Assembly: GCA_030141605.1 (NCBI GenBank)
Contig: JAQGDQ010000327.1
Location: forward strand, 1 to 64,000
Reading direction: 5' to 3'
DNA: 64,000 bases
From: Tubiluchus corallicola
Taxonomy: Eukaryota; Priapulida; Priapulimorpha; Priapulimorphida; Tubiluchidae
Below the pieces are notes generated by a model. That model ran no database searches, had not been told where the DNA came from, and saw only the letters and a list, made by a program, of their open reading frames with translations. How positions within the stretch are numbered: position 1 is the stretch's first letter; every line of letters starts with the position of its first letter. Position numbers and translations under genes: made by a program. This document shows, in pieces, positions 1-64,000 of the stretch.

Positions 1-94
1 ATGGTAGGCTAAATTTGATTTCATGTAAAAAATAATAATAAAACATTAACACTGGTTTCACATAAAATAACAAAACATACTTAATTAGGGCCAA

Positions 95-1370
95 CAGTAT
101 TTACATAAACAAGATCAAAAAATCTTTGAAAGTATTTGATTCTTTGCTAGAATTTGCTAAACTGTTCCAAAGATGTGAGGCGCCTGTATCTCAAACGTTC
201 TTTTCCAAAAGCTACTGTTCTGAAGCGTGGATTAAAACAAATTGTTTCTTGATCTTAGGACACGGTTACCAGGATCTTTTGTGAGTAGATTATGTAGGTA
301 AGGCGGTCCTTATTTATTGTCTGGTCTATATATTGTTTTAGCCATATATTCCAGCCTTGAGACATGCAATGTGGAGAGATAAGCACGATTATTAAATACA
401 AAACGAAGTGCCCTTTCTTGAATGTTTCCATAGAGCAGAAATGCCAGACCAGAAACAGAAAAACATTGATAATATGAAGGAGCAAAATATTTGCAGTTTC
501 GTTTTAGCGTCAAGATATGGGCTAAGCCGATGGAGAACATTTACTTGTCTTGCTGCATTCTTACAAATATTACAGATATGAGTATCAAAAGATAGTTTGA
601 TGTCTAGTGTTACTCCAAGAAGTTTAACTGCTTGTTCAGAAATCACTTCATTGTTTCTTATTGGAAAAACAGTGCTAAGAGCACATTTGCAAAGGTTAAG
701 CTTGTGCTTTAAACATATCTGGGTTTGCTTTGAGACCATTTTGTTCAAACCAAGCAATACCTTTCTCTGGTTGGTGTTGCAGAATATCTACTAGGCGCTT
801 AATGTCTATATATCAATAACCTAAGGTATTATTATCTGCACAACTGTTCATGCTACAAAGGTCTAAGTTTTGGAATAAGTCATTGATAAATATATTAAAT
901 AAAAACGGTTCCTTTTTTGACGAAATCATTTATTGACGAACTCTAACCCTTTGGTACCTAACTGTCAAATATTTTTTCATAAAATTCGCAGCTTCATTTG
1001 ATAACCCATAGGCTTGTAACTTGAAAATTGGTAAATCATGAGGCAAACTATCAAATGGCTTACTCAAATCTGTTAGTGTAGCTGCAATGAACTCTTTGTT
1101 GTCCAGTGCTAGGTTCCAATCTCCCACTAGCTTTAGCAAAACTTAATTGCAACCATATGAATTTCTGAATCCTGAAAGATAGCTAGACAACATGGGTGTT
1201 ATAAATATCTTGAACTGATTTAATGCATACAACTTCCTCGAGTATTTTCGACATAGCTGGTAATACACTGACTGGTCGGTAATTAACTTTGTTAGCGTCT
1301 TCATTTTTTCTCTTATAGTAATAATACGTTAGTGTAATGTTGTGTTGAGTTTTCAAAAACCGCACAACTG
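95..1370 (-). mobile_element. Decayed CR1/Jockey-like LINE, reverse transcriptase and C-terminus
   Basis: On the minus strand several frames carry successive pieces of a non-LTR retrotransposon ORF2. Near 1310-1220 is NYRPVSVLPAMSKILEEVV, the conserved finger motif of CR1-like reverse transcriptases. At 1139-930 is the palm motif TDLSKPFDSLPHDL, which keeps the first catalytic Asp. Near 840-825 a degenerate second palm motif reads CADNN where YADDN is expected, so one catalytic Asp is lost. At 757-392 is the thumb, with LLGVTLDIKLSF. Below 250 another frame gives the C-terminal end with APHLWN. Several frameshifts and stops separate the pieces, so this is a dead copy. The family assignment rests on motifs only. 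Confidence 0.8.
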
Positions 1371-1379
1371 GTTCAAAAT

Positions 1380-1905
1380 TTTGTTTTACTCTATCTCTTC
1401 ACTCAAAGTGGAGTGAACAGATTATTTTGTAACAGTGAGCCATTTTCTACATCTACACACTCTCAATACAAATGTGTTATTTTAACATCATTGATTATCT
1501 GCAAAATAGTTGTATAATGAACTCCAGCAGTAGTTACAGCCTAGGGGATTGGTACGGCAGTTAGTCAATGATAATGGTAAACCATATATTTCACAGAACT
1601 AGGCAAATGCGCATCTTAGTTGGCCTTCGCGGAAGTAACTAGATAAAGTTGTTCAAAACTCCTATGTGTATGATTGACACTTAACGGTCGTCATGGGCGG
1701 AGCTTAATGGCGTCACGATGATTGACAGTTAACGGTTACTGTCATGTAAGCAACCAATCAGTATTAAGCTAATTCACGTTGTTCTTCTCCAATAAACTAT
1801 ACGATTACGGTTAGATTTACGATTTCAACATTCAACATTTATATTCGTCTACAAAAACACTACGGCAACGATGCTACAAGACTGAACATCATCAACAACA
1901 CCGCG
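1380..1905 (+). promoter_or_regulatory. Promoter- or LTR-like stretch upstream of the glycogenin remnant
   Basis: No gene is seen. The stretch has a GGGCGG box at 1695-1700, CCAAT at 1754-1758 and an AATAAA signal at 1791-1796. A partial direct repeat (GATTGACA followed by TTAACGGT) occurs near 1672 and again near 1721. Promoter boxes followed by AATAAA would suit an LTR leading toward the gag piece at 2856. However, no matching second LTR and no convincing primer-binding site were found. It could equally be chance. Confidence 0.2.
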
Positions 1906-1909
1906 AAAT

Positions 1910-2640
1910 AAACTTTTGTTCATCTTGTTATTACGTCTTGCTAGTACATCTCGCTACTTAATTGCCATCGTCACAAATAATATATCACAAAATCTGATGA
2001 AACATCTTCGTGATAAATTTCACTACGTTCAACCAATTGAAATAATTGACAGTAATGATCCAAACTGTCACAAACGACACAAAAACCTGCATTTGTTAGG
2101 AAGGCCTGCGCTTAATGTAACCTATACCAAATTACATTGTTGGCGCCTCACACATTTTAGCAAGTGTATTTTTCATGGATGCCGACACGCTGGTCCTACA
2201 AAACATTCACGAACTCTTCCAAAGAAAAGAGTTTCAGCAGCACCTGACGTCGGGCGGCCCGACTGTTTTAACAGCGGCGTGTTTCTGTTTCAGTCAAGTA
2301 TAGACACATTCAATCAACTTGTTTCGTTTGCCATGTCCACAGCTAGTACATTTGATGGAAGTTAAGGGACGCTAAACCAGTACTTTAGTAATTGGGCTAC
2401 AGACTATCAAAAACATTTGCCTTTCATTTACAATACTGTGATGCAAGGACAATATAGTCATTTAAACGCCATGAACCCTTTTGGCGAGAATATCAAAGTT
2501 GCTCATTTAATGGTGCATACAAGCCTTGGGATGATATCCATAATTTTCGACAGAGGTACGTGGCTCCACCTATGCGCGACGCAAGTTATGAATCAAGAAT
2601 GCTCAGCGAATAGTTTCATATTTACAATGCTGACGCTTTG
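1910..2640 (+). pseudogene. Glycogenin (GT8) processed pseudogene, 5'-truncated
   Basis: Glycogenin is the self-glucosylating GT8 enzyme that primes glycogen synthesis. The translated stretch matches the family in order: TYTKLHCWRLTHFSKCIF, then FMDADTLVLQNIHELFQ (with the Mn-binding DAD motif) in a shifted frame near 2170-2221, then SAAPDVG and DCFNSGVFLFQ. After an in-frame TAA at 2363-2365 come LNQYFSNWAT and KHLPFIYN, and later, in another frame, GAYKPWDD. About the first 35 residues of the enzyme are missing. Two compensating frameshifts flank the DAD segment. The segment runs without introns over nearly the whole catalytic domain, which suggests an mRNA-derived copy. No poly(A) tail is evident. 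Homology of the blocks is clear; the retrocopy origin is inferred. Confidence 0.82.
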
Positions 2641-2855
2641 CTTATGTTACAGGAGCAATGTATAAGCAATGAACCGCGATATAATTTCATGATTTTAAAA
2701 ACTTGCCCAAGGATTACTTAAATGCTTCAGCACCTGCATTTGTCTCCGTGTTTCCAAATAAAAGCATGACCCTTTGTTCAACGTCATGCATAGGCAAACA
2801 TAAACCACTGCTAGCATCGTCGGCTATAGACAAACCTGCACATGGATTGCAATAG

Positions 2856-3600
2856 ATGAACCAACCTCAGGACATGACAGCATTCATGAATATCATGTGC
2901 GAGGGACAGCGGCAGCAAATGTACATGTATAACGCCATGCAGCTTCCTGCAGTTGAACTGGAAAAATTCGGTGGCAACGTGATGCATTTCTGGCGTTTTA
3001 TTAAGCGTTTCGAGGCCAGTGTAGAGAATAACACAGAATATGAGGCAGCAAAATACACAAAGTTACTACAACTCTGCACTGGAGGAGCTAAGGTTGTCTT
3101 GGAGAATTGCCATTATATGGATCCCATTTAGGTTTTAAACGTGCTAAGTATTTGTTAACAGAACGTTTTGGATCTCTCTACATGGTAACTCTGGCTTGGC
3201 AGGATAAAATAAACAATTTTAGTTGTATAAAATACAGGAGCTAGAAAAGTTGCAGGAGTTCTCAGGTGCACTTGTTGGATGTATTGAAACCTTAAAATGC
3301 ATGAACAGTTTGAGTGAAATCAATACTCAATCAGGTTTACTGCAAATTATTAGAAAGCTGCCACATAAGTTCCAAGACAAATGGAAGGATGTAGTCTGCC
3401 AGTTACTGAAGACGCAAAACAGGAGCCCATCCATATATGATGCAGTTCACTTTGTGAAGGAAGCAACAGAGAAGATTAATCATCCAGTGTATGGAGAATT
3501 GTATAACAATGGCCCAAAGAGAGTAAAGCAAAGCAAAAACTTTGCAAGCATTTCTAAAAATATAGCAGCTACTGTTCATCTACGCAAGTTACAACGATGA
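2856..3600 (+). mobile_element. BEL/Pao retrotransposon gag fragment (DUF1759-like)
   Basis: Two open stretches (2856-3131 and 3223-3600), separated by a stop and a frameshift, form one gag-like region. The first has LPAVELEKFGGNVMHFWRF followed by FEASVENN, the hallmark of the DUF1759 capsid-type domain of BEL/Pao gag. In the second, NTQSGLLQIIRKLPHKFQ and later FVKEATEKINHPVYG match the continuation of the same domain. No zinc knuckle, protease or pol follows; a minus-strand Ty3/gypsy-like piece begins soon after. It is dead because of the TAG at 3129-3131 and the frameshift. It is not contiguous with the BEL/Pao pol remnant at 58.9 kb and need not be the same family. Confidence 0.75.
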
Positions 3601-3751
3601 TAGAACGCAATCAAGAAGAGAGCATAATCCAGGCATTAGCAAATCTATCCAGGTTTGTAACAGCATAAAACTGAAAACGGTGAGTTGATAATCCTTTTTC
3701 CTGTGGAAACAGATCAATGATCCACTTCTTGCGAGTGCAGTGTAGCGCCAT

Positions 3752-4057
3752 CTATCGAGACACGCTATCGGCAAAACAGGCCTTGAAACGAAAAAGCATT
3801 CCACTAGTTACTTCCGAGGCACTGAGACAACCTCTATGATGTGATACATTGAACAGTCTATAGAAGTTCCCTTGGGGCGTCGGTAGGGATTCAAACCATC
3901 TGTCTGCCAGGTTAAATAAAGTAGTTGCGATACTTGCGAAGGTTTCTCCATCGTGAAACTGTAGGTACTTCAGCCATCTGCTACTACAACAACTGTATTG
4001 TACTCCTAGCCATAAACCATTTCTTTGACGGTACTGCATAATAGACTCGTGTAGCAA
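3752..4057 (-). mobile_element. Ty3/gypsy-like gag fragment
   Basis: The minus-strand frame contains WLKYLQFHDGETFASIATTL and then ADRWFESLP. This resembles the capsid region of Ty3/gypsy gag, where a run like LATIATLLxGxADRWFxSLP is common. The segment is about 100 residues and has no recognised continuation. The putative leader and primer-binding repeats of the same element lie upstream on this strand at 4735-4985, which supports the orientation. Protease, reverse transcriptase and integrase are absent. Confidence 0.5.
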
Positions 4058-4370
4058 TCGAAGTTTCGAGCTTGGCTTTCCTGAGTGGACGAAATGGGCA
4101 TACTGACAAACTTACTGCAACAGGCTCGGCACATAAAGAGGAATAAAGACGAAGCAAATTTACAAACAAGGTACTGCTGTACAGCAACAACAGCAAAGTA
4201 GAGAAAAACGATTAAACTTTTAAACTACTTCAACGTTCTGGCTTTGACAAAAGCTACCGAAAACCGGTTCAACTCTGACCAGTGACGTACAGTTAAAAAG
4301 ACGAGCATCAAGTGTTCACAACTGCATAATCTTAGCTAACTGAGCACAACAGAGCCCCATGTTGAAAAGC

Positions 4371-4463
4371 GTGTTCTGGCATCTCTAGCCATTACGGAAT
4401 ACTAAACTACCATTTAAAAACAGTGTTCTGGCATCCTAGCCATTACGGAACACTAAACTACGG
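4371..4463. repeat. Direct duplication of a ~42 bp segment
   Basis: The block GTGTTCTGGCATC, then AGCCATTACGGAA, then ACTAAACTAC occurs at about 4371-4410 and again at about 4422-4462, with small differences. No function is evident. Confidence 0.75.
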
Positions 4464-4734
4464 TGACTCGCTATACATGCAAAGTCATAAAATGGCTGTA
4501 CGTCGCCTATTCCTATATACAGGCTATTATCGCCTCATTGGGAACTCGATAAAAACATAGAACTGTTTAAGCTAAGGCCGATGCTGCGTGTCGCATAAAG
4601 GCCGTTCCAATTGCCTTCAACATAAAGGTAAAAACACGAAACTGTCTACAAAAACACAAAAAAACACGCCGAGTAGTACAGACAAGCTGTCTGCCTAAAG
4701 CAAAATGCAGCACTCATCAAACCCAATAATGTCG

Positions 4735-4985
4735 ATCCATTCCAGGCGGCAATTTCGGATCCCACTTCTGACACCAGTGTAACGGATCCGAGTTCCTTTC
4801 CAGGCGCCAATTTAGGATCCCACTTCTGTGCACCAGTGTAACGGGTCCGACTTCCTTTCCAGGCGGCAATTTCGGATCCCACTTATGTCACCAGCGTAAC
4901 GGATCTGGGTTCCATTCCAGGCGGCAATTTCGGATCCCACTTATGTGCACCCGTGTAACGGATCCGGGGTCCTTTGCGCCGATCC
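4735..4985 (-). repeat. Four tandem ~59 bp units with a tRNA-Leu-type primer-binding-like motif
   Basis: Four imperfect copies of about 59 bp contain TTCCAGGCGGCAATTTCGGA and CCCACTTCTG-CACCAGTGTAACGG on the plus strand. Read on the minus strand, the first copy gives TGGTGTCAGAAGTGGGAT. That is complementary to the 3' end of a tRNA ending ...ATCCCACTTCTGACACCA, as in many tRNA-Leu genes, and is a typical LTR-retroelement primer-binding site. It is preceded by GTTACAC, which could be the end of an LTR. The tRNA assignment is from memory of the family and is an inference. The repeats probably form the leader of the gypsy-like element at 3752-4057. Confidence 0.6.
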
Positions 4986-5266
4986 GTCTCCTCAGAATGT
5001 ATAGAGCAGCATACAAGTTATGAAATACTTTACAACTGACGAGAACACTAAATAGAATACGAATGCAAAATAAACTTTAATGCACAACCCGTAGCTCCAT
5101 GACATGTGAACAGACTTTGGTATAAAAATCAGCAAACCTACAGCATTCACCTTTACAGACAGAAAGGCCAGCTTGGAATCGTCGAATTGCGGCATGCATT
5201 CTGTTTTATACAGGTACATTTGCATTACTGGGCTTCTCAACCATACCCATTACTAACATTAGGGGG

Positions 5267-6530
5267 TTGGTCAAAATCTGCCTTCGTAACAATATGTTTA
5301 AGATACATTTCGAAAACCTGTTAAACAGCGATACCGCATCCAACAACTTACTTGATGAATTAGAGAATTACCAAATGTACGTCCCCGTATTAGATGACCC
5401 GTTTACAACAGAAGAGGTACAAAAAGTGATTGCGACGCAAAACGCAAAAAAGAGCAGTGGTCCAGATGGTATACAAACGTCTCTCTTCCGTTATTTACAT
5501 GTAGAATGGACAAGTAAACCTTTTTGAACGCAGTTTTCTTGCAGTGTGATTTCGCTTCGTCGTGGTGTATATCCAAGTTTATTGTACTATTTAGAAAAGG
5601 ATGTGCAGCCTCGTGATAATTATAGAGGCATAAGCATTATACAAGCTTGTTGCAAAATATACGATTGCCTGATCAACGAACGTTTAAAGTTGTGGATAAA
5701 ACCGGAAGTGGGTAGCCAAGCTGAAAGAGATTCTATTAAGCAAATTTTGACCCTTTGATTACTGATTGACGCCACTCGTAAAAAGAAGAGGAAAATGTTC
5801 ATCATGTTTATAGATTTCGCAAAGGCGTTTGACCGAGCTGACAGCGGTAAGTTATTACGGGTATTGAAACAACACGGATGCGGTTATGTAATGTTACGTG
5901 CTATCGCACAAATGTATAACAAGACTGACAACAAGCATACTGAGCGATACAGAGCTTAGTTATTAGTTATAACTGTGGGGTAAAACAAGACTCACCAAGC
6001 TCAAGCCTGCTATTCTGTTTATATGTAGATCCGCTAATAACGGCTCTAAAAGCACTCAGTGAGGATAGCTGGCTTCGTAACCTCCAATGTCTGCTCATGA
6101 CGGATGACACGACCATTGTGGCATCAACGAAAAGAAAAGGCGTCGAAAAGATGTAGACGTTATTACAATTTTGCAAAAACTATGGCATGAGCATGAATAC
6201 AATCAAAACGAAATTTATGGTTGTAGGTGGCGATGAGCAAGACAGGGTACCGCTAACTGCTGACAATGTTGTGATAAAACACACTACCACATATATATAT
6301 ATCTTGGCGCTATGACAACGGAAGATGCAAAGATGAGCACAGTTATTGCAAAACATCTTGAGAATAAAAATCCCGACATATTAAAATTCCACGCATTTAT
6401 CACTAAGAACAATGACTATCCGTACTGGATAAAGAAAAAAGTTTTGGATAGAGCATTAATAGCAGGTGTCTTCTATAGTACCGAAACAAGGAATACTGAC
6501 TTGAAAAGCGTTATGCCTAACATCATATAA
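5267..6530 (+). mobile_element. Decayed LINE reverse transcriptase
   Basis: Successive plus-strand frames give the reverse-transcriptase domain of a non-LTR retrotransposon. At about 5413-5490 is TTEEVQKVIATQNAKKSSGP followed by DGI. At about 5610-5690 is the region DNYRGISIIQACCKIYDCLI. The catalytic palm motif IDFAKAFD is at 5810-5833. GVKQDSPSSSLLFCLYVDPL is near 5977-6030. LLMTDDT is at 6091-6111, where MADD is usual and both Asp remain. YLGAM and a thumb/connection segment follow to 6530. Frameshifts and stops interrupt it. The endonuclease is not seen upstream. The clade was not assigned. Confidence 0.85.
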
Positions 6531-7104
6531 ATATATATGGATCTCATCAAATCTCTACTGTCTGTTAAACGTACAACTGTTTAACCTAAACCTACGGGAC
6601 TTGAAAACCCCAAACGAAACCTACCGGACTTGAAAACCCCAAACATACCAGAGAATACTATAGGAAAATACCACATAACAGAGAAATCAAAGACTATGCA
6701 CATGCGGAGAGATACAAACAGAAAAACATGTATTAACGAACTGTAACTTAACTGAAATTAGAAGGAAATATCCTAGTGTGAACTTCTCTGCACTGTCTAA
6801 TATTATGGAGAGCAATCATGCATTTGAGATTTGTTCTCAAGTGCTACAAACTTTTCAAAACTAACAGTGGTTTTATTTAGTGTTTACTAATCGCTTAAAA
6901 TATCAAATTAAAATGTATAACCACTTTTTCAATGGTATAAAGTTGGTACAACTATTTTATTTTATATGCTAATATGATCCACCTGTGATAAATTCTTGAA
7001 AAGAATAATGAATGGACTGTAAATTTTATTATTTTTGCAACACCAGCGTTTGTATTAATCATTGTATTCATAGTCAATAAACTATACTACTACTGCTAAG
7101 GGGA
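6531..7104. other. Noncoding, small direct repeat
   Basis: No gene is seen. At about 6591-6649 the phrase GGACTTGAAAACCCCAAAC occurs twice in tandem, about 32 bp apart. The rest is AT-rich and may be the 3' tail of the preceding LINE. Confidence 0.5.
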
Positions 7105-7248
<144 letters not shown>

Positions 7249-7338
7249 AACTCTTTTATTGACCTCTTTTTGCAGGTATACAAGGAATCATTTCAATTTA
7301 ATACATCCAAAAGAAATACAATTATACATTATATAATA

Positions 7339-7434
7339 TTGTATGACTTGTTTTTGGATCTAGTTGTACTTTTAGTTACCTTGTATGACACAGGTAACAA
7401 AAAATACAACTAGATCCAAAAACGAGTCATACAA
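7339..7434. repeat. Inverted repeat, 42 bp arms and 12 bp loop
   Basis: The arm 7339-7380 (TTGTATGACTTGTTTTTGGA at its start) is the reverse complement of 7393-7434, with about three mismatches in 42 positions. The loop 7381-7392 begins with a further copy of TTGTATGACA. The structure could be a small foldback/MITE or the stem of a hairpin RNA. No coding sequence overlaps it. Confidence 0.88.
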
Positions 7435-7848
7435 AAAGATATTATGAATAATTGTAGATAATGGTAAGAATAAGTTGACACACAAAACTCAGATGTTGTT
7501 TGTGCATATGATACAAGAAAAATAATTACACAAAATACAACAATCACACACAAGCTAAATAAATAATCACAACTAGAACTAGTAGCAACTATGGGTCAGA
7601 AAACTTGCCCATATGTGTTAAGCTTACTTTGCATCGTTATAATTATAACAAAATATAGAAACGCATCTTACCGTTTTTACACACTGTATATGCTCAGCTA
7701 ACCCGAAGTAATAAAAACCACATTAGATTTTTATAAATAATATCCTTCACCACTTGTATAAATTTATCAAAAACTAATACATTTTTTAAAGTAAATCTTT
7801 CTTATTTCCCGGTTGGACAGAACATCGATAAGATTTTTTTCTGGCTTC
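7435..7848. other. Noncoding, AT-rich
   Basis: No gene, RNA or element was recognised. It may be the 3' tail of the LINE on the minus strand immediately to the right. Confidence 0.4.
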
Positions 7849-8990
7849 TTAGTCAACTAAACTACAACTAAAGAGTAGATGGTCAGAAGTATGTGCTTCC
7901 CCACTATGACAGGCTGTAGCTGCTTCCCAAATACTGTACAAAAAAGACCGAGTTGTTCTTTTCAATAGCAAGTTTAGTGCTTTGGTTTCAACGCACCTCT
8001 GCTTATTGTTTAATGGTAAATTTAGTGGCTTTAGTTCTGGGGTTATAATATCTGTGGCTATGCCATCTAGTTGGTTGCTATGTTGGATTCTACGCCTCCA
8101 TTGCGAGCTTTGAAATTGGACACATTCTTCTCTGGTGTAGCGTAAATTAATATACTCCAGGTTACCGAGATTTTCGTTTCTCATATTAAGCCCTTTGCAT
8201 ATTTTTAAGAAAGTTTTTGCCGTAGCCAAATCAGTTTTCACAGGGTGATTATTTATTCGTCGATTTAAAAGCAATTACTTCACAAATAAGTATTTCTTGC
8301 TTAAGTAAGTCCTCACCCGTACAGCTCTACGTTTTAATATGTTTACTAACTATGCAAGAAAAAACTATGTCTGCTGGAGGCATACCCCAAATACATTCAA
8401 TATCAGATTTCCTGGGATCGTACCCCACCCCCCGCAGCAGCTTTCATTACGTCATACCATAAATTGTCAAAATTGAGCCTTCTGTTCATCCAGCTCGGCG
8501 CACCATAAAATATACTTGGCATCACAATAGATTGGAATAATCTAATAATGGTTGTCATTCTTAAGCCTTTATTTTTATAAAATACGCTCTTGAGTTTAGC
8601 CCATTTCTTACAAGCACTTTGCCTGGTTCTAGAAGTATGGCTATAAAATTCATACGTTTATCGACAGTAATTCCAAGTACTTTCGTGTTGTTAACATAAT
8701 TTATCTCTTTGTTACCAAAACGCAATTTTGATCATTTTCAAAAACAATAGCTTCTGTTTTCTTTAAATTACAGTTCAACATCTGCCTCCATTTAGAACTC
8801 CAGGCATGGAGTTTATCACTGAGCCAACAACTGAGCCAATTCGTAGCATTCGTTATTAGTGTTTGCGTACAATTGTGCCGTCGTCAGCAAATTTGAGCTT
8901 CAAAACATTTCTGTTTGGGTCAATTTCACTAAACATATCTGACGCATACAGAATAAACAATAACGGGATAGTCAATCACATTCATAGAGA
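7849..8990 (-). mobile_element. Decayed LINE, reverse transcriptase C-terminal half
   Basis: On the minus strand the reverse-transcriptase catalytic motif FADDGTIV is encoded around 8891-8868. It is preceded by EIDPNRNVLKLK and followed, after a frame change, by NTKVLGITVDKRMNF near 8700-8645, the conserved thumb motif. The longest open piece, 8274-7849, covers the C-terminus and ends with HTSDHLLFSCSL, similar to the cysteine/histidine motif near the end of many LINE ORF2 proteins. Stops and frameshifts separate the parts. The upstream fingers and endonuclease are absent (5' truncated). Confidence 0.8.
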
Positions 8991-10560
8991 GAACTAATCG
9001 AAGTGTCTCTTATTTTAGCTATAGTGGGAGCAACATTCTACGCCCTCTCTCAGTTTTCAAATAGGGGATGCGATATCGCGCAGGAAAACTCGCTGGTCTG
9101 AATGCGCCGTTACAGTCTTTCTGTGTTTATATTTAACAGATATTCACCACAAATATTGTTTTTGGTTGCCCAGACTTTGTTGCAGACATTCCTAGTACGT
9201 AGATAAAATTACTCTATCATCCACGAACATCAGTAGCTACAGATAATTGTTGGTTAATGTGGGTGATTTGCATAAGTTATTATAGCATAAAATCTTGCCC
9301 CTAGGTCGCATTTTAGTAGTGTATAAAATAAGAAAGGTCTGCAAACATATAGGCCCTATACATGAGAAAAGCACGTGATGTCGCTAGTTGTCGGTATTCA
9401 GCTTTACAGTGTACTTCACACTATTCTGCTTGCCCTGTATCATTGTTCTCACGAAGGCATTGTCATTGGATTCATATCTTGGGCTTTAAGTCGTCTCTTT
9501 CGAGCTCTAAAATTTGGTTTGGTTTGTTTTTGTTCAAACTTTGAGAACGCAACGCCTACTAGCATCACCTATGGTGGGCCATGATGTCATCCACCTGGTC
9601 GTCACGCCTCAGAAGGCGTACCTATAGAGGATCGGACTTCAGAACAATATTTTACCAAGATTACTACTAACGGCAATCCTATAATTTGAGCGGTCTGAAG
9701 GGTTAATTACCGTTTTTGGTATGGGTTTAATCAAACAATCAGCCAAGCTTTCGAAAATCTCCCATGTGAATAGACTCAGTTAAAGTACAAAGTTAACATT
9801 AGGATTAGTAGAGTGTTTCCACTTTTAATCGTTTCATTTGTTATTCAATCTTTGTCAGAATTGCTTTTATTTAAGGCATCTCTTTTGGAGATTAGGTATT
9901 CCTCAGAAAAAATACTTTCAGTAGGTTTGGGGTGGTTACTATTCTGAAAAATTAAAAATTCGAAGTGAAAAACATGGGAGCAAAACACTTATGTTGCGTT
10001 TTACACGGAAAAATCCCCACATCCAGAATGGGCGAGGGCATCAAGCCGTCGTCAAGGCTATAGGCCGTATAGCGTATATTACAGCGAATGGAATAGTTGA
10101 ACGGAGCAGTGACCAGCGATAGAAACAGTCAATATCCGTCCTATTGCCATCAGCCATATGCCAGGTATTCCAGATGGGATGGCCACGAAACTGACGTGTC
10201 CATACAGTATGATAAGAACGATTACAATAGTTATTAATATAACGCTCATGATCGTACTTTAGCTTCGGTGTGAAATTATAAATTCCGCCAAAGTTTTTAA
10301 TAATGTTTCATTAAAATTTCATTAGAATCGCCATCATCTCGTTCTACGATGTTTTTGGATACCCTTAGTCGAAATTGGTACCGTTGCCGCGTGTAAAATT
10401 GGGTCGGGATTGCAACTTTGTAAGCATGTTGTTGTGAATCAAATTTAGAATGAGAAATTAATTGGAAATTAATTGGAAGAATTAAATTATAAGATTTCAG
10501 AGATAATATACTCCTCCTTGGTCTGATAACGAAGACCGTACAATTTAATTATAACTGACT
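8991..10560. other. No recognised feature
   Basis: Only short frames are present (for example near 9362-9584), with no recognised domain. No RNA gene or repeat family was identified. Confidence 0.4.
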
Positions 10561-10564
10561 CACT

Positions 10565-11640
10565 CAGCTTGTACCTTGAATTTAATGAGTTCAGGTGTCA
10601 GAGGTTGGTGAACGGGAAAGTAGAAGATTAAAAGACACACCGACTACTTAAAGAGTTAAGGTGACAATTAGCGTATATAAAAATGCGCCCTGCGCTGGCA
10701 ATTTGCAGATGGATAAGTCAGGATGTTACATTGTTAGTGTCAGTACAAGTCATTTAGTGCTAGTTAACTTAACCTATCAAGCAATATTTCAATGTCTAAG
10801 GTGATAGGGTTGCGACCTCTAGTAATTTAAATTACCTGGAGTGTCACGGATGTCATCTCGGTGGTGTCATACCGGGTGACCTCGGCGCAATACCTAGCTT
10901 AATGACTTTCGCTTCATAAGGAGAGTGAGAGTTCAGAGTTCACTCACACACGCGCACAGTGTCAGAGAGAGTGGTTGCGGAATTGCAGTGGTGTGTTGCC
11001 GTTTACTTCTACGAGACGATCTTTTTACAAGACGTATCTTTAGCTCAGCGTAGTAATAATACTGCGTCACTTGCTTCGACAAATCTCTGATGCTGAGAAG
11101 TCTCGTTCAGGAATCAGGATCTGGCCAATAACGATTGTTAGGTTGGCCAGTCCTCAAGTTAAGTAGTTTTACTTTATTCTCTGATGCTGTAACAGTTTAT
11201 GTGGATTGCAATAACAGAGTAACTTTAGCACCATAAGTGCAAACATTACAACTTGTGAAGTATTTTATGATTAGAATTATCTCTTTGGATTAGAGCGTTA
11301 ATTGTAAACGCCCATCAGCGCATAAGAAAAGCTTTGTACTTGTCTTAGAACTTTGATCTGCATTGTAAATTTAATTACAATAAACTATTCTTAAATTTAA
11401 CGTAAATATCGACTTAAGGCTCACAATCGTCAAGACACTAAATCCTTGATCGAACTTGATATATTCACACTGTAAGGTTCATTGCGGGAGCCAGCTTGAC
11501 AACTCGAGAGACAAAGATCTATACTCACAACGCAATATTTCGTGGTTTCAGTTGTGTGGGACATTATCATAGCCCTATCAACTTGACCTAAGCTCTCGGA
11601 GTCGGGCAATTGAACGAATGCCAAAATCAATTGTCTTTAA
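10565..11640 (+). mobile_element. LTR-like repeat copy 1 (promoter and poly(A) signals)
   Basis: A TATATAAAA box lies near 10674 and ACAATAAAC, a poly(A)-signal-like motif, lies near 11380. From about 11477 the sequence shares a diverged block with 31300-31415: ATTGCGG, then GAGAGA, AAAGATCTA, a TATTTCGT block and CTAAGCTCTCG. A second shared stretch, TTGGCCAGTCC, is at about 11143 and 30931. The arrangement suggests an LTR plus untranslated leader of an old LTR retrotransposon. No gag or pol was found and the ends are not defined. Confidence 0.4.
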
Positions 11641-12276
11641 GCAATCAGTGGTGTGAATGATTCATTCGATTAATTGAAAAAGACGATTAATTCGATTAAG
11701 AGAAACAAGCGACAATGTAGCAGGAAAGAGGGAAATTTTTGTACATTTCAGCGGGTTTTGCTTTAGTCGACGATTTAAAGAAACTGACAGTAGATATTTG
11801 TGACGGCGTAATATTTTTCTTTATCTAGTGAATGCTTATACTACTTTACCCATACTACCAATTGTGCAATTGTGTCATGTTTTGACCAACCCTTGCATAG
11901 CCTTCAATAGCTCGCCGTTCCACAGCACACAATTAGTAGTTTCTTAAAGTTGGTTATATCACTTGCAATTTTGAGTATATCAGGCTCTGTGTAAGATGAG
12001 GCGTTTCTAAAGCATTCACTCTATCCTGTTATAATGTTAATATTTCTACAGAATATTTCAAAAGCACGCCCGTCATATTACTCTGCGCATGCGAATTACC
12101 GAAGGAGGAGAAAAAGGAAGAATTGAAGAGGCACTGAAAAACTGTGGGGGAACCAAGATTCGACACCAAAACCACACACACGCACAAAATGGACGGTAGG
12201 TCTTCTCGGAAACCATAAAATAAAAATGACCTATGTTTAAACTACTGGGTGCTATTAAAAAACTTTTTGTACTAAC
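11641..12276. other. Probable intron sequence of the NUAK-like gene
   Basis: No coding feature was recognised. On the minus strand this stretch lies downstream of the donor site at 12276/12275 of the last visible kinase exon, so it is intronic if the gene continues past the left edge. Confidence 0.45.
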
Positions 12277-12428
12277 CTGATGGCAATATGCAACTGCAGA
12301 AACAATCTGTCTAAACAAATACTGAGCATGATGTTCTTCCAATTGTGGTCGTCGTCGAATGTATTCATACAAGTCACCCCGGCTAGCATACTCCATAACA
12401 ATAATGATCTTTGCTTTGTTCTCAAACA
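12277..12428 (-). CDS. NUAK-like kinase, third visible exon (hinge to helix E)
   Basis: This 152 nt exon encodes [20 protein letters not shown] and the following segment up to [13 protein letters not shown]. It is the kinase hinge and the helix before the HRD loop, and corresponds closely to NUAK1/NUAK2. NUAKs are AMPK-related Ser/Thr kinases that act in cell adhesion, actomyosin control and stress signalling. The acceptor reads ATTTCAG at 12429-12435 on the minus strand. The donor is CATCAG followed by GTTAGT. The phases fit: the previous exon ends after one base of the Val codon, and this one ends on a codon boundary. The next exon, with HRD and DFG, was not found in the 12 kb to its left, so it is either beyond the window or lost. 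Confidence 0.88.
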
Positions 12429-12956
12429 CTGAAATAATCCAAAACGAAAAGTGTTGAGAATCACATTGTGAGTATCCTTAAGGTCAGTTAATATGAAACA
12501 ACAACAGTATAACGTAACGTTTTTCCCTAGTTATTTATATGAGAAATATTATTATGATTTTGTACATCTTTATGCTGCATATAAATAATTGTTATAATTT
12601 AAGCCACAATCTAAGCTGTATACAGATGGGGTTCGATCAGTCATAAATATTACTCCTATTTTATGCACTTTAGTTTTAGATACAGCATTTTTGCATATTT
12701 TGTTTACGTTTTATCTAAAAATATTCATTAAAAACAAATTAGAAAACGATAAAAACACGAATGTGGGGAGAGACGTAAAGAAACAAACTACTTACATGCA
12801 CCTATCATTACATAAGTCAGATTTTGTGAACAATGTCTAAGAAAAATTCAACGACAAATTCCTTCGATTTAATAATCCAGTTTTAACTGGGCCAAACTGC
12901 TTTTTGGAATTTAAAACGTTTTAATCTAGTTAAAGATCAGTTTATAACTTGCAGGG
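12429..12956. other. Intron sequence, nothing recognised
   Basis: This lies inside the intron between the 12277-12428 and 17327-17447 exons on the minus strand. It is AT-rich with no identifiable element. Confidence 0.5.
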
Positions 12957-14705
12957 GTGTTAGAGGCGGACGCAGGTTTCGTACATTCTCACGAGTGGAT
13001 TCCATGTTCATTGGCTGTTACAGACAGTTGTAATTACGGGAATATTGGTTCTCGTACATGTATTAACAACAGATTTAGTTCCAGCTTTTCTAACTCTCTG
13101 CAACCATTCTACAACAGGGTTATACATGGTGCCAACTTTGATAATCTCGTTCCTGTTGACATACAACAACAAAGTATGGGACGGACACACAAGGTACGGC
13201 TGCGTGTTTTATACACAAGGTCATTAGTAAACAAAACATCAACAATCCTTGATTACGTCACTGATGAAAACCTTCAAGTAGCTGTCCTTACTGAAACGTG
13301 GCTTACGGAACAAGACTCTGATACTGCCAGCAATCTGAAAGTTAAAAGATTAGATTTCCTACATTCACCTACAGGAGGGGAGGTGGCGTTGGTGTGATCT
13401 ATGAGAGCGCTTTGACGTGACCTGCATGAAGCATCAAATTCGTATCCTGCTCAATGACCGTACATCTCACAGTCATGTGTAGACCACTCCCAAGCAAAGA
13501 GAATAATGCAACAAATGCAGATTTTTTGGCAGAATTTGTAACCTTTCTCGAATAAGTGGTTACTTCTGGTGACAAACTCTTAATTGTTGGCGATTTTAAT
13601 ATTCACATTGACAGTTCCAGTCATTGTTTTTCTGAACAGTTTACAGATATGTTAAATTCATTGAATCTTGTTCAACGTGTCACATCTGCCACGCACGCTA
13701 AGGGTCACACCATTGATTTGGTTATTACTCGTGCCTCAGATGACATGGTCAAGTCCGTTTTCTGTTAGTGATTCGGCTGTTTTGACCACTTTGCAGTTTT
13801 ATGCGATCCCCAAACCTGCTTCTTTAAAAGGGAGCGCGAAAACTACGGCAAAACACGCAATATAAACGGTCAAGAATTTGGTGCAGCAATCACCAATACA
13901 CTATTAAATGAGCAGTTTAATGATTGCAATGTTTCCGAGATGGTAGGGTTATTTAATAGCACGCTTCAAACTGTTCTTGACAATTTCGCGCCTCTCTGTA
14001 ACAGGACCATAGTCATCCGTCAAGCTTGTCCTTGGTTCAATGATAGAATTCGTGAAACCTAACAGAATCGTCAAAAATTGGAGAAACAGTGGCGAGAAAC
14101 TAAATTGACTGTTCACAGGGATCAGTTTATAAATCAAAGAAACATTGTAAATAATCTTATTGCAGAAGCAAAAAAGCACATGTTTCTGTTTTAATAGCTA
14201 GTCACAAAAGAAAATCCTAAATATCTTTCTCAAGTAATTGAAACTTTGTTTGGCGAAAATAAAAAGAAAAATACAGTAACTCCATTTCACCCGAATTTGT
14301 CAGCCCAAATGTTCTTACTGAGAAGTTTTCTAACTTTTTACATTACATTATAATTTAGCAGTAACTTGCAATTAACCTCAACCCATGTCGATATGAACGA
14401 AATTAATCAGGTTGTGTCCATCCCTGCTTCAGTGAGTTTACCAAAGTCAGCATGGACGAAGTAGAGCGTATGCTTAAAGATTCCCCCATCAAAACACTGT
14501 ATTTTAGACGTATATAGTAATATAGTAACTATATTATCGTTTATAATCGTTTATAGTAACAATTGTAAATGCTTCCTTATACAATCGGGTTGTTTTCCAA
14601 ACTCTTTGAAACAAGCTATTGTGACCCTTTGGTGAAGAAATGCGGTCTTGCTAGTTGATGAATTAAAAAAATACCGTTCCATTTCTAATCTTGATTTACT
14701 ATTTA
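12957..14705 (+). mobile_element. Decayed LINE: endonuclease, linker and start of RT
   Basis: The plus strand carries an apurinic-type endonuclease (EEP) domain in broken frames. RSLVNKTSTILDYV and LQVAVLTETWLTEQDSD come near 13220-13320, LLIVGDFNIHIDS near 13570-13615, and HTIDLVITR near 13708-13735. A linker follows, including LCNRTIVIRQACPWFNDRIR near 13995-14055. Then come the first RT motifs, SPIKT/PPSKHCILD near 14482-14510 and KYRSISNLD near 14669-14695. The copy breaks off at a (TA)n tract, and the inverted-repeat element begins just after. It lies in antisense orientation inside a NUAK-like intron. Confidence 0.8.
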
Positions 14706-14709
14706 ATCG

Positions 14710-14731
14710 ATATATATATATATATATATAT
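14710..14731. repeat. (TA)n tract
   Basis: About 22 bases of alternating AT at the junction between the LINE fragment and the inverted-repeat element. Confidence 0.95.
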
Positions 14732-14754
14732 GGTTACATGGATATATAACCGAC

Positions 14755-17240
14755 GAAGCTACAGCTCCAACAACGGCACCATTCTCAACGATCTATACGT
14801 CAAATGAAAGGTCTTCACCTATAGGTTCGCACCTGGGGGTTTATTTTGTGAATTTTTCTGTACACTTACACCCACCACATAACATGGTGAGCATGATTTT
14901 GATGACTATGATGATGATGACGACAACGATGACGACACCTACACCACAAACGCCAACAGCAGAGCATCATAGTGAAACCATGCAAAACATTTTGTGTAAA
15001 GTTGAAACTGTGTGCTATCGCAAATGCTGTTAGGCTGTCTACCAATGATCAATAATGCGCAGACATTCTACATAGTTTTGTTTGCTGCTTCTCAGATGAT
15101 AACAGGCTAACAAAACTTACATGTAAAATCTATAACACTGTAGAACGACTGCACCAACACCACACCCACCTTACCACCCCACCACACCATCCACAGCACA
15201 GCACCCACAGCACAACACTCAGAGGCACACCACTCACAGCACACTCACCACATCACCACACATCACACCATACTACCACCCACCACCCCACTCACAATGC
15301 ACTACCCACACCACACCACACCAACCCACCGCACCACTCACAACATGCCATCTACACCGCACCTCCAACACCATAATGCAACACAACACCACAACACCCA
15401 CACCATAGCACACCACTCACAACACACTACCAACTCCCCACACACCCTACCATCCCACCACACCCACCACACCACACCACACCACACCACGCCACATCAC
15501 ATGGTGACCATGATGTTGATGATGATCCTGGTGACAACGACGATGACACCTACAGCACCAACAAAAATTGTACGGCATCACAGTGAAACCATTCAAAACA
15601 TTTTGCACAAAGTCGAAACTGTGTGATATAATAAATGCTCTTAGTCTGTCTACCAATGATCAATAATGTGCGGACATTATGCATAGTTTTATTTGCTGCT
15701 TCTCAGATGATAATAGGCTAACAGGACTTACTTACATGTAAAATCTATAACACTGTAGAACGATGGTGAAGACAATGCCGCTTAATTTCTCTAACTAAAA
15801 GACAATGGGTGTTCCAAATAGCGTGCAGCACAGGGAGGTAGAAAAAGAACTTTGAAGTACACCCTTCCCGTTTCAGCCAGTATACATCTTTCCTAGTGGA
15901 ACCTTCAGCAATTTGTAGAACATTTCGCTCTGTTTCTGTCAGTGTGCTTTTTTTCCAGCATACCGAGACAGTTGCACAAATCGAGTTTTTCTGGAGGCTG
16001 TTTGAGCAGTTTTCTGCAAACCTTGCGTGGTCCAGGAAAATGCATGTAACGGGCATTAGTAGCACTCCCGCGAAATCTAAATACGACTTTTACCCCCGCC
16101 ATTGAATGTGCTATCCAACCATTACCGACACGATCTAGTTCTCCAGAAATAAGAGGCAAAAATTTTGCAAAAAATGCATCAACACCACACCACCCACACC
16201 CTATCACCCCAAAAGCTTATCCACACCATGTCACCCACACCATCAATACCACACCACCCAGACCATACTACACCACACCACTCCACCACCACCACACACA
16301 CACTACCACCACACCACGCCATCCACAGCACACTCAGCACACACATCACACCAAATCCACCATATCACATGATGATCACGATAATGGCGATGATGATGAT
16401 GATGATGATGATGATGACGATGACACCTACAACACCGACACCAACAGCACAGCATCATAGTAAAACCATGCAAAACAATTTTGTACCAAGTTGAAACTGT
16501 GTGCTATAACAAATGCTCTTAGACCCATCCACCAATGATCAGTAATGCATGGACATTCTACATAGTTTTCCTTACTACTTCTCATATGATAATAGGCTAA
16601 GAGAACTTACTTGCATATGCAATCTATAACACATTAGAATAGCGGGTGATGATAATACTTGGAACAGCCGCGAAATTTCTCAACCTCAAAGACAGTGACT
16701 GTTCCAAATAGCGTGTAGCACTGGGGGGTTGATAAAGAACTTAGAAAAACACCCCTCCCATTTCGTCCAGTAAGCATCTCTCCTAATGAAACTCCAGTGC
16801 CTTGTAGACCGTTTCACCCTCCTTCTGCGAGTGTGCATACTTTTTTCAAACAGTTGCATAAATCGAGTTTTCTTGTAGGCTGTTGTAGGCTGTTTTTGTG
16901 CAGTTTTCTGCAACCTTTAGATGGTTGTGTCCGGGAAAACGCCCGTGGCGGTATTTGTGGCCCTCCTGCGAAATCTAAATATGAATATAATACCCAGCAT
17001 TGAACGGGCTATCCAACCATAGGCAGCACGCCGCCCCCCCGCCCGTACATTCCGTTTCTATAGAAATAGGATGTATAGGTTTTGCATCTTTGCGAAAAAC
17101 GGTCAAAAAGGGTTTTTTGGAGGTTTTGTACCCCCCCGTTCCTTACAGTGGGCCCGATTCGAAAAATAAACCCCCAGATGCGAACCTGCGGGTAGAGACC
17201 TTCCGTTTGACGTATAGATCGTCGAGAATTGTGCAATGCT
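14755..17240. mobile_element. 2.5 kb element with terminal inverted repeats and internal tandem copies
   Basis: The left end (about 14781-14854, with ATCTATACGTCAAATGAAAG, GGTTCGCA and CTGGGGGTTTATTTT) is found in reverse complement at about 17149-17235, with roughly 85% identity by eye. Between the ends, a compound unit is repeated. It contains a CCACACCAC-rich tract (15130-15500, 16170-16360), an ATGATGATG/GACGATGACACCTAC stretch (about 14884, 15500, 16368), the phrase GAAACTGTGTG, a block with GATCA-TAATG, and a block ending CTATCCAACCAT (about 16112, 17010). There are two full copies and one partial copy. Open frames here are low-complexity Thr/His/Pro or Met runs and are not credible genes. 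No transposase is present, so it would be a non-autonomous element. Confidence 0.7.
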
Positions 17241-17326
17241 AAAGCATATGCTAGCATTGAATGTTCATTTGTCTATTACGAAGTTATTCAAAAAGATTAA
17301 AAAATGTTATAGAAAAAAATTCTTAC
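17241..17326 (-). other. Start of the intron between kinase exons 2 and 3
   Basis: This short unique sequence lies between the inverted-repeat element and the donor site. The donor reads GTAAGAATTT on the minus strand at 17326 and below. Confidence 0.7.
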
Positions 17327-17447
17327 CTTCACTAATATGTATAATATGTGGATGCGTCAAACACGACATTATTTCGATCTCTCTTCTAATCCTTACTAAA
17401 TCCACATCATCTTCTATTTTCACTTTCTTGATAGTTTTAACAGCAAC
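17327..17447 (-). CDS. NUAK-like kinase, second visible exon (catalytic Lys and helix C)
   Basis: This 121 nt exon encodes [20 protein letters not shown] followed by [20 protein letters not shown]. The VAVK lysine is the ATP-anchoring residue (about 517 counted from the ATG at 20131), and the RRE glutamate (about 536) is the helix C partner. The match to NUAK (VAIK...[17 protein letters not shown]) is close. The acceptor is ATGTTTCAG and the donor is GAAG followed by GTAAGA. It starts in phase 0 directly after the GAK codons of the upstream exon and ends after one base of the next codon, which fits the exon at 12277-12428. The intervening intron is about 4.9 kb and is filled by mobile DNA. 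Confidence 0.92.
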
Positions 17448-18592
17448 CTGAAACATAAAGTAAGAAAAATCGATATCTAGGCCCATAGTCCTTCAGCTGA
17501 GAGGGTGCTCTTGTGCGCATTCTATGTACAGAATTACTCTCAAGGTATCACTAGACATGCAACAAATGAAGGGAATTCCTCACAATAATAGCAAATGAGA
17601 TAATGACGTCATAAGTTACGCGTGAAGAAACTAGCGCAAATCTAAGATTCTCTCTTCGTCGTCTGTTAAAATGAGCGACCGTAAATAAATGTTGTCTTTC
17701 ATAGCTAGATTATACTAAAGGGACACAAAATAAATCTTTGGTGCAAATCCAATAAAGCATTTAATAAAAGAAAGTCGTGTTGTTTTAATAAATGCTTTGA
17801 AGTGCCTGTATAAATTATGACTTATGCTGAATTTGTTTACTGATGCTAGTAGTACATACTGCTTTCTCGTGCTGTTTATGTAACACTCTTAAAATAACCA
17901 AATTTAAAAGGAGCACTACCCCTCAGCTGAACTTATTTTATTAGTGTTTCCTGAAAACGAGTACTACACAATGCGACCTTACATTTTTTTATTAAGCTGG
18001 ATATTATGATAATGAGCTAAAATGAATTTGCAATTAACGTCGAAATCGAGTTAGTAAGCTGGAACATAGTAGATCCGTATTACTTATTTAGGACTATCAA
18101 AAAATGCAAAGCGTAGGGTAAGCTCCGAGGTAGACCCCAAAATGTAAGACTTGGCCTGTCTACGAGCTAGACGTGAGTTCTTAGCCAGTTAAATAAAACT
18201 GAGGCTAGTCCGTGAATTTATAGGTAATAGCCAGATTCTTCGCCATACTGATACTGGCTATTTACTTCTTGAAGCGAGGATTTATTCACAACCGAATATA
18301 GGCAAGATACTTCTGCAGTCTAGCATCTCATCTTAAAAGATATAATGATGAGATAACTTCCGGTTTCACCACAACCTCTACATAATGAATGCTGGATTCT
18401 GGCTTGGGTAAAAAGTTATGATGGATGATGGATGTGGATGTGTATAATGGATATCCTATTCTAAGTATGATGGATATGCATTAAAAATTTTCATGGAATA
18501 TACCGGTTAGGTTATATATCAGGGCGAATGTGTCTAAATTCACGTTGTTAATCAAATTTTGATAGTCCCACAACTTGCAATTTTAAAATTAC
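17448..18592 (-). other. Intron between the first and second visible kinase exons
   Basis: An intron of about 1.15 kb bounded by GT at 18592/18591 and AG at 17449/17448 on the minus strand. No mobile element was recognised. A short TGGAT-rich stretch (GATGGATGATGGATG) lies near 18420. Confidence 0.75.
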
Positions 18593-20138
18593 CTTTGCTC
18601 CTGTAACTTTATCAACGGCTAATTGCACTTTTCCATACGTTCCTCTACCAACAGTTTTTGACGCATCAAATCTGGTATCAAATGTCTTGTTCCGCTTGGG
18701 ATCAGATTGGGATGGAGGATTTTGTGGCATTACTTTAGGTTGAGTGCATCTTCTATTTACCAGTGAAGGAACAACTTTGTCCACTAGGTACTTTTCTTGT
18801 GCAGATGCTGATTGCTCTGGTGACAAGTGGCCAGATTTTTGCAGATGTGGTAAGATAGATATTTCACATGGTGCCGAGAACGAAGCCGTAAGGCATGGAC
18901 TGCGAACCGTTACAGAATTCGATTTTTCAGTTTCTTCTCCTCTGCGATGCTTTAGTTGGCTCGTAAGAAAATCTGTATGTGAAGAAAAATTCGTTTTGTT
19001 ACATTCATTATTTGTTTTTGCGCAAAATTGCTGTGCTTTATGGAAATTCCTTCCACATTTAGAATCGGGTGTTGAGCTCAAGCCATATGCTTTGTGTGGT
19101 TGTGCCATTTCTGAAATGAAATTTCTGTAACTACTCCTAGAATCGAACGGAACGCTGAAACCTTTCTCTCTAAAAGGCTTGGCCACTTCAGTGGCAAAGT
19201 CTCTGTAGGCGTTTTCGGAACTAAACAACGAACTAAAGTCAGGGTCTTTAAACGGCAGTGCAAGCCCTGCAAAAAAGTGTTCGGTGCAGCAATTATTATG
19301 ACTAAAATGTGTTTCGAATTCTGCGTTTTTGTACGTAGACTCTTCATCAACTTGCTCCAATTCTGCTTCCTTTCCTCCATAAACTTTGTCAACACTAGCA
19401 GATACTTTCACACCACTATCTTTAACAGATTTTTTTAAATTTCTGCTGTTGCACTTACAGACAGAGCAAGATGTCTGAGAAGAGTTTGATACATCTGTTC
19501 TCGCAATATCGTTACTGTCGGATTTTATGTAGTCATTAACAGTATTTAGGCTCAAAGAATGTATAGCTTCTGTGTCTTCATGAGCACCAAGACTGCATGT
19601 TTTCAAAGCATTTGTTTTCTTGGTTGAAATTTTTTTATAGCCACAAGAAGAGCGGGGCGAAACATTGACACTGGTAAGCTGCTGCCCTTGTGTTATTTCT
19701 GCAGAAAAGTCTGGGTTGCTGCCTAAAGAATTGGGTGCAACACTAAGAGTCTCAATTTTGTACGAATGAGGACTGTCAGCGAGTTTTGAATTTGTGTCTA
19801 CTGAACTGCAAAAAGTCCCACGCTGATGAGTCAAGTTCAAATTTGTCCCTACGGGTTTCGAAATATGACTGCTACAATCTGCAGAAATGCTAAACGATGG
19901 ATGTTCATTAAAATTCTGCCAAGATGACTTGGACTCATGTCTATTGAGATCCTCGGCGCTAGTAAGACGTATATTGGGAAGCTTTTCGTCATCTGAAGTT
20001 GTCAATAAGGCCGCAGCAAACGTACAGTCGATATCTCTACCAATGCTGCTAGGTGGGCAACTTAAAGGGCGAGCTTTCTTCTTTGCTTTGGGATCTCGCA
20101 GTTTTACTGGCGTTCCGGTGAATATTAACATGTTTAAC
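18593..20138 (-). CDS. NUAK-like kinase, first visible exon (long N-terminal extension and Gly loop)
   Basis: An open exon of about 1.55 kb. On the minus strand an acceptor (polypyrimidine run TTGTTGCTTTATTTTTAG) ends at 20139, and the first in-frame ATG is at 20131-20129. This gives about 513 codons to the donor AAAG/GTAATT at 18592. The last 30 or so residues, FDTRFDASKTVGRGTYGKVQ then LAVDKVTGAK, are the start of a NUAK-type kinase domain, with the glycine loop G-x-G-x-x-G at about 495-500. The preceding ~480 residues are Ser-, Asn- and Lys-rich with no recognised domain. They contain two related ~25-residue segments around PFKDPDFSSLFSSENAYRDF and PFREKGFSVPFDSRSSYRNF, then a third, PHKAYGLSS. 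Known NUAKs start the kinase domain after only about 50 residues, so this extension is unusual. Since an acceptor precedes the ATG, at least one more upstream exon is expected. Confidence 0.85.
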
Positions 20139-20382
20139 CTAAAAATAAAGCAACAAAATATTTTAGAAATTTTGGAAACTTTCTGCAAATTTGAAATCCA
20201 AATTGTTTGCCCATTAAAATCATTTGCTTTCTATTTTCTAAACTTTTGTCTTATTCATTAATCACAAATTAAGATGAAAACAACTTAAATAGTTTTAAAA
20301 ATTTTCAAATTTTTGTGTATCAGCAGACCTACCACGCTTTATAGATAAATATGTCCATAAATTATCGCAGTTTGATTCTTTT
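20139..20382 (-). other. Upstream intron of the kinase gene, AT-rich
   Basis: Noncoding sequence immediately upstream (minus strand) of the acceptor at 20139. Nothing else was recognised. Confidence 0.5.

Positions 20383-20443
<61 letters not shown>
20383..20443. repeat. (TTG)n microsatellite
   Basis: About 60 bases of TTG repeat. Confidence 0.97.
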
Positions 20444-21029
20444 CATTTCAGCAACAGGTTTTGTAACGAAGGTTTGACGAAAGGATTGATTATTTTTTAG
20501 ATTATTATTGAAATCATGTGCTTATCCACTTATCGGTTATATATCGTTCACAGGCCGGTCAACCAGTTGGCTTGGTGCATGGCTCATGTGTAAACCTGTG
20601 TTATTGCTTACGTCTGTCTTTGAGACTGATCATGCAGACTATAAATTTTATACCAAGCACTGGGAACTAATTTTATTGCAGTATAATTAAAAAACACCAT
20701 AATTTTACAAGTTTTCGAACATATAACTTTTTTTCATTAACGCTAATTTTATTGACATAACGCACATATCCTTGAGTGAAATAAATAGGTCTTTTTTGAA
20801 ATGATTTGTTCACAATTTCTTGTACTTCGGTAAGCCTAACAGTGGTACATTTTGTAGAATAATTGACAAATTGTTACTATAAACATGATTGTATTCATTT
20901 TACATTGTAGCTATTCTGTGTATTAGCAAATGAAGATTTTACGGGAAGATTTTATTGAGACACTTCCAATTATACAATACTATAACTTAAATCATGACGA
21001 AAATTCTATGGATTTAAGCTTATCCCATA

Positions 21030-21350
21030 ATACAGATACAAATTAGATACTGATAATACACTCATTGCTAGAGCAGGAAACTATCAACAAGTAAACAATC
21101 ACCTTATAAACGATGGTGAAATATTCTGCAACTGGTTTCTTAACTATCAAATGAAAGTGAACCCAAGTAAATTTCACTACCTGTCAGCTCGTACAGATCA
21201 GAATGAATCTACTGCTCATTTGACTTTTAATAATGAACGTGTAAATGAAGAAAACATGAACAACTTGCTTGGAGTTTAACTAGATAAAAATTTATGTTTT
21301 AAAGAGCAGGTATCAGAAAGGCTGGAAGGCAGATCAATTCACTGATACGT
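21030..21350 (+). mobile_element. LINE reverse transcriptase fragment (palm to thumb)
   Basis: The plus strand reads NTLIARAGNYQQVNNHLI, then WFLNYQMKVNPSKFHYLSA, then NMNNLLGV and a stop. This is the block after the YADD motif in CR1/Jockey-like reverse transcriptases (DDTLIA... W...N.MK.N..K... .LLGV). Only about 100 codons are left. An AT-rich tail and a (CTCA)n tract follow at the 3' side. Confidence 0.7.
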
Positions 21351-21608
21351 CACTTGAATAAAATAAATGATCAGTTTTAGACTCAACTCAGTACTTTTAT
21401 ATGCTAAACGTAACGTAGTTATTTTAATTATACTGTAAATTGTGAATAGGCTTAGATACGTGTCATTGTGCTTGCTTTTGTAAGCTTTTGCTTGTTTTTA
21501 TTAGTTTTTATAAAAATTGTAGTAATTTTAGTCGGTGATATTAGTTCTCGTGTGAATTAATGATTTATGTACCTGAAAATCGGCTTTAAATAAACTACTT
21601 ACCCATTC

Positions 21609-21654
21609 ACTCGCTCACTCACTCACTCACTCACTCACTCACTCACTCACTCAC
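21609..21654. repeat. (CTCA)n microsatellite
   Basis: About 46 bases of ACTC repeat, probably the 3' tail of the LINE fragment to the left. Confidence 0.95.
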
Positions 21655-22539
21655 TTAAAGTTTTACATCATTTCGTAGCCACATTACTGAATTTGAAACT
21701 ATGAGTAGTATAACAGCTACAAAGGCTACCTGTTCTATGGCAATGTTAATACAAGTTATTGATAAATGAACTTAGTAAGCTTTAACAACACCTCTTCAGA
21801 TTCTGAAACAAAAACAGAAAAATACGATAAGAATTTGTCGAACGCAGCCATAGCAGTTAAGTCCATTGGAGCTTGGTATGAAAATACAAGAGTTTTTAAC
21901 TGAAGCGCAACGTGAATTTAGCGAAGATTCAGTCAAATTAACTGAAACTCAATTTACGATCTTCACATCTCAGCAGCGAGCTCACGACTCTGACGGTATC
22001 AAGTGTCACTTGCCAGAATGCCTCAACAGAACTAGCGTTTACTAACTTCTGATTGTTCGGGATTAAGAGGAGTACATACAAGACAGTGTGCTTGATGGGG
22101 TGGCGTTAAGGAGGTTGGCATAACACACACCGGAAAGGGCATAGTCACCATTCCAAGCTGAAATTTATAGAACATTGTGGCTTGGTGTACCACAATAGCG
22201 CTACCTGTTCTATAAAGTGCCCCATTTCAGTTGCTGAAGCAGTGATGTCACAACGCCGTCCTCTCGAAGATGTATACTTTTACAAAACGAGCAACTTGGC
22301 ACTGAACATGCACAGCAAGCATGGCCCCGCCTAGATCTTACTTAGAGCCAATTTTATGATGAGGGCGCAATGAAAACGACCCGTGGAATAGCTGTAAGAA
22401 ATTCAGAAAATGTTCAGAAAATTTCCGATTCTTTCTCGAAATCCCATACAGCAAATAAGTTCATTTCACAGTGAAGCTGCTGATTTTTTTCGCGCAGCTA
22501 CTTTGCGAGTTGCAGGCTTGTAGCCATTACTCGGCAACA
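21655..22539. other. No recognised gene
   Basis: Short frames only. It may include the 5' flank of the Harbinger-like remnant that follows. No terminal inverted repeat was identified. Confidence 0.35.
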
Positions 22540-22785
22540 TGGACGAGGACGATGTCATGTTTTTACTGAGTGTTTACAAATTTTACGATACTATTAATTA
22601 CCGCCATTATGAGTGCACCCAAATAACAAAACAAGACAGCACCGTGGTGTTGTTGCAACGTTGTGTGGACATTTGAGAGACCATTTTACAGAAATTTTAC
22701 AGGTACACGAGAATGACTCCACACACTTTCAACGAGCTATTAGCTTTACTACATGACTTAATTGCAAAAAAGATGTAAATATCAG
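22540..22785 (+). mobile_element. PIF/Harbinger (HARBI1-like) transposase N-terminal remnant
   Basis: The plus strand starts MDEDDVMFLLSVYKFYDTIN. After a frame change it continues through a GVVATLCGH-like stretch, then in another frame FYRYTRMTPHTFNELLALLH, ending at a stop near 22780. The motif FxRxxRMxxxxFxxLLxLL is characteristic of the N-terminal region of Harbinger/HARBI1-type transposases. The DDE nuclease part is missing. Frameshifts mark it as dead. Confidence 0.6.
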
Positions 22786-23412
22786 ACTGCGTTGACCCTT
22801 TAATTTTGTAATTACATACTGTAATTACATGACATTTTATACTGCATAATCATGTCTAAATTAAGTTATGGTTGCCGTATTTCTCATATACAAAGTACAA
22901 TGAATAATGTTAGTCAATGTAATGCCTGGTCTGTTTTTTGTTTCTTTTTTAGAAAACAATCATGTCTTTTTGTTTTTACTTAACGCAATACTGTTATGGT
23001 ATGTTAGTAAAATCGACTAACAACTTCAAAATCTGAAAATATATAATAAATAAATATATGTGTGCGTTCTTTTTCTTTTTCCATCGCTGCTGCATTAATA
23101 AGACATAAAATCGTCTAACTGTTAAAAGAGATATTAAATCTAATAATTTTATCTGAAATGTGTTCATTTTTGTTCGTTAGGCAAGAAAGAAGTTATTGGG
23201 CAGTTAAATTTTTATCTGAATTCATCGAGGATTCCTCACGAAAATGGAACATGCAGTATTAATTTATACCATGCAGCAATTTTTCCTCATGAGGAGGATG
23301 CTTAGCTTCTAGCTGGCGGCAGAACGTTTCGCGAGGAATTGCACTATGAAAATACGCCATAAAAAACAATGTGTTTCATTTCCGTGAGGAATGCCGCAAG
23401 CAATACCTCCTC
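22786..23412. other. Noncoding, nothing recognised
   Basis: AT-rich. A GAGGAAT/ATTCCTC motif recurs in both orientations around 23225-23400, but no element was defined. Confidence 0.35.
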
Positions 23413-23455
23413 GTCCACTAAAAATAACAAATCATGTTTGTTGTTTTTAGTGGAC
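23413..23455. repeat. Inverted repeat, 19 bp arms
   Basis: GTCCACTAAAAATAACAAA at 23413-23431 pairs with 23437-23455, with one mismatch and a 5-base loop (TCATG). It may be a terminator-like hairpin or a transposon-end remnant. Confidence 0.85.
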
Positions 23456-24559
23456 GGATGTCAGAAGAGTTATATATAGACTACTTGGCTTCCGCATCTG
23501 CTGGTACCGAACCAACCTGGGTAGTTTTAGCCCTGGTCGGCGAGGTACCGCCTGCAGTTCAATATTTTATGCTGTTTTATTTTATTTTTGTTCCAAATTT
23601 ATTTCGTACATTGAAAAGTACATAGCATTGTAGGAAAAGTTAAGACACTCAGGTGTGCACACAGACTAACAATTAAAAAAATCTAACTTGATTGCTTAAA
23701 AAAACATTAAGGAAAAGCAGTTTAAGTAAGACTGAAGATACAGTTTCTATGAGAGTTTTTAATATGAAACGTCATTTTGTAATAAATGATGTTCGCATCT
23801 TAGTAATGGCAAATTTTTCCAAGCCTGTTCAAAACTGAGGCGGCAAAAGAGCAATCATTCAAAATTCAATCTAGATAAACTTAATGATGAAAATACTTCA
23901 AAAACATGTAAGAAACATTTGGAACAGAACAACCTAGTTGAAGGTTTTGAATAAGAAAACGCCAGTGAAAAATGGGATTTGCTGCAAGCCGCGATAAAAA
24001 AGTAACTATTCTTTTAAACTATCATTAAGAATTTAATTAAGCATAAAATTCAGTCAACTTTCGACCCAACAAAATAACTGAAAGGCAAAATACATCTAAG
24101 CAGGAATATAAAGGATATTGATAAGCTAAAACAGGATAGAAACAATATACTGAAGATGAGGAAAATTCGTGAACGGATAAATTAGTAAAAGAGAGAGGAA
24201 GGTAAAGACACTGACGGAAGAAACAGAAAATTCAAAAAATGATTCGTCACGCCATTACAAGAGCATTGGTAAAAGTGTATATTAACTGATCCGACAGAAC
24301 AAGCCCGAAGAAATAGCCATATGGTACAGCACAATTTTCCATGATGTTTCGACAGAAAAAATGTGGTCCCCAGTTTTATATGTACAGAATACTATACTCC
24401 CGCCGTTCTACATATGTTAGTTGAAACCACGGCTTGAAACTTTAGAGGACATATTTGAGGAAGGCGAAAAAGCCTAAATACCACACATTTCGTGGAACTG
24501 ACAAACCAGCAATTAGTAGCACCTCGGCAAACGAGGCTAATAATATTGCTGCACAAGCA

Positions 24560-25130
24560 ACTAACAACTATTGTCTGACAACCGCCGCCCAGGATATACA
24601 AGGAGAATTTAATGCTTTAAAAGACTCCTTGTAACGTGTACGAGTCAGGCCAGGGAATACGACTCGCTGATCAGCTTATGTTAAACAGCTCAACTCGTTC
24701 AGCCAGGTATGCAGAGGCTGCTATTCGTTTATTATCAACGTTGAATCTCAGCGAAAAAAATTAACTGGAAAAGAATTACAGTGCTACTAATACAGGTTGA
24801 ACATTTCACATATTTACAGGACGAACATGCTTCCTTAATTGTGCAAGATCAGTTTCCTAGGTCTACGGCACGCTTACTTCGTTCTCTTCAGCGAAATACA
24901 TCAGACGTAAATTCAGAAGCGCTAAAAATTTAAGAGCGGCTTCCCAAATACAGGTGCAACGCAGCATTTAACTCCACAGTACCAGTCAGCAAGAATATAT
25001 CCCAGTTTTAATTTTCCACGAGGCAGATTTAACTCAAGTTACAGGGGGCGTTTTTCTCAAAATCGTTTTTCGTGCGTTTTCTAACAGAGGAATTCCGTTT
25101 AATAGGCCCGCCAAGTAAACGTGAACAAAC
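24560..25130 (+). mobile_element. Retroelement gag-like remnant with RGR-rich tail
   Basis: The plus strand in mixed frames shows ADQLMLNSSTRSARYAEAAI, then YLQDEHASLIVQDQFP and LLRSLQRNTSDVNSEAL, then an Arg/Gly/Phe-rich tail including FPRGRFNSSYRGRFSQNRF. Such an alpha-helical region with a basic RG tail is typical of the first ORF of some retroelements (DIRS-like or related). The assignment is weak because no pol follows. Several stops interrupt it. Confidence 0.4.
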
Positions 25131-25689
25131 CAGCCACGCGCAACAGAGTAACAGTAGTTACGATTTAATGTGACCAGCTGTGAGGCAAAAATTCAGGACG
25201 TTCACTTATAAAGAAATAGTAATTGCATGCTGTATAATATGCTTGTACTACTCATTAGGCCCAACTGCTCTAAATATTGAGACTGATCACTGTTTATACG
25301 TTATTTTGAATTTGTTGAAGTGATTATGTAACTGGACACTATTACACTTGCTTAGAATTTTCTTAATATTGCTGATGCATTGTTTATTAGCTTGTTTGTA
25401 ATGCTCGTGTTTCGAACTCATCAAAGGAATGACAACCCCCCAAACTGACCTTTTATCTCTTCACTATGGTCATCTTAGATTCGAAGGACGAACATCAATG
25501 CTACATGCTAGTTGCTGTGTTTATTTACTGTTTTGTTTCGTTTAAACTTAATTCCGTAGGCTCAAGGTTTTCTTTTTTTGCTTATGTTTTCTGCTGGTTC
25601 GCTCTCTCAAAATGGAGCGCAGTAGAATAATAGCGAATCCGTTCGTTTTAAGTTGGATTAAAGATGGTGTAAAATTACCCTTTGATTTA
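25131..25689. other. Noncoding, nothing recognised
   Basis: Between the gag-like remnant and the end of the next minus-strand LINE. No feature was recognised. Confidence 0.35.
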
Positions 25690-27138
25690 AGTCTTTATTG
25701 CAAACTCTAGGTTCATATATACAAAAATACATTCAGAACAAAAGTTACATACAACAGTTATAAATATTTACAATTATAACTATAGAAATCACATCGGATT
25801 TATATAGAACGTGATCAAGCCATGTGCCGGTGTTATGTTTACAAAGCTAAATGAAGATGACGGTAGTCTGTTAACATCTGACAAGATGCAATTACATGCC
25901 AAACAAAGTTCACTCAATTCTTTAAAAAGCTGTTTGGATGGGTGGGCATTAAAATCGCCAACGCAGCAAACATAACTAGAAATAGTATCATCAACGAGAG
26001 AAATTAAACTACCGAAGCACAGTCTATAATCATCAATATTCTGATCAGATTCATAAGGGAACTAACAGTTTACAAACATAATAGGCATCAGTTTACTGGG
26101 TAGCAATTGACGAAAAATGATGAGTAGGTGTCGTACTTAGTCTCTAATTGTTCTACTCTAACATCAATATCTGCAACTCACTGTTAACTAAATATTCAAT
26201 GTCACCTATGGTAGTGTGAGGATGAAATCTAGTGATTTCATTGTTTCCAGTTGCCGTTCCCGTAATGACCCTACTAGGCACTTTAGCATTCGTTGGTTGC
26301 TTCCGATGTTGCCGCTTTCTGGTTACTTCCGTAAAGGAGCTGTCGTCATTAGTGCTACCCACGACAGTAAGCTGTCTATTGGACGCTTGATCTAATGTAT
26401 TATAGCTCAGGTTATGGGGTTGCTGTCTAATAATTGTATTATGAGTCCCAACAGCATTTTCTCTAACTACATCTGAATAGCTTTCTGGGTGTTGTTGCCG
26501 TACTTTTGTAACTCATTAAATTCAGATTTTGAAACAGTGCTTGCTTTCAAATCAACTACGTCTTGCTGCACTGTTTGGAGCAGTTTCAATATAACAGTTA
26601 TGTCAACTGACTTTAATGATGCTGCAACAAATTTAGGTACAGGTAAATTATTCATGATAGGCCCGTACTGCAAAAGCTTAAGTATGTTCATAACTATTGC
26701 TTTTCTTTTGGCCGTCCCAATTCTGTTTTTTACGAATTCAGGCCTGGTTTCAATGTCGTTTGGAATGAGGCTGACAAGTAAGGCTTTAGCTTCCTCACAC
26801 TGTTCATCATTATAGAAATCGTGGATGACTGTTGCTAAATGATCTGCTGGGACACCCGAATCAAGTTGATTTTGTACAAAATAGTTTAATTCCTTGTGAA
26901 TAAGCTTAAAGTCACTATCATCAATTTCATCTGACCAAACAGGTTTATGCAGCATGGGACTAGTGTTTAGGGACTGCAGAGACAATTGCGAAGAAGCCGA
27001 ATCCATGTGCGTCTCATCACCGTCCGAGGCATTCACACGAGACACGCATTTTTTGCATATCACCAAGTTGCCAAATTCTAATCGTGAACACGCATCAGGG
27101 TACTTACGTCTGCAAAGTGCGCAATTTCGTTGCACCAT
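25690..27138 (-). mobile_element. LINE 5' half: ORF1 and partial endonuclease
   Basis: The minus-strand frame from 27138 (223 codons) starts MVQRNCALCRRKYPDACSRL and has CxxC...CxxC cysteine pairs near its start, like zinc-binding ORF1 proteins of CR1-type LINEs. A later frame (26362-26153) has the basic stretch TRKRQHRKQPTNAKVPSR. Further along, around 26045-25860, the endonuclease core SYVCCVGDFNAHPSKQLF is readable, and near 25820 GTWLDHVLYKS. The element stops before any reverse transcriptase. Frameshifts separate the parts. Confidence 0.7.
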
Positions 27139-27978
27139 TGTATCAACTAGAGATTACAATCGACGCCATTCACCTTACCAGTTTACCTGATCTGCGATGA
27201 ACTGTGTGGTAAATGAGTCCTTTTGATAAGGCTTGTGTTCTTTTGTGAACACGACACGTCTACTGATCACCAGACTGGTAACACTGCCTGTAGTGACAGT
27301 TTGAACTAGCGAAAAATATTAAACTTTGCCGTTTTTCACTAATTTTAGACAGTTTATAGTTCCACAAAATTTGTTTTTGTGGTAATCATTTTTGCTATAC
27401 ACTTATAGACATACTGATATATATTACAACTGTGAAATCTGACATTTAAATTCACAATCGCCCAAAAAAGTTGCAGCGACACAAGAACTCAAGTCAGTGC
27501 ACACAGTACACAGAGAGCTCTCTGTGCCCTTTGAAGTATTACTCTCTTGTATTTGTTTCTTCTTGAAATAGGCTATTCGGGGCTGCTTCAAAGTCAAAGG
27601 CAACCGAGCGGAAGTGCTCTATGAAAATTCCACTAACTTCTGTTTTTTCTGTGACATTTTTGTCAAACTCGTAGAATGTTATTTTCGAGTTTTTGTAAAA
27701 ATTTTTAGACAAGAAGGGTTTTATAGTTGGTCAGAAAGCAGCACTTGAATTTATCCCACATTTTTCTGCAAAATAAGTTCTAGTAGGTCGCCCTCTTTGA
27801 GGGGGTGCAGTAGTTTCTTGGTTTCTTCAATTTTCTTGAGTTCTGTGCATAAAGTACTTATTTATAAGCATATTCTTTTTCAGAATGGCATTTTTCCATC
27901 GACTATTCATAGCTGGATGTACTAAGCCGGGGGATAGACGTTTAATTTTAGTTGGGGCATGCTAGCCTATTATGTCTT
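27139..27978. other. Noncoding between two LINE fragments
   Basis: No gene was recognised. It may include the 5' UTR of the LINE to the left (minus strand). Confidence 0.35.
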
Positions 27979-29408
27979 TTATAAGATTTTATAAGCCCTG
28001 CATTGGGCGTCTACGTCATCAAAAACGAAAAGAGCAATAGATAATGGGCATTGATCTACGTCTCTACAACACATGTCTTCAGAAATGTGTTTGTAACTTC
28101 TGTAGTGAATAGTTCTAGGTTTAGATATGGGATTTGAAGACCTAAAAGCCGTATAGATCAAACAGTGAAAATCACTAACGCCCAAATAACTATCAGACAC
28201 ATTGGAGAAGAAAAACTTTGCAGGTATATTAGTTAAAATGACATCTATAAGAGACCCGTTGACAGACCTGAAACATGTTTTACTCTTCACTAGTTTTTTT
28301 AAACCAAAAACGTCACATAACTGTTGCAGTGGTTTACCCGTAGTTTCTGGGCGGTATAAATTATAGTTTTAAGTCGCCTATGACAATTACGTTTTCAAAT
28401 CAAGTATAACATTTTTGACATTTCTTCACTGAATTTCACATTGTTGACCCATGGCGGTCTGTATGCACCCATAACGGTCCATTTTTTACTAATTAAGTTT
28501 ACTTGCAGAACAATAGTTTTAACAAATTTAGTTTCTAAGTGCTGTAAGCATGTGGAAGAAATATCGTCTTTAACGTACACAACAATACCACCACCAAGTA
28601 AATTACGATCTCTACGAATGATTTTGTAGTTTCCAATAATTAACGTATGATCATTAATACTATCGCCCAGTTTTGTTTCAGACACCACAAAAAATGTCAA
28701 TGGCGTTTTTAACAAAAAACTCAGATAACTCTGGTAATTTGTTCCTTAAACTGTTGATATTTAAGTGCCCCAAAATTAAGTAAGTTTTTTTTTTGTGTGT
28801 GATTTTCTGCATTGAAGTAGTTCTTTGTGCAATTGTAATTCATTAAAATATTGGTTATAGAAATGCACTAATGAGGAATATAAGCGAGCCACTGTAGCTA
28901 TGCCATACGGAGATTCCACATTAGGCATACTATGGTAACTCTCTGATATAGAATTATCTCTGGGATTATTATAGCTGCACAATAGAGATTCAAGATGGTA
29001 CATAAACGGTGAACCTAAGTCAGACATACTTGAGTCCGAGTTATCAGTGTGAAGTTGTTTAAGGAAAGTTTGTTGGCCTACAGGAGAGTTTTGGTTCATT
29101 AAACCAACAGATGCGTTGTTTGTATATATTTGTTTAACTCGAATTGATAGAGTATTTAAATCGTAACTGTCACATGAGTTACTGATCAACGACGAGTTGG
29201 CCAGAGGAAATGTTCTGAAAAGACATAGTAGACATGTCCAGGTTTCAGTGCTGTAGTAAATTCTTGCGTATTCTGTATGGCTCATACCTACGCATTTCGC
29301 GTGAACCCACTCAATACACACACTGCAAAGCAATGCATATTGGTTGTTTAAGACTCGCACGTGGCATTCATTACAGGGGTAGACTGGAGCGGCTTTTTTG
29401 TATCTCAT
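27979..29408 (-). mobile_element. LINE 5' half: PHD-like ORF1 and endonuclease
   Basis: The frame from 29408 starts MRYKKAAPVYPCNECHVRVL and contains a PHD/zinc-finger pattern (CxxC ... CSVCIEWVHAKCVG ... WTCLLC), as in ORF1 or the N-terminal ORF of many CR1-like elements. The frame 28715-28395 has the endonuclease start (FFVVSETKLGDSIND, IIRRDRNLLGGGIVVYV, MGAYRPPW). A frameshift follows near GDL at about 28380. Frame 28290-27979 has SLIDVILTNIPAKFFF and GVSDFHCLIY, the end of the domain. No reverse transcriptase follows. The order of domains is intact although frames are broken. Confidence 0.85.
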
Positions 29409-30740
29409 AATGATAGAGGTTTAGTTAATCTGATCTCCCTGTAAATTTGTGCCTTTGTTGGCGTAAAGTACTCGCAAAACAACACGCTGACAAGCAACGT
29501 CATTGATACGAGTAAAGACATTAGCATACGCTGATTGTTACCTGTCTGGCAGCGCCCAAGTCCTCACCAATGAGAGCTCGATTCCCTGATACGGTCTACG
29601 AGTTTAGAATTAATTAGGCACAACAATCTTCATGTTTTTAATAAATATTATCTTCACAAAGTACTATCAAGTCATATAATCATCACAGATTGATAGACCA
29701 AATCACACGAAATCACGGGTACCTGGAGTAGGTTTCGCAAAAATCGCTTTTAACAATTATATTACTTTATAACAAGTTATAATACTTTATATTGCTTATA
29801 TCGTACTCGCGTTAAAAGGATTTTTTGTTTGTTTTCATTTTAAATTCCCACGATGCTGTTGCGACCGCCCCATGGCGTCACCTACGCAGTACGTCAATCA
29901 GGGAAGAAAAGGAGATGTTAAACTATGTCCCAGAAAACTTTCCATGGCGTCGTGAAGTCAATATACCCTCCTCCCGACTTCATTCGTTTTTTGCTCCATA
30001 CAGATATTTTTCCCATGAGCAAATAAGCCACTAAGCATAAGATCTCGACCAACCAATCACGTACCAAAAATTAAAAAGAATGCCGCCCACTCCGTGACCT
30101 TTGACCCGGTGGTTACGGTTCACACGTAAACATAAGTCCCTCTTGCCTGGAGAGTGTGCCCTGTGAGTTTTGTGATTTTAGCCCTGTAAGTGTACGAGTT
30201 ATTAACGAAACAAAAAGATACAAACAAATAAATAAAAACCGGGAGTAAATTAAAGATTCTGTAGACTAAAGACCTTAATAAACTAATTAAGCGGTAAAAA
30301 AACGTTTACGCTGGTACGAAAATTGCTTTTTGCTTGCTAGGAACGAACCCCTTGTAAGTTCATGAAATTGCTGTACAACGACAAAAATGTTCAGTACATC
30401 TCGGACATCTTGTTTTATATAATGTTGCCCTGGCTTAGTTGTTGTGATTTTATTTTGGAATCAATAATTATTCGCTAAAAGAACAATCAGAATTGAACCA
30501 ATGAATAAATGAAATCAAAAAGAGATTATTCATTACATTTGGTAGAGAACTCATTCAGCTTCTCCCTTGCATTTAATATGCTTATGAAAGCGTCTCTAAC
30601 AACTCCAGTCATCGAAGAGCTCAGGAGTCGAGATGCTCAGATGGCTGATGTAACGAAGCGCTCAGAAGTCGGGATGCTGAAATAGCCAGCCATTAGATGT
30701 TGCATGTGACATGACCGAGAGGTTTCATAAGGGGGGTACG
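29409..30740. other. No recognised gene
   Basis: Contains a short plus-strand frame at 29825-30034 with no known domain. Around 30050-30160 the base composition is richer in GC (AACCAATCAC, GTGACC), possibly a promoter fragment, but no gene start was identified. Confidence 0.3.
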
Positions 30741-31440
30741 ACAGAGAGACGGGACTTTTTGGTCGATATCAAGCAGGTGACAATGTGTGGACTTCTCTCT
30801 GTCGTACAACTTTCTATTGCTATCAGCGTAGATGACTTCTGCGTAGTTGGATCGAGCCCAACCTTTGAGGCACAGATAACAACTCATATTAGGAACCAGA
30901 CTGGGTCGATTGTTGTAGCTTGTAGATTGGCCAGTCCCAGAGTCAAGTGATTTTAGTTGGTATATTTTCTTGGGAATGCAAATATAATTGTATTCAATTA
31001 TTGGTATACAAAATTGATTGTAATCGTTACAAAACCAGTACAGCAAATCATTAACGCGATTCTCTGTTAATCGATTATTATATCATATTGCGAACGGAGT
31101 TGAATTGCAATTGTTACTGACGCTTGTATTTTACAAATCTGTTAAATTAATCATTCTATTTACAACTGTTAATGAAAGTGTCTGTGTTAATTTATAATTG
31201 AGAATCACTTAAAGAATATTGTAATTCTGTATGTACACTATCTGTTACGCCAATCGGGCACGGAACATTCTCACACTGAGACAGCTTATTGCGGAGCCTA
31301 GCTAGAAAACTAGAGAGATAAAAGATCTACTTCACAGCGCGTATTTCGTCGTTTGAGATCGTTCTGGGATTTATCATTGCCATTTCGACCCAGCCTAAGC
31401 TCTCGTAATCGGGGATTAATTAATTGCCTAACTAGCAACC
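30741..31440 (+). mobile_element. LTR-like repeat copy 2
   Basis: Diverged homolog of the block at 10565-11640. Shared phrases include TTGGCCAGTCC (about 30931) and the block TATTGCGGAGCC, ACTAGAGAGATAAAAGATCT, GTATTTCG and CCTAAGCTCTCG at about 31290-31410. Identity is patchy. The element type is uncertain. Confidence 0.4.
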
Positions 31441-34300
31441 AGTATTACCATTGTATAATTTTTGATATAATGTTGCCCTGGAATAGTTAAATTACTCATT
31501 GCTATTAATCTGCAGAGTTAATCATTTTTCAAATAAGCCGCATACAAAAAATAATGAAAATCCTTCTAACTGAATTACAATTAATTTAATTACTTAGCAA
31601 TTACCCTAAGAATAGTTTAGCGTAGCTTTTAAATACTGTAAAGTAATTGATTACTTCATCTTAACTTCATTCATGTTTACAAGTAACTGGTAGAAAATGC
31701 ACCAGTTTACATATATTCTCAAAATCCCTCCCATGCCTTAGTCGAGCTACTTCAGAAAAATAATATAGTAGTTACATACAACCATGAAAACGCATTATCG
31801 ATCATTAATTGTTTAACCCCCCCCCCCCCCCTTTATGTTGGTTCTCTTATGTTGGTCAAAATGTACGTGATATTCATGATAAATTAACAATAAAATATGA
31901 TCGTTTAGCCTAAATTCATGACCTTTATTGTTGTATGCTGTAATTGCTGTTTACCGCTACTTTGTGACACACAAATCTACTGCAAACGTTTTATGCTTGT
32001 CACGAAAATTGAATTTACTACGTTTTGACAATGGAACCAAAAATTTAAGTTAGAAGTACATGATTCACCCGCGGCACGTGAAAGAAATATATTCACTGAC
32101 TCAAGCCTACTAGTGCTTTACATGAAATAGTGTGAAGATCACAATTAAGCACTCTTCTTGATCATTGATTTATTAAATTATGACTGTTTTTACAAAGTAA
32201 TTTTCTCAGAGAGCAAAGAAATTACATAATGGTACATATTAAGGTTGCCATTGAAATGACACCTGCAACAGTTCTAGTCCCATTGGAGGCTTTTAAGTCT
32301 AAGTTTAAGTTTATTTTATTTTTGTATAGCGTAAAATCCATATAAACATGTTCTTGAACGCTGTACAAAAATACATAAAACTAATACTAAAATGACGGTT
32401 TAAAACAGACGAATAATACAAAATTTCACAAAAAAAATTAAATTAAAATAAAAATATAAAAAAATCTTTTCTATTATAAAATGATTTACCAAGCCGCTAC
32501 GAAAAAAGAGATCACTCTTTTGAGTGGATACAGAATTGAAATTACTAACTTTTACAATTGTGTCAAGGTTTTCATTAATATGCCATTAAGACCGTTTCAA
32601 ATTCATCTCGAATGTCAGACTGTCGTTTCACGTTAATATTACAGTCATTTGAGGATCCAAATAAAATCACTATCCACACCTGTGTTGCAACTGGATCGCA
32701 TTTGCAAATGCTCACATTATGACTGTTCTCGGTTTCATAATTACAAGTTTTTCTGTTTAAATATCAAGATTGTAACTATACATGTTTCTAAATTCACTCC
32801 AGCTCCATCTCACCCCAGCTTTGCAATTTCGACACAAATTCAAAGTTCTACTATTATTTTGACATTTTTACAAGCACAGTTATTATGATTATTGCTGCAC
32901 AGATTGAGTTACACTTAAATGTCGTGTTGAAGTGTTCTTAAAATTACGTAATTTATACACAACTTTACCAGTTTTTTCTTTCTTCTCCAACACTTTTACT
33001 TTTCATTGCTTTTATTTTGGTATATTACTCTAATTATATTACCCTAATTGACTATTGATAACTATTATACATAAATAAGCACTATAAACGGAAATATAGA
33101 TTTTCGCAATTAAATTAGTAAGTCCGGCTTTAGTCATGCACACTTTGTTGTACTAAAAACATGACCAAAATTTGCACTGATTATATCGTTATGTTGTAGA
33201 CAATAGGCCAAAAAGTAGTACCTTCCCCTCTTTTCTGGAGGGATTTTCAAAGCGATATTTTTGTATGCTGTCAGTCTATCAATATACTCTTTCAGAATCT
33301 GACATTTTGAAAAATGTGTGGACGTTTGCATTCTAAAAAACAACTTATGCTGTTTTTCCTTAAACCTATATACTGTAGTACTATGGTGTGTTCAGTAAGT
33401 AAATATAGCTTTTTCGGGTCAAGGAATCTATTTCTTATAGTTATCAAGCGATATTATCCATATGCCATAGCTACTAGATTAACAAGCTACCATGGCAGCC
33501 ATTCTGAGTGTATGACCGAAAGTGGAAAAACAATTTTTGTAAATATTTCTATACATTATGTGCAATGCATGGGGTCAATGGATCTACTCGTTAAAGGTTT
33601 GAAGGAGTATAATCAAAAAACAGTAGAGGTGTTACACTAACTTAGTAGCCATATTTGGTGCATGCGTAGGCAACTGCAAAACAAAGATTAATTTTTGCAT
33701 GGTATGCGATCTAGTTGTACGTTTAAAGTGCCAAAATATTCCATAATCAATTCATTCATTCGTGATTTTTGTGCTCATCTCTTCTGGATGCAGAGTGGTC
33801 GCGCATTATTATTATTGCTTTAAGGAGCAGAAAGTAAAGACTACTCTAGACTGTTCGATAGTGGATAGATTTATTAGCGCTTTTCATTTCACGCAGTTTC
33901 AACATTGTGCACGATGTTTTGTTGTTTCTGTTGTTTTGTGGCATAGACCAAGTGTGGGTGGCGTGTAGGTGTAGTGTATTTTAATACCGTTATGTCATAA
34001 TTGTGAACTATAGCAGAAAATTTGTTGAAAGAAACCAACGAAAAGGCAGCATCCAAAACATAGCATGTTACTAAAGTTTATACATTTTACAAAAATGTTC
34101 GAGCAAAACGTACGTACGTGTGCAGTTGCAGCCCGGCTTTTAGAGCAACTAATTTTGAAAAAACGGCTGTAGTTGCAGCTACGAAACTGAAATTTGGCAC
34201 AAGAATGCTTTGTCGATTTACTACTTCAGATCTCGAAGCCAATTTGGACAGAAAAAAGTTGGTGAGCAAGTAATCCAATGCCTCACATTCTGAACTAGTT
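31441..34300. other. Mostly unrecognised; 15-base C run and LINE-tail-like sequence
   Basis: A C15 homopolymer lies at 31817-31831. The A/T-rich stretch at about 32290-32470 resembles the 3' tail of a minus-strand LINE. Open frames at 33314-33640 (plus) and 33343-33134 (minus) have no recognised domain. No gene is supported. Confidence 0.35.
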
Positions 34301-34324
34301 AAGATTTTGCTATAGCAAAATCTT
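34301..34324. repeat. Perfect 24 bp palindrome
   Basis: AAGATTTTGCTA followed directly by its exact reverse complement. It may be a transposon end-to-end junction or a protein-binding dyad. Confidence 0.9.
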
Positions 34325-34612
34325 ACTGTTTTTCATTGAGTTATTTATTTATTTTTATTCTTATTTATTCTTTGCAGCTTTAACGTTTAATAACTCGTAA
34401 GGCTTGCAAGCTAGGATCACTAAACTCTCAGGGTTGGTAGCCCTTGGCACGGGACGTACAACAGTAGGTGACCACTGACCACTAGTCAAGGAGGAAGGGC
34501 AGTGGGCGTCGGTCACTTTATCCTTTAGGTCGCATCTCCTCCTAGGGCTTTCGGTTTTTTCACAAGTACTTGGGTGGTGTGGGGGAGGTGGGCACCTGTG
34601 GTTTCACATGCC

Positions 34613-35005
34613 ATCAAAGGTCTCGATGAGGCGGATCGAATGGCATAAGTTACAATGAGAATAGCTAACCCGCGACGCCGCTAGGGGGCAAAAACTGAAA
34701 ATGGGGGTCGGGAACTGAAGTGCACCGACTGTTGAGCAATGGTACCTTGTAACACATCAAATGAAAGGTCTCGATGAGGCGGATTGAATCGCATAGGTTA
34801 CAATGAGAACAGTTAACCGCGACCCCGCTAGGTTGCAAAATAGGGGTCGCGGAGACAAAGGCCTTCCAGTGTCAACCGAAACTAGCTTGTTGTACATCAA
34901 ACGAAAGGCCTCGATGAGGCAAACCGAATGGTGTAATTTAAGCCGAGACTGGTTGATCTTTGACCCAGTAGGGGGCAAAAACCGAAAAATCGGGGTGGTA
35001 TGAAT
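34613..35005. repeat. Three tandem ~140 bp units
   Basis: Copies start near 34613, 34756 and 34895 with ATCAAA(TGAAA)GGTCTCGATG. They continue through GAGGCGGAT-GAAT, TTACAATGAGAA, GTTAACC, CGACCCCGCTAGG and GGGGCAAAAACCGAAAA, with about 80% identity by eye. The phrase TCAAATGAAAGGTCT also occurs in the inverted repeat at about 14800. Confidence 0.85.
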
Positions 35006-36660
35006 TTTTACAATGAATTTTTACAAATTCGTTAAACCCGCGACCGATTTTCTTCTAAAAACAGTGATCCTGCATTTTTTTCAATACAACTATACAGCAC
35101 TTATTAGACTCTTTTACTAAACAACAACAAATAAACACATAAACAATTGAAAATAAATGACCGACCAATAGAACTTATCAGTTTCTCCAGAACCCTAAAA
35201 GCGCTGATATCATCTATGATTTTTAACTGTCAACACAAATTGCCGGCAAAATAGTGAAAACTTCCAGCACGTTTTTTTTCATTTCATTGAGTTTAGTTTC
35301 ATGTCAATCACGCACACACGCACGCACGCAGAGAATTTTTGTTGTACATTCTAAGTTTACCAAAGAAAGTGAGAAATCTTTTGTTAATTGCTGTTTATTG
35401 AGTGCAGGTGATCGTTTTGGTGCATATACCAATGCTGAAAATTAAGCAGAAAATAATCAATTAATCAATGCATACAATTACCAAGGCGTAAAAACATTAC
35501 AAAATCCACATAATGAATTACTGAATTGTTTATGAGACCCGCGTCTCACTAAAACAATGGCTATTGCTGATAACAACGTGGTACTTATTTATTGCTTGCG
35601 TTTTGATGCAGAGACTTGCATCTATCGTCAGAGCACTTTCAGAAGCCAGCTGGAAACCCTATGTTTTTTGGTTGATATGCTGCATTAAAGCAAAACCGGA
35701 CCCACTCTTAAACTGTAGGTCAAAACAATCTACTTTAAAATATTGAAAACAAACATACTGTTTTTTTTTTAAAATTGATTTATGTCAAAAAATTATTACC
35801 ACACAAACACAATTTCGCGTTCACGCCACTAATTCTTCGCTGTTACATGCATTTCGCTGTTCTCTAGTTAGACGGGCACTAGCGCCTACATTTCGGAAAC
35901 GCGTTGCACAGAAAAGAGGTGTTGTCTCTCTCAGTTCAGATGTGTTAGTTTGTGACGAACTACGCAGGTTCGACAGCTTATGCGTGAGCACAGCGTTAAA
36001 TTTGAAAGTTGAATTTTTATCTTTAAACTTGCCTGGTTTTAGTACAACACACTGAATAATTTACAGTTGCACTGTACTGTCGCTTTCGCAAACACGTACA
36101 ACACGCTCGTGGAATATTTTTGCTGTTGACAATTATGTTAGTTTGTGATGTCATCAATAGTTGGGCTAGACCGCCATTAATTAAATTTTTTATGTGTTAT
36201 TTAATTAACCGAAAACGCTTGTGCAATATAAATTGAGTTAAAATGTATACTTTTTATCGGACTTGAAAATGGGGTAGTATATGAAAAATCATTCTAGCTC
36301 GCCTGTGAAAGTCCTGATTTTGATGCAAGTCTGCATCGAAACCTAAACAATGAAGAAATGCCATGATGTTAGCAGCATTAGCCATTGTGTTGGTTACAGT
36401 GCAGAATAAAAATTGAGTTACAAATATTCAGAAACACTACAAATGTCATTTGAGCAAAGAAGTTCTGTAAAAATGTGAAAAATGTAGCCTTCTACATGAG
36501 ATTCATGCAAAAACCATAACCACAGCAAACAGCCAGTACAATAGACGCAAAATTCACATGGTGAGAGAAAAAACACTGTACTAAATGTCGAAGAAATAAA
36601 ACACAAAATGCACACAATAATTGCATTTTGCAACTAAGAGGGAGACACAATATAGGAAAC
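35006..36660. other. Noncoding, nothing recognised
   Basis: Contains CGCACGCACG-type short repeats near 35310 and T/A runs. No gene is supported. Confidence 0.4.
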
Positions 36661-37053
36661 CTACCACTCAAAGCGACTCAAAGACCTACAGTAATCGAGC
36701 AGGACCATTATGGAAACTTGCAACAATTTTCTGTAAAACGCAGATATAGAGAGAGTGAAAAAACTGGCATCCACCAGTTTTACTAAGCGTTTGTCTGGCC
36801 AATTACCCAATAAGTAAATGACAAAATTGAAACTGTTAACTATGATAATGCATATGATAATAACATAATGATTGTCTGGTAATCTTTCTACAGATATTTC
36901 CAAAAATAAAAGAGGAATATAAATATTTCTAAGAACAACGAATATTGCACAACAGGTTGTAACAAAACGAAGTAGCCACCTAAGCCACAACCATCGCCAG
37001 CCTAGCTTTGCCAACATGATTAACATTAACACGACCTCACTCATGGCACGCAT
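36661..37053 (-). pseudogene. Hydrophobic frame resembling GPCR TM6-TM7
   Basis: A 130-codon minus-strand frame with at least two hydrophobic segments. One is RFVTTCCAIFVVLRNIYIPL. The other is HYVIIICIIIVNSFNFVIYL, followed by LGNWPDKRLVKLV. The pattern NSxNFxIYxLxNxxxxR resembles TM7 plus helix 8 of rhodopsin-type peptide receptors. The frame is closed by a TAG just upstream of the Met, no TM1-5 was found, and the CWxP motif is absent. It is either a receptor fragment or chance. It is not part of the kinase gene. Confidence 0.25.
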
Positions 37054-37916
37054 GAACTACAAGCAAGATTTTAACTTCCTTTACCAAAGCAGATGTAGAG
37101 ATACATATAGATGCTGAGGAAATCAGATGCTAATGATGAATAAAGATAAATGAGAAAATGGTAGATGTTCCAAACACCGGTTGTAGTTTTGTGCGTGTGT
37201 GTTATTTCTTTGACATTAAATGCATTCTTTCATCATGAGAATTTTGCTTCTATTACAGTGGCTGTTTGCAGTGGTTACGATGTTTCGCCTTATGTAGAAG
37301 TTAAAATTTTTCATGTTTTATGAGATCTCTCTGCTCATGTGTTAGTTCTACTTCTGTTCTTTGGAATTTTTTGTGCCTAGGTAATTTTAATATCGCGTGT
37401 CGTAAATGTACTAATTCTTTTTTGGCTTAAATTTCAACATAGAAAATGACAATTATACCAATAATCTGCACTCAGTAAATAGTCTTTTGAGTCATAGGAG
37501 CTGGCCCTTCTATGTATTATGTCCATTGATTTTGGTCGTCATTGTCTAATAAATATTGGGCGTATTTGTTATAATTATCCAACTTCTGTTGCGAAGCTTT
37601 TGTGAAACCAGCATGGCAAGTATATGGTGGTCATTAAAACAAACAATAAACAACGTAAAACAAAAATATCCATTTAGTAATAAAAATCGCGCATTTCATA
37701 GACCAGTGAGTTAGCAAAATCATAGAAGCTACAAACTTTCGCAGCATTTTGGACTAATAATTATAGTCTTACATTAAATTTTGTTGTCGCTTTAAAATGA
37801 TTTCTCAAATGAACCTAGCCATTGTAAGCTAAAGACTAGTATATTCATATAATAATTTTTTGTTAATAATAACAGAAAAATTATAACACCGCTACTATAT
37901 TTTAAAAATTACTTAC

Positions 37917-37924
37917 CTTTCCAT
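37917..37924 (-). CDS. Candidate tiny first coding segment and splice donor of the kinase gene
   Basis: The minus strand reads CGCG ATG GAA AG followed by GTAAGTAAT, a near-ideal splice donor. Joined to the acceptor at 20138, it gives ATG GAA AGG TTA AAC ATG, in frame with the kinase ORF. Several other GTAAG donors exist between the two, so this is one possible start only. If right, the intron is about 17.8 kb. Confidence 0.22.
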
Positions 37925-38849
37925 CGCGAGTGTCTAAAGCTCATGTAAGACCCACTTTATGAGATCAACGGTAAACATTAGTTACACGTGTGTAAACTGT
38001 TAAGCGTTTCACCAGTAAATCAACATCTGTGTAATAAACAGGTCATCAGAAAGGACAAAACACCATCTTTCAATCTCGAAAAATTAATGTCCGCTGTGAT
38101 GACGTGATGGTTCCAGGCGAACAAGCAGGTCAAATAATAGGTAACATTTTCTAAACTAGTTGCATGCCTCAACAACTAATAAAATCAAACTTTACAATGC
38201 AATAACCTGTCACATGAACATAAAACAGCAGTAATAGGCTTAGAAAATTCCTTCACTTTGTAAAAAGGCAACGAGATAAATAAAACAGAAATGTCAGCAT
38301 ATTAAACATAGACTTTACTGCAAGAGTTTGCTAATAAAACCGAAACCTACTGCAGTGAAACAAAGCAACACAAACACAACTTGAAATTTTCTCTTTTTTG
38401 CGATTTAAAAACAAACAAAAAAATAAACAATTGTGTTATTTGCTTGATATTCTGGCTAACATACATAGCATGTAAATAACATAACATAGGTATTTTCCCA
38501 TTATGACACTGCCTGAATTACTAAAAAAAAGTTCACATTTACAGAACCACCAATTTTAAGATTTTTTAAGATTTAAATTTTATTTTCAAGTCAGGAGCTT
38601 ATAATTATTTACAAAGTTTTAGGACTGAATCATTTTAAAATAAACGATGATATGATGCGACGCTGTGATTTTTAAACGTGGAAAAAAGGTTCTGCTTATA
38701 AATTTTGCCAAAAGATACTAGTAATGAATTTTTGAGAATGCGAAACTTTGGCTTAATCGATAAATCGCTTATCGAGTTTTTTCTGCACAACTGTCTAGAT
38801 AATTAATTACATCATTCAGAACGTCATTTATTGTTATTATATAATCCAT
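37925..38849. other. Noncoding, nothing recognised
   Basis: AT-rich stretch. A promoter would be expected near here if the 37917 exon is real, but no specific element was identified. Confidence 0.3.
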
Positions 38850-38930
38850 TCTCGCCGTCAGGGCAGCTGTAACAGTGTTGAACCAGAGCTATTGGTAGGC
38901 GAGAGGCCTCGGTTCGAATACCACATCCTG
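38850..38930 (+). repeat. tRNA-derived SINE-like or tRNA pseudogene remnant
   Basis: GGTTCGAATACC at 38911-38922 matches a pol III B box apart from one inserted base (consensus GGTTCGANTCC). Upstream is AGGGCAGCTGTAACAGTGTTG, a weak A-box-like stretch, and GGCGAGAGGCC could pair as a hairpin. The T stem does not pair well, so this is not a functional tRNA. Confidence 0.35.
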
Positions 38931-39954
38931 AAATTAGATTACTAAATCAGACGACTGAAAGACATAAACCAGGTTTTAAACAGCGGCATAATACCCTTTC
39001 AAAATATCGACTAACCTAGTAATTGCTAAATTGCTAGAAGGTAAATGTTGAAACCATCAGATGCTTGAAATCTGCTAACGTTCTGTTAGCGTGAAAGAAT
39101 CTTTGTAATTGAACTAAATAAGTAGCTAGTTGAATATAAAACATAAAGAAGAATCTGCTCATGAGGGCTTACCACGCTCTCACATTGGCACCTGAAACGG
39201 TTGGACAACAAGTCCTGGGAGGGCGGAAGCAGTCTTGTCCTGCTTGGCGCTTAAACTCCAGCAACACTGAACTCAAGGAATAAGATTACGGCACTTGCAT
39301 TTATAGATTTTGTTCAGGTAAAACAATTAAGAATTTAAATTTAAGACAATCAGTATGTATTTGTGAATTTTATGCAGGCAAGCTAATTATATTTTGATTT
39401 ACAGGGGTAAAGTGACTGAGCGATTGAAAGTTTGAACGCAAAAACGGCGAAACTCAGCCCCTTAACCTCCCTTTAAAATCAAAGTTCCCGTTTTGATTGG
39501 AGCTTGCATTATAAAAGGAATAATGCCTACCAGAACGTGACCAAAGATTTTTAAACGCAACGCGAGAGAGAGATAGCAATTTTATTCTTCATAATTTCAA
39601 AAAAACTGTCAGCTTGTGTTCAAGTTCGCGAAATTATTTGTTAAAGTTAAAGCTTTTCTTTTAATGATTTTCTGAAGATCTTCTAAATTGAATCGGTTCA
39701 TTTTAGATGAAACAGTGATTCTTACAAACATACAACCAGTTTACATTGGCAGAGTTTACAGTATAGAACATTATGCCAAATAGGTAATGATTAAGCAGAC
39801 TTGTAGAAAAGAAATTGATTCTTTAAAAATATTATTATTTTGTTTTATTTTGTTTGACAGGTTTAATTGTGCACCCTTAATTACGAATTTTGTAGCTTAG
39901 AATCGTCTGCCAGCCTAACCCCCGGGAAGGTGCTCTTAAAAAGAGAAATTTTTA
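38931..39954. other. Noncoding sequence left of the satellite array
   Basis: No gene or repeat was recognised. Confidence 0.35.
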
Positions 39955-42900
39955 TCTATTTATAGATAATCTCGTGTATCTGATCAGAAGAGAACTACAA
40001 GCAACTTCATCACCTGACAACCTCAACCATCTGGGAAGAAGACGTCTGCAGACAACCTCAATCATATACAGAAGACATCTACAAGCAATCTAAAAGTATC
40101 TAGTCAGAGGGCGTCTGTATCCGACTCCCACTGATCTGTTAAGATCTACAAAAAATAGATCTAAATTATCTTCTCAGAAGACATGTACGGCCAAACTCAA
40201 GCATTTATTAGGAATATAGTTCTGGTCAGAAGAATTCTACACTCATTGGCAAGCCTCTGAATAGAGACATATGTAACATCGAACTTGGGTCGGGCGACTT
40301 ATGTCAAGATGGATTGCCGAACGGGTCTGTGACCTCAAATGTTAAAGAGCAGCAATATTTGCTTAACTTCTAAGGTGATTGCAAGCGCAGGAGGATCAGT
40401 CCTTCCTAACGTACAGAGTATGGGCCAATGGTGATTCAGTGTGAACTGAAAAAGTGAAGGCAACCGAGTATAAATAAGTGAAGTGACTGGCATAGGTTTA
40501 ACATTTTAATTTGCATGATCAATCAAAATCAGTAAACACAACTCTAAACTTACACAAGCACAGTAGGGAGCCTCTCATTTAATATCAATCACCTAGCGTT
40601 TCACATACGCGAGACGTGTCCCAGCTGGTTGGAATGACTTTGCTAACAACTGACCCGTCGGCAACGGCGATTGCATCAATGTTCCACTCATATGGCTGGC
40701 TCAGAGGAAGGAACTATCTTCGATGACGATCACCAAGACGCTTTTGACGACCTCCTCTTCAGATGAGTCAGGTATAAGACTTACAGAACGTATAGAAGTC
40801 TGCTCATGCCATTTTCGTTGGAAACTCTGCCATCGTGAGAGCATACACGTCTTAGTAAATGTCTCTCGCCAAACACCAGACATATTATTTGCATTCTGAT
40901 AACGACTGGGAGCGTGAATAATTCACTTAGCTAATTGCAAGTTACCAAGTTGATTACAAAAGTATCCAAAGCAATGTCCTGTCGGCCAATGCCTCGACCA
41001 AAACAAAATCAATAGGCCTTTTAGCTCAGTCGGCCATTCAACCAAAACTGTATCAGTTATCTCGTGGAACAACGGGCACCACTCAAGTCATACCTGTCGT
41101 GACCCTGTTAATCACAGCAGTACTATAGGTATAACATCATGATGGTCCAAAAGTTAACCTGTAATATTTTTTTGCTGAACTCACAATAGACGAAATCGCC
41201 AATTTATTAATACCTGGCTCAATACAATACATTTAGATATACCTAATAGTTCTTCCAAAAGCACGTAAACGTGTTATTACAGTTAAATGGTTATTCGTTT
41301 TAATCTGCTAAATACGAGCGTGACAACAAACACAGACAGCCTAATTAGCTTGTCAGAAGACATGAATGGCCAAACTCAAGCATATCTCGAAGGAAGAGCT
41401 CTATTGCCAATCTGATGTACCTGATCAGAAGAAATCTGTAGGCAACTCATGATGTGGTAAGATGACACAGATACAGGCAACTTAAACAATTTGGTAATAT
41501 GACGTTTCCAAGCAATCTAAAACATTTATTAATACCTCAAGGCTGAAGACATCTACATCCAATCCCAACCATCTGTTAAGATCTGCAGACAAACTGAAAC
41601 AACTAGACACCTTATGTATCTAGTTAGAGGGCATCTGCATCCAATCCCAATAATCTATAGACAAACAGAAACATCTAATAGGAACTCATCTAGACCAATC
41701 TCAAACTTCTGGACAGACGAAACCTAGAGCCAATGTCTAATCAGAAGACTTCTACAGGCTACGTTAAGGGAAAACCGAGTGATTGTGTAAACATTAGTTC
41801 AGAATACAGAATGCTCTAAAATACTAAAAACTACAATAGTTTTTTTTTAAATCAAAGCTTAGACTAAATAATAATTACCTTGGATACACAAATTTCGTAA
41901 CTTTGAATGCTACGCGAAGCTCAATGAATCTACTAAGATTGGCAGTGGCGGCTTTTTGCCATGTTCTCGTGGCTGATAAATGGAAGGCGGTACCGTGATA
42001 ACCATGATCATGAACTGCAGTGTTAGTTTCTAACGTCATATGATGTAGAGCCCATTTTCGTGACATCATACGTTTAAACAGTAACACTTACGCAAACGCG
42101 CTAGGGAGATGGCTACCAGTACACAAACTGTGGTGACGTAAGCAATAGCTCTGTTCGGTTGCAGTTAATTAACTTTCTAAGCTAATTATTCAAATATAAG
42201 AAACAATTGCTAACTTTTATAGGCAACAAAATGTATATTTTGGACACAAAATTAAAATGAGATTGAGTCTAAACAATCGACCGGTCCTTCTTTAAGTATC
42301 TGAACAGAGACACATGCAGACAGCCTCAAACATCTCCTAACACCTGACGTTACTAGTTAGAGGGCATCTGCATCCAATCCCAATAATCTCTTAAGATCTA
42401 TAGACAAACTGAAACATCTAGTAAGAGCTCATCTAGAGCTATCTCAAACATCTGGGGAAATGAAATCTACTGCCAGTCTCAAGTATCTGATCGGAAGACT
42501 TCTACAGGCAATGTTAAGTATCTGAATAGAGACATATATGGACATCCTCAACTTGCCATATATGGGTCAATGTCAAACAATTTAATTTAGCGTTCTATAA
42601 TTATTTGTTTTTGCAATTTTTCAAATATGCATTTCTTTAAAGTGCTTGAAATGAAGCCAGTCTTAGTCAAGTAACCTAAGCTTTAGTATTATACGCCACC
42701 TATCAATCACACTTGTTTTTTACACATAGTTAGATTTTCTGTTGCCGCCACGCTAATCATGCCGTTTGGTAATACGTGAATTACTTTATTTTGTTATGAT
42801 TTGACAGTCATTAGTCGTATTGTTAAGCCAAAATAGTCACCAGTAAATGTAAGTCGCTATCTACTTTAATAATTAGTTAATAATTTAAAATCGTCTGAAA

Positions 42901-43575
42901 TTGCTTCACGTCTCCTGAATCGTCAAGTAATAATTTGTGTTTCAGTCTTCTTAAATCTAATTTTTCATCTTTGTCTAAATAGCAAATAACCTTTAGCGAT
43001 CTATTTTCTGTTTTTAATAAATTTCGTGTCTATCGCACAGTTCAATGATGACTATTGCCGTTTCTTTGCCTGGACTCTGTGCTTCCACAATATTTATTGC
43101 CAAACTCGAGCATCTTGTAGAAAGGCTTTTATTGTCAATCTGTGGTACTTGAACAAAAGATAGCTACACGCAATTTCTCCATCTGATGAGACATCTCCTG
43201 GCATCCACAACCATCTTGTAAGAGAACGTCTGCAGACAACCTTAGCCATCTACAGAAGACGTCTACAAGCAATCTAGAACACCTACTAATTCCTCAAGTC
43301 TGAAGACACCTACATCCAATCCTAGTCGTATGTTAACATCTACAGAAAAACTTTAATATCTAATAAGAATTCATCTAGAGCTATACCAAACTTCTGGACA
43401 GATGAAATCTACTGAAAACCTCTAATGTCTAATCAGAAAACTTCTACAGGCAATGTTTAGCATCTGCATAAAGACATGTACATCTACATTCAATCCAAAT
43501 AATCTGCTAAGACCTACAAATAAACTGAAACATCTAGTCAGTATTCATCTAAAGCAATCTCAAACATCTGGACAC
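39955..43575 (-). repeat. Satellite array, left arm (opposite orientation), in four blocks
   Basis: Blocks at about 39960-40310, 41340-41770, 42290-42560 and 43080-43575 consist of degenerate ~35 bp monomers of the type CAGAAGACATCTACAGGCAA, then TCTCAAACATCTGG. This is the reverse complement of the monomer in the main array to the right. The blocks are separated by non-repetitive spacers (about 40310-41340, 41770-42290, 42560-43080) in which no gene was recognised. Copies here are more divergent from each other than those in the main array. A tRNA A-box-like TAGCTCAGTCGG occurs in the first spacer at 41022-41033 without a B box. Confidence 0.85.
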
Positions 43576-46500
43576 AAGAGACCATGTATGTAGAGTCTTA
43601 AAAGATTATTGGGATTTGTCATAGATGCCATAAAACTAGATATGTGAGGTGATGGGAGATGGGAGTAGATTTCAGCTATTCCGATAATTAAGATTGCCTG
43701 CAGAAGTACTCTAATTAGATACTTTGGCCTAACAGTAGATTTCATCTATTTACGTGTTCGAGATTGCCCTAGATGAGTTCTGAGTAGATGTTTCACTTTG
43801 CGTGTATCAATGTCGTCTTACCAGATGATGAAGTCCCTGCAGATTTCTTCTGCCAGGTAGCTCAGATTCGTAATCAAACTATCCCTACCAAATGCTTAAG
43901 TTTGGCCATACATCTCTTCTGACAAGGTAACTCAGGTCGTCTGCGTATGTCTCTATTCAAATGCATAACATTGAATGTAGAAGTCTTTTCATTCGATACT
44001 TGAGAATGGCAGTAGATTTCAGCTATTTCGATAATTAAGATTGCCTGCAGAAGTACTATAATTAGATACTTTGGCCAAACAGTAGATTTCATCTATTTAC
44101 GTGTTCGAGATTGCCCTAGATGAGTTCTGAGTAGATGTTTCACTTTGCCTGTATCAATGTCGTCTTACCTGATGATGAGGTCCCTGCAGATTTCTTCTGC
44201 CAGGTAGCTCAGATTCGCAATCAAACTCTCCCTACCAAATGCCTAAGTTTGGCCATACATCTCTTCTGACAAGGTAATTCAGGCCGTCTGCGTATGTCTC
44301 TATTCAAATGCATAACATTGCCTGTAGAAGTCTTTTCATTCGATACTTGAGAATGGCAGTAGTTTTCATCAGTCCATTGCTTGAGGATGATCCAGATGAG
44401 TTTTTGCATGATGTTTCGTTTCGTCTGCATATCATAGCAGCCGGTCAGGATTGGATGTAAGCGTCTTCTAACTCGAGGTATTAATATGTGTTTTAGATTG
44501 CGTGGAAATGTCATCTTACGAAACGGCTGAAGTTGCCCTTATCGATGTCGTCTTACCTGATGATGAGTAGCCTGTTGATTTCTTCTGATCATATTTCTCA
44601 GATTGACAATAAAACTCTTCGTACCAAATGTTTTAGTTTGGCCATACATGTCTCCTGGCATGCTAATTGAAGCTGTCTGTGTATGTTTCTATTCAGGTGC
44701 TTAACATTGCCTGTAGAAGTCTTCTCATTAGATACTTGAGAATGGCAGTAGATTTCAGCTATTTCGATAATTAAGATTGCCTGCAGAAGTACTCTAATTA
44801 GATACTTTGGCCAAACAGTAGATTTCATCTATTTACGTGTTCGAGATTGCCCTAGATGAGTTCTGAGTAGATGTTTCACTTTGCCTGTATCAATGTCGTC
44901 TTACCTGATGATGAGGTCCCTGCAGATTTCTTCTGCCAGGTAGCTCAGATTCGCAATCAAACTCTCCCTACCAAATGCCTAAGTTTGGCCATCTCTATTC
45001 AAATGCATAACATTGCCTGTAGAAGTCCTCTGGTTAGATACTTAAGAATGGTAGTACATTTCACCTATTCAGATGTTTGAGATTGTTCGAGATCAGTTCT
45101 TACTTGATGTTCCAGTTCGTATGTAGATCTTAGCAGATGACCGGGTTTGGATGTAAGCGTCTTTTAACTCGAGGTATTAATATATGTTTAGATTGCGTGG
45201 AAATGTCATCGTACGAAACGATTGAAGTTACGTATACCTACGCCGTTTTACCAGACGACGAGTAGCCTGCTGATTTCTCTGATCAGGTACTTCAGTTTGA
45301 CAATAAAACTCTTCGTACTAAATGCTTAAGTTTGACCATACATGTCTTCTCTTAAGCTAATTGAAGCTGTCTGTGTATATCTCTATTCAGATGCTTAACA
45401 TTGCCTGTGTGGAAATCTTCTGGTTAGATATTTGAGAATGGCAGTAGATTTTAGGTATTTCAGATGTTAGGAGATGTTTGAAGTTATCTGTATGTCTTTA
45501 TTCCGATATCTAAGAATGCCTGCAGAAGTCCTCTATTTAGATACTTTGGGCTTTTAGTAGATTTTGTCAGTTCAGATACTTGAAATTGCTCTAGCTGATT
45601 TCTGACTAGATGTTTCATTTTGTCTGCACATATGAGTGGGATTCGATGTAGATGTCTTCAGAATTGGGAATTAGTAAATGTTTTGGATTGCTTGGAAATG
45701 TCACCTCACCAAACGGTTGAAATTGGCTGTATCAATGTCGTCTTGCGAAATGATGAGATTCCTGCAGATTTATTCTGTTCAAACGCTCAGATTGCAATGA
45801 AACTCTTCCTGCCAAATGCTCGAGTATGGCTATTTGTCTTCTGACGAGCTAATTGAGGCTTGTCTGTGTCACCACTATTCACGTATTAAAATTTATTGTA
45901 GGTACCCGAGAATGGCAGTAAATTTCATCTGTCCATTGTTTGTGGTTGTTCGAGACGAGTTCTTACTAGATGTTTCAGTTCGCACGTAGATCTTAGCAGA
46001 CGATATGGATTGCATGCAGATGCTTTCTAACTCCAAGTGTTAATATCTGTTTTACAGAGCTTGAAAATGTCATCTTACCAAACGGTTGATGTTGCTTTAT
46101 CTAAGTGATATTACCAGATGATGAGTTCCCTGCAGATTTCTTGTGCTCAGGCATCTCAGACAATCGATAGAACTCTTCTTACCAGATGCTGAGCTTGGCC
46201 ATAAACGTCTTCTGACAAGCTAATTGAGGCCGTCTGCGTATGTTTCTATTCAAATGTATAACATTGCCTGTAGAAGTCCTCTGGTTAGATACTTAAGAAT
46301 GGTAGTACATTTCACCTATTCAGATGTTTGAGATTGTTCGAGATTAGTTCTTACTTGATGTTCCAGTTCGTATGTAGATCTTAGCAGATGATCGGGTTTG
46401 GATGTAAGCGTCTTTTAACTCGAGGTGTTAATATATGTTTAGATTGCGTGGAAATGTCATCGTACGAAACGATTGAAGTTACCTATGCCTACGCCGTTTT

Positions 46501-48389
46501 ACCAGACGACGAGTAGTCTGCTGATTTCTTCTGATCATATTTCTCAGATTGACAATAAAACTCTTCGTACCAAATGTTTTAGTTTGGCCATACATGTCTC
46601 CTGGCATGCTAATTGAAGCTGTCTGTGTATGTTTCTATTCAGGTGCTTAACATTGCCTGTAGAAGTCTTCTCATTAGATACTTGAGAATGGCAGTAGATT
46701 TCAGCTATTTCGATAATTAAGATTGCCTGCAGAAGTACTCTAATTAGATACTTTGGCCAAACAGTAGATTTCATCTATTTACGTGTTCGAGATTGCCCTA
46801 GATGAGTTCTGAGTAGATGTTTCACTTTGCCTGTATCAATGTCGTCTTACCTGATGATGAGGTCCCTGCAGATTTCTTCTGCCAGGTAGCTCAGATTCGC
46901 AATCAAACTCTCCCTACCAAATGCTTAAATTTGGCCATACATTCTTTTGACAAGGTAATTCAGGTCGTCTGCGTATGTCTCTATTCAAATGCATAACATT
47001 GCCTGTAGAAGTCTTTTCATTCGATACTTGAGAATGGCAGTAGTTTTCATCAATCCATTGCTTGAGGATGATCCAGATGAGTTTTTGCTTGATGTTTCAT
47101 TTTGTCTGCAGATCATAGCAGACGATCAGGATTGGATGTAGATGTCTTCTAACTCGAGGTATTAATTTATGTTTTAGATCTCTTGGAAATGTCATCTTAC
47201 CAAACGGCTGAAGTTGCCCTTATCGATGTCGTCTTACCTGATGAAGAGTAGCCTGTTGATTTCTTCTGATCATATATCTCAGATTGACAATAAAACTCTT
47301 CGTACCAAATGTTTTAGTTTGGCCATATATGTCTCCTGGCATGCTAATTGAAGCTGTCTGTGTATGTTTCTATTCAGATGCTTAACATTGCCTGTAGAAG
47401 TCTTCTCATTAGATACTTGAGAATGGCAGTAGATTTCAGCTATTCCGATAATTAAGAATGCCTGCAGAAGTACTCTAATTAGATACTTTGGCCTAACAGT
47501 AGAATTCATCTATTTACGTGTTCGAGATTGTCCTAATGAGTTCTGAGTAGATGTTTCACTTTGCGTGTATCAATGTCGTCTTACCAGATGATGAGGTCCC
47601 TGCAGGCAGATGGCTTCTAACTCCAACTGTTAATATCTGTTTTAGAGAGCTTGAAAATTTCATCTTACCAAACGGTTGATGTTGCTTTATCTAAGCGATC
47701 TTACCAGATGATGAGTTCCCTGCAGATTTCTTGTGCTCAGGCATCTCAGACTATCGATAGAACTCTTCTTACCAGATTCTGAGCTTGGCCATAAACGTCT
47801 GCGTATGTCTCTATTCAAATGCAAAACATTGCCTGTAGAAGTCCTCTGGTTAGATACTTAAGAATGGTAGTACATTTCACCTATTCAGATGTTTGAGATT
47901 GTTCGAGATCAGTTCTTGCTTGATGTTCCAGTTCGTATGTAGATCTTAGCAGATGATCGGGTTTGGATGTAAGCGTCTTTTAACTCGAGGTGTTAATATA
48001 TGTTTAGATTGCGTGGAAATGTCATCGTACGAAACGATTGAAGTTACCTATGCCTACGCCGTTTTACCAGACGACGAGTAGTCTGCTGATTTCTTCTGAT
48101 CAGGTACTTCAGTTTGACAATAAAACTCTTCGTACCAAATGTTTTAGTTTGGCCATACATGTCTCCTGGCATGCTAATTGAAGCTGTCTGTGTATGTTTC
48201 TATTCAGGTGCTTAACATTGCCTGTAGAAGTCTTCTCATTAGATACTTTGGCCAAACAGTAGATTTCATCTATTTACGTGTTCGAGATTGCCCTAGATGA
48301 GTTCTGAGTAGATGTTTCACTTTGCGTGTATCAATGTCGTCTTACCAGATGATGAGGTCCCTGCAGGCAGATGGCTTCTAACTCCAACT

Positions 48390-51300
48390 GTTAATATCTG
48401 TTTTAGAGAGCTTGAAAATGTCATCTTACCAAACGGTTGATGTTGCTTTATCTAAGCGATCTTACCAGATGATGAGCTCCCTGCAGATTTCTTGTGCTCA
48501 GGCATCTCAGACTGTCGATAGAACTCTTCTTACCAGATTCTGAGCTTGGCCATAAACGTCTGCGTATGTCTCTATTCAAATGCAAAACATCGCCTGTAGA
48601 AGTCCTCTGGTTAGATACTTAAGAATGGTAGTACATTTCACCTATTCAGATGTTTGAGATTGTTCGAGATCAGTTCTTACTTGATGTTCCAGTTCGTATG
48701 TAGTTCTTAGCAGATGACCGGGTTTGGATGTAAGCGTCTTTTAACTCGAGGTATTAATATATGTTTAGATTGCGTGGAAATGTCATCGTACGAAACGATT
48801 GAAGTTACGTATACCTACGCCGTTTTACCAGACGACGAGTAGCCTGCTGATTTCTCTGATCAGGTACTTCAGTTTGACAATAAACTCTTCGTACTAAATG
48901 CTTAAGTTTGACCATGCATGTCTTCTGTTAAGCTAATTGAAGCTGTCTGTGTATATTTCTATTCTGATGCTTAACATTGCCTGTGTGGAAATCTTCTGGT
49001 TAGATATTTGAGAATGGCAGTAGATTTTAGGTATTTCAGATGTTAGGAGATGTTTGAAGTTATCTGTATGTCTTTATTCCGATATCTAAGAATGCCTAAA
49101 GAAGTCCTCTATTTAGATACTTTGGCCTTTTAGTAGATTTTGTCAGATCAGATACTTGAAATTGCTCTAGCTGATTTCTGACTAGATGTTTCATTTTGTC
49201 TGCAGATCTTAACATATGAGTGGGATTGGATGTAGATGTCTTCAGAATTGGGGAATTAGTAAATGTTTTGGATTGCTTGGAAATGTCATCTTACCAAACT
49301 GTTGAAATTGCCTGTATCAATGTCGTCTTACCAGATGATGAGTTTCCTGCAGATTTATTCTGTTCAAGTACATGAGATTCGCAATGAAACTCTTCCTACC
49401 AAATGCTCGAGTATGGCCATTTATGTCTTCTGACGAGCTAATTGAGGCTTGTCTGTGTCACCACTATTCACGTATTAAAATTTGTTGTAGATACTCGAGA
49501 ATGGCAGTAAATTTCATCTGTCCATTGTTTGTGGTTGTTCGAGACGAGTTCTTATTAGACGTAGACGTTTCAGTTCGGACGTAGATCTTAGCAGACGATC
49601 TGGATTGGATGCAGATGGCTTCTAACTCCAAGTGTTAATATCTGTTTTAGAGAGCTTGAAAATGTCATCTTACCAAACGGTTGATGTTGCTTTATCTAAG
49701 CGATCTTACCAGATGATGAGTTCCCTGCAGATTTCTTGTGCTCAGGCATCTCAGACTGTCGATAGAACTCTTCTTACCAGATTCTGAGCTTGGCCATAAA
49801 CGTCTGCGTATGTCTCTATTCAAATGCAAAACATCGCCTGTAGAAGTCCTCTGGTTAGATACTTAAGAATGGTAGTACATTTCACCTATTCAGATGTTTG
49901 AGATTGTTCGAGATCAGTTCTTACTTGATGTTCCAGTTCGTATGTAGATCTTAGCAGATGATCGGGTTCGGATGTAAGCGTCTTTTAACTCGAGGTGTTA
50001 ATATATGTTTAGATTGCGTGGAAATGTCATCGTACGAAACGATTGAAGTTACCTATGCCTACGCCGTTTTACCAGACGACGAGTAGTCTGCTGATTTCTC
50101 TGATCAGGTACTTCAGTTTGAACACTTCGTACTAAATGCTTAAGTTTGACCATACATGTCTTCTCTTAAGCTAATTGAAGCTGTCTGTGTATATCTCTAT
50201 TCAAATGCATAACATTGCCTGTAGAAGTCCTCTGGTCAGATACTTAAGAATGGTAGTACATTTCACCTATTCAGATGTTTGAGATTGTTCGAGATCAGTT
50301 CTTGCTTGATGTTCCAGTTCGTATGTAGATCTTAGCAGATGATCGGGTTTGGATGTAAGCGTCTTTTAACTCGAGGTGTTAATATATGTTTAGATTGTGT
50401 GGAAATGTCATCGTACGAAACGATTGAAGTTACCTATGCCTACGCCGTTTTACCAGACGACGAGTAGTCTGCTGATTTCTCTGATCAGGTACTTCAGTTT
50501 GACAATAGAACTCTTCGTACTAAATGCTTAAGTTTGACCATACATGTCTTCTGTTAAGCTAATTGAAGCTGTCTGTGTATATCTCTATTCAGATGGTTAA
50601 CATTGACTGTGTGGAAATCTTCTGGTTAGATATTTTAGAACGGCAGTAGATTTCAGGTATTTCAGGTGTTAGGAGATGTTTGAAGTTATCTGTATGTCTT
50701 TATTCCGATATCTAAGAATGCCTGCAGAAGTCCTCTATTTAGATACTTTGGGCTTTTAGTAGATTTTGTCAGTTCAGATACTTGAAATTGCTCTAGCTGA
50801 TTTCTGACTAGATGTTTCATTTTGTCTGCAGATCTTAACATATGAGTGCGATTCGATGTAGATGTCTTCAGAATTGGGAATTGGTAAATGTTTTGGATTG
50901 CTTGGAAATGTCACCTCACCAAACGGTTGAAATTGCCTGTATAAATGTCGTCTTACCAAATGATGAGTTTCCTGCAGATTTATTCTGTTCAAGTACCTGA
51001 GATTCGCAATGAAACTATACCTACCAAATGCTCGAGTATGGCCATTTATGTCTTCTGACGAGCTAATTGAGGCTTGTCTGTGTCACCACTATTCACGTAT
51101 TAAAATTTATTGTACATACTCGAGAATGGCAGTAAATTTCATCTGTCCATTGTTTGTGGTTGTTCGAGACGAGTTCTTACTAGATGTTTCAGTTCGCACG
51201 TAGATCTTAGCAGACGATATGGATTGGATGCAGATGCTTTCTAACTCCAAGTGTTAATATCTGTTTTAGAGAGCTTGAAAATGTGATCTTACCAAACGGT

Positions 51301-51850
51301 TGATGTTGCTTTATCTAAGTGATATTACCAGATGATGAGTTCTCTGCAGATTTCTTGTGCTCAGGCATCTCAGACAATCGATAGAACTCTTCTTACCAGA
51401 TGCTGAGCTTGGCCATAAACGTCTTCTGACAAGCTAATTGAGGCCGTCTGCGTATGTTTCTATTCAAATGCATAACATTTTCTGTAGAAGTCCTCTGGTT
51501 AGATACTTAAGAATGGTAGTACATTTCACCTATTCAGATGTTTGAGATTGTTCGAGATTAGTTCTTACTTGATGTTCCAGTTCGTATGTAGATCTTAGCA
51601 GATGATCGGGTTCGGATGTAAGCGTCTTTTGACTCGAGGTATTAATATATGTTTAGATTGCGTGGAAATGTCATCGTACGAAACGATTGAAGTTACCTAT
51701 GCCTACGCCGTTTTACCAGACGACGAGTAGTCTGCTGATTTCTCTGATCAGGTACTTCAGTTTGACAATAGAACTCTTCGTACTAAATGCTTAAGTTTGG
51801 CCATACATGTCTTCTGTTAAGCTAATTGAAGCTGTCTGTGTATATCTCTA
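48390..51850 (+). repeat. Higher-order duplicate A (~3.4 kb)
   Basis: Nearly identical to 53600-57060 with an offset of about 5.21-5.22 kb. Shared private variants include the shortened TTTGAACACTTCGTAC (50117, 55337) and CATAACATTTTCTGTAGAAG (51468, 56680). The two copies part company just after about 51850 and 57060. Confidence 0.8.
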
Positions 51851-53599
51851 TTCAAATGCAAAACATCGCCTGTAGAAGTCCTCTGGTTAGATACTTAAGA
51901 ATGGTAGTACATTTCACATATTCAGATGTTTGAGATTGTTCGAGATCAGTTCTTACTTGATGTTCCAGTTCGTATGTAGATCTTAGCAGATGATCGGGTT
52001 CGGATGTAAGCGTCTTTTAACTCGAGGTGTTAATATATGTTTAGATTGCGTGGAAATGTCATCGTACGAAAAGATTGAAGTTACCTATGCCTACGCCGTT
52101 TTACCAGACGACGAGTAATCTGCTGATTTCTCTGATAAATTGCTTGTATCAATGTCGTCTTGCGAAATGATGAGATACCTGCAGATTTATTCTGTTCAAA
52201 CGCTCAGATTCGCAATGAAACTCTTCCTGCCAAATGCTCGAGTATGGCCATTTATGTCTTCTGACGAGCTAATTGAACGTATTAAAATTTATTGTACATA
52301 CTCGAGAATGGCAGTAAATTTCATCTGTCCATTTTTTGTGGTTGTTCGAGACGAGTTCTTACTAGATGTTTCAGTTCGCACGTAGATCTTAGCAGACGAT
52401 CTGGATTGGATGCAGATGCTTTCTAACTACAAGTGTTAATATCTGTTTTAGAGAGCTTGAAAATGTCATCTTACCAAACGGTTGATGTTGCTTTATCTAA
52501 GCGATCTTACCAGATGATGAGTTCCCTGCAGATTTCTTGTGTTCAGGCATCTCAGACTATCGATAGAACTCTTCTTACCAGATGCTGAGCTTGGCCATAA
52601 ACGCCTGCGTATGTCTCTATTCAAATGCAAAACATTGCCTGTAGAAGTCCTCTGGTTAGATACTTAAGAATGGTAGTACATTTCACCTATTCAGATGTTT
52701 GAGATTTTTCGAGATCAGTTCTTCCTTGATGTTCCAGTAAATGTTTCGGATTGTTTGGAAATGTCACCTTACCAAAAGGTTGAAATCGCCTGTATAAATG
52801 TCGTCTTACCAAATGATGAGATTCCTGCAGATTTATTCTGTTTAAGCAGCTCACATTCGCAATGAAACTCTTCCTGCCAAATACTTAAGTACAGCCCTAC
52901 ATTTCTTTTGACATGCTAGTTAAGGTTGTCTGCGTATATGTCTCTGTTCAGATACTTGACGTTGCCTGTAGAAGTCTTCTCATTAGATATTTGAGAATGG
53001 CAGTATGTTTCAGATATGTGTGGTGTTAGGAGATGTTTGAAGTTGTCTGTATATGTCTCTATTCTGATAATTAAGAATGTCTGCAGAAATCTTCTAATTA
53101 GATACTTTTGGCTAACAGTAGATTTTATCTGTTCAGATGCTTGAAATTGCTCTAACTGATTTCTGACTAGAAGTTTCATTTTGTCTGCAGATCTTAACAT
53201 ATGAGTGGGATTGGATGTAGATGTCTTCAGAATTGGGGAATTAGTAAATGTTTTGGATTGCTTGGAAATGTCATCTTACCAAACTGTTGAAATTGCCTGT
53301 GCCAATGTCGTCTTACCAGATGATGAGTTTCCTGCAGATTTATTCTGTTCAAGCACCTGAGATTCGCAATGAAACTATTCCTACCAAATGCTCGAGTATG
53401 GCCATTTATGTCTTCTGACGAGCTAATTGAGGCTTGTCTGTGTCACCACTATTCACGTATTAAAATTTGTTGTAGATACTCGAGAATGGCAGTAAATTTC
53501 ATCTGTCCATTGTTTGTGGTTGTTCGAGACGAGTTCTTACTAGATGTTTCAGTTCGCACGTAGATCTTAGCAGACGATCTGGATTGGATGCAGATGGCT

Positions 53600-56500
53600 T
53601 CTAACTCCAAGTGTTAATATCTGTTTTAGAGAGCTTGAAAATGTCATCTTACCAAACGGTTGATGTTGCTTTATCTAAGCGATCTTACCAGATGATGAGT
53701 TCCCTGCAGATTTCTTGTGCTCAGGCATCTCAGACTATCGATAGAACTCTTCTTACCAGATTCTGAGCTTGGCCATAAACGTCTGCGTATGTCTCTATTC
53801 AAATGCAAAACATTGCCTGTAGAAGTCGTCTGGTTAGATACTTAAGAATGGTAGTACATTTCACCTATTCAGATGTTTGAGATTGTTCGAGATCAGTTCT
53901 TACTTGATGTTCCAGTTCGTATGTAGATCTTAGCAGATGACCGGGTTTGGATGTAAGCGTCTTTTAACTCGAGGTATTAATATATGTTTAGATTGCGTGG
54001 AAATGTCATCGTACGAAACGATTGAAGTTACGTATACCTACGCCGTTTTACCAGACGACGAGTAGCCTGCTGATTTCTCTGATCAGGTACTTCAGTTTGA
54101 CAATAAAACTCTTCGTACTAAATGCTTAAGTTTGACCATGCATGTCTTCTGTTAAGCTAATTGAAGCTGTCTGTGTATATTTCTATTCTGATGCTTAACA
54201 TTGCCTGTGCGGAAATCTTCTGGTTAGATATTTGAGAATGGCAGTAGATTTTAGGTATTTCAGATGTTAGGAGATGTTTGAAGTTATCTGTATGTCTTTA
54301 TTCCGATATCTAAGAATGCCTAAAGAAGTCCTCTATTTAGATACTTTGGCCTTTTAGTAGATTTTGTCAGATCAGATACTTGAAATTGCTCTAGCTGATT
54401 TCTGACTAGATGTTTCATTTTGTCTGCAGATCTTAACATATGAGTGGGATTGGATATAGATGTCTTCAGAATTGGGGAATTAGTAAATGTTTTGGATTGC
54501 TTGGAAATGTCATCTTACCAAACGGTTGAATTTGCCTGTATCAATGTCGTCCTACCAGATGATGAGTTTCCTGCAGATTTATTCTGTTCAAGTACATGAG
54601 ATTCGCAATGAAACTCTTCCTACCAAATGCTCGAGTATGGCCATTTATGTCTTCTGACGAGCTAATTGAGGCTTGTCTGTGTCACCACTATTCACGTATT
54701 AAAATTTGTTGTAGATACTCGAGAATGGCAGTAAATTTCATCTGTCCATTGTTTGTGGTTGTTCGAGACGAGTTCTTACTAGATGTTTCAGTTCGCACGT
54801 AGATCTTAGCAGACGATCTGGATTGGATGCAGATGGCTTCTAACTCCAAGTGTTAATATCTGTTTTAGAGAGCTTGAAAATGTCATCTTACCAAACGGTT
54901 GATGTTGCTTTATCTAAGCGATCTTACCAGATGATGAGCTCCCTGCAGATTTCTTGTGCTCAGGCATCTCAGACTGTCGATAGAACTCTTCTTACCAGAT
55001 TCTGAGCTTGGCCATAAACGTCTGCGTATGTCTCTATTCAAATGCAAAACATCGCCTGTAGAAGTCCTCTGGTTAGATACTTAAGAATGGTAGTACATTT
55101 CACCTATTCAGATGTTTGAGATTGTTCGAGATCAGTTCTTACTTGATGTTCCAGTTCGTATGTAGATCTTAGCAGATGATCGGGTTCGGATGTAAGCGTC
55201 TTTTAACTCGAGGTGTTAATATATGTTTAGATTGCGTGGAAATGTCATCGTACGAAACGATTGAAGTTACCTATGCCTACGCCGTTTTACCAGACGACGA
55301 GTAGTCTGCTGATTTCTCTGATCAGGTACTTCAGTTTGAACACTTCGTACTAAATGCTTAAGTTTGACCATACATGTCTTCTCTTAAGCTAATTGAAGCT
55401 GTCTGTGTATATCTCTATTCAAATGCATAACATTGCCTGTAGAAGTCCTCTGGTCAGATACTTAAGAATGGTAGTACATTTCACCTATTCAGATGTTTGA
55501 GATTGTTCGAGATCAGTTCTTGCTTGATGTTCCAGTTCGTATGTAGATCTTAGCAGATGATCGGGTTTGGATGTAAGCGTCTTTTAACTCGAGGTGTTAA
55601 TATATGTTTAGATTGTGTGGAAATGTCATCGTACGAAACGATTGAAGTTACCTATGCCTACGCCGTTTTACCAGACGACGAGTAGTCTGCTGATTTCTCT
55701 GATCAGGTACTTCAGTTTGACAATAGAACTCTTCGTACTAAATGCTTAAGTTTGACCATACATGTCTTCTGTTAAGCTAATTGAAGCTGTCTGTGTATAT
55801 CTCTATTCAGATGGTTAACATTGACTGTGTGGAAATCTTCTGGTTAGATATTTTAGAACGGCAGTAGATTTCAGGTATTTCAGGTGTTAGGAGATGTTTG
55901 AAGTTATCTGTATGTCTTTATTCCGATATCTAAGAATGCCTGCAGAAGTCCTCTATTTAGATACTTTGGGCTTTTAGTAGATTTTGTCAGTTCAGATACT
56001 TGAAATTGCTCTAGCTGATTTCTGACTAGATGTTTCATTTTGTCTGCACATATGAGTGGGATTCGATGTAGATGTCTTCAGAATTGGGAATTAGTAAATG
56101 TTTTGGATTGCTTGGAAATGTCACCTCACCAAACGGTTGAAATTGGCTGTATCAATGTCGTCTTACGAAATGATGAGATTCCTGCAGATTTATTCGGTTC
56201 AAGACGCTCAGATTCGCAATGAAACTCTTCCTACCAAATGCTCGAGTATGGCCATTTATGTCTTCTGACGAGCTAATTGAGGCTTGTCTGTGTCACCACT
56301 ATTCACGTATTAAAATTTATTGTAGGTACTCGAGAATGGCAGTAAATTTCATCTGTCCATTGTTTGTGGTTGTTCGAGACGAGTTCTTACTAGATGTTTC
56401 AGTTCGCACGTAGATCTTAGCAGACGATATGGATTGGATGCAGATGCTTTCTAACTCCAAGTGTTAATATCTGTTTTAGAGAGCTTGAAAATGTCATCTT

Positions 56501-57060
56501 ACCAAACGGTTGATGTTGCTTTATCTAAGTGATATTACCAGATGATGAGTTCCCTGCAGATTTCTTGTGCTCAGGCATCTCAGACAATCGATAGAACTCT
56601 TCTTACCAGATGCTGAGCTTGGCCATAAACGTCTTCTGACAAGCTAATTGAGGCCGTCTGCGTATGTTTCTATTCAAATGCATAACATTTTCTGTAGAAG
56701 TCCTCTGGTTAGATACTTAAGAATGGTAGTACATTTCACCTATTCAGATGTTTGAGATTGTTCGAGATTAGTTCTTACTTGATGTTCCAGTTCGTATGTA
56801 GATCTTAGCAGATGATCGGGTTTGGATGTAAGCGTCTTTTAACTCGAGGTGTTAATATATGTTTAGATTGCGTGGAAATGTCATCGTACGAAACGATTGA
56901 AGTTACCTATGCCTACGCCGTTTTACCAGACGACGAGTAGTCTGCTGATTTCTCTGATCAGGTACTTCAGTTTGACAATAGAACTCTTCGTACTAAATGC
57001 TTAAGTTTGACCATACATGTCTTCTGTTAAGCTAATTGAAGCTGTCTGTGTATATCTCTA
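53600..57060 (+). repeat. Higher-order duplicate B (~3.4 kb)
   Basis: Partner of 48390-51850. One clear difference lies near 56040, where a stretch present at 50828-50839 (GATCTTAACATA) is shortened. Confidence 0.8.
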
Positions 57061-58869
57061 TTCAGATGCTTAACATTGCCTGTGTGGAAATCTTCTGGTT
57101 AGATATTTGAGAATGGCAGTAGATTTTAGGTATTTCAGATGTTAGGAGATGTTTGAAGTTATCTGTATGTCTTTATTCCGATATCTAAGAATGCCTGCAG
57201 AAGTCCTCTATTTAGATACTTTGGGCTTTTAGTAGATTTTGTCAGATCAGATACTTGAAATTGCTCTGGCTGATTTCTGACTAGATGTTTCATTTTGTCT
57301 GCACATATGAGTGGGATTCGATGTAGATGTCTTCAGAATTGGGAATTAGTAAATGTTTTTGATTGCTTGGAAATGTCACCTTACCAAACGGTTGAAATTG
57401 CCTGTATCAATGTCGTCTTACGAAATGATGAGATTCCTGCAGATTTATTCTGTTCAAACGCTCAGATTCGCAATGAAACTCTTCCTGCCAAATGCTCGAG
57501 TATGGCTATTTATGTCTTCTGACGAGCTAATTGAGGCTTGTCTGTGTCACCACTATTCACGTATTAAAATTTATTGTAGGTACTCGAGAATGGCAGTAAA
57601 TTTCATCTGTCCATTGTTTGTGGTTGTTCGAGACGAGTTCTTACTAGATGTTTCAGTTCGCACGTAGATCTTAGCAGACGATATGGATTGCATGCAGATG
57701 CTTTCTAACTCCAAGTGTTAATATCTGTTTTACAGAGCTTGAAAATGTCATCTTACCAAACGGTTGATGTTGCTTTATCTAAGTGATATTACCAGATGAT
57801 GAGTTCCCTGCAGATTTCTTGTGCTCAGGCATCTCAGACAATCGATAGAACTCTTCTTACCAGATGCTGAGCTTGGCCATAAACGTCTTCTGACAAGCTA
57901 ATTGAGGCCGTCTGCGTATGTTTCTATTCAAATGTATAACATTGCCTGTAGAAGTCCTCTGGTTAGATACTTAAGAATGGTAGTACATTTCACCTATTCA
58001 GATGTTTGAGATTGTTCGAGATTAGTTCTTACTTGATGTTCCAGTTCGTATGTAGATCTTAGCAGATGATCGGGTTTGGATGTAAGCGTCTTTTAACTCG
58101 AGGTGTTAATATATGTTTAGATTGCGTGGAAATGTCATCGTACGAAACGATTGAAGTTACCTATGCCTACGCCGTTTTACCAGACGACGAGTAGTCTGCT
58201 GATTTCTCTGATCAGGTACTTCAGTTTGACAATAGAACTCTTCGTACTAAATGCTTAAGTTTGACCATACATGTCTTCTGTTAAGCTAATTGAAGCTGTC
58301 TGTGTATATCTCTATTCAGATGGTTAACATTGACTGTGTGGAAATCTTCTGGTTAGATATTTTAGAACGGCAGTAGATTTCAGGTATTTCAGGTGTTAGG
58401 AGATGTTTGAAGTTATCTGTATGTCTTTATTCCGATATCTAAGAATGCCTGCAGAAGTCCTCTATTTAGATACTTTGGGCTTTTAGTAGATTTTGTCAGA
58501 TCAGATACTTGAAATTGCTCTGGCTGATTTCTGACTAGATGTTTCATTTTGTCTGCAGATCTTAACATATGAGTGGGATTCGATGTAGATGTCTTCAGAA
58601 TTGGGGAATTAGTAAATGTTTTGGATTGCTTGGAAATGTCACCTTACCAAACGGTTGAAATTGCCTGTATCAATGTCGTCTTACGAAATGATGAGATTCC
58701 TGCAGATTTATTCTGTTCAAGCAGCTCAGATTCGCAATGAAACTCTTCCTGCCAAATACTTAAGTATACCCCTACTTGTCTTTCGACAAGCTAGTTAAGG
58801 TTGTCTGCGTATGTCTCTGTTCAGATACTTGACATTGCCTGTAGAAGTCTTCTCATTTGATACTTGAGA

Positions 58870-60505
58870 ATCGCACTACATCGTCACATTCACTTTCGAA
58901 AACATGCTTTCATTGTCAAGCTGATAATCCTATTCTAGCGATGTGTTTCAAAGCATTTGGAAAGAAAGTGCCTATTTCTCAAGCCTCATCTCAGGGTTCT
59001 TCACCATCAATTAGGACACAGTTTCAAGCTTCATTTACTCCAGGTTTACCTTGGGTACAAGCTTCTTCAATTAGTAACTGTGTGAGTGAAGCAGCCGCAT
59101 TGATGTCAGTGACACCATCAGTGTTTTTCCAGACAGCTAGTACATGGCTTTTTAATCAAGAAACTGGTCAATCAATTCCTGTAAGGGTATTTTTTGATTC
59201 AGCTAGCTGTCGCAGCTGCATATCACAGCGTATCACGACTTGGCCATGCAGGACCAAAACATTTGCTTGCTCAGTTGAGAAAAGATTACTGGATTCCACA
59301 AGGACGTGCAGCAGTTCGGCGACTTGTTAAACAATGCTTGAAATGCACAAGATGGCATGGAAGTCACTTTGCCGTACCAAAGGAACCACCGCTTCCAAGT
59401 GTTAATGAAGGTCCACCATTTAGTACTACTGGAATTGATTCCGGGTCCACTGATACATGGGTCCACCGTACATCAAGACACGAGATGGAAACTTGTTCAA
59501 AGTTTGGGTTTGCCTCTATACATGTGCTGCAATTAGAGCAATCCATCTAGAAGTAGTGGAAGATCTCACTGCACACAGTTTTCTGATGAGTCTGCGTCGA
59601 TTTATATCACGTCGCGGTAAACCAAATCAAATTATCTCAGACAATGCAAAGACATTTAAGTTGGTAGCATCGACTTTAGACAAAGTTTGGGAATCAGCGA
59701 TTTACAGTGATGAAGTTCAGAACTACACTGCCAAAGAAGGGATTCGTTGGAATTTCATAGTTGAGCTTGCACCATGATTTGGCGGCTTTTATGAGCGTCT
59801 GATCCAATCTGTGAAGAAGTCTTTACGAAAAGCTTTAGGCTAAGCTCATCTTAATCTCGTACAGCTGCAAACAATTTTCACAGAAGTTGAAGGGATTTTA
59901 AATTCAAGGCTATTGGTTTATGTTGACACTGATGTCAGCTCCGGAGACTTCATCAGCCCTGCACATTTTCTAGGTAATCCTAAATTGAGTACTCCTTCTA
60001 TCCTTCCGGAACCCGATCCTACCTTTCCCGTGAAATCAGAATCAGCTGAAAGAGTTGTAGCTTTGTGGAAGAGTTCCGAGCATCAACTTAATCTCTTTTG
60101 GACTTCATGGAGGAATGATTATCTCCTCAGCTTAAGAGAAAGGTGGGCCAACAACGAAACCGTGGTTCAGTATCATCAGTACCTGTGGTCGGACAAACGG
60201 TTTTGGTTCGTGTTGGCATGCAACCAGGAGCACAATGGAAGCTTGGAAGAGTGTCCAATCACATCCCGAGCGCTGATGGAACTATTGCCAAATCGTCGGC
60301 ATATCAATCGTTCAAACTATTGCACTCATTGGAGACTGCAGCAAATTCTGGATCAAATGGTGTTAATTGCCAGCTGGGGTCCAAAATGATGATGATGACG
60401 CTAATACCAAGCAACCTGATTCAGATGCTCCACGACCACATCTACAAGCTGCAGTTGAAGCGCAACAAAGGATCAAAGGAATTCTGGCTGGCGGGAGTGT
60501 CGTGA
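58870..60505 (+). mobile_element. BEL/Pao retrotransposon remnant, protease fused to integrase by deletion
   Basis: From the left, a gag zinc-knuckle-like CFHCQADNP lies near 58898. The start of the A17-type aspartic protease follows near 59125-59225 (FFQTASTWLFNQETG, VRVFFDSASCRS, where DSG is expected, so the Gly is Ala). Immediately after, in another frame, comes the integrase zinc domain (LGHAGPKHLLAQLRKDYWIP, QCLKCTRWHG). The integrase core follows with TGID near 59428, ISDNAKTF near 59634 and TEVEGILNSR near 59881, giving the D, D, E residues. Last is a DUF5641-like tail (VGQTVLVRVG, WKLGRVS) near 60160-60260. Reverse transcriptase and RNase H are missing. Stops (for example TGA in AP*FGGF at 59776) and frameshifts make it non-functional. 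Confidence 0.88.
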
Positions 60506-61019
60506 ACTGATTCACGAGTTTGTTTATGAACTTTATAAACTTTAGCAACATTAGAACTTTACAGTAAGCTACACTACAGTGAATCATTTTCTCACCTGAC
60601 TGGTTTCTGTTTTGAGGCATTTCCCAAGGTTAACCAGTTTCAACTGATTTGAGCTCTTACAGTTTTAATCTAGCAGTCACAGCGCGGTGTACAGAAAAGA
60701 CAGTCAATAATAAAGTGTTTGTGCCACTAAAGGAGTTTGGTTTTTGTTGCTACATATATTGACAAAAGCCTTTTTCACAAATTCCTGTTTTCTTTCATTT
60801 TAAATCTCTCGCGAAACTGTTCCGACTGCGCTATTACTTTGCGTCACAAACACACACAACGTAAGCCTAACTGGTACACGCACAAGCTGAATTTAAATTC
60901 TCTTCATGAGAGAGTACTTAGAGTGTTCGAGGTGTGTACACTGTTGTACAATACTTCCCAGAGTTTTACGCATAACTTTTATCGATTTTCTGATTGTCTA
61001 CAACCATTTGGCGGCTATT
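60506..61019 (+). other. Possible 3' LTR region of the BEL/Pao remnant
   Basis: A poly(A)-like AATAAA followed by GTGTTTGTGCC is at about 60709-60725. No second LTR is available to define the ends. The rest, including a frame at 60737-61054, has no recognised domain. Confidence 0.3.
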
Positions 61020-61870
61020 ATAGGTTTTACATGTCAAATGTAGACCAGCGTTAACTCAAATGTAGATTTAGGTAATTCAAATGTGTTAACAATGGTTTTC
61101 AACAAATCTTAAGCGCTTTTGGTAAATCAAATGTAGACACACGTCAAGTCAAATGTGACATTGGTATCTCAAATGTGGATAGGTAGTAAAGTTTAAGCAT
61201 GTTAAATTTAATCTTCTTTAATTTCAATTTAATAATTGCTCTTAAGTTAAAATAACAACGTTATAGGTTCATTATATTCTGCACACTTTACATACCATTG
61301 GAACTGTTAAAGAAAACAATACATTCTTAAAATAAACAATGTTTCTTGAGAGAAACTAATTCATTAATGCAGTGCTAATGCATTACTTAAAAAACTAACT
61401 GGTGATTCACTGTTCATTGGGAATTGGGAACCGATTTATTCTTTTCTGTCGACATTTTTTGTAAAACGTTGACAAATAATATGTAGAATTGGTGTATATA
61501 TTAATGATTGTATAATTGTTAACTCATTTATGTACAACACTTTTAAGTGTTCTTATCAAATAAACATTTTCTCTATATTTGAAAAATGTATTAACGTCCA
61601 TACAAATAGTTGCAAATTAATTAAATATAATAAAAATTGATGCTGCTGATAGCACCATGACCATAAAAAATAATTTTAATTTGGTTTTATGTTTTTGTAA
61701 TTTGCACTTAAATGAGTTAATTACCGATTTATTCAAAGTACCGCATCTACATTTGACTTACCTAAGTCACATTTGAGTTACCAAAACACATTCGAAATTC
61801 CTATGTCTACATTTGACTTACCTAAGTCACATTTGAACTTTCCTGTGTCAACATTTGATGTGTAAAACGT
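61020..61870. mobile_element. Foldback/MITE-like element with iterated terminal repeats
   Basis: The left end (61024-61190) contains about six copies of TCAAATGTAGAC-like motifs (TCAAATGT at 61037, 61058, 61078, 61127, 61147 and 61171 approximately). The right end (61744-61868) has the same motif in reverse complement (ACATTTGACTTACCTAAGTC twice, CACATTTGA, ACATTTGATG). The outermost ends, GTTTTACATGTCAAATG at left and CATTTGATGTGTAAAAC at right, form a terminal inverted repeat with two mismatches. The interior of about 550 bp is AT-rich and noncoding. Target-site duplication is unclear. Confidence 0.75.
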
Positions 61871-62544
61871 ATAATTAAAGACTATCGCTTCATGGGATGT
61901 CCACGAAGATATAGTAATAGCATCGCGTCTGTGATTCACACAGTAACATCAATTGAACTTCGTTTTCAGTTTCAACCTAAGAAGGGCGTTCTTAGAACGA
62001 CAACCGCTGCATGTGCAAAGTTTTATGCATTAACCTTTTATATTAAGTTATTGTTAGATTTGCACTGAGGATTGCAAAACATGTTATTGTAGGTTCTCTT
62101 TACCACAGCTACATTTTTTAAAACCATTAAGCTTAAAGTTTTAAGCGTGGAAGCACCTCTTGAATTTGATAGCGATGTATTACTAACGTTTCAACGAATA
62201 TTTACTTTTTAAGGTTTCTAATTTTTTCATAAATCATTCTACTGACAAAACTGCGCTGAGCAGGCAGCATTTCAACATTATTTTTACTTGTCGGCCTGCG
62301 TTCTGTGTTCATTGTAGTGTAAGTATCAGTGCTACTATAATTATCAAGTACTACAATCTTATGAATAATTTGTACAAATTTCATGATTTTTATCAAAACA
62401 CGAAAAAACTCAAAATGAGGCTAGCTTTCATTCACACACTGACTGGTGGTTTTCACTCTTTTTGCAGAAGCTTAAAATTGTTTTTTACAAAATGCAATAG
62501 CATACAGTAAACGTATCACTCGTTTAATTACTACGCAAAGCGTA
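61871..62544. other. Noncoding, nothing recognised
   Basis: AT-rich. The minus-strand frame at 62396-62202 has no recognised domain. Confidence 0.35.
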
Positions 62545-62765
62545 ATGGAAACATTATTCATCGAAATTCATGTTCATCGAGGCAAAAACATAATTGTGGG
62601 TGTAACTTATCGACATCCTGGTATCAATCCAACTAATTTTATCGATGAATTCTGTAACTTTTTGCACAGTCTGAATCAGCATCCTAAACATACATTTTTC
62701 TTGGTGATTACAATCTCAACCTATTAAACGACTCTATCTATAATAATTTCGCAACTGCTGAAGGA
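62545..62765 (+). mobile_element. LINE endonuclease fragment
   Basis: The plus strand reads TLFIEIHVHRGKNIIVGVTY then RHPG, followed by FIDEFCNFLHSLNQHPKHTF. In a shifted frame it continues FFLGDYNLNLLNDSIYN. The VGVxYRHP...FLxGDxNxNLL arrangement is the central part of the LINE EEP endonuclease. One frameshift separates the two halves. Nothing of ORF1 or RT is attached. Confidence 0.75.

Positions 62766-64000
<1,235 letters not shown>

Follow-up and report, generated by a model that had tools for sequence, protein, structure and literature searches.

A 35-bp satellite array with a uniform core and an inverted, diverged margin in Tubiluchus corallicola

Organization of the array and its core

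The window analyzed here (the whole stretch of 64,000 nucleotides) contains an array of 35-bp satellite monomers that spans 39,958-58,874, minus-stranded as far as 43,581 and plus-stranded from 43,585 onward, and that abuts on its right a broken retroelement, presumably BEL/Pao-like (Table 1). The monomer core TTGCCTGTAGAAGTCTTC, with up to three mismatches allowed, occurs 41 times in the window against 0.05 expected; left of 43.6 kb all seven matches lie on the minus strand, and right of it all 34 are plus-strand matches. Among the lengths of 33-36 bp covered by a period analysis, which an earlier note on this DNA had recommended, 35 bp was clearly the best fit. A cyclic monomer profile scanned over both strands of the whole window marked array sequence only in four minus-strand blocks (B1 to B4; nine profile segments merged over gaps of up to 13 bp) and in a plus-strand tract at 43,647-58,874 (gaps of up to 34 bp), and left two random sequences of 64 kb, each scanned on a single strand, without any segment. 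The switch of orientation is placed at 43,581/43,585 because 43,585-43,661 is already plus-strand array, 76.6% identical to 42,331-42,406 inverted. Inverted homology between the left blocks and the right arm, on which the earlier note had made its claim depend, comprised 216 blastn pairs, and the best match lies in B2; the matches listed as best have 70-85% identity, and the longest perfect complementary run is 25 bp.

These results confirm that the same monomer of about 35 bp is present in two orientations, as the earlier note proposed. Its statement that the monomer fills about 19 kb holds for the extent (18.9 kb) but not for continuous fill, repeats covering about 16.8 kb: the left part consists of 1,505 bp of array DNA and three spacers totalling 2,119 bp. 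A switch near 43.6 kb likewise stands, and is abrupt, but the limits of 43,575 and 43,640 first given to it required correction to those above.

Table 1. Features of the array and its right flank, in coordinates of the window
Feature	Positions	Strand	Description
B1	39,958-40,275	-	Outermost block (monomer profile), least similar to long arm
SpA	40,276-41,331	-	Insertion, in register with 3-bp overlap, without clear ends (join and end comparison)
B2	41,332-41,768	-	Inverted diverged block; best long-arm match 282 bp at 84.8%
SpB	41,769-42,291	-	MITE-like insertion; CTTAA 5-bp duplication and imperfect terminal inverted repeats
B3	42,292-42,551	-	Inverted diverged block (monomer profile)
SpC	42,552-43,091	-	Insertion in array, without clear inverted ends; TGGCAA flanks on both sides
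B4	43,092-43,581	-	Inverted diverged block (monomer profile)
Orientation switch	43,581-43,585	.	Minus to plus, abrupt; 31-mers within 100 bp unique in window and other array loci (174 of 174)
Long homogenized arm (core)	43,585-58,874	+	35-bp monomers; units of ~388 bp (11 monomers) and ~1.24-1.25 kb; large recent internal duplications
Degenerate start of long arm	43,585-43,674	+	First 90 bp; best score against rest of arm 0.21 of the maximum, median for the arm 1.0
Right flank	58,875-60,503	+	3' part of broken retroelement; integrase zinc-binding and core domains (Integrase_H2C2, E 5e-11; rve, 2.6e-5, under its cut-off)

The core is a head-to-tail run of 15.3 kb on the plus strand, as is characteristic of satellite DNA. 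It has a higher-order organization, in which monomers are 53% alike between neighbors, 62% at a lag of 11 and 63% at a lag of 36. Within it we found 34 ungapped matches of more than 500 bp with 94.9-99.8% identity (in a list filtered at 90% identity) and an exact repeat of 1,109 bp at the longest. This higher-order likeness, together with the divergence scores reported below, upholds the view of the earlier note that the right arm is homogenized and the left blocks are older. The core appears to be non-coding: its longest open frame has 119 codons, compared with a mean of 124 and a maximum of 153 in 30 Markov shuffles. A structured RNA was rejected as well: folding of one higher-order unit gave a z score of -0.4 for one strand and +0.8 for the other, and searches for Rfam families at gathering score and for tRNAs returned none.

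The core pattern with at most one mismatch matches 385 times in the 343.5 Mb assembly, the reversed pattern not at all, and the several arrays in the genome carry array-specific variants, as is characteristic of a satellite. Elsewhere, the pattern was absent from viral_contigs and had four single exact 18-mer matches in genome_contigs, all in bacterial records and taken as chance.

The inverted margin and the orientation switch

Comparison of the joins between blocks showed that monomer register is kept over each of the three spacers. Among 250 random joins, 3, 22 and 22 did as well by a first measure, and 5, 9 and 8 by a second. SpB has the attributes of a TTAA-target DNA transposon, with a duplication that contains TTAA (plus-strand TTAAG at 41,764-41,768 and 42,292-42,296) and terminal inverted repeats whose score was matched by none of 2000 random pairs; blastn found no further copy in 231 kb comprising the window and the other array loci. 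The flanks of SpC correspond to plus-strand TTGCCA at 42,553-42,558 and 43,097-43,102. From the register of the blocks flanking each spacer, and from the duplication and inverted ends of SpB, it follows that three later insertions have split a single 1.5 kb stretch of array into the four left blocks. The four spaced blocks described by the earlier note are thus present, but not as separate blocks. Methylation-driven decay was considered as a source of their divergence and rejected. Their CpG value is low (0.30, compared with 0.76 in the core), yet 15 family segments, these blocks included, range only from 0.23 to 0.50, which makes the core the exception; moreover, substitutions at CpG sites run in both directions.

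The switch is best explained by an inversion breakpoint, one of the options raised by the earlier note, although this is not proved. Joining the predicted original neighbors, 58,874 and the start of B4, restored register when judged by one measure, on which 5 of 200 random joins did as well, but failed on the other, where 91 of 200 did; an exact inversion is for this reason not proved. A palindromic duplication at the switch was rejected: arms of 320 bp score 74, and 60 random placements had a mean of 44.7 and a maximum of 182.

Margins and switches in other arrays of the family

We mapped nine further arrays, a subset of the family, which with the window array makes ten; arrays extend to the contig ends in seven of the ten contigs. 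Three of the nine have orientation switches; with that of the window, the switches number six and are distributed over four of the ten arrays. All six lie at most 5.4 kb from a flank-bounded edge; they occupy four of the nine such edges, and the other five have no flip. No switch was found within the 116 kb covered by nine long arms. When 90-bp tiles were matched against the rest of their own arm (30 tiles sampled per arm; arrays C1740 and C2138 without their worn outer parts), the best matches had a median of 0.98-1.00 in every one of these arms. Flipped and long arms are very unequal: 1.5 and 15.3 kb in the window, 2.5 and at least 15.8 kb in C1740, 1.2 and at least 6.9 kb in C1741.

The other five switches differ from that of the window in sequence and geometry, and no match spans any pair of the six. 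Inverted matches scatter at all six switches (judged on the best six of 12-119 matches per switch), with single matches near the center in the window (16 bp off) and at the last switch of array C1451 (207 bp at 74%, 25 bp off). The second switch of C1451 has a match of 640 bp at 82% between its two sides, centered 162 bp off. The likeness at these two C1451 switches makes an old inverted duplication possible there. The lack of any match between switches, and the non-palindromic switch of the window, fit separate events.

Divergence was assessed by comparing the score of each segment with those of 40 same-length chunks from long arms. The flipped segment of the window scores 0.37, and no chunk was as low. 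For the flipped segments of C1740 and C1741, 0 and 3 of 40 chunks were as low, and for the first and last plus segments of C1451, 1 and 4 of 40; all five flipped segments are therefore diverged, two of them being weakly tested. Unflipped sequence can also be worn. A minus segment of C1451 (652,487-655,905) lying between two flipped ones is diverged (0.69; 0 of 40), an isolated unflipped piece in C562 is low (0.44; 1 of 40), and same-strand margins are worn in C1866 and in part in C2138. Decay, therefore, needs no flipping. Three other same-strand edges are uniform right up to the flank. On the core side of the switch, the long arms of C1741 and C1451 are homogenized near the first switch, and that of C1740 is worn; the latter, with the old first 90 bp of the window core, suggests that decay may have preceded the flip.

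Origin of the arrangement

We consider, with a probability of roughly 80%, that the window holds one array of a genome-wide, non-coding 35-bp satellite, whose core grew by exchange and whose older margin was inverted, decayed and received insertions. The satellite family, the uniform core, the diverged flipped margin with its in-register insertions, and the flipped margins at three other arrays are direct features of these sequences. The events that produced them we infer. Unequal exchange among copies of the same orientation would have enlarged the core and kept it uniform; the left margin, as an older remnant of the same array, would have been inverted with a breakpoint at 43,583. Its opposite orientation would then exclude it from exchange with the core, and we propose that the margin, thus cut off, diverged and took up its three insertions. 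We take the arrangement to be a by-product of array turnover, having found no sign of a cellular function. That margin inversion is a recurrent step ending homogenization in this genome, by barring the flipped segment from exchange and setting off its decay, with flipped segments as fossils of earlier array forms, is a more speculative and rather improbable extension, suggested by the divergence of all five flipped segments and the lack of switches in the nine long arms.

The strongest competitor, to which we give somewhat less than an even chance, concerns timing and source: the margin may have diverged before it was inverted, orientation being irrelevant to its decay, or the flipped piece may derive from an inverted duplication. 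Old-type sequence flanking the switch on either side, as seen in the window and in C1740, worn same-strand margins, the diverged unflipped C1451 segment and the inverted likeness, partial as it is, between the sides of two C1451 switches all agree with it. Against it stand the long arms of C1741 and C1451, homogenized near their first switches, the divergence of all five flipped segments, and the three same-strand edges uniform to the flank. A functional dyad, with opposed arms retained to fold as a chromatin hairpin or as hairpin RNA feeding small RNAs, is much less probable. The predicted RNA fold of 43,090-44,080 was better than all 20 shuffles (z -7.4), and Tribolium satellites are described as forming macro-dyads, kilobase-scale subarrays in opposite orientation with highly conserved inversion sites and arms that tend to symmetry (PMC13081366). 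Here, however, the six switch sites all differ and the arms are far from symmetric, so that a macro-dyad of the Tribolium type is not supported. The matches listed as best between the arms reach only 70-85% identity, and more than half of the flank-bounded edges are unflipped. As to the hairpin RNA that the earlier note envisaged on read-through, the predicted fold is in its favor and the short perfect complementarity is not, leaving a potential only.

Very improbable, too, is an assembly error that joined satellite pieces in the wrong orientation. Arrays often reach contig ends, and the core contains long exact repeats, but all 174 31-mers within 100 bp of the window switch are unique in the 231 kb, there is no N within 500 bp, and the switch sits in diverged sequence offering little confusion; three other loci also have switches, although in C1741 fewer of the 31-mers are unique (116 of 182). 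We regard as least probable of all a foldback-type transposon with terminal inverted repeats built from tandem monomers, another suggestion of the earlier note. Inverted arms with internal tandem repeats are a likeness to Tetris, and foldback elements of this kind are reported to seed satellites (PMC4079207). Galileo shares this architecture. Unlike these elements, the window yielded no common ends, target duplication or mobile unit: of 2,129 other placements, 1,425 match at least as well as do the outermost 150 bp of the two arms, the outer ends have no direct repeat in common that is at least 6 bp long (a test that short or decayed duplications escape), there is no symmetry about the switch, the arms are of very different length, and the structure is not repeated in the ten arrays. 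The suggestion was accordingly rejected.

The preferred reading, a core kept uniform beside an aging inverted margin, has a closer parallel in human alpha-satellite, described as having a homogeneous core and diverged relic-layer margins with concentrated inversions and transposon insertions, a pattern ascribed to expanding centromeres (PMC9549924). The window array is much smaller and has a 35-bp monomer. Inversions within tandem arrays are also reported in human, as is a 35-bp repeat in hsat4, a comparison of unit length alone (PMC2588610).

The window array gives no evidence of a new mobile element, nor of a source of hairpin RNA. It offers instead a compact, end-to-end case of satellite margin aging, in which inversions and transposons accumulate where homogenization has stopped. 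Since several arrays of one family in one genome show the pattern, comparison of strains could establish whether flipping stops homogenization or is tolerated where homogenization has already stopped.

A two-orientation array and its parts

The window comprises bases 1-64,000 of C692 (268,146 bp), a contig of eukaryotic DNA in an assembly of 343.5 Mb and 2,344 contigs. It contains 41 matches to the 18-base monomer core at up to 3 mismatches, compared with 0.05 expected; those below 43.6 kb (seven) are all minus-strand and those above it (34) all plus-strand, bearing out the claim in the earlier note of a ~35 bp monomer in two orientations. A cyclic monomer profile trained on the right arm favored period 35 over 33, 34 and 36, and the longer periods tried, 69, 70, 104 and 105, scored slightly to clearly above 35, as expected from higher-order structure. 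Scanning both strands of the entire window with this profile yielded a plus-strand long arm and nine minus-strand segments, merged over gaps of up to 13 bp into four blocks (B1-B4, tabulated below); nothing was marked in two random 64-kb sequences. Because plus-strand array already occupies 43,585-43,661 (76.6% to inverted 42,331-42,406), the switch falls at 43,581/43,585 with no spacer: the abrupt reversal that the earlier note placed at about 43.6 kb is present, the right-hand direction beginning at 43,585 and not about 43,640.

Arrays and other features of the window and of related contigs
Feature	Position	Strand	Basis
Window, B1	39,958-40,275	minus	cyclic profile
Window, B2	41,332-41,768	minus	cyclic profile
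Window, B3	42,292-42,551	minus	cyclic profile
Window, B4	43,092-43,581	minus	cyclic profile
Window, long arm, nearly continuous	43,647-58,874	plus	cyclic profile
C1740, one switch	long arm to 15,789 with interruptions, then short 15,978-18,451	minus, then plus	orientation map
C1741, one switch	long arm to 6,942, then short 6,954-8,108	plus, then minus	orientation map
C1451, three switches	long to 651,349; to 652,469; to 655,905; to 656,770	minus, plus, minus, plus	orientation map
Window, protein kinase gene exon	12076-12477	minus	Pkinase E 3.7e-10
Window, putative exons of same kinase gene	18548-20188	minus	by eye only; no Pfam match
Window, C/A-rich repeats	15150-17230		blocks repeated in direct orientation, 73% across 792 bp
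Window, possibly a MITE-like element	36451-36605 / 37196-37337		inverted pair, 72% over 156 bp
Window, BEL/Pao-like retroelement, 3' part, adjoining array	58875-60751		
Window, LTR-like stretch, no second copy in window	~60,503-60,751		by eye
Window, small foldback- or MITE-like element	61017-61875		inverted arms of ~20-bp tandem repeats round ~560 bp

Within the long arm, monomer identity is 53% between neighbors, 62% at lag 11 and 63% at lag 36 (15 lags tried), same-type runs recur in the strings of monomer labels, and self-similarity peaks occur at ~388 bp and 1,239-1,254 bp in addition to 35. In a list filtered for 90% identity, the 34 ungapped matches exceeding 500 bp have identities of 94.9-99.8% and reach 1,269 bp; gapped matches exceeding 800 bp show 72 to 97% identity, and exact repeats extend to 1,109 bp. 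The ungapped matches and the exact repeat uphold the description of this arm as homogenized, and we read it as probably undergoing continuing homogenization; its true length is where the risk of assembly error is greatest. A coding function was rejected (longest open frame 119 codons, shuffle mean 124), as was a folded RNA in the higher-order unit (one unit tried, neither strand folding better than shuffles). CpG observed/expected is 0.76 in 43585-58874 and 0.23-0.50 in 15 other measured family segments.

Local matches of at least 100 bp are 73-78% identical between left blocks and, among the best listed, 70-85% between left blocks and the long arm, to which B1 has only matches below 60 bp. 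The blocks continue across their spacers in phase with the higher-order unit, as evaluated by two measures against 250 random joins, of which 3 (second measure, 5) matched the B4 to B3 join, 22 (9) B3 to B2, and 22 (8) B2 to B1. The corresponding gaps were 17 bp at 4 of the 12 best sites, -4 or -5 bp at 6 of 12 and -3 bp at 7 of 12, with other gaps or none at the rest. The spacer between B2 and B3 is bounded on either side by CTTAA, and its ends form an imperfect inverted repeat with a score that 0 of 2,000 random pairs attained; that between B3 and B4 is bounded by TGGCAA, with no clear inverted ends found, a search for clear ends of the B1/B2 spacer found none, and the three spacers share no similarity. 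What the earlier note saw as four spaced blocks, and such blocks are present, is thus a single 1.5 kb array stretch interrupted by three insertions. The greater age proposed for the left side is supported. The B2/B3 insertion carries the hallmarks of a TTAA-target transposon. TTAA is the target of piggyBac and Kolobok.

The kinase gene is presumably NUAK-like. The C/A-rich repeats have relatives near 73 kb of C692 (74-83%) and beside the array of another contig, C1866 (77-88%).

Origin of the switch in the window

This switch lacks palindromic symmetry and the outer ends of the array do not match each other; a foldback element, an origin offered previously, therefore does not fit, and nor does an inverted duplication centered on the switch. 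Foldback anatomy belongs to the small element near 61 kb, not to the large array. The long hairpin RNA proposed earlier survives as predicted fold potential (43,090-44,080, -269 kcal/mol, with 20 shuffles averaging -215, z -7.4), such as inverted homology would produce, with perfect complementarity between the two arms extending only to 25 bp. Assembly error is an unlikely source of the switch, all 174 of the surrounding 31-mers being unique across the 231 kb that the window and the fetched loci make up.

If the long arm had simply been inverted, its right end would once have adjoined B4. Among 31 places resembling the right end, a B4-like start follows exactly 6 bp on in 14 and within -10 to 15 bp in 15 (background, 4.6% of random positions); at the most right-end-like place, however, it does not come until 121 bp later. 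Random left pieces did as well as B4 in 5 of 200 cases by a fraction measure and in 91 of 200 by a score measure. The evidence for the former junction is suggestive only. Wear in the long arm is greatest where it begins, at the switch (0.21 of maximum), and its right end is well preserved (0.84; arm median 1.0), in line with such an inversion. An inversion breakpoint, envisaged earlier as one option for this site, is the likeliest account of the switch.

Switches and divergence across the family

Across the assembly the core has 166 forward and 219 reverse matches at up to 1 mismatch; the reversed pattern was retrieved 0 times at that threshold. From the exact core matches listed we located ten arrays, in the window and parts of nine other contigs, leaving out C1787, which resembles a duplicate (alternative haplotype) of the C2138 end (1198358 onwards), judging by mirrored spacings among the core matches listed. 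Four of the ten carry six switches in total; orientation maps show none in C2138, C1866, C984, C2097, C2098 or the small C562. Flipped segments, those opposed to their long arm, occupy 4 of 9 array edges (edges bordered by other DNA in the sequence fetched, without counting the 1.4 kb C562 piece), and no switch is more than 5.4 kb from an edge. Both switch geometries are represented, none of the six has an exact palindrome, and blastn with 400-500 bp windows on each side gave no match spanning two switches. Partial inverted similarity makes an old duplication possible at two C1451 switches. A subfamily in loci L018 and L028-L031 (C1866, C2097, C2098) alternates monomer runs with recurring gaps of ~80, 177, 191 and 324 bp, not recognized by the monomer profile.

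Divergence was measured by matching 90-bp tiles to the rest of their own segment and taking the median of the best matches, with 40 equal-length chunks of long arms as a length control for each segment. Nine long arms scored 0.98-1.00 (30 tiles each; C1740 over 1-13,562 and C2138 from 1,203,583, worn outer parts left out). Flipped segments scored 0.37 in the window and 0.38 in C1740 (0/40 chunks as low in each), 0.42 and 0.31 in the first and last plus segments of C1451 (1/40 and 4/40), and 0.41 in C1741 (3/40). Low scores also came from the unflipped segment that two flipped ones enclose in C1451 (0.69; 0/40) and the isolated C562 piece (0.44; 1/40). At five same-strand edges, C1866 is worn and C2138 partly so, and the right edge of the window, C984 and C2097 are uniform nearly to the flank. 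Flipped segments are thus diverged in 5 of 5 cases, yet diverged margins are not always flipped.

Proposed inversion and decay at array margins

Decay may have come first and inversion later, leaving orientation without a part in the decay (or the flipped piece may have arisen by inverted duplication instead of inversion), an account we consider quite plausible if somewhat short of even odds. The diverged unflipped C1451 segment and the worn same-strand edges speak for it, as does wear of the long arm at its own switch side in the window and C1740; the C1741 and C1451 long arms, however, are not worn there.

We give a probability of about 0.2 to margin inversion as a recurrent step that ends homogenization. 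The array family shares a pattern with human centromeric arrays, where inversions as well as transposon insertions are scarce in homogeneous arrays and abundant in divergent ones (PMC9549924); it is unlike the Tribolium macro-dyads, described as having conserved inversion sites and arms tending to symmetry (PMC13081366). In the mechanism we favor, exchange among same-orientation copies keeps the core uniform, and a margin segment that has been flipped is shut out of exchange, drifts and gathers insertions. Under recurrent margin inversion, flipped segments would be fossils of earlier array forms.
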